Of a DNA stretch of 21,011 nucleotides, positions 1-21,011 are shown one piece after another (position 1 is the stretch's first letter; every line of letters starts with the position of its first letter). The DNA lies in IMG/VR virus record IMGVR_UViG_3300046000_007848, positions 1-21,011 of that record; one strand, written 5' to 3'. The position numbers were made by a program, and so were the translations under genes. The DNA is from a virus. The notes under the pieces are model-generated. The model did not search any database. It was not told the origin of the DNA and was given only the letters and a program-made list of their open reading frames with translations.

Positions 1-2
1 AA

Positions 3-56
3 AGAAATAATCATAAAGTATTGAAAAATACTGAACTCACACAATTAACTAAATAA
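3..56 (+). CDS. C-terminal end of an upstream gene (partial, uncertain)
   Basis: Reading from base 3 gives 17 open codons ending in TAA at 54-56, just ahead of the scaffold gene. In T4-like phages the gene before 22 is usually 21 (prohead protease), so this may be its tail, but the short peptide is not recognisable. A second frame is open only to a TGA at 22-24, so the frame is not certain. If this frame is real, its stop codon lies inside the late-promoter-like 10-mer at 48-57. Confidence 0.3.
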   Translation, partial: RNNHKVLKNTELTQLTK

Positions 57-57
57 T
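48..57 (+). promoter_or_regulatory. late-promoter-like element before gene 22
   Basis: The sequence ACTAAATAAT resembles the T4 late promoter core TATAAATA, which gp55-loaded RNA polymerase recognises. The identical 10-mer occurs before gene 23 at 1055-1064. Both genes are late virion genes, which supports the role. A purine-rich ribosome site (AAAGGATC, about 65-72) follows before the ATG at 76. Confidence 0.6.
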
Positions 58-75
58 AAGGTATAAAGGATCAAC

Positions 76-1050
76 ATGAGCAAACAATCAAATAACGACT
101 ATTTAATGAGCATTATCAAGGAAAACGTAGGTGCACAACAAGACTTTACCTATGATGCAAATGGTAAAGGTGGCTATGCCTCCAATGGCGCTACTAGTTT
201 TATTGCACAACCTGTTGCCCCAATGGGGATTGCACAAATGAATCAGGCTTCCCGTAGTCCACAGGCAGATGTAAATAACGATCAATACGCAACAGAAGAA
301 GAAGACGAAGAAGAGATGCAAGAGGCAATTGATTTTGAGAATAGCCTCCGTTCACTTTTGGCCGAAGTAAATGTATCTGAAAACTTCTTCATCCAAGCCA
401 AGACAATTTTTGAGTCAGCAGTTGACCAAAAATTAAAGGCTATTGCTAACGAGATTGCACCAGCTCTTCAAGAAAACTTTGAATCTAAGCTTGGTGAAAT
501 TACCGTCAACCTTACCGAAAAAATTGATGACTATCTAGATTACGTAGTCGAAGAGTGGATGCAAGATAACCAATTAGCCGTTGAAGGTGGTATCAAATCT
601 ACCTTGGCTGAGAACTTCATCTTGGGTCTCAAGAAACTCTTTGAAATGCATTATGTTGATGTTCCTGCCGAGAAGTACAATGTAATTGATGGTCTCTATG
701 AACAGACCTCAAACCTTCAAGGCGACCTCAACCATGTTCTGAATGAGAACATTGCTCTCAAGAAACAACTTCTTATCTCTGAATGCGCTGGTATCTTTGT
801 AAATGAAACCAAGGATCTTGCTGACACTCAGATTGAAAAACTTGCTTCACTCATTGAAAATATTGAGTTTAGCACCCTAGAAGAATATAAAACTAAACTC
901 TTTACCCTCAAGGATCACTACCTTGGCAGTAGAGTTGCCATTCCAGAACAGTATATTCCGGAAATGACATTTAGCAAGGCTGCGAGTACACCAACCACTC
1001 TAATCGAGAATTATACTCACACCTTAGACCGTTTGGCTAAGAAACTTTAA
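76..1050 (+). CDS. 22: prohead core scaffold protein gp22
   Basis: Likely the main scaffolding protein of the prohead core, around which the capsid shell assembles and which is degraded by the phage protease during maturation. The 324 aa protein has a low-complexity, Gly/Asn/Gln-rich N-terminus (about 1-72), a very acidic stretch (about 73-85, EEEDEEEMQ) and then a long helical, coiled-coil-like body rich in Leu, Glu and Lys. It has no membrane segment. T4 gp22 is 269 aa, so this is somewhat longer, with the extra length probably N-terminal. The call rests on the composition and on its position directly before the unmistakable major capsid gene, as in T4 (21-22-23). The ATG at 76 is preceded by AAAGGATC. 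Confidence 0.85.
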   Translation: MSKQSNNDYLMSIIKENVGAQQDFTYDANGKGGYASNGATSFIAQPVAPMGIAQMNQASRSPQADVNNDQYATEEEDEEEMQEAIDFENSLRSLLAEVNVSENFFIQAKTIFESAVDQKLKAIANEIAPALQENFESKLGEITVNLTEKIDDYLDYVVEEWMQDNQLAVEGGIKSTLAENFILGLKKLFEMHYVDVPAEKYNVIDGLYEQTSNLQGDLNHVLNENIALKKQLLISECAGIFVNETKDLADTQIEKLASLIENIEFSTLEEYKTKLFTLKDHYLGSRVAIPEQYIPEMTFSKAASTPTTLIENYTHTLDRLAKKL

Positions 1051-1054
1051 ATTT

Positions 1055-1064
1055 ACTAAATAAT
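1055..1064 (+). promoter_or_regulatory. 23: late-promoter-like element before gene 23
   Basis: ACTAAATAAT is identical to the element at 48-57 and resembles the T4 late core TATAAATA. It sits in the 40-nt gap between genes 22 and 23 and is followed by a clear ribosome site (AGGAG, 1075-1079) before the ATG at 1091. A separate late promoter for the most abundant virion protein fits T4 biology. Confidence 0.65.
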
Positions 1065-1090
1065 TTTAATCCACAGGAGATACTAATAAA

Positions 1091-2530
1091 ATGAGTTACC
1101 GAGATGAAACCCCGTATGATATTTTAACTGAAAAATGGAATCCCGTGCTTAAGCACGAGGCACTTCCTTCGATTGGCAATGAATGGAAAACTAAAGTTAC
1201 TGCAGTTCTACTTGAGAATCAAGAGCAGAATATGCGTGACCAATATCTAACTGAAGTATCAACAGGAAATGATATTGGTGGTGTAGTCTCTGCTACCGCC
1301 CAAGGCGGTGTCCGTGGTTACGATCCAATTCTTATCAGTCTTGTTCGTCGTGCTATGCCGAATTTGATGGCATATGACATTTGCGGCGTACAACCAATGA
1401 CCGCCCCAACTGGACTCATCTTTGCGATGCGTGCCAAGTATGGTGACAGTACAGCTGTAGCTACCAACTTAAACAATGAAGCTCAATTCCAGGAACCAGA
1501 TCCTCGTTTCTCTGGTATTTCTGGTCCGTCTGGTGGCTTCACTGCAGCAGGTGGTATTACTACTGCTGGTGTCAACCCAACAGGAACTGCAGCGCAAGTT
1601 GGTGCTCTTAACTTCCAAAATGCAAAAAATCAAGTTAACTTTGACTCAATGAGAGCAATGTTAACTTCATCAGGCGAAGGTCTAGATTATGGTGCAGCAT
1701 CTACAGCACCAAACGTCATGAATAAAATGTCCTTTACGATTGACCGTGTTGCTGTAGCAGCCGGTAGCCGTGCACTGAGTGCAGGGTACACAGTCGAATT
1801 GGCACAAGATCTTAAGGCTGTTCACGGTCTTGACGCTGAAGCCGAACTCGCAAATCTTCTCAGCACTGAAATTCTTGCTGAAATTAATCGCGAAATCGTC
1901 CGTTCCATCTACTGGGTTGCAAAGCCTGGTACACAACAAAGTGATATTACTGCTGCTGGTACCTACAATCTGGATCTAGATTCAGATGGTCGTTGGTCTG
2001 CTGAACGTTTCCGTGGTCTGGTCTTCCAGATTGAACGTGAATGCAATGCCATCGCCAAGGAAACCCGTCGTGGTAAGGGTAACTTCGTCATCGTATCTTC
2101 CGATGTCGCCAGTGCACTTGCTATGTCAGGCTTCTTGAATCTCTCACCAGCCATTAATACCCAACTCGCAGTTGATGATACCGGCAGTACTTTTGCTGGT
2201 CTACTTAACGGTAAGCTGAAAGTTTACATTGATCCGTATTCACTGCTTGGCGTAAACTTCTTCTGCGTTGGTTATAAGGGCGAGTCTCCGTATGATGCAG
2301 GTGTATTCTACTGCCCATACGTTCCACTCCAAATGATGAGAGCTATTGATCCTGGTACTTTCCAACCTCGTATCGCGTTTAAGACACGTTACGGTATGGT
2401 TGCTAACCCATACGTTCTTAAGTCAGATGGTACTCCATATGGTTCAGATTTCTCTAACCAATCTGGTGCTAATCAGTACTACCGTCTCACCCGCGTCAAT
2501 GGTCTGCATGGTAACACCTACGGTAGTTAA
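1091..2530 (+). CDS. 23: major capsid protein gp23
   Basis: Forms the hexamers of the capsid shell. The 479 aa protein carries the hallmark T4 gp23 segment at about residues 78-112: YDPILISLVRRAMPN followed by AYDICGVQPM and PTGLIFAMR, nearly identical in pattern to T4 gp23. The N-terminus (LTEKWNPVL, then VTAVLLENQEQ) also matches the family start that precedes the gp21 protease cleavage region. The C-terminal half contains the family pattern VFYCPYVPLQMMRA and RIAFKTRYGMVANPY. T4 gp23 is 521 aa; marine relatives are often shorter, as here. It has a strong ribosome site (AGGAG) at good spacing. GC content is visibly higher than in the glycan island, as expected for an old core gene. The gene ends just before a strong terminator. 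Confidence 0.98.
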   Translation: MSYRDETPYDILTEKWNPVLKHEALPSIGNEWKTKVTAVLLENQEQNMRDQYLTEVSTGNDIGGVVSATAQGGVRGYDPILISLVRRAMPNLMAYDICGVQPMTAPTGLIFAMRAKYGDSTAVATNLNNEAQFQEPDPRFSGISGPSGGFTAAGGITTAGVNPTGTAAQVGALNFQNAKNQVNFDSMRAMLTSSGEGLDYGAASTAPNVMNKMSFTIDRVAVAAGSRALSAGYTVELAQDLKAVHGLDAEAELANLLSTEILAEINREIVRSIYWVAKPGTQQSDITAAGTYNLDLDSDGRWSAERFRGLVFQIERECNAIAKETRRGKGNFVIVSSDVASALAMSGFLNLSPAINTQLAVDDTGSTFAGLLNGKLKVYIDPYSLLGVNFFCVGYKGESPYDAGVFYCPYVPLQMMRAIDPGTFQPRIAFKTRYGMVANPYVLKSDGTPYGSDFSNQSGANQYYRLTRVNGLHGNTYGS

Positions 2531-2553
2531 TACGTAGGATAGAGTTTATAAAC

Positions 2554-2586
2554 AAAAACCCTCGGGCTAAACACCCGAGGGTTTTT
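2554..2586. terminator. bidirectional intrinsic terminator
   Basis: A perfect 13-bp inverted repeat: AAAAACCCTCGGG (2554-2566), 7-nt loop, CCCGAGGGTTTTT (2574-2586). The GC-rich stem is flanked by A5 on one side and T5 on the other, so it can stop transcription on both strands. It lies between gene 23 (+) and the convergent tail-tube-like gene (-). Confidence 0.95.
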
Positions 2587-2610
2587 CATTGGTTTGTATG
2601 TTTTTAAAAA

Positions 2611-3090
2611 TTAATCAAAATCGTAATATGAATAGGCAAATGTAACTCTTGCTTTCATCGGGGTGCTATCACCAAGATCAGATCTAAAAGTAAGAGCACT
2701 CAAAGCAGTTGGAATCACATAATGAAACACTGCAGTTTTGTTGATTGGATAATAATTAGATCCAAGAACTTGTAGATATGCAGTTGTTGCCCAGGTCCTA
2801 TACATTTCATTATCTGTATCGTTAGAAATATTACCGATAGATGACATCCAATCATATATGCTTTTCCAGTTTTCAATATTTTCATCTACGATAAATTCGA
2901 GAACAAGTGATTCAAATGTAAATGTATTTGTAGCAACCGGAATCTGAACACCCAGAGTAGTTGGCTGTGGGCTTACACTTAATTGAATACCGGGTAATGC
3001 AACTGTTTGACCAAACAATTCAAGATTACTATCTCCTCTGGATATAATAAATTTGTAACAATTTGATAATAAAGGATTGATGTTTGTCAT
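2611..3090 (-). CDS. tail-tube-like virion structural protein
   Basis: A 159 aa protein, probably a component of the tail. Visible features are an N-terminal YKFIISR strand, FGQTVALPGIQL, then FTFESLVLEFIVDENIENWKSIYDWM and a C-terminal beta-rich end KARVTFAYSYYDFD. The order (FxV..LPGI, FxxLxxxFxVDE.xxNW..IyxWm, terminal beta strand ending in YYD) resembles tail-tube proteins of the gp19 kind found in contractile and long-tailed phages. It is shorter and different enough from gp19 to be a paralogue. In related phages the slot after gene 23 may hold tail-completion gene 3, which is an alternative. Its ATG overlaps the previous gene's TGA by 4 nt (ATGA), so the two are translationally coupled. 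Confidence 0.55.
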   Translation of the reverse strand: MTNINPLLSNCYKFIISRGDSNLELFGQTVALPGIQLSVSPQPTTLGVQIPVATNTFTFESLVLEFIVDENIENWKSIYDWMSSIGNISNDTDNEMYRTWATTAYLQVLGSNYYPINKTAVFHYVIPTALSALTFRSDLGDSTPMKARVTFAYSYYDFD

Positions 3091-3725
3091 GTTAGATAGT
3101 CTTCTGGATTATCAGACCAACTCTGTGGATCTGATGCTTCGTTGTCAGGAATATAAGGTAGTTTTAAATCTTCCTTCTTGTATTTTCTTTTCTTTCTATT
3201 TTCATTAATTGCTTTTTCCCATTCAGCATTTAATGAATCAAACAATTCTTCAGATGGTTCTTCTCTATCTTCTTCTTCGTCAATTTCTGAATCTTGAAGA
3301 TGTTCTTCATAAATTTCTTGTACAAAATCAATAAATTGTGGATCAGAAAATAATGCCCATGCAACATCCATGTTGTCATGATCTGGTTCTATTTCTGCTA
3401 ATATAACATCATCTTTTAAACCATTCATAAATTCCAAATATGAATTGTACATATTGAGAATATCTTCAGATGGTTCTGCCAGATATATAACATGTTTCAT
3501 TAAAATCGTAATAGAAGTTTCTTTGATGTTAGCCAAGTAAGAAGTAACACGCAAACATTCAATTACCTCACCATCTGGAGTTGATGTTGTATAAAAGACA
3601 ATCTTAGCCGGGTTTGAGAGAACGACTTCGTCTGGTGATTCATCCACCATTGATATCAACTCTTCACCACTAGAGAGTTTAATAACTTTTATAGACGATG
3701 AAGCTTTAGGATCTTGTTCTTCCAT
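3087..3725 (-). CDS. conserved phage protein with Sm-like N-terminus, function unknown
   Basis: A 212 aa protein whose function is not recognised. The N-terminal part (about residues 10-90) has the pattern IKVIKLSSGEELISMV, VVLSNPAKIVFY and later a short beta-rich region, which resembles small Sm/LSm-like beta-barrel proteins seen in many T4-like marine phages. The middle and C-terminal parts are strongly acidic (EEHLQDSEIDEEEDREEPSEEL, about 140-161, written here only in part) with a basic patch NRKKRKYKK at about 175-183. It has an excellent ribosome site (GAGGAGG) and a late-promoter-like site upstream, and is coupled to the tail-tube-like gene by a 4-nt overlap. That points to late expression, possibly as a virion or assembly factor. 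Confidence 0.6.
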   Translation of the reverse strand: MEEQDPKASSSIKVIKLSSGEELISMVDESPDEVVLSNPAKIVFYTTSTPDGEVIECLRVTSYLANIKETSITILMKHVIYLAEPSEDILNMYNSYLEFMNGLKDDVILAEIEPDHDNMDVAWALFSDPQFIDFVQEIYEEHLQDSEIDEEEDREEPSEELFDSLNAEWEKAINENRKKRKYKKEDLKLPYIPDNEASDPQSWSDNPEDYLT

Positions 3726-3738
3726 GCTTCCTCCTCAA

Positions 3739-3750
3739 TACTATTTATCC
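3739..3750 (-). promoter_or_regulatory. late-promoter-like element before the Sm-like gene
   Basis: Read on the minus strand this is GGATAAATAGTA, containing ATAAATA, the core of the T4 late promoter. It lies 13 nt before the ATG, with the ribosome site GAGGAGG between. It would drive the two structural-type genes toward the terminator at 2554-2586. Confidence 0.5.
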
Positions 3751-3760
3751 AAAAGAAGTT

Positions 3761-5257
3761 TTATATTTTGATCTTAAAAACTTTATGATCAAACTTTTCT
3801 TTTTTGTATATTTTAATGCGTTGTTCAAAATGTTTCAGCACATGATTTTTATAACTTTTCCATGACATATCATCAACAATATCAAACACCTTGAGTGTTT
3901 GTTTGATTGCAGATGTTCTCAATCCGCGCCCAATACTTTGTAATAAGCGTATTACTGATTTTGTAGGAGATGCAAAGATAATATTGTCGAGATGTACGAT
4001 ATTAATACCTGTGCTTGTAGTACCAAAAGAGGCAACTAGAATAGCATTTTTTTCTTTGTCTATTATCTTTCGAATAAATTCTCTATTTTCTGCATCAACT
4101 TTACCTGAAATAAAGTATACTTTCTTTTCTGGGTATTGTTTTTGGATCAACTCATAAAGTGGTTTACCATGTTTTTCGACATAGTTAAAAAGAACGAGTG
4201 TATTACCTTGGGTTTCTCCACACAATTTTACAATAAAATCATTGCGTTTTGAATTTTCAACCAAATAAGCCATTTCGTCTTGATATTTTAATTTTTTTAC
4301 TCTATGTCGCGTTTGGTCATCATAATCCAAAACAATACAGTCTATCCCAAGCTTTGCCAGTACTCCTTTACTGATTAGCCCCCTTGTTGTTATAAACTGT
4401 ACAGATGGCCCTAGCGTGCCCTCTATTGAGAGTTTATGCGCCAAGGTCTGATCCAGCGTACCTGTAGTCCCGAGCCTAAACCAAGCCTTTGTCAGTTTTT
4501 TACCAATATTGACCAAAGAGTCTGCTTTTACAAGATGACACTCATCAAAAATGACAGCCTCGAATTGATCGAACCATTCTTTAGGAAGTTTGTACACAGA
4601 CTGCCATGTAGATACGACAACTGGCTTATCTGTTAATTTTTCTTTGCCAGCACTGATTTTATGTACAAATTTTGTTACAGACCAAGATTTATCGTTTTTT
4701 GAATAATCAAAGAAGTCTGCTTCCATCTGCTGTACTAACCCAACAGTGGGGACTAATAATAAAATTTTCTTGGGAGCCTTTAGGCAGTACCGTAATAAGT
4801 ATCGAATTATTAGATAAATAATAAGCGACTTACCACTACCTGTTGGCGATACGACAACAGATCGGGCATTTGTTAATGCATGTATGACAGCATTTTTTTG
4901 GTGGGGATGTGGAATTACAGGTTCTTTTTTAACAGTGACATTTAAAGTTTTATAAAATTCATCAAATGATTCAGAATTAATATCTATTGGATCTACATCT
5001 TTATCATCAAAAATAACATTATAGTGTCGTTCATCACAGAATCGTTTAAGATATGTCTTGAGTCCACATGGAAGAGTTGAACTATTGATCTCATATAATT
5101 TAATTTTACCATCCCATATACGAGATTTGTATAGGGGCATGTATTCTGCACCAGGAACTTTAAATGAAAAATAAGAACGAAGTTCTCTTTTTACAGAATC
5201 TTCGCAATCAATTTTATATTTTGTATGGTCTTCCGCTGATGCAATTATAGTATACAC
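3761..5257 (-). CDS. uvsW: UvsW superfamily 2 helicase
   Basis: ATP-dependent DNA/RNA helicase that in T4 unwinds R-loops, branched DNA and stalled forks, and helps switch from origin-dependent to recombination-dependent replication. The 498 aa length matches T4 UvsW (about 500 aa). The N-terminal domain (1-110) includes the family pattern IDCEDSxxxELRxxFSF and WDGKIKLYE. Helicase motifs follow: Walker A SPTGSGKS (137-144), LLLVPT (167-171), DECH box (238-241), motif III LGTTGTLD (262-269) and motif VI QSIGRGLR (440-447). The start is GTG (5257) with no clear Shine-Dalgarno; it gives the N-terminus expected for the family. A late-promoter-like CATAAATAATT lies immediately upstream. It sits 17 nt after uvsY, as part of one minus-strand unit. 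Confidence 0.95.
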   Translation of the reverse strand: MYTIIASAEDHTKYKIDCEDSVKRELRSYFSFKVPGAEYMPLYKSRIWDGKIKLYEINSSTLPCGLKTYLKRFCDERHYNVIFDDKDVDPIDINSESFDEFYKTLNVTVKKEPVIPHPHQKNAVIHALTNARSVVVSPTGSGKSLIIYLIIRYLLRYCLKAPKKILLLVPTVGLVQQMEADFFDYSKNDKSWSVTKFVHKISAGKEKLTDKPVVVSTWQSVYKLPKEWFDQFEAVIFDECHLVKADSLVNIGKKLTKAWFRLGTTGTLDQTLAHKLSIEGTLGPSVQFITTRGLISKGVLAKLGIDCIVLDYDDQTRHRVKKLKYQDEMAYLVENSKRNDFIVKLCGETQGNTLVLFNYVEKHGKPLYELIQKQYPEKKVYFISGKVDAENREFIRKIIDKEKNAILVASFGTTSTGINIVHLDNIIFASPTKSVIRLLQSIGRGLRTSAIKQTLKVFDIVDDMSWKSYKNHVLKHFEQRIKIYKKEKFDHKVFKIKI

Positions 5258-5260
5258 TAC

Positions 5261-5271
5261 AATTATTTATG
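5261..5271 (-). promoter_or_regulatory. late-promoter-like element abutting uvsW
   Basis: Minus-strand CATAAATAATT in the 17-nt gap between uvsY and uvsW. If used as a T4-type late promoter, the start of transcription would fall at or next to the GTG start codon of uvsW, giving no leader. T4 uvsW is itself a late gene, which makes the site credible, but the region is AT-rich. Confidence 0.4.
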
Positions 5272-5274
5272 TCA

Positions 5275-5712
5275 TCACGAGATACCGTTAACAAGCTTAT
5301 TCCAATCGATAGCAGACTTAATAGAGAAATTTCTATTAGTTAAAACCTTTAAAAAATCTTCTACCATCTTAACTTTGATTTCAAGAATATTTAAATCAGT
5401 TACAATTTTTAATAATATAGGATCTGCCTCTAGAAATTTATCTAGATCAGTTTTTAATAATTTCATTTGAAATGGATCTTCACCCCATTCAACCAACTCG
5501 TCTTGCGTTGCGTGACCAGTATAAATTTTCCATTTTCTTAATCGCATGATCAAGAATGCATTATTTAATTTTTGAAGTTCTATCTTAAGGTCTGCGTGTA
5601 TATTCAAGTACTTACCATGTATAGCAGGAGTCCTTATAGCTTCTTTACCTAACTCTGTAGAGTCTATTAAAGAATCTTTTTTAATGTTATCTTTAAGGGT
5701 TTCTAAATTCAT
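5275..5712 (-). CDS. uvsY: UvsY recombination mediator
   Basis: Loads the UvsX recombinase onto ssDNA coated with gp32. The 145 aa protein matches T4 UvsY (137 aa) in length and layout: N-terminal MxLExLxxxxKKDxxIDSTxL, then a helical region with HxxxxxYLNIHADLKxE, an RLRKWKIYTGH segment corresponding to the T4 ARLDYYSGR region, and a C-terminal helical end NFSIKSAIDWNKL like T4 GFAIKHIQDMRAF. The alignment fixes the ATG at 5712 as the start. No Shine-Dalgarno is visible, and a sigma70-type promoter lies so close that its predicted transcript starts about 3 nt before the ATG. It is followed by uvsW. Confidence 0.9.
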   Translation of the reverse strand: MNLETLKDNIKKDSLIDSTELGKEAIRTPAIHGKYLNIHADLKIELQKLNNAFLIMRLRKWKIYTGHATQDELVEWGEDPFQMKLLKTDLDKFLEADPILLKIVTDLNILEIKVKMVEDFLKVLTNRNFSIKSAIDWNKLVNGIS

Positions 5713-5721
5713 TATAAGTAT

Positions 5722-5750
5722 ACTATAGAGTATCCTTTAAGAAAAGTCAA
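5722..5750 (-). promoter_or_regulatory. sigma70-type promoter for uvsY
   Basis: On the minus strand: -35 TTGACT (5745-5750), 17-bp spacer, -10 TATAGT (5722-5727). Both boxes match 5 of 6 consensus bases, with ideal spacing. The predicted transcription start is near 5715, about 3 nt before the uvsY ATG. The -35 box overlaps the palindrome at 5747-5762. Confidence 0.75.
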
Positions 5751-5762
5751 GATATATCTTGA
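5747..5762. promoter_or_regulatory. 16-bp perfect palindrome, candidate operator
   Basis: TCAAGATATATCTTGA reads the same on both strands. It overlaps the -35 box of the leftward uvsY promoter at one end and the -35 box of the rightward glycan-island promoter at the other. A dimeric DNA-binding protein here could control both promoters at once. Part of the symmetry comes from the two inverted -35 boxes themselves (TTGA/TCAA), but the inner GATATATC is not explained by them. Confidence 0.55.
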
Positions 5763-5787
5763 TTATTTATTTAAAATGTGTTATAAT
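5759..5787 (+). promoter_or_regulatory. sigma70-type promoter for the glycan island
   Basis: -35 TTGATT (5759-5764), 17-bp spacer, -10 TATAAT (5782-5787) with an extended -10 (TGT directly before). The -10 is a perfect consensus. The predicted start is near 5794, giving a leader of about 27 nt to the ATG at 5821. It is divergent from the uvsY promoter. Confidence 0.75.
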
Positions 5788-5820
5788 ATTGTTATAAGTC
5801 TCCTTTAAATTAAATTGAAT

Positions 5821-6498
5821 ATGATTATAGATCTAAGACAAATACCTACCGTATGGATTAATCTTGATAGTGCTACTGGCAATGCATCGATCATGAACCA
5901 AAGATTTCATGAGCATAGATTTTCCAATACCCATCGCAAATCAGCCGTACAAATAGCACCACCACATGGTACCCCAGATACCATTAAACATTATGTTGGT
6001 TGTGCTCAATCACATATTGATATTTTAGAAGATACTCGATATGATTGCCCTATTTTAATCTTAGAAGATGATGCTGAATTCACACCAGATTTTCATCCTC
6101 AAATTGAAGTAAAAGACGATACAGATGCTGTATATCTTGGAGTTTCTTCTGGTAACCAACATTATATTACTAAACGTATCGATAAACATTATATGCGTAT
6201 TGGTAAAATTTTAGCAACACATGCAATTTTATATCTTAACAAAGATTATAGAAAAACTGTGGCAGACATAGCTAAAATTTTTGCTTATAGATTAAAAATT
6301 CCATTTGATAATGGATGTGCTTTAGTTCAGGAAAGATTTAATGTCATTACACCAAATAAACCTTTTTTTGTTCAGGCTAATGCACGACAAAGTGCAAATC
6401 AATGGGAAGTAGTCACATCTAGACCATTAGTAGATAAGAATAGTGAATTTCCTGTTCGAGATCCTAATGTTAAATTAGAAATACAGGTTCCAGCATGA
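5821..6498 (+). CDS. GT25-like glycosyltransferase, copy 1
   Basis: Probably transfers a sugar (family GT25 includes LPS galactosyltransferases) to a cell-surface or phage glycan. The 225 aa protein has the GT25 core: N-terminal VWINLDS, GCAQSHIDIL (60-69) and LILEDDAEF (79-87), in which EDD is the likely metal/nucleotide-sugar site. These are followed by DDTDAVYLGV, a KILATHAILYLNKDYR segment and, near the end, FNVITPNKPFFVQA. It is shorter than many GT25 proteins. The ATG at 5821 is preferred over the in-frame TTG at 5815, because the MIID start is shared with copy 2. No Shine-Dalgarno is seen. It is the first gene after the rightward promoter and overlaps the GT11 gene by 4 nt (ATGA). Its acceptor and donor are unknown. 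Confidence 0.8.
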   Translation: MIIDLRQIPTVWINLDSATGNASIMNQRFHEHRFSNTHRKSAVQIAPPHGTPDTIKHYVGCAQSHIDILEDTRYDCPILILEDDAEFTPDFHPQIEVKDDTDAVYLGVSSGNQHYITKRIDKHYMRIGKILATHAILYLNKDYRKTVADIAKIFAYRLKIPFDNGCALVQERFNVITPNKPFFVQANARQSANQWEVVTSRPLVDKNSEFPVRDPNVKLEIQVPA

Positions 6499-7283
6499 TT
6501 TCATGTCAATCAATAGGAACCAATGGTAGATTTGGTAACCAAATGTTTCAATATGCTACGCTTTACGCTTTAGGTAAAGAATTACATTATGAAATTGGTG
6601 TACCATATAAACAACGTAATCAAAATGATAAATTAGATTTTTGTTTACCAGATGCGTTTGACCTATCAGCATCAGATTCATCTAAAAATTTTATGAGTTC
6701 TATGTATATAGAACCTCACTTTAATTACGATGCAAATATTCATAATATTCCAGACAATTGTGATATTAGAGGATATTTTCAAACAGAAAAATATTTTAAA
6801 AAATATAAAAAAGATTTAATTACTAAAGAATTTAAATTTAAGAAATCTATAGAAACACAAGCAAACGAACTATTTGCCGGTAAAGATTGTGAATTAGTTT
6901 CTTTGCATATGCGGTTGGGTGATTATCTTTACCTGGCAGACTCACATCCTATCTGCCCCATAGAATATTATAGAGAAGCTCTTAAATTAATACCGGCTGA
7001 TGTACAAATTATATTGTTTAGTGATGATTATGGTGTTGCCAATAACATTATTAAAGATTTAGGTAGACATGTAATGATGTATGGAAGCAATGATAAATTT
7101 TTAGATATGTGTTTAATGAAAAAATGTGAATATCATATTATTGCAAATAGTTCATTTAGTTGGTGGGGAGCTTGGCTAGCTAATAGTAAAAAAACTATTG
7201 CACCAAAAGTTTGGTTTGGTCCATCTCCTAATGTTACAAAAAATTGGAATGATATTTATTGTGATGAATGGGAAGTAATATGA
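6495..7283 (+). CDS. GT11 alpha-1,2-fucosyltransferase-like enzyme
   Basis: Expected to transfer L-fucose, or the related 3,6-dideoxy sugar colitose, from a GDP donor to the 2-position of a galactose-type acceptor. The 262 aa protein shows the GT11 signature throughout: GRFGNQMFQYATLYAL (11-26), GYFQTEKYF (93-101), the GDP-binding motif HMRLGDY (138-144), ILFSDD (173-178) and ANSSFSWWGAWL (217-228), ending APKVWFGP. Length is slightly below the usual 280-300 aa. The ATG lies in an ATGA overlap with the gene before, so it is translationally coupled. Genes for making GDP-6-deoxy sugars lie downstream in the same island. The E. coli O55 enzyme WbgN shows that GT11 enzymes can use GDP-colitose, which is relevant here because a ColD-like gene is present. 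Confidence 0.92.
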   Translation: MISCQSIGTNGRFGNQMFQYATLYALGKELHYEIGVPYKQRNQNDKLDFCLPDAFDLSASDSSKNFMSSMYIEPHFNYDANIHNIPDNCDIRGYFQTEKYFKKYKKDLITKEFKFKKSIETQANELFAGKDCELVSLHMRLGDYLYLADSHPICPIEYYREALKLIPADVQIILFSDDYGVANNIIKDLGRHVMMYGSNDKFLDMCLMKKCEYHIIANSSFSWWGAWLANSKKTIAPKVWFGPSPNVTKNWNDIYCDEWEVI

Positions 7284-7951
7284 TAATTGATATTCCATCT
7301 GTTAAAACTTTTTATGTAAACATGGACAATAGAGTTGATAGAAGAGATCAAACAGAAAAGCTATTGTCTAATTTACATTTTGATAATTATCAAAGATATT
7401 CTGCAAAAACTGGCCAAAATGCTATAGAAGGCTGTGCCTTATCTCATATAGATATTTTGCGTTTAAATAAATGTAATAGTCCATTTTTAATATTAGAAGA
7501 TGACATAGCAATAGGTAGTGGGTATAGTCAAAATATCGAAGTTCCGGATGATGTAGATGCAATTTATTTGGGGTATTCAATGTGGGGATATGACATAGAG
7601 AGAGCTAAAAAGTTTTCCAGAATGCAAAATACGACTTCTTTTAAAAAAGTTACAAATAACATATATAAAATTTCAAATATGTTATCAACCCATGCTATCA
7701 TGTACTGTAGCGAAAGATATTCAAATGCAGTTGCAGACATTATGGAAACCATATGGAATAAAGAAAAATGGCACTGTGATTACGCATGTTCATTGATACA
7801 AGAAGAATTTAATGTATATGCTCCAGTTCACCCATATTTTTTTCAATATGATCATTGGACAATGCCTTGGACTTATGTTTCATTAAATAAATTTCAAGAG
7901 ATGAATATAATATATAAAAATACAACAAATGACTCAAGACTTAATCCCTAA
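7280..7951 (+). CDS. GT25-like glycosyltransferase, copy 2
   Basis: The second GT25-type enzyme and the most canonical of the three: FYVNMDNRVDRRDQT at 11-25 (the family's N-terminal nucleotide-binding pattern), GCALSHIDIL (51-60) and LILEDD (70-75). As in the other copies these are followed by DDVDAIYLGY, KISNMLSTHAIMYCSERY and FNVYAPVHPYFFQ. The protein is 223 aa. The ATG at 7280 is chosen over the in-frame ATG at 7268 because it has GGAAG at proper spacing and makes an ATGA overlap with the GT11 stop, as other joints in this cluster do. Its end overlaps the GT6 gene by 23 nt. It shares its block order with copies 1 and 3, so the three probably arose by duplication and then diverged. Confidence 0.85.
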   Translation: MIIDIPSVKTFYVNMDNRVDRRDQTEKLLSNLHFDNYQRYSAKTGQNAIEGCALSHIDILRLNKCNSPFLILEDDIAIGSGYSQNIEVPDDVDAIYLGYSMWGYDIERAKKFSRMQNTTSFKKVTNNIYKISNMLSTHAIMYCSERYSNAVADIMETIWNKEKWHCDYACSLIQEEFNVYAPVHPYFFQYDHWTMPWTYVSLNKFQEMNIIYKNTTNDSRLNP

Positions 7952-8636
7952 TATTGGTTTATTAATAATAGCAACAAATAAATATATTTCATTTGTTGAT
8001 CCCTTAGTTAATAGTGCAGATAAATTATTTTTGCCAAATTGTAATGTAACATATTGTGTTTTTACTAATAATATAAAAACATTAAATACACCACGACAAT
8101 ATAATATGTTAAATATTGATCATGAATCTTGGCCTGCTCCAACTCTTAAAAGATATGATTATTTCAATAAATACGCAGAGTATTTAAAAACTTTTGATTA
8201 TTTGTATTATTGTGACGCTGATATGAGATTTGTTGATGTAGTTGGAGATGAAATTTTAGGAGATCTTATAACAACTTTACATCCAGGGTTTTGGGGTAAA
8301 AATAATATCCAATTTTCATATGAGCGTAGACCAGAATGTAAAGCTTACATTTCCTATGGTAGCGGAAATGCGTATTATGCTGGTGGATTTAATGGTGGAA
8401 AATCAAGTGAGTTTTTAAAAATGGCTAACACAATTGTTTCTTGGAGAAAAGAAGATGAATTAAATGGTTTAATTCCTGTGTGGCACGATGAAAGTTATTT
8501 GAATAAATATATGTACTTAAACCCACCAACAAAAGCTTTAACACCAAGTTATTGTTACCCTGAATCTTGGGATCTACCTTTTGAAAAACGTTTATTGGCT
8601 TTAGACAAAAATCACAGTGAAATGAGATCTTTATGA
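7929..8636 (+). CDS. GT6 glycosyltransferase (ABO blood-group transferase homologue)
   Basis: Member of family GT6, retaining alpha-1,3-Gal/GalNAc transferases that include human ABO transferases. At 235 aa it is only the catalytic domain, without the membrane anchor of the vertebrate enzymes. The matches to the ABO enzyme are close: NIGLLIIATNKYISF (8-22), the metal-binding DxD as DAD (96-98), LHPGFWG (117-123), YERRP (131-135) with AYI, YYAGGFNGG (149-157), WHDES (185-189, containing the Glu that lines the active site) and LNKY (191-194). A final KNH..MR corresponds to the ABO C-terminus. Most bacterial GT6 proteins have NxN instead of DxD; here DxD is kept, suggesting a metal-dependent enzyme. 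At the ABO donor-selecting positions (Leu266/Gly268 in A, Met/Ala in B) it has Ala and Gly, closer to the GalNAc-type enzyme. That specificity is inference. Confidence 0.95.
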   Translation: MTQDLIPNIGLLIIATNKYISFVDPLVNSADKLFLPNCNVTYCVFTNNIKTLNTPRQYNMLNIDHESWPAPTLKRYDYFNKYAEYLKTFDYLYYCDADMRFVDVVGDEILGDLITTLHPGFWGKNNIQFSYERRPECKAYISYGSGNAYYAGGFNGGKSSEFLKMANTIVSWRKEDELNGLIPVWHDESYLNKYMYLNPPTKALTPSYCYPESWDLPFEKRLLALDKNHSEMRSL

Positions 8637-9277
8637 AAATTAATTTAAATGAAATTGTAACTTTGTGGTATGGTGGAATAAAAAAACATAGATTAGAAAT
8701 TATAGAAAATACTATTACTTCATTAAATTTAAATGCTAAACATATTCCTACAATAATTTCAGATGCTGCTGTTGGATTTGTTCGGTTAGGTTGTTCTGCT
8801 AGCCATAAAAATGCATTAGAAGAAAGTTTAAATTATTCAGGGCCAGTATTAATTTTAGAAGATGATGCTAGCCCAACAGAATGGTATTCAAATACAATTG
8901 ACATTCCCGATGATGCAGATGCATTTTACGTAGGAACATGTTTAAATGGAATTAGTCCACATTGGGAAAAAATGGGACCAGACGAAGGTTGTTGTGGTCA
9001 ATTAGAAGTATTACAAAGACATGAGAGTTTTTATAAAATTTCTAAAATGTTAACAACACATGCTATATTATATATTTCAGAAAAATATAAAACAGATTGT
9101 TACAACTTATTGCAAGAAAATAATGGTAGCCGTTATTTAGATGTTTTATTTGCCAGTAAGATGCATAATTATAATGTATATGCTCCAAAATATCCTTTAT
9201 TTTATCAAAATTGTAAAGATGATAATTATGATGCATATATTAATACAATTACACCTTTAATTCATGTATTAAAATAA
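8633..9277 (+). CDS. GT25-like glycosyltransferase, copy 3
   Basis: The third GT25-type enzyme, 214 aa. Blocks: a diverged N-terminus (VTLWYGGIKKHRLEI), GCSASHKNAL (53-62), LILEDDAS (73-80), DDADAFYVGT, KISKMLTTHAILYISEKY and YNVYAPKYPLFYQN. The usual NLDxRxdR N-terminal motif is degraded, so donor binding may differ from copies 1 and 2. It begins in an ATGA overlap with the GT6 gene, so it should be made together with it. A short 25-nt gap separates it from the FkbM gene. Its product and acceptor are unknown. Confidence 0.8.
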   Translation: MKINLNEIVTLWYGGIKKHRLEIIENTITSLNLNAKHIPTIISDAAVGFVRLGCSASHKNALEESLNYSGPVLILEDDASPTEWYSNTIDIPDDADAFYVGTCLNGISPHWEKMGPDEGCCGQLEVLQRHESFYKISKMLTTHAILYISEKYKTDCYNLLQENNGSRYLDVLFASKMHNYNVYAPKYPLFYQNCKDDNYDAYINTITPLIHVLK

Positions 9278-9302
9278 TTTTTAATTAATAGAAAGTTAAT
9301 TT

Positions 9303-9929
9303 ATGGAAGAAATATTTTATAAAAGCATCAATTGGGAAAATAGTGATATAAAAAATTGGCATATTGAAAACGATAAATACAATTTTTTATATAAACACAA
9401 GTTGGATAATACATCTTTAGTTATTGATATTGGTTCTTATAATGGAAATTGGTTAAAAATAATAACTGATTTATACGACTGTCATGGGATGGGATTAGAA
9501 CCAGTTAATAAATTTTATACAGAAAGTTTAAAACATACAAATGATAAAATAAAATTTATAAACTCTGGAATAACTACTAAAAAAAATCATATTTCAAAAA
9601 TTAATTTAAATGATGATAGTACCACGATCGTAAACTCAGATGGTGATTATGAAATTTCATTACTTAATATTAATGATTTTTTAAAAAGTAATAATTTTAA
9701 ACAAATTGATTTGCTGCAAATTAATATTGAGGGATATGAGTATGAATTAATTCCTCATATGATTGAAAATAAATTATTTGACAACATTAGTACGTTACAA
9801 ATACAATTTCATTGTATATCTAATTTAAGTGAAATAAAACACACAAATATTAAAACTCAATTGAGTAAAATAGGATTTAAAACACTTTTTGATTTTAAAC
9901 ATGTCTGGTATGGAGCATCTAAAATATGA
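9303..9929 (+). CDS. FkbM-type SAM-dependent methyltransferase
   Basis: Likely O-methylates a sugar hydroxyl, as FkbM-family enzymes in glycan clusters often do. The 208 aa protein contains the SAM-binding motif I VIDIGSYNGNW (40-50), GMGLEP (62-67, the acidic residue at the end of strand 2), and the FkbM hallmark DLLQINIEGYEYELI (136-150), followed by IQFHC. It is extremely AT-rich with many Asn, Lys and Ile codons. No clear Shine-Dalgarno is seen before the ATG. Its stop overlaps the ATG of a broken epimerase remnant (ATGA), showing that an intact gene was once coupled here. The substrate is unknown; a plausible role is capping or disguising the glycan made by the neighbours. Confidence 0.85.
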   Translation: MEEIFYKSINWENSDIKNWHIENDKYNFLYKHKLDNTSLVIDIGSYNGNWLKIITDLYDCHGMGLEPVNKFYTESLKHTNDKIKFINSGITTKKNHISKINLNDDSTTIVNSDGDYEISLLNINDFLKSNNFKQIDLLQINIEGYEYELIPHMIENKLFDNISTLQIQFHCISNLSEIKHTNIKTQLSKIGFKTLFDFKHVWYGASKI

Positions 9930-10060
9930 AGTATTTAATTACTGGTAGCACAGGCTTTATTAGCTTTAATTTGGTAGGGGATAACATTTTATCTACTAAA
10001 TAATCATATCTTATTAAAAGAAATGTGTTCAATATTGATACAGGAAAAAACTATATAAAT
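9926..10060 (+). pseudogene. remnant of a nucleotide-sugar epimerase/dehydratase (extended SDR)
   Basis: The ATG at 9926 opens 25 codons encoding MKYLITGSTGFISFNL, the standard N-terminal NAD-binding start of sugar-nucleotide epimerases, then hits TAA at 10001-10003. In the same frame after the stop the reading continues LIKRNVFNIDTGKNYIND, which looks like the next beta strand of such enzymes (…VxNID…). The third glycine of GxxGxxG is Ser. Nothing of the remaining roughly 250 residues is present; the next gene starts at 10059 in another frame. It is best read as a gene deleted down to its first 45 codons. The ATGA coupling to the FkbM gene is kept. Confidence 0.7.
9995..10004 (+). promoter_or_regulatory. 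possible late-promoter-like element inside the epimerase remnant
   Basis: ACTAAATAAT, identical to the 10-mers before genes 22 and 23, including the TAA that ends the remnant. It lies 54 nt before the ATG at 10059. It could be a late promoter for the second half of the island, but the sequence is so AT-rich that a chance match is quite possible. Confidence 0.25.
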
Positions 10061-10979
10061 GACAACTTTATCTTTTTGTTTTTACAACCCGGGCCACAAC
10101 GGTGATATTCATTATTCTAGAGAATTTGTTAAAGATATTTGTAAAAAATTAAATGTTACAGCAGAATATGCAATGTCATGTTCTGCAAATTTAACAAAAG
10201 ACATACAATGTTTAACCGCGTTTCCTTCGGCTAATGTTAATGCCCCAAATAATAGTCGTGTGATAAAAAATTTAAACATTTCATTAGAGGATGAAACATT
10301 TTTTGATCAACCTAGTAACACTTTATTCATTAATACGTGGGTAGGTTCTTCTTATGTAAAATATTTAAATCAAGGAGGAGGGTGTTGCCTTGAAAGTTGT
10401 TATTTAAAATTTAAAAATATATTTTTTAATTTAAAAATACCTTTAAATGACCGTTCTTTTTATGTTCCTGAGATTGATTGGTCATATTATGATGTATCTA
10501 ATATTGATAATTTTTTTAAAACATCTAATTATGAAAAATTTTATCTTTTTTGTAATGGTCCAGTACTTTCGTTTCAAGCACATAATAATGATTTAAATCC
10601 AATAATAAGTCAATTAGCATTGGCAAATCCAAAAGCCGTGTTTATTCTTACTGATAATAGTATAAGATTGGATCACAAAAATATTTTTTATACTTCTGAT
10701 ATTATAAAAATTAATGGTTGTGATTTAAATGAAATTGGTTATATGGCAACAAAATGTAATTTTATTTTTGGAAGAGCAAGTGGACCCTTTTGTTTTTCTC
10801 ATACCAAAGAAATTTTAAAGGATAAAACAAAAGTGTTAATGGCATTATGTAATAATAGGAATGATGGCTTGTGGGCATCGCCAGACGTTTTTGATCATGA
10901 ACATAGAGCAACACAATTATGGACAAACCAATACGCACCAGATTTGTTGTATACACAAATTCAAAACAGTTTAAATTGA
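10059..10979 (+). CDS. uncharacterised protein, possible GT-B glycosyltransferase
   Basis: A 306 aa protein not firmly recognised. The N-terminal part (LSFCFYNPGHNGDIHYSREFVKDI) looks like the start of a GT-B fold, with a glycine-rich loop for the acceptor half (H-N-G-D-I). The C-terminal half has NDLNPIISQLALANPKAVFILTD, then INGCDLNEIGYMATKCNFIFGRASGPFCFS. This pattern resembles the nucleotide-sugar half of heptosyltransferase-like (GT9) enzymes, where a short Gly-Ser-Gly-Pro loop follows strand and helix. It is rich in Cys (CCLESC at about 109-114) for such a protein. It has no signal peptide or membrane segment. Its place between sugar-modifying genes supports a glycosyltransferase role, but this is inference. 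Confidence 0.5.
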   Translation: MTTLSFCFYNPGHNGDIHYSREFVKDICKKLNVTAEYAMSCSANLTKDIQCLTAFPSANVNAPNNSRVIKNLNISLEDETFFDQPSNTLFINTWVGSSYVKYLNQGGGCCLESCYLKFKNIFFNLKIPLNDRSFYVPEIDWSYYDVSNIDNFFKTSNYEKFYLFCNGPVLSFQAHNNDLNPIISQLALANPKAVFILTDNSIRLDHKNIFYTSDIIKINGCDLNEIGYMATKCNFIFGRASGPFCFSHTKEILKDKTKVLMALCNNRNDGLWASPDVFDHEHRATQLWTNQYAPDLLYTQIQNSLN

Positions 10980-10988
10980 GATTTATAA

Positions 10989-11342
10989 ATGAATGATATT
11001 GCATTAAATATTGAAGATACTATTAAAAATCAAGTTAATCTTATATTGAGTATCAAAAACAAACAGTTACCAGAAATACCTTTAGATATTGTTGCTACTG
11101 ATAACTTAGCTGAAGTAATTGAAAAACTTGTGATTCTTCACATTAGAACTTGGTTTTTGGAAGACATGGCTGGAGCAGCTACTAGTGACGAAGAATTAGC
11201 CTCAATAAAAAGAAAAGTAGATATTTGTTTTAAACAAAAAAGACCAACCTATATTCAAGCTATAAATAAAATTATAGATGATGCAATTGTAAATAATAAA
11301 TCTTTATTAGAAAATTCTGTTAAAATTTATAAAAATTATTAA
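10989..11342 (+). CDS. DUF4254-like small protein
   Basis: A 117 aa helical protein. The central stretch WFLEDMAGAATSDEELASIKRKVDICFKQKRPTYIQAINKII (about 55-96; quoted here in short form as WFLED..SIKRKVD..RPTYIQAINK) resembles the DUF4254 family. That family is found in LPS and capsule clusters of bacteria and in some phages, with a Trp-x-x-Glu-Asp helix followed by KRxxDxxNxxR and ExxID. Its biochemical role is not known. It lies 9 nt after the preceding gene and 2 nt before the ColD-like gene, so it is certainly part of the operon. It may be an accessory factor for a neighbouring transferase or dehydratase. Confidence 0.55.
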   Translation: MNDIALNIEDTIKNQVNLILSIKNKQLPEIPLDIVATDNLAEVIEKLVILHIRTWFLEDMAGAATSDEELASIKRKVDICFKQKRPTYIQAINKIIDDAIVNNKSLLENSVKIYKNY

Positions 11343-11344
11343 AT

Positions 11345-12508
11345 ATGGAAAAAATTAAATTAGTGAAAGATACAATTTCTTATAAAGAAATTGATCTATT
11401 ATGTGAATGGTTACAAACTTATCCTCAACTCACAAAAGGTCCACTTACAGAACAGTTTGAAAATATGTGGGCAAATTGGGTAGGCACAAAATATTCAGTT
11501 TTTGTTAATTCTGGGTCTTCAGCTAATTTAGCAATGATTTATTCATTAAAAGTATCCAATAAACTTAAAAATAATAAAATTGTTTTACCTTGTGTTTCTT
11601 GGGTGACTACAGTAAGCCCTGTAATGCAATTTGGTATGCAGCCTATTTTATGCGAAACAGATGAAGAAACTTTAGGATTAAATGTTGAATCATTTGAAAA
11701 AATATGCAAAGAAGAAAATCCAAGTTGTGTATGTTTAGTTCATGTTTTAGGAATTCCTAATAAAATAAAAGAAATACAAGCTATTTGCAAAAAATATAAT
11801 GTTATATTATTAGAAGACTCGTGTGAAAGTGTTGGTTCTATGTATGAAGGAAAACAAACAGGAACTTTTGGATTGATGTCTTCCTTTTCCACATATTTTG
11901 GTCATCATTTTTCTACTATTGAAGGTGGTTTTATTTGCACCGATGACTTTGAATTATATGAAATTTTAAAATCAATAAGATCACATGGATGGAGCAGAGA
12001 TCTTTCAATTGACACAAAAAATCAATTACAAAAAGAACATAATATTGATGATTTTCAAAATTTTTATACTTTTTATTATCCAGGGTTTAATATAAGATCA
12101 ACAGATTTACAGGCTTTTTTGGGAATTAATCAGTTAAAAACTTTAAATGAAAAAAATTTAAATAGATACAATAATTTAAAATTATATGATTCTTTAATAA
12201 TTAACAAATATTGGAAATTAAAATTTAATGATTTTATTAGTAATTTTGCATATCCAATAATTCACCCTAAAAAGAATTTTATTGCAAAAACACTAAAAGA
12301 CAACAATGTAGAATGTCGGCCTCTTATTTGTGGAAATATGGCACGACAACCATTTTTTTATAAAACATATGGAGTCAAAAAATATCAATTTGCTGATATT
12401 GTTCATGATTACGGAATGTATTTACCAAATAATCCTGATATGACTGAAACAGATATTACGTATATTTGTAATTTAGTCAATAATATAACGAAAGAAACTG
12501 ATGAATAA
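11345..12508 (+). CDS. colD: ColD-like PLP-dependent sugar 3-dehydratase
   Basis: Belongs to the DegT/DnrJ/EryC1/StrS aminotransferase fold but lacks the catalytic lysine. Where sugar aminotransferases have the PLP-binding Lys, this protein reads YFGHHFSTIEGG (184-195), with His at 187-188. That replacement is typical of GDP-4-keto-6-deoxy-D-mannose 3-dehydratase (ColD) and of the related RfbH/DdhC enzymes, which remove the 3-hydroxyl. Other ColD-like features are NSGSSANLAMI (55-65), LPCVSWVTT (81-89), LLEDSCESVGS (155-165, with the Asp that contacts the PLP ring nitrogen), GTFGLMSSFS, SHGWSRDL and VECRPLICGN. The 387 aa length matches ColD. It overlaps the Fcl/ColC gene by 8 nt. Together with GMD and Fcl/ColC it completes a route to GDP-L-colitose. 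RfbH-like use of a CDP sugar is less likely, given the GDP-sugar neighbours and the absence of an RfbH N-terminal extension. Confidence 0.85.
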   Translation: MEKIKLVKDTISYKEIDLLCEWLQTYPQLTKGPLTEQFENMWANWVGTKYSVFVNSGSSANLAMIYSLKVSNKLKNNKIVLPCVSWVTTVSPVMQFGMQPILCETDEETLGLNVESFEKICKEENPSCVCLVHVLGIPNKIKEIQAICKKYNVILLEDSCESVGSMYEGKQTGTFGLMSSFSTYFGHHFSTIEGGFICTDDFELYEILKSIRSHGWSRDLSIDTKNQLQKEHNIDDFQNFYTFYYPGFNIRSTDLQAFLGINQLKTLNEKNLNRYNNLKLYDSLIINKYWKLKFNDFISNFAYPIIHPKKNFIAKTLKDNNVECRPLICGNMARQPFFYKTYGVKKYQFADIVHDYGMYLPNNPDMTETDITYICNLVNNITKETDE

Positions 12509-13445
12509 AAATTCAAAAATATTTGTGGCTGGTCATAAAGGACTAGTTGGTTCTGCTTTAATTAAAAAATTAATAAAAAATGGTTTTACAAATCTTTTAA
12601 TAAAAACTAAAGAAGAATTAGATTTAAGAAATCAACTAGACGTAAAGTATTTTTTTGATAGAGAAAAACCAGAATATGTTTTTTTGAGTGCTGCAAAAGT
12701 TGGAGGAATAGGTTGGAATAAAATGTGTCCTGCTGAATTTATATATGACAATTTACAAATTCAAAATAATATAATTCACAGCTCATATGTAAATAATATT
12801 AAAAAATTATTATTTTTAGGTTCAGCGTGTATATATCCAAAAATTACACCACAACCAATAAAAGAAGAATATTTAATGACAAACGAATTAGAACCAACCA
12901 ATGAGGGTTATGCCCTATCAAAAATTGTTGGGTTAAAAATGTGCCAGTACTATAATAAACAATATGGATTTGATGCAATATCATTGATGCCAGCAAATTT
13001 ATATGGAATTAATGACAATTTTAATATTGATAAATGCCATGTTATCCCAGCACTTATTCGTAAATTTATTGACGCAAAAGAAAATAATTATCCAAGTATT
13101 ACTTGTTTTGGAGATGGTACACCAACACGAGAATTTTTATATGCTGATGATTTAGCAGATGCGTGTTTATTTTTGATGGAGAATTATAATTCTTCTGATA
13201 TTATTAATGTTGGATCTGGAATTGAAGTAAGCATTAAAGATTTAGCAGAATTAATTAAAATTAAAATTGGATTCAAAGGAGATATTATTTGGGATACTAC
13301 AAAACCAAATGGAACTCCTTTAAGAAAATTATGTAATAAAAAAATTAATTCTTTGGGCTGGAGCTCAACAACAACTCTTGAATCGGGTCTTTCAAAAACA
13401 ATTGATTGGTATTTAACGAATAAAAATAATTATTATAGAAATTAA
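12501..13445 (+). CDS. fcl: GDP-L-fucose synthase / GDP-L-colitose synthase (Fcl/ColC)
   Basis: A bifunctional epimerase-reductase of the extended SDR family. It turns GDP-4-keto-6-deoxymannose into GDP-L-fucose or, if a ColD product is supplied, GDP-4-keto-3,6-dideoxymannose into GDP-L-colitose. The 314 aa protein has the NADP-binding motif GHKGLVGSA (11-19), LDLRNQ, AAKVGGIGWN (64-73), the catalytic GSACIYPK (107-114, with the Cys base at 110), EPTNEGYALSK (131-141, Tyr137/Lys141), MPANLYG and CHVIPAL (179-185, with the acid His180). All known catalytic residues of the family are present, so it should be active. Sequence alone does not separate Fcl from ColC. The overlap with the ColD-like gene upstream favours the colitose reading. 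Confidence 0.92.
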   Translation: MNKNSKIFVAGHKGLVGSALIKKLIKNGFTNLLIKTKEELDLRNQLDVKYFFDREKPEYVFLSAAKVGGIGWNKMCPAEFIYDNLQIQNNIIHSSYVNNIKKLLFLGSACIYPKITPQPIKEEYLMTNELEPTNEGYALSKIVGLKMCQYYNKQYGFDAISLMPANLYGINDNFNIDKCHVIPALIRKFIDAKENNYPSITCFGDGTPTREFLYADDLADACLFLMENYNSSDIINVGSGIEVSIKDLAELIKIKIGFKGDIIWDTTKPNGTPLRKLCNKKINSLGWSSTTTLESGLSKTIDWYLTNKNNYYRN

Positions 13446-13458
13446 GATTTTTAAAAAT

Positions 13459-14436
13459 ATGAAACAAACTGCATTAATTACTGGTATAAATGGTCAAGAT
13501 GGCTCTTACTTAGCAGAACATCTTTTGGGATTAGGATATTTTGTAGTAGGCTTAAAAAGAAGAACAAGCACATTTACTACAGAAAGAATTAATCATATTT
13601 ACAATAACCCCAATTTTAAATTAGAGTATTATGATCTGAATGATGCTTCTTCTTGCTATCGGTATATAAATCAATATCAACCAAACGAAATTTATAATCT
13701 TGCTGCTCAGTCTCATGTAAAGGTTTCTTTTGATATTCCAACTAACACAGTTGATGGTATTGTTCAGGGTACATTAAATTGGCTTGAAGCAATAAGAAAT
13801 ACCAATACTTCTATTAAATTTTATCAAGCATCTTCTTCTGAAATGTTTGGTGATAGCGCAATAATAAAAGATACAGGCTATGATGAGTATTCACCTTTAG
13901 TCCCCGTCTCACCTTATGCAGCAGCAAAAGTATGTGCGCATAACTTAGTTAATATTTATAGAAGGTCATATGGATTACATGCATGTTCGGGTATTTTGTT
14001 TAATCACGAGTCTCCAAGACGTGGTGAAACATTTGTTACTAGAAAGATTACTCTTGCAGCAGCTAATATAAAACTTGGTTTACAAAACAAACTTTATTTG
14101 GGTAATCTAACAGCAAAAAGAGATTGGGGATTTGCTGGTGATTATGTAAAAGCCATGCATCTTATGTTACAACATCATATTGCATCTGATTATATAATTG
14201 CAACTGGAAAAACATATTCTATCCAAGAATTTTTAAAAGAAGTATTTGATTATGCTTCATTGGACTATAAAGAATATGTTGTGGTTGATTCAAAACTTTT
14301 TAGACCAATTGAAGTCCCTTATTTACTTGGAAATTCAAGTAAAGCCCAAAATGATTTAGGGTGGAAACCTATGGTAGACATGAAACAATTAGCACATATG
14401 ATGTATGATGCAGATTTAAAATTATTACAAGCTTGA
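13459..14436 (+). CDS. gmd: GDP-mannose 4,6-dehydratase
   Basis: Converts GDP-D-mannose to GDP-4-keto-6-deoxy-D-mannose, the shared precursor of GDP-fucose, GDP-colitose and related sugars. The 325 aa protein shows the GMD pattern: ALITGINGQDGSYLAEHLL (5-23), GLKRRTSTFTTERI (31-44, the NADP phosphate-binding basic residues), NLAAQSHVKVSF (80-91), YQASSSEMFG (122-131) with Ser/Glu of the active site, SPYAAAK (151-157, Tyr153/Lys157), GILFNHESPRRGETFVTRKI and RDWGFAGDYVKAM. The usual length is about 350-370 aa, and a loop before the C-terminal substrate region is shortened. The precursor GDP-mannose must come from the host or from genes outside the window. It lies 13 nt after fcl. Confidence 0.96.
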   Translation: MKQTALITGINGQDGSYLAEHLLGLGYFVVGLKRRTSTFTTERINHIYNNPNFKLEYYDLNDASSCYRYINQYQPNEIYNLAAQSHVKVSFDIPTNTVDGIVQGTLNWLEAIRNTNTSIKFYQASSSEMFGDSAIIKDTGYDEYSPLVPVSPYAAAKVCAHNLVNIYRRSYGLHACSGILFNHESPRRGETFVTRKITLAAANIKLGLQNKLYLGNLTAKRDWGFAGDYVKAMHLMLQHHIASDYIIATGKTYSIQEFLKEVFDYASLDYKEYVVVDSKLFRPIEVPYLLGNSSKAQNDLGWKPMVDMKQLAHMMYDADLKLLQA

Positions 14437-14481
14437 CCTTTACACAAAAAATAATTTAGAAATTAGAAAAATAGATTAACA

Positions 14482-15387
14482 ATGAATTACTTAATAACAG
14501 GCGGATGTGGTTTTATTGGCTCAAATATTGTTGATCGTTTAATAAACGATGGGCATAAAGTTACAGTAATTGATAATTTGTCTTCTGATGCACACGATGA
14601 GTTTTATTTTAATTTTAAAGCATCCTATTATCATTATAGTGTAAGTGATTATAGCCAGTGTGCTGATGTATTCAATAGGACTAAACCAGATTATGTCCTG
14701 CACTTGGCAGCAGAAGCACGTATTCAAAATTGTATAGAAGACCCAACATTAGCATTTCACACAAATTTTATGGGAACGCAAACTATGTTAGCGTTATCTA
14801 AAAAATACCAAGTTAAGCGTTTAGTGTTATCCACAACATCTGCTATATACGGATTATCTAATATAGGACTGTTAAATGAAGAAATGCCACCAGATTGTTT
14901 AAATGCATACTCATTAAGTAAATATCAATCGGAACAAGTTTGTAAATTGTATAGTGAGATGTATGGTGTAGATACCGTTTGTTTACGTTATTTTAATGTA
15001 TATGGTCTTCGTCAACCAACAAAAGGTCCATATGCTCCAGTACTTGGGGTTTTTCAAAGGCAATTCGATGCAAAAGAAGCTTTGACTGTAACAGGTGATG
15101 GCGAACAAACCAGAGATTATGTACACGTTTCTGATGTGGTTGAAGCAAATATTATGGCTGCAACCCACGAGACTCCATTAATGGCTCAGATTTTTAATGT
15201 CGGGACCGGGAATGCATATTCTGTTAATGAAATTGCACGAACTATTTCAAATAATATTCGATACCTTCCACCAAGAAAAGGGGAAGCAAAGAATACCTTA
15301 GCTGATATTACAAAAATTAAAAACTACTTTGGTTGGAAACCTAAAATTCAATTGTTGGAATGGATTAATGTTCATATTTGTAGTTGA
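14482..15387 (+). CDS. UDP-hexose 4-epimerase-like SDR (GalE/Gne type)
   Basis: An extended SDR sugar-nucleotide epimerase, 301 aa. Motifs: YLITGGCGFIGSNIVD (3-18), the acidic residue ending strand 2 in VIDN (29-32, favouring NAD), LHLAAEARI (73-81), LSTTSAIYG (116-124), AYSLSKYQSE (142-151, Tyr143/Lys147), LRYFNVYGLRQ and GDGEQTRDYVHVSDV. RYFNVYG and TRDYVHVxD are typical of UDP-Glc/Gal and UDP-GlcNAc/GalNAc 4-epimerases. Which pair it handles cannot be told from sequence; either product would be a donor for the GT6 enzyme. It is the last gene of the island, and the gene 55 promoter begins inside its final codons (15384). It resembles the remnant at 9926 in its N-terminus. Confidence 0.85.
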   Translation: MNYLITGGCGFIGSNIVDRLINDGHKVTVIDNLSSDAHDEFYFNFKASYYHYSVSDYSQCADVFNRTKPDYVLHLAAEARIQNCIEDPTLAFHTNFMGTQTMLALSKKYQVKRLVLSTTSAIYGLSNIGLLNEEMPPDCLNAYSLSKYQSEQVCKLYSEMYGVDTVCLRYFNVYGLRQPTKGPYAPVLGVFQRQFDAKEALTVTGDGEQTRDYVHVSDVVEANIMAATHETPLMAQIFNVGTGNAYSVNEIARTISNNIRYLPPRKGEAKNTLADITKIKNYFGWKPKIQLLEWINVHICS

Positions 15388-15412
15388 TGTTTTGTCCTGA
15401 TTATGGTATAAT
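15384..15412 (+). promoter_or_regulatory. sigma70-type promoter for gene 55
   Basis: -35 TTGATG (15384-15389), 17-bp spacer, -10 TATAAT (15407-15412) with an extended -10 (TGG before it). The predicted transcription start, 7 nt after the -10, is 15419, which is the A of the gene 55 ATG. The mRNA would be leaderless. The -35 overlaps the stop of the epimerase gene. Confidence 0.75.
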
Positions 15413-15418
15413 TGACCC

Positions 15419-15997
15419 ATGGCAAAGGACAAAATAAAAAAACCAAAGAAACCAAAAAGCAAAGATGGAGATTACGTTGATAACTCCGTCTTGTATCAAG
15501 AGTTAGTTGAATATAAAAAGAAAAAGAATGATGCAGAAAACTCTGGTAAAAAGAAACCAAAGTTACCTGATTATGTTGGTGACGCAATTTTAAAAATTGC
15601 AAACCGATTATCTTTTCGACCCAACTTTGCCAATTATACCTACCGGGAAGAAATGGTATCAGATGCAGTTTTAAACTGTGTTACCTACATTGATAATTTT
15701 GATCCAGCTATATCAAAATCTCCATTCGGATACCTAACTCAGATATGCTGGTTCTCATTTGTTCGTATAATCAATAAAGAGAAAAAAGAAAAGTATATTC
15801 AATTTAAAGTTGCACAAAACCAAAACAACCCAGAGTTTCACAAATGGTTTAATGAAACCTTTTCTGGAGTTGAAAACGGCTTTAAAGATGCATTTGGTAT
15901 TGGTGAGCCAGAAGTAGAAAAAATGGATAAGCTTCTTGAAGGTAAAAGAAAAGGTAGAAAGAAGAAGATTCAAGATGGGGGTTCCCTGAATGTGTAA
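15419..15997 (+). CDS. 55: late-transcription sigma factor gp55
   Basis: Small sigma factor that directs host RNA polymerase to late promoters with a TATAAATA-type -10 box, working with the gp45 clamp. The 192 aa protein (T4: 185 aa) has an unusually basic N-terminal tail (MAKDKIKKPKKPKSKDGD), then DYVDNSVLYQELVEYKKK, which matches T4 gp55 YNYVNNKELLQAIIDWK. This is followed by the sigma region 2-like core LSFRPNFANYTYREEMVSDAVLNCVTYIDNFDP..SPFGYLTQICWFSFVRIINKEKKEK (about 60-122, quoted in parts). There is no other Met near the N-terminus, so the ATG at 15419 is the start even though there is no Shine-Dalgarno. It overlaps gene 47 by 8 nt. It starts the replication/late-transcription gene block. 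Confidence 0.93.
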   Translation: MAKDKIKKPKKPKSKDGDYVDNSVLYQELVEYKKKKNDAENSGKKKPKLPDYVGDAILKIANRLSFRPNFANYTYREEMVSDAVLNCVTYIDNFDPAISKSPFGYLTQICWFSFVRIINKEKKEKYIQFKVAQNQNNPEFHKWFNETFSGVENGFKDAFGIGEPEVEKMDKLLEGKRKGRKKKIQDGGSLNV

Positions 15998-17048
15998 AGC
16001 GATTATCTTGAATGATAGTCACTTTGGATTCAAAGGTGATTCCACTGTTGTAAACGAATACTTTATTCGGTTCTTTGAGGAACAACTGTTTCCCTATATC
16101 GAAGAACACAAAATTCAATATGTCTTTCATTTAGGCGATCTGTTTGATCGCCGAAAATATATTAATTTTAGAACTCTGAACCAAGTCAGAGAAAGAGTAT
16201 TTGATGTCTTTGAAAAGTTAGGTACAGAGAACCACATTATCTGTGGCAACCATGATACCTTTTTCAGAAATAATAATTCATTAAATTCATTAACTGAAAT
16301 GCTGTCCAAGTATAAAAACTGGACAGTGTACTCAGAGCCAACAGACTTACAGTTTGGTCCCAATAAAGAATATTCAGTGGCATTGCTCCCGTGGATCAAT
16401 TCTGAGAATGAAGATCGATCAGGTATTTTCATCAAAGAAAGCAATTCAACGATCTTATTGGGTCACCTTGAGTTAGCTGGCTTTCAAAGTATTCGTGGTG
16501 TATTTATTGATGCTGGTTATGATCCCACATACTTTAGTCGTTATGAGTATGTGTTAACCGGACATTATCATGTATCTTCTCGTAGAGATAATATTCATTA
16601 TCTTGGTACACAATACCAAATGGCTTTTTCAGATGTATGGGAGAAAAAAGGATTCCATGTATTTGATTTTGCAACACGTGAACTTGAGTTCATTGAAAAC
16701 CCAATGAAGCTTTTTTATACCATAGACTATAACGAAGATGAAAAATTAAAATTAGACTATGAAACATACAAAGATTCATATGTTAAAATCTTTGTAAAGA
16801 AGAAGACTAAACCACTTCCCTTTGAAAAGTTTATAGATAAATTTTATGAAGCCGGAGTTGCTGACTTATCTATATCAGAAGAAGTTCCACAAACAACAGA
16901 AGCTCTTGATATTGATATAGAAAAAGATACTCTACAGTTGTTGTATGAAGAGATTAACAACATAGAAGAGAAACTTGACAAAAACTTCTTACACGATATT
17001 ATCACTACAACATATCAAACTGCACTCGTAGGTGACATAGATGATTGA
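15990..17048 (+). CDS. 47: gp47 recombination nuclease subunit (Mre11/SbcD-like)
   Basis: Nuclease subunit of the gp46/gp47 complex, which resects DNA ends for recombination-dependent replication and repair. At 352 aa it is close to T4 gp47 (339 aa). Metallophosphoesterase motifs are in order: NDSHFG (8-13, for Asp/His of motif I), LGDLFDRR (48-55), GNHDT (86-90), LLGHLELAG and TGHYHV. The C-terminal part is acidic and probably binds gp46. The ATG at 15990 overlaps the end of gene 55, and its own end overlaps gene 46 by 8 nt, so the three are translated as one coupled group. Confidence 0.97.
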   Translation: MCKAIILNDSHFGFKGDSTVVNEYFIRFFEEQLFPYIEEHKIQYVFHLGDLFDRRKYINFRTLNQVRERVFDVFEKLGTENHIICGNHDTFFRNNNSLNSLTEMLSKYKNWTVYSEPTDLQFGPNKEYSVALLPWINSENEDRSGIFIKESNSTILLGHLELAGFQSIRGVFIDAGYDPTYFSRYEYVLTGHYHVSSRRDNIHYLGTQYQMAFSDVWEKKGFHVFDFATRELEFIENPMKLFYTIDYNEDEKLKLDYETYKDSYVKIFVKKKTKPLPFEKFIDKFYEAGVADLSISEEVPQTTEALDIDIEKDTLQLLYEEINNIEEKLDKNFLHDIITTTYQTALVGDIDD

Positions 17049-18762
17049 ATTCAAAAAAATACGTATTAAAAACTTTGGTTCATTTGGTAACTCATTTTCT
17101 GAGATTGAGTTGGATAACTACAAGTTAACTCTTGTAACAGGTACTAATGGACACGGTAAGTCATTTGCATTTTTAGATTCGATAACCTTTGCATTATTTG
17201 GTAAGCCGTTTCGTCCTGTAAATATTCCTCAACTCATCAATAGTATCAATAATAAAAATTGTGTTGTTGAGATTGACTTTTTCAAGGGTAAGACCAAATA
17301 TATGGTCAGACGGGGATTAGCCCCTAAAATTTTTGAAATCTATAAGGATGACATTTTATTAGACCAAAATGCCAAATCTAAAGATTATCAGGAGATGTTA
17401 GAGCAAAATATTTTAAGCTTTGGTTATGCTGCTTTTAAGCAGGTAGTTATTCTGGGGAAAAGCTCTTTTACGCCCTTCATGCAATTAACCCCCGCAGAGC
17501 GCAGAAAGATCATAGAAGGGCTCCTGGACCTCGATATCCTTGCTGAAATGGCAACGGTGGTGAAGGGCAAACTCTCAGATCTTAAAGGACACATTCAAAC
17601 TACTCAAAGTTTGATGACCATTACGAATGAAAAATTAAAATCCCAAAAAGAGATACAAAAGCAGGTTAAACAAAATTACGATGATTTGATAGATCGTAAT
17701 AATAATAAAATTGTAGAACTACGAGCAAAGGATATTGTTCTAGTAGCAGCCTATAATACAGTAACCAGTACTTTAACCGAATTAAAGACTAAAAGTACTG
17801 AATTAGACAAAAAGATCTTTAAATTTAAGAATTTTGTTTCTGTAGAAAGTAAATTATCTGTACAATATGATACGTTATGTGCAGAAATATTAACAACTGA
17901 ATCACAACAGTCATGTAGTTGCTGTGGTCAAGATTTGACTGAAGCAGTTAAATGTGAAATTTTGAGGTCTAAGTATAGTAGACGAGACGAGTATAAAACG
18001 GCACTGGAAGAGGTTTCTGTAAAACTCAAAGAACTTACCGAATTGGAGGAAACAAAAGAGGAATTACAGACAGTGTTGAAGAAGGCGGTATTGGACCAGA
18101 CCATGGCTACTAGGGAAAAGCAAATTCTTCAGAATCGTATTGAAGAATTGACAGAAGAAAATGCTGATCTCGAAACGAAGCATCTGGACAACAACGAAAT
18201 TTATGATACAATCAAAACTACCGAGCAAGAGATTAAGAGTCAAACGAAAATTTACCAAACGGCAATCAAAGAGCAGATTCATTATGATGTTGTGTATGAT
18301 CTTCTGCGTGATGGCGGCTTAAAAAGTAAGATCATTAGACACTATGTTCCGGTCATCAATAATTTTGTTAATAAATATCTAGAGAAACTGAATCTATATG
18401 TTGATTTTAATTTGAACCAAGAATTCAAAGAAACAATTAAATCAAGATATAGAGATGAGTTTTCCTATCTGTCCTTCTCAGAAGGAGAGAAGCAAAGAAT
18501 TGATTTAGCGATTTTAATGACATGGCGAGAGATAGCAAAGATGAAAAATAGTTTAAACTGCAACCTATTGATATTTGATGAAATACTTGATTCATCACTA
18601 GATGCAACAGGAACCGAAAACTTCTTAAAAATACTGACTAAAATGAAAAACAAATGTTCAGTTTTTATCATCTCTCATAAGAGCGATCAACTCATTGACA
18701 AATTTGATCAAGGAATACAGATAGAGAAGAAAAATAATTTCTCTAGAATAAAAACAACGTAA
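17041..18762 (+). CDS. 46: gp46 recombination ATPase subunit (Rad50/SbcC-like)
   Basis: SMC-like ATPase partner of gp47. The 573 aa protein (T4: 560 aa) has Walker A GTNGHGKS (34-41), Q-loop region VILGKSSF (136-143), a coiled-coil of about 175-415 with the zinc hook CSCC (Cys292/Cys295) in the middle, the ABC signature LSFSEGEKQR (477-486), Walker B LLIFDE (509-514) followed by the D-loop, and the H-loop ISHK near the end. The two coiled-coil arms are short, as in other phage forms. It has a GTAGGTGA ribosome site just before the ATG, inside gene 47. Confidence 0.98.
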   Translation: MIEFKKIRIKNFGSFGNSFSEIELDNYKLTLVTGTNGHGKSFAFLDSITFALFGKPFRPVNIPQLINSINNKNCVVEIDFFKGKTKYMVRRGLAPKIFEIYKDDILLDQNAKSKDYQEMLEQNILSFGYAAFKQVVILGKSSFTPFMQLTPAERRKIIEGLLDLDILAEMATVVKGKLSDLKGHIQTTQSLMTITNEKLKSQKEIQKQVKQNYDDLIDRNNNKIVELRAKDIVLVAAYNTVTSTLTELKTKSTELDKKIFKFKNFVSVESKLSVQYDTLCAEILTTESQQSCSCCGQDLTEAVKCEILRSKYSRRDEYKTALEEVSVKLKELTELEETKEELQTVLKKAVLDQTMATREKQILQNRIEELTEENADLETKHLDNNEIYDTIKTTEQEIKSQTKIYQTAIKEQIHYDVVYDLLRDGGLKSKIIRHYVPVINNFVNKYLEKLNLYVDFNLNQEFKETIKSRYRDEFSYLSFSEGEKQRIDLAILMTWREIAKMKNSLNCNLLIFDEILDSSLDATGTENFLKILTKMKNKCSVFIISHKSDQLIDKFDQGIQIEKKNNFSRIKTT

Positions 18763-18767
18763 CAGTC

Positions 18768-18956
18768 ATGAACCCAGAAAATTTTGAAAAATTTAATAAC
18801 CGTCCGAATCAGAAGATGTTTAAGTCACAAAACGGAAAGAAGCGCAATCAGCGTGAACGCCGTAATAATCGGTATCAAGTAAAAAATATAATAAATGACT
18901 TGATTGTTGGTGTTGATCCAGTGTATAATAAGCCTAACCATAATGACGAAAACTAA
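18768..18956 (+). CDS. small basic hypothetical protein between genes 46 and 45
   Basis: A 62 aa protein, not recognised. The N-terminal two thirds are very rich in Asn, Lys, Arg and Gln (NGKKRNQRERRNNRYQVKN at about 22-40), which suggests nucleic-acid or protein binding. The C-terminal part (IINDLIVGVDPVYNKP) is less charged. It starts 5 nt after gene 46 and overlaps the start of gene 45 by 14 nt. Its 3' end also contains the promoter for gene 45. Tight packing inside the conserved 46-45 block favours a real gene, but there is no strong ribosome site. Confidence 0.55.
   Translation: MNPENFEKFNNRPNQKMFKSQNGKKRNQRERRNNRYQVKNIINDLIVGVDPVYNKPNHNDEN
18900..18929 (+). promoter_or_regulatory. sigma70-type promoter for gene 45
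   Basis: -35 TTGATT (18900-18905), 18-bp spacer, -10 TATAAT (18924-18929), inside the small basic gene. The predicted start near 18936 is only about 7 nt before the gene 45 ATG (18943). The -10 is perfect consensus. Confidence 0.6.
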
Positions 18957-19605
18957 ATTAAAACTCTCGCGTACCACACTCAGTATTCTAAAAAATCTTG
19001 CCGGAATCAATTCCAACTTATTGATTAAGCCGGGTAACGTAATCAAGACTGTTTCACCAAGTAAGACTTTGTTTGTTGAAGCCCAAGTGGAAGAAGACTT
19101 TCCAGTTGAGGTTGCTATCTGGGATCTTGGTCAATTCCTTGGAGTTGTTAGTTTGTTCCAAGATCCAGAGTTTGAATTTGATGATAACTGTGTGACAGTT
19201 CAATCAAACAACTCTGCAGTAAAGTATTTCTATTCTGCTCCTGCCCTCTTGACTGTACCTACAAAGAACTTGACTATGCCTGCAGTATTGTATGAGTTCC
19301 CACTGACACAGGCTACTTTTGGTGAACTTAGCAAGGCATCAGCAGTGCTACAGGTTAGTGATCTTGAGATGCGTGGAGAAGATGGTATCGTCTCTCTCAC
19401 TGTCTCCAAGAAGAATGATCCGAGTTCCAACTCATATACAGTTAATGTTGGTAAGACTGATGGTGATTTTGCTTATACTCTTGACATGTCAAATTTGAAG
19501 TTGCTTCAGGGTGACTATACAGTATCTCTCACTGATACTGTTGTAAGTCGATTTGCACATGATACCATGAGTCTGAATTATTACATCGCCGTCGAAAAGA
19601 ACTGA
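18943..19605 (+). CDS. 45: gp45 sliding clamp
   Basis: DNA polymerase processivity clamp (trimer in T4), which also tracks along DNA to activate late promoters with gp55. The 220 aa protein (T4: 228 aa) has the family start KLSRTTLSILKNLAGINSNLLIKPGN, the pattern VEVAIWDLGQFLGVVSLF (like T4 FDVAIYDLNGFLGILSLV) and a C-terminal end with FAYTLDMSNLKLLQGDYTVSL before ALE-like VAVEKN. The ATG at 18943 is chosen because the upstream in-frame codons to 18904 do not resemble the family and this start aligns with T4. There is no Shine-Dalgarno, and a promoter sits right before it. Gene 44 starts 7 nt after the stop. Confidence 0.95.
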   Translation: MTKTKLKLSRTTLSILKNLAGINSNLLIKPGNVIKTVSPSKTLFVEAQVEEDFPVEVAIWDLGQFLGVVSLFQDPEFEFDDNCVTVQSNNSAVKYFYSAPALLTVPTKNLTMPAVLYEFPLTQATFGELSKASAVLQVSDLEMRGEDGIVSLTVSKKNDPSSNSYTVNVGKTDGDFAYTLDMSNLKLLQGDYTVSLTDTVVSRFAHDTMSLNYYIAVEKN

Positions 19606-19612
19606 GGTAACT

Positions 19613-20566
19613 GTGACTAATGTTTCCGATATTTCGGATTTGATTTGGGTTGAAAAGTATCGCCCAAAATCAATAAGTGATTGTATTCTTCCACATAGCC
19701 TAAAAAGCACTTTTGAAGGAATTGTAAAAAACAAGAAGATGCCCAATTTGATGTTATGTGGTAAACCTGGTACAGGGAAAACCACAGTAGCACGGGCTCT
19801 TTGTAATGAATTGGATATTGACTACATTATCATCAACTGCTCTGAGCAGAATGGTATTGATACATTACGAACTACAATTCGTTCGTATGCATCAACCAAA
19901 GCATTGAATGGTAACAAAAAGGTTATTATTCTTGATGAGTTTGACTATGCCAACCCACAATCCATGCAGCCAGCATTACGTGGTGCAATGGAAGAGTTTG
20001 CAGTAAATTGTAATTTCATTCTGACCTGCAATTACAAAAGTCGAATTATTGACCCAATTCACAGTCGTTGTACTGTTATTGATTTTGTATTTCCACCAAA
20101 TGACCGATCTGTTATTGCATTAAAGATGCTTGGCAGATGTCAGCAGATCTTAAAGTCTGAAAAGATCAAGGGTGAGCCAGAAGTTTTGGCTAGTCTCATT
20201 GTCAAACATTTTCCCGATTTTAGACGGGTTATCAATGAGATGCAAAGATATTCTGCACATGGTGAGATTGACATCGGTATTCTGACTGATGCAGAAGACA
20301 GTAATATTAAAGAATTGATTTCTTTCATGAAAAAGAAAGACTTTGGTTCTTGCCGTAAGTGGGTTGCAACAAGTTCAGAAACAGGCTCTCCTGATTTTTA
20401 TAGAAAGATATATGATATCCTCTATACCTGTCTCAAAAAGCCTTCTATCCCATCGATGATTCTAATCATCTCAGATTACCAATACAAATCTGCATTTGTG
20501 GCTGATCAAGAAATCAATAACATGGCAATGATTTGTCAGTTAATGATGGAATGTGAGTTTGAATAA
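19613..20566 (+). CDS. 44: gp44 clamp loader large subunit
   Basis: AAA+ ATPase that, with gp62, loads the gp45 clamp at primer ends and nicks. The 317 aa length equals T4 gp44 (319 aa). Motifs: WVEKYRPKSISDCILP (12-27), Walker A GKPGTGKT (50-57), Walker B VIILDEFD (104-111), sensor 1 TCN (138-140) and the arginine-finger SRC (151-153). A later segment VKHFPDFRRVINEMQRYS matches T4 KNFPDFRKTIGELDSYS. The start is GTG (19613), preceded by GAGGTAAC overlapping the gene 45 stop; no better ATG exists. Its TAA shares a base with the ATG of gene 62 (TAATG). Confidence 0.97.
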   Translation: MTNVSDISDLIWVEKYRPKSISDCILPHSLKSTFEGIVKNKKMPNLMLCGKPGTGKTTVARALCNELDIDYIIINCSEQNGIDTLRTTIRSYASTKALNGNKKVIILDEFDYANPQSMQPALRGAMEEFAVNCNFILTCNYKSRIIDPIHSRCTVIDFVFPPNDRSVIALKMLGRCQQILKSEKIKGEPEVLASLIVKHFPDFRRVINEMQRYSAHGEIDIGILTDAEDSNIKELISFMKKKDFGSCRKWVATSSETGSPDFYRKIYDILYTCLKKPSIPSMILIISDYQYKSAFVADQEINNMAMICQLMMECEFE

Positions 20567-20946
20567 TGCAATTAAAAGACTTTCTGAATAGTATCAATTC
20601 AACTAAAGAAAACCTATTAGACGCAGACGTTAAGTCAGAAAAACTATATCTTCCGTTTATTGTAAATAAATGTTTATCATATTTTCCTGATACATTGTTT
20701 ACTGTAAATCAGATCAATCAGGTACCTCATATTGACAAAAAAATGCAATATGATTATCTGCTGCATTCTATAAGAGCAAAGAAGCGGTTTGCTCCTTGGA
20801 CTAAAAAGGTAGAAGATTCTAAGATTGAGTTACTAAAACAAGCCTATCATATATCAGAAAAGAAAGCATTAGAAATAGCAGATTTGATCAATGAAGATCA
20901 ATTAGCTGAAATTCTACAATCCCAGTATACTGGCGGACATAAATAA
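20566..20946 (+). CDS. 62: gp62 clamp loader small subunit
   Basis: Non-catalytic subunit that bridges the gp44 ring. The 126 aa protein is shorter than T4 gp62 (187 aa). The shared part is KLYLPFIVNKCLSYFPDT (46-63 region, like T4 KFMVENALSQFPEC), then YDYLLHSIRAKKRFAPWTKKVED, matching T4 [23 protein letters not shown]. The T4 N-terminal and C-terminal extensions are absent. The one-base stop/start overlap with gene 44 gives tight coupling, as in T4. A late-promoter-like CATAAATAAC begins inside its last codons. Confidence 0.88.
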   Translation: MQLKDFLNSINSTKENLLDADVKSEKLYLPFIVNKCLSYFPDTLFTVNQINQVPHIDKKMQYDYLLHSIRAKKRFAPWTKKVEDSKIELLKQAYHISEKKALEIADLINEDQLAEILQSQYTGGHK

Positions 20947-20947
20947 C
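20938..20947 (+). promoter_or_regulatory. late-promoter-like element at the right edge
   Basis: CATAAATAAC, containing the T4 late core ATAAATA, spans the gene 62 stop codon. A strong ribosome site (TGAGGAG, 20956-20962) and an ATG at 20968 follow at good spacing, as at other late genes here. Confidence 0.5.
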
Positions 20948-20967
20948 TCTGTTACTGAGGAGTTATT

Positions 20968-21011
20968 ATGTCGATTAATAATGATATATTTAAAGGGGTA
21001 GGTGTCCCTGT
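20968..21011 (+). CDS. N-terminus of a gene running off the window
   Basis: Fourteen codons, beginning MSINNDIFKGVGVP, are open to the window edge. The start has an excellent ribosome site (TGAGGAG) and a late-promoter-like element. In T4, gene 62 is followed by regA, but this peptide does not look like the RegA N-terminus, and a late promoter would suit a virion gene better. Identity is unknown. Confidence 0.6.
   Translation, partial: MSINNDIFKGVGVP

Follow-up and report, generated by a model that had tools for sequence, protein, structure and literature searches.

The island and its genes

The window (the whole stretch of 21,011 nt that was analysed) carries a T4-like core, recognised by Pfam matches to gp22, gp23, UvsW and UvsY. 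Between uvsY and a gp55-like gene, nt 5821–15,387 are filled by 12 open genes on one strand, which specify GT11 and GT6 family glycosyltransferases, a ColD-type dehydratase, an Fcl/ColC-type reductase, Gmd, a GalE-type epimerase, three GT25-like proteins, an FkbM methyltransferase, and ORFs G and H, the last two being absent from the earlier gene list and added here. The features are:

nt 5275–5712, minus strand: uvsY, left slot border, divergent from the island (PF11056, 9.9e-24)
nt 5759–5787, plus strand: host sigma70-type promoter leading into the island, TTGATT-17-TATAAT, its -10 box preceded by TG
nt 5821–6498, plus strand: ORF A, GT25-like glycosyltransferase, GT-A fold (phrog_24091, 3e-36; predicted model pLDDT 85.9)
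nt 6495–7283, plus strand: ORF B, GT11, alpha-1,2-fucosyltransferase family (PF01531, 1.1e-22)
nt 7268–7951, plus strand: ORF C, GT25-like glycosyltransferase (PF01755, 24.6 bits; phrog_24091, 1.1e-40)
nt 7929–8636, plus strand: ORF D, GT6, ABO-type, retaining alpha-1,3-Gal/GalNAc transferase family (PF03414, 1e-46)
nt 8633–9277, plus strand: ORF E, GT25-like glycosyltransferase (phrog_24091, 1.5e-22)
nt 9303–9929, plus strand: ORF F, FkbM-family methyltransferase (PF05050, 4.3e-08, 33.9 bits against a cut-off of 22.7)
nt 9926–10,003, plus strand: stub of a lost second galE, 25 codons (blastn 81% over 91 bases to relative L011, plus translation)
nt 10,059–10,979, plus strand: ORF G, GT9-like GT-B-fold transferase (predicted model pLDDT 85.2; VIA Z 17.0)
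nt 10,989–11,342, plus strand: ORF H, small DUF4254-like protein just 5' of ColD (PF14063, 0.01, under cut-off)
nt 11,345–12,508, plus strand: ORF I, ColD-type PMP-dependent GDP-4-keto-6-deoxymannose 3-dehydratase (best PDB match ColD, 1.5e-61)
nt 12,501–13,445, plus strand: ORF J, Fcl/ColC-type epimerase-reductase (NF047922, 426 bits; PDB E. coli Fcl, 2.1e-94)
nt 13,459–14,436, plus strand: ORF K, gmd, GDP-mannose 4,6-dehydratase (TIGR01472, 415.7 bits; PDB 4.7e-109)
nt 14,482–15,387, plus strand: ORF L, GalE-type UDP-hexose(NAc) 4-epimerase (PDB 4zrm, 4.8e-59)
nt 15,419–15,997, plus strand: gp55-like late sigma factor, right slot border (Sigma70_r2 weak, below cut-off)

The gp55-like gene adjoins gp47 and gp46, in the same position as the annotated gp55 of S-SKS1; the right-hand genes (gp55, gp47, gp46, clamp, clamp loader) were named from their order, from matches in relatives and from the S-SKS1 order. 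A Pfam scan of the 12 island genes returned no family match for a flippase, a polymerase (wzx, wzy), an initiating transferase or a tail fibre.

All gene families named in the earlier note were recovered in their places by Pfam, TIGR/NF, phrog and PDB matches, including GT11 (81.1 bits against the PF01531 cut-off of 23.9) and GT6 (159.6 against 25 for PF03414). The GT11 motif is HxRRxD; the version found here, HMRLGD, has Leu in place of the second Arg, and H138, R140 and D143 are invariant in 19/19 rows. The structure search gave no solved relative of GT11 (best E 0.31). The GT6 protein scores 213.6 on NF041524, under that model's 250, and its closest PDB entries are BoGT6a (5e-51) and human ABO (3e-45). 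Both Asp residues of the metal-binding DXD motif (as DAD) and the WHDES motif are invariant in all 14 phage rows. Residues of the GT6 loop are the basis of A/B assignment. In the phage enzyme the donor loop is YYAGG, as in BoGT6a, while the human ABO chains shown have YYLGG; taken with the DXD motif, this loop suggests that GalNAc is the likelier donor. The ACG-2014f GT6 carries another donor loop, so the sugar may vary even among relatives. Human ABO and BoGT6a (PMC3961637) belong to the same family and share WHDES and a YYxGG loop with the phage protein, which keeps DXD where most bacterial GT6 enzymes have NXN, and has no Golgi anchor.

The three GT25-like genes (ORFs A, C and E) score 20.3, 24.6 and 15.8 bits on PF01755, so that one of three passes the cut-off of 24, and all match a single phage family, phrog_24091. 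LEDD is invariant in 19/19 rows; the GT25 alignment used for structure prediction omits one row. The best fold match of the ORF A model is Mimivirus R655; COLGALT1 (rank 6), a beta-1,4-GalT and PBCV-1 capsid glycosyltransferases are also found, the first two among the 14 matches at or below an E of 0.001.

Among the sugar-donor genes, ORF I is a DegT-family protein whose best solved relative is E. coli ColD, and it is nearer to ColD than to CDP-sugar E1 (3.3e-39) or aminotransferases (1e-26), with gmd two genes further on. Where related enzymes have the PLP lysine it carries His, which aligns with the position at which 3b8x and 2r0t differ, and the HH pair of ColD is invariant in 11/11 rows of an alignment that omits one stop-containing row (L064). 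ORF J falls below the NF047922 Fcl equivalog cut-off (426 against 500) and was therefore not filed as Fcl; we call it ColC-type by context only. Its clade is ColD-adjacent in 9/10 rows, in a tree that separates the labels poorly (seven changes for the ColD-adjacent label, three for the label without ColD). Gmd lies just over its TIGR01472 cut-off (415.7 against 415) and has YxxxK as YAAAK, while ORF L is below the TIGR01179 GalE cut-off (176 against 262) and was filed as GalE-type only. These gene families support the donor routes proposed earlier, one leading to a GDP-6-deoxy sugar and including ColD, the other using a UDP-Gal/GalNAc-type epimerase. A gate residue governs which sugars such epimerases accept; among 17 island-type GalE sequences it is Thr in 13 and Ser in one (three unread), and the Thr suggests room for N-acetyl sugars. 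The insertion of ORF L separates the -35 box of the gp55 promoter from its -10 box (junctions 14,445 and 15,401 by comparison with L014 and L086), and an intact galE of relative L011 occupies the place of the window's galE stub. The loss of galE at one site and its presence at another suggest that GalE function is needed. Some alleles carry gmd and GT11 without a recognisable reductase, so GT11 may rely on host Fcl for its donor, or may use a different donor.

Promoters of the island

An inverted repeat is common to the sigma70-type promoter leading into the island and to a second, divergent promoter that faces uvsY. The former scores at least 10/12 in 32/32 relative clusters, compared with 10% of shuffles; for the subgroup to which the window belongs the score is 10/12, a level reached by 10–16% of shuffles and so not rare by itself. 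Toward uvsY, 30/32 clusters score at least 10/12, only 12 of them at a level found in 3% of shuffles or fewer. Across the whole island sigma70-like matches are not enriched (82 against 74.8 expected), and of these the analysis relies solely on the conserved match at the start of the island. Nor is there enrichment of ATAAATA (14 against 16 expected) or of ACTAAATA (3 against 2.15 expected), two of whose three sites precede gp22 and gp23. The late-type element CTAAATA is found before gp22 in 8/8 cases and before gp23 in 9/12. It also occurs in 7/32 island starts, and in the window one copy lies 63 bases 5' of ORF G, so late expression, which would suit virion decoration, is possible.

A fixed slot with exchanged contents

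A hypervariable glycan slot sits at one fixed place in this lineage, between uvsY and gp55, and is newly described here. An island of 6.4–15.2 kb, lengths that are truncated by the 10 kb flank, is present in 25/25 informative clusters with uvsY at least 52% identical, and no island is found at this site in 9/9 outgroups or between uvsY and gp55 of S-SKS1. Slot length is 9.1–9.9 kb in 13/25, a figure biased by the same flank limit. At least three different island contents occur on closely similar backbones (92–97% DNA identity). Six contigs have a window-like left flank (92–94% DNA identity) and extend beyond GT11; all six depart from the window after base 7286, forming two groups, and in one of these the C-terminal half of GT11 (from about nt 6800–6850), which is expected to bind the GDP-sugar, changes along with the downstream sugar-pathway genes. 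Differing contents on similar phage backbones resemble bacterial O-antigen serotype loci. A speculative and rather unlikely extension is that this is a true serotype locus, an early slot swapped among similar lytic T4-like phages, in which donor supply and transferase specificity would be replaced as a unit, each phage painting its host differently (here with colitose and a blood-group-A-like branch) under frequency-dependent selection by competing phages.

ORF G has no sequence family above its cut-off (Pfam, phrog and NCBI-type models) and is GT9-like by fold only. Its predicted model, compared with a GT9 enzyme (VIA Z 17.0, with rmsd 4.4 and 9% identity over 259 aligned positions) and with WaaC (Z 15.7), appears to resemble LPS-core transferases of the heptosyltransferase type. 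ColD lies within 6 kb of 19/20 distinct ORF G homologues, and G and H accompany ColD in 10/12 ColD islands of the slot, ORF H being found in 0/13 of the others. Across 25 whole islands, with kinship ignored, ColD tracks ORF G (p 0.0002) and not GT11 (p 0.23). The order GT25-GT11-GT25-GT6 is kept in L007–L010, and the L007 island, read through to gp55, has neither ColD nor Fcl/ColC. The pathway thus appears to split into two modules, an L007-type glycosyltransferase set and G, H and ColD.

Searches for related loci kept the best 80 of 534, the best 80 of at least 352 and the best 80 of 220. In the cluster counts, loci with an exact match of 1000 bases in common are merged. With the window's sequence alone as query, a scan for ColD gave no hits; the family alignment as query did find ColD loci. 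Among 131 viral clusters, G is missing from 46/64 and H from 43/64 ColD clusters, many contigs being cut off, and GT11 is the commoner companion of ColD (31/64 against 18/64 for G) in a set biased to this lineage by its anchors. ColD is absent from 21/52 viral GT11 clusters. Beside bacterial ColD-like loci GT11 was found in 0/80, a weak negative given the phage-trained profiles and cut-offs used for GT11 and GT6. The earlier proposal that both donors are used on one glycan is not supported in that form, given L007 and the company that ColD keeps in the slot, but may still hold, GT11 being the commoner companion in the wider viral counts.

Possible functions and comparable systems

The reading that we prefer, at a little short of an even chance, is that the slot holds a changeable host-surface glycosylation locus with two modules acting on host LPS or LOS. 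Host RNA polymerase would read the island early from the sigma70-type promoter. One module (Gmd, ColD, ColC and ORFs G and H) would convert host GDP-mannose to GDP-colitose or a related GDP-3,6-dideoxy sugar, attached more probably by the GT9-like ORF G than by GT11. The other (GT25, GT11, GT25, GT6, GT25) would extend a galactose-bearing acceptor, GT11 adding a 6-deoxy-L-sugar in alpha-1,2 linkage and GT6 adding GalNAc (or Gal) in alpha-1,3 linkage to give an A/H-like branch, while the GalE-type enzyme would keep UDP-Gal(NAc) available. The acceptor is most likely host LPS or LOS, since no flippase, polymerase or initiating transferase was matched and ORF G is like LPS-core transferases. Receptors on the changed surface would be hidden from rival phages or from the phage's own progeny, and early remodelling of host LPS that blocks competitors is, judged from sequence, the most likely role.

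A single linear pathway, in line with the earlier note, is possible though doubtful: GT11 would transfer colitose, as E. coli O55 WbgN does, and GT6 would cap the same galactose to give a colitose version of blood group A. The window, L011 and ACG-2014f each have Gmd, ColD, ColC, GT11 and GT6 in one place, L188 holds gmd, ColD, GT11 and GT6, and the association of GT11 with viral but not bacterial ColD loci is in its favour. Given L007, which retains GT11-GT6 without ColD or ColC, and the linkage of ColD to G, this pathway was not accepted as the sole reading; the 21 viral GT11 clusters without ColD also speak against it. It shares a host-surface target with the two-module explanation, and the two are not wholly exclusive. 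Glycosylation of a virion protein (capsid decoration or tail fibre), altering adsorption or hiding the particle, would fit the Mimivirus and PBCV-1 fold matches of ORF A and the CTAAATA copies near some island starts and ORF G. It is nevertheless unlikely, as the conserved promoter diverging from uvsY is of host type and not the element of gp22 and gp23, and the ORF G fold is like that of an LPS heptosyltransferase.

That the island is largely passive, a site where interchangeable sugar genes from bacteria settle and serve as genome-length stuffer for headful packaging, seems quite improbable. The galE stub is a sign of decay and many slots are of similar length (with the flank bias noted), but all 12 genes are open, key residues and promoter are conserved, GalE is present elsewhere, and the GT11-GT6 linkage recurs in several cyanophages. 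For cyanophage LPS clusters, PMC3037559 raises the stuffer idea and leaves open whether they are functional; a swappable slot with an early-type promoter and intact active sites makes this question testable. The least probable explanation is DNA hypermodification against restriction. T4-like phages, as T4 itself, glycosylate modified DNA bases, and an S-SCSM1 gene adjoining GT11 is annotated as 'DNA beta-glucosyltransferase'. However, GT11, GT6 and GT9 are not known as families of DNA glycosyltransferases, and the explanation was rejected because a thymidylate synthase/dCMP hydroxymethylase homologue (PF00303) is absent from 9/9 long island-lineage records, which are fragments (outgroup records 0/1 and 1/1).

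Colitose or A/H-like O-antigens are specified by bacterial loci such as those of E. coli O55, O111 and O86, with the same Gmd-ColD-ColC route and GT11-GT6 pairing. The window differs in having no wzx, wzy or initiating-transferase family among its 12 genes, which leaves the phage dependent on an acceptor from its host. Searches of the open-licence PMC literature brought up no account of a phage that encodes a colitose route or an ABO-like pathway. The island may also offer simple tools for glycan synthesis, namely putative colitose enzymes from a phage and a GT6 of the DXD type close to the GalNAc clade of bacteria. The hypervariable host-recognition cluster of pelagimyophages (PMC7029224), which are also T4-like aquatic phages, is likewise variable and glycosyltransferase-rich, and the idea of serotype conversion and superinfection exclusion attaches to it; its place is between vrlC and gp14, in company with tail fibres, whereas here the island lies between uvsY and gp55 without a tail-fibre match.

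The closest known arrangements are the LPS clusters of cyanomyoviruses (P-SSM2, S-SM2, ACG-2014f, S-CAM9, Bellamy and DSL-LC02), likewise T4-like, which between them carry gmd, fcl, GT11, GT6, GT25 and epimerase genes in runs. GT11 and GT6 recur as close neighbours in ACG-2014f, P-SSM2, S-CAM9, Bellamy and DSL-LC02, some with gmd, fcl or even ColD, which supports the pairing and rules out that it is unique to this phage. ACG-2014f record KJ019091 carries gmd, Fcl/ColC, ColD-like, GT11, GT6, epimerase and GT25 genes in one run, and the earlier note's description of such a pathway as unusual is not supported. Within the stretches compared, ColD is matched only in ACG-2014f, S-CAM9 and Bellamy have no gmd match, and S-SM2 no GT6; the GT6 proteins are 26–43% identical to that of the window and their donor loop differs, except in P-SSM2. 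Those clusters sit near nrd, tRNA, hli, ferredoxin or psbA genes, and not between uvsY and gp55. Among the long records scanned here psbA (PF00124) is absent from 11/11, which are fragments, and one relative carries tRNAs.

The island and its place between uvsY and gp55

The 21 kb virus record in IMG/VR is laid out as follows:

Left end: gp22 and gp23, in that order (Pfam)
Right of gp23, minus strand, all four: two small genes, UvsW and UvsY
5821–15387, plus strand: twelve island genes (ORFs A–L), between UvsY and a gp55-like gene
Right of the island: gp55-like, gp47, gp46, clamp and clamp-loader genes (from order and matches in relatives)

Neighbouring island genes overlap or lie at most 45 bases apart, the sole exception being 9930–10058. 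Family searches of the window's genes bore out the gene families assigned to them in the earlier note. The minus-strand gene next to UvsW (3087–3725), which matches Sm-like/DUF6561 weakly, is 47–55% identical in nearer relatives, below the conservation of adjoining genes.

Relatives were gathered by scans with GT6, gp55, uvsY and ColD, and in 34 clusters both uvsY and gp55 were readable within one locus. All 25 clusters whose uvsY reaches 52% identity or more have an island between the divergent uvsY and gp55 (6.4–15.2 kb, lengths being limited by the 10 kb flank), and all nine with uvsY 33–43% identical are colinear and lack an island, as does S-SKS1. The interval is a fixed slot with hypervariable content: GT25-like genes are present in 18 of the 25 islands, and GT11 (15), gmd (14), ColD (12) and GT6 (three) in fewer.

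Contigs with similar backbones (DNA identity to the window 94.6–97% in the right flank, 92–94% in the left) match the island up to base 7264–7286, the end of GT11, and those reaching far enough match again from about 13420–13462 (gmd). All six that were read beyond GT11 diverge from the window downstream. One group (L099 and L100) is 100% identical over 4760 bases, and a second (L093, L108, L096 and L094) shows mutual identities of 86–99.95%; L094 diverges from L093 past about 3.1 kb and may be a further variant. Judged by these alignments, the window represents a third allele beside the two groups, and contig L015, which matches it solely from 15401 on, is likely another. Three contigs (L095, L097 and L098; 94.7–100%) stop inside or before GT11 and are uninformative on downstream content. 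Within GT11, identity between the larger group and the window falls from 83–95% at 6500–6799 to 57–84% from about 6800, where the contigs are 90–100% alike among themselves, so that the C-terminal half of GT11 travels with the downstream genes in this group. Named from their translations rather than by family search, the L007 allele carries a putative UDP-galactopyranose mutase and the L014 allele putative RfaE-like genes. Positions 3384–5584 of L086, named in the same manner, seem to encode an Rmd-like (GDP-6-deoxy-hexulose reductase-like) protein and a C-methyltransferase; because of these genes this allele, whose backbone closely resembles the window's, seems to specify another GDP sugar.

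Sugar-nucleotide enzymes and glycosyltransferases

Among solved structures, the ColD-type ORF I ranked E. coli ColD (1.5e-61) ahead of the CDP-sugar enzyme E1 (3.3e-39) and ordinary aminotransferases (1e-26). The ColD site occupied in the aligned structures by H (wild type), N (3b8x) and K (2r0t) is the first His of a GHH motif, a residue conserved in ORF I and in all 11 phage rows. ORF K scores above the Gmd equivalog cut-off. The nearest solved structure to ORF J is E. coli Fcl, yet its score is below the Fcl cut-off; since ColD adjoins its tree clade in 9 of 10 rows, ORF J is read, by context, as ColC.

ORF D is a GT6 protein, with BoGT6a (5e-51) and human ABO (3e-45) as the closest solved structures. 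Its metal-site motif is DAD, compared with NAN in BoGT6a and DVD in the human enzyme, and its donor loop is YYAGG, as in BoGT6a, the human chains shown having YYLGG. PMC3961637 ties DXD to metal dependence and mentions two cyanophages as having GT6 genes. ORF B is a GT11 protein whose residues H138, R140 and D143 do not vary across the 19 rows compared. The GT25-like ORF A has a predicted GT-A fold (pLDDT 85.9) that matches Mimivirus R655 first, human COLGALT1 (GT25) at rank 6 and a beta-1,4-galactosyltransferase at rank 13. Family searches with ORF G gave nothing over any cut-off; its predicted fold is GT-B (pLDDT 85.2), nearest to GT9 (Z 17.0) and WaaC (Z 15.7) heptosyltransferases.

Grouping of the genes and precedents in other phages

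The earlier note had proposed a single linear pathway, with GT11 and GT6 both acting on one glycan and GDP-colitose or GDP-fucose as a donor. Against this, the order GT25–GT11–GT25–GT6 is kept in loci L007–L010 (67–78% identity), and the remainder of the L007 island, read through to gp55, is without ColD and Fcl/ColC. Within the slot, ColD tracks ORF G and not GT11 (Fisher p 0.0002 and 0.23, respectively, over 25 islands with kinship ignored); G, the small DUF4254-like ORF H and ColD occur all together in ten islands and are all missing from 12, with G alone in one and ColD alone in two. ColD also lies inside 6 kb of 19 of 20 distinct ORF G homologues. GT11 and GT6 may thus form a separable unit, and ORF G is the favoured candidate for user of the ColD product in the window's allele, both points being held with moderate trust.

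The wider viral set speaks for the linear pathway. Across all 131 viral clusters, GT11 is present in 31 of the 64 that have ColD, and G is missing from 46 and H from 43 of these 64. G is therefore nearly always accompanied by ColD, whereas ColD does not need G. These wider counts slightly weaken our preferred reading, a fixed slot holding two modules directed at a host-surface glycan, which we favour only tentatively, at somewhat short of probable; they slightly strengthen the single linear pathway, which is still considered the less likely of the two. The chief value of the island lies in the serotype-like slot and separable colitose module of the preferred reading, rather than in the ABO resemblance by itself.

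Relatives of GT6 and GT11 are found in 71 and 102 phage records, respectively, and cyanophages predominate among the matches listed (60 each). GT11 and GT6 directly adjoin in S-CAM9, Bellamy and DSL-LC02, and are spaced by about 0.8 kb in ACG-2014f and 1.5 kb in P-SSM2. In ACG-2014f (KJ019091) a single run contains gmd, an Fcl/ColC gene, a ColD-like gene, GT11, GT6, an epimerase and GT25, and the set is therefore not new to phages. The interpretation in the earlier note is borne out in part: the gene families behind it stand, and its description of the set as unusual does not. The ACG-2014f product of 10554–11747 in L001, deposited as 'hypothetical protein', is a dehydratase of the ColD type and carries GHH. 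The highest-identity GT6 relatives in the phage collection, among the matches listed, are 47% identical and lie in metagenomic phage records of >630 kb (LR756502.1, 437595–444905; LR745206.1, 425989–426660); in LR756502 a ColD-like gene is about 5.5 kb from the GT6 relative.

PMC3037559 leaves the function of cyanophage LPS genes undecided, and PMC9602691 describes gmd, GDP-fucose synthase and alpha-1,2-fucosyltransferase in S-SCSM1. For pelagimyophages, PMC7029224 proposes serotype conversion against superinfection and places a variable block between vrlC and gp14, whereas the window's island lies between uvsY and gp55.

Loss and insertion of galE, and expression signals

In locus L011, galE sits between ORFs F and G. 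The window has a galE stub after the FkbM gene (9926–10003), with the start codon kept and 25 codons before a stop, and its galE (ORF L) is instead located between gmd and gp55. Comparison with L014 and L086 sets the junctions at 14445 and 15401. The insertion splits the gp55 promoter (14433–15412; −35 box at 14433, −10 box at 15407), which is uninterrupted in L014 and L086. Loss of galE at one place and its presence at another suggests that GalE function is retained. The gate residue of the epimerase is Thr, which by the gate rule leaves room for N-acetyl sugars; this would fit a GT6 that uses GalNAc.

A TTGATT-17-TATAAT promoter occupies the interval that separates uvsY from ORF A. The homologous interval scores at least 10 of 12 in all 32 clusters, compared with 10% of shuffles; the window's own subgroup scores 10, which 10–16% of shuffles match, and more distant relatives score 11 or 12. 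CTAAATA precedes the structural genes gp22 (8 of 8 cases) and gp23 (9 of 12), and is also present within 7 of 32 island starts. Since the promoter at the island start is conserved and gp22 and gp23 instead follow CTAAATA, we infer, with some doubt, that the island is expressed early. Between uvsY and the island (5745–5765), two promoters diverge, and their −35 boxes together make up an inverted repeat (GTCAAG...CTTGA) that is also present in relatives and is a possible operator. A late-type CTAAATA at 9996–10002, in the galE stub and 63 bases before ORF G, could be a late promoter of the G and ColD module's own, or may be due to chance. In a 107.9 kb relative (L130, 10263–10696), an ARAGORN tmRNA call (tmRNA*) overlaps a tRNA-Tyr and may reflect either a tmRNA of the phage or a false positive.

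Follow-up and report, generated by a model that had tools for sequence, protein, structure and literature searches.

Most of what is known about sugars of the blood-group A/B type comes from vertebrates and from bacteria of the gut. A T4-like phage that carries a gene with the motifs of the ABO transferases raises the question of which lineage of family GT6 its enzyme belongs to, which sugar the enzyme might add, and to what acceptor. The gene lies in a 21-kb virus record, of which the whole stretch of 21,011 nucleotides was analysed and is called the window here. The initial annotation had described its product as a phage GT6 with a vertebrate-type DxD metal site and an A-like donor pocket.

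The gene order of the window runs from scaffold, gp23, tail tube, UvsW and UvsY through a block of sugar genes to the positions of gp55, gp47, gp46, clamp, gp44 and gp62. Matches to Pfam or PHROG were obtained for the scaffold, gp23 (Pfam E=3e-137), the tail tube, UvsW, UvsY and the A subunit of the clamp loader. The genes after the sugar block were presumed from their position to be gp55, gp47, gp46, the sliding clamp and gp62; the product of 15419-15994 had no Pfam match. The sugar island sits between uvsY and the gp55 position, unlike the islands of cyanophages. A plain cyanophage was rejected, as the closest gp23 of a cultured cyanophage shares only about 54% identity and the searched fragments, among them a 108-kb sister fragment, yielded no psbA. 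The sugar block and the segment discussed below consist of the following features.

5815..6498, plus strand: GT25-like protein 1 (phrog_24091; Pfam GT25 E=6e-4, below cut-off; PHROG E=3e-36)
6495..7283, plus strand: GT11, alpha-1,2-fucosyltransferase family (PF01531, E=1e-22), kept in sister phages; left border of the exchanged segment
7268..7951, plus strand: GT25-like protein 2 (phrog_24091; Pfam GT25 E=3e-5), overlapping the GT6 start by 23 nt
7929..8636, plus strand: GT6 glycosyltransferase with DAD 96-98, H118, S130, A151-G152-G153, W185-H186-D187-E188, K227 and R233 (PF03414, PDB matches, residue map, AlphaFold model)
8633..9277, plus strand: GT25-like protein 3 (phrog_24091, E=1.5e-22), overlapping the GT6 stop by 4 nt
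9303..9929, plus strand: FkbM-type methyltransferase (PF05050, E=4e-8)
10059..10979, plus strand: 306-aa protein, 78% identical in locus L005 (no Pfam, NCBIfam or PHROG match)
10989..11342, plus strand: 117-aa protein, 79% identical in L005 (no Pfam or PHROG match)
11345..12508, plus strand: ColD-like GDP-4-keto-6-deoxymannose 3-dehydratase, a DegT protein (PDB ColD/WbdK E=1.5e-61; FGHHFSTIEGG)
12501..13445, plus strand: GDP-L-fucose synthase (Fcl) or a related colitose synthase from this family (NF047922 426 bits, cut-off 500; E. coli GDP-fucose synthetase E about 1e-94)
13459..14436, plus strand: GDP-mannose 4,6-dehydratase (GMD; TIGR01472 415.7 bits, above cut-off), 87% identical in nucleotides in the sisters; right border of the exchanged segment
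14482..15387, plus strand: GalE-type UDP-sugar 4-epimerase, a possible donor supply (PDB UDP-glucose 4-epimerase E=5e-59)
7287..13419, no strand assigned: exchanged segment containing GT6 (no homologous DNA by blastn in the sister fragments G001 and G004)

The matches of the GT25-like proteins are weak, and the acceptor backbone cannot be deduced from the window. The histidine of FGHHFSTIEGG replaces the PLP lysine of aminotransferases, which we take to be the mark of the ColD type. With such an enzyme the phage may make GDP-colitose, and GDP-fucose and GDP-colitose are both possible products. ColD-type copies were also seen in further viral GT6 loci (L115, L132, L142, L163, L170 and others), and the 306-aa and 117-aa proteins are conserved as neighbours in both L005 and L115.

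The GT6 reading frame is intact and begins with ATG, a start that is supported by the relative in L005, whose GT6 is 76% identical and opens with the same MTQDLIPN. Pfam Glyco_transf_6 (PF03414) matches residues 8-233 with E=1e-46 and 159.6 bits against a cut-off of 25, and NCBIfam Gltr_6 reaches 213.6 bits, which is under the model's own cut-off of 250. Among PDB sequences BoGT6a matches at E=5e-51 and the human ABO transferases at about 1e-44. Judged by these matches, which lie far above chance, the frame encodes a genuine CAZy GT6 enzyme. Its description as a minimal catalytic domain of 235 aa is borne out, BoGT6a itself having 246 aa. An AlphaFold2 model based on 68 aligned sequences (mean pLDDT 96.4, pTM 0.92) predicts the GT-A fold of the solved GT6 structures: the top structural match is BoGT6a (4ayj_B; Z 34.6, 225 residues, 1.5 A, 42% identity), and human GTA and GTB are found at Z about 33 and 1.1-1.5 A.

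All five ABO-type motifs that had been named were located, namely DAD at 96-98, YERRP at 131-135, YYAGGF at 149-154, WHDES at 185-189 and LNKY at 191-194. Their order had been listed incorrectly, with YYAGGF last, and it in fact precedes WHDES and LNKY. In the alignment to human GTA, D96 and D98 correspond to D211 and D213, H118 to H233, G120 to G235, A151-G152-G153 to 266-268, E188 to E303, K227 to K346 and R233 to R352. The catalytic set of GT6 is present with E188 (ABO E303), W185-H186-D187-E188 and the invariant Lys K227 (ABO K346).

The window enzyme carries its DxD (D96-A97-D98) at the ABO positions 211-213. The motif is tied to metal need, including one biochemically tested bacterial DxD enzyme (PMC3961637). 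An arginine close to the C-terminal end (alpha3GT R365, ABO R352) is reported for most metal-dependent GT6 and not for the bacterial ones (PMC3961637); the window enzyme has it as R233, together with Lys K227. Such a KxxxxxR tail occurs in 120 of 138 DxD sequences versus 11 of 46 NxN sequences, copies which are not independent of each other. From these residues the enzyme would be expected to be metal-dependent and to perform a retaining transfer with Mn2+ or Mg2+.

Phage GT6 of the DxD type is already known, and the window gene adds another member. By tblastn we found 71 phage GenBank records with GT6, mostly from Synechococcus and Prochlorococcus phages and with P-SSM2 among them, and IMG/VR holds at least 543 relatives of the window enzyme. 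Among the viral relatives examined, 101 of 103 are DxD, and the two with NAN both stem from human-faecal phage fragments. The picture from which the initial annotation started, with NxN in most bacterial proteins and DxD in vertebrates and a cyanophage, needs to be widened, since DxD is bacterial too. Of 80 bacterial sequences, a selection biased towards the window query, 44 have NxN or a related motif and 36 have DxD; the latter stem from Dependentiae and Chlamydiae in many cases, and also from Verrucomicrobiota and other groups. DxD enzymes are frequent in metagenome-assembled genomes of Dependentiae and Chlamydiae (L025-L067; clade support 99/100). GT6 proteins 46-48% identical to that of the window were also seen in two jumbo-phage records of 634-642 kb (L009, LR745206; L010, LR756502).

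The phylogeny was calculated for 77 rows of phage, bacterial and vertebrate GT6, with the two motif columns left out. The NxN sequences form one clade (98/85), and the window enzyme lies outside of it. The branch that splits off the NxN clade together with one distant cyanophage group has a support of 100/99, with the window on the other side, and the DxD/NxN state changes only once on this motif-stripped tree. A tree placing the window enzyme inside the bacterial NxN clade was thus not obtained, and the 100/99 branch speaks against this candidate placement. A tree forced to unite the window group and the NxN set is worse by 44 units of log-likelihood (AU p=0.083), so that a position within the NxN group is strongly disfavoured, short of formal rejection. 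The position outside the NxN clade, the single motif change and the Lys...Arg tail support the proposed assignment to a DxD lineage. The part of the proposal that did not stand is that of one phage lineage: a single phage clade was not found, the tree requiring eight changes of the viral label, at least five of them imposed by branches with strong support. DxD sequences of phages and bacteria are intermingled, as would be expected from several transfers, and the cyanophages form two distant groups. The vertebrate enzymes fall among the DxD sequences with no settled place, and a forced clade with the window group was neither rejected nor supported (p=0.53). The single DxD/NxN change is a clear starting point for asking how metal independence originated.

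Our main reading, to which we assign a probability of roughly 0.6, is that of a compact DxD GT6 which transfers GalNAc, or with lower probability Gal, onto galactose capped by GT11, with donors from the same block and with a segment that is swapped, leading to a varied surface glycan. GT11 would cap galactose with alpha-1,2-linked fucose, or with colitose, and GT6 would then add alpha-1,3 GalNAc (or Gal) to give a histo-blood-group A/B-like end of the glycan. GDP-fucose could be provided by GMD and Fcl, GDP-colitose by GMD, ColD and an Fcl-like enzyme, and UDP-Gal or UDP-GalNAc by the GalE-type epimerase. The segment between GT11 and GMD is exchanged as a unit among near-identical phages, whereby GT6 is replaced by another GT6 or removed. 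The product would probably alter either the surface polysaccharide of the host or the surface of the virion, and the terminal sugar would vary from phage to phage. The analysis shows the family, the predicted fold, the motif, the position on the tree, the linkage and the exchange of the segment; metal need, donor, acceptor and target of the enzyme are what we infer in this scheme.

The target is the aspect for which the alternative is strongest. The glycan might be attached in the cytoplasm to virion proteins of the phage itself, and not to the host surface polysaccharide. Chloroviruses have their own glycosyltransferases and GDP-fucose genes, and their capsids are glycosylated. No flippase, polymerase, lipid-carrier or anchor gene was recognised in the island, and the lack of a recognised flippase or polymerase makes virion glycosylation a fair rival. 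On the other side, the sugar clusters of cyanophages are interpreted as changing the host surface or O-antigen against rival phages in PMC7824862. We consider a virion target a serious competitor, with odds somewhat short of even.

For the donor, the counterparts of ABO 235, 266 and 268 are G120, A151 and G153, the same as in BoGT6a and compatible with UDP-GalNAc. From a study of the human enzymes it was proposed that GalNAc use requires Gly at 266 or 268 (PMC4692239); the window enzyme has Gly at 268 and 235 like GTA, and Ala at 266 like BoGT6a. BoGT6a transfers GalNAc to 2'-fucosyllactose and yields an A-like antigen (PMC3961637). The glycines at 235 and 268 together with the A-G-G pocket of the BoGT6a type make GalNAc the better guess, likelier than Gal. 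The A-like pocket of the initial annotation is therefore plausible, as A-G-G and G235 equal those of BoGT6a, but it is not diagnostic. The A-G-G pocket is frequent among DxD and NxN enzymes alike, including enzymes without a known donor; it is thus neither a marker of the phage lineage nor exclusive to known GalNAc enzymes.

The same enzyme class acting on the same acceptor could also use UDP-Gal, as in the B type, or both donors. A small residue at 266 can allow both sugars, as in the variant AAGlyB (PMC4692239), and the epimerase of the phage is closest to UDP-glucose 4-epimerases. This has to be weighed against the three aligned A/B positions, none of which is of the B type (235 is G, 266 is A and 268 is G), and against BoGT6a, which with the same A-G-G uses UDP-GalNAc (PMC3961637). 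A B-type or dual donor therefore appears rather improbable to us.

The best clue to the acceptor comes from the gene neighbourhood. In the synthesis of the A and B antigens fucose is first attached to galactose, followed by GalNAc or Gal. When the viral GT6 loci were clustered at 80% identity, GT11 was found near GT6 in 41 of the 57 clusters, always on the same strand and in 37 of these 41 within 3 kb. For the background we used 80 viral loci found through GMD, six of which have GT11 within 8 kb. This control set was not matched by phage type, has GT6 in two of its 80 loci and served solely for the background rate of GT11. The difference has a Fisher p of about 1e-15, related loci not being independent. 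In the cyanophage and marine-virus loci GT11 lies upstream of GT6 on the same strand in all 12 examined, in eight of them directly adjacent or overlapping. This linkage suggests a pathway of the H-to-A/B kind. A very large and mostly DxD set of phage GT6 with a partner that would make the expected acceptor renders A/B-like phage glycans and their donor testable.

One can also imagine an unfucosylated acceptor, as for alpha3GT or Forssman synthase, with GT11 being merely a neighbour in the island. GT11 was not seen in 16 of the 57 viral clusters within about 6-8 kb on each side (some perhaps from contig ends), the islands are modular, and in the sister fragment G001 about 10 kb lie between GT6 and GT11. 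The strong linkage, above all in the 12 cyanophage and marine-virus loci, speaks against this, as does H118, which is the residue of the H-acceptor enzymes: H118 and W185-E188 are shared with GTA and BoGT6a, and alpha3GT has a glutamine (Q247) at the position of H118. A point against the H-type acceptor is the acceptor-side position ABO D326, which is a proline in the window enzyme and in BoGT6a as well. On balance we consider an unfucosylated acceptor unlikely, and an H-type acceptor made by GT11 is kept as the preferred reading.

A comparison with known systems puts the enzyme into perspective. The GT6 of P-SSM2 (PSSM2_268) resembles it in being encoded by a T4-like phage, in DxD and A-G-G, and in a sugar island that has GT11 upstream and also contains GMD and epimerases for nucleotide sugars, but the two proteins are only about 43-47% identical. 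Most other GT6 of Kyanoviridae or cyanophages are 30% or less identical to that of the window and have a Q-G-C pocket. BoGT6a of Bacteroides ovatus (4ayj, 4cj8) shares the fold, the minimal size, A-G-G and the acceptor and catalytic residues (H122, W189-E192). It differs by NAN in place of DAD, by metal independence, by another C-terminal tail and by belonging to another clade. Human GTA and GTB have DxD, WHDES, LNKY and the counterparts K346 and R352 in common with the window enzyme, which is about 36% identical to them, possesses neither stem nor membrane anchor, and has A266 for Leu or Met, S130 for T245 and P211 for D326. The gene clusters for lipopolysaccharide or capsular polysaccharide of cyanophages (P-SSM2; jumbo-phage review PMC7824862; S-SCSM1, PMC9602691) likewise contain epimerases, GMD, GDP-fucose synthase and several glycosyltransferases, and PMC9602691 describes a cyanophage that encodes fucosyltransferases along with the synthesis of GDP-fucose.

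Like the linkage to GT11, the exchange of the segment lay outside the scope of the initial annotation; it became visible in near-identical phages. In blastn, the 108-kb fragment G001 (L264, L344) is 93.6% identical to the window over 14-7286, 94.6% over 15401-21011 and 87% in GMD, and shares no detectable DNA with 7287-13419. Its own segment holds a different GT6 of 235 aa, which is 38% identical, has DCD as its metal motif and carries Gln-Asn-Cys at 266-268. In the 29-kb fragment G004 (L345, L432) the flanks are 92.6% and 97.0% identical, and the island, complete from uvsY to the gp55 position, contains no GT6. The more distant L005 keeps the arrangement of the window. The edges of the exchanged segment coincide with gene ends, on the left with the end of GT11 and on the right with the start of GMD. 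Intact flanks of 93-97% identity around a replaced middle indicate that GT6 belongs to an exchangeable segment. The Q-N-C enzymes (L344:2565-3272; L381, L394, L401, L402, L406) form a clade of their own, and in related phages, too, they lie next to the gp55-like gene.

This arrangement could amount to an ABO-like polymorphism, in which GT11 is fixed and is combined with an A-G-G GT6, a Q-N-C GT6 or none. Sister phages would then differ in the terminal sugar on the same core, probably selected by receptors, rival phages or grazers. We put this forward tentatively and consider it possible, with the balance leaning against it. Since near-identical phages swap their GT6 types, they could serve as a natural system for studying what selects the variety of terminal sugars.

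Pairwise dN/dS values, calculated for the window GT6 with its relatives and among these (76-95% identity), are about 0.10-0.22, with synonymous changes close to saturation in several pairs, and indicate purifying selection. That GT6 is an acquired host gene, functionless and decaying, is hardly credible, as its absence from the near-identical G004 is opposed by these dN/dS values, by the intact catalytic residues and by the overlapping layout around the gene, which is kept in L001 and L005.

In the small part of the GT6 literature covered, we found no description of the GT6-GT11 pairing, of its H-to-A/B interpretation or of the swapping of GT6 types, and no priority is claimed.

A minor observation concerns the genes at the right end of the segment. 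The GMD of the window is 49% identical to that of L005, versus 85% for the neighbouring Fcl, which suggests a separate replacement of GMD.
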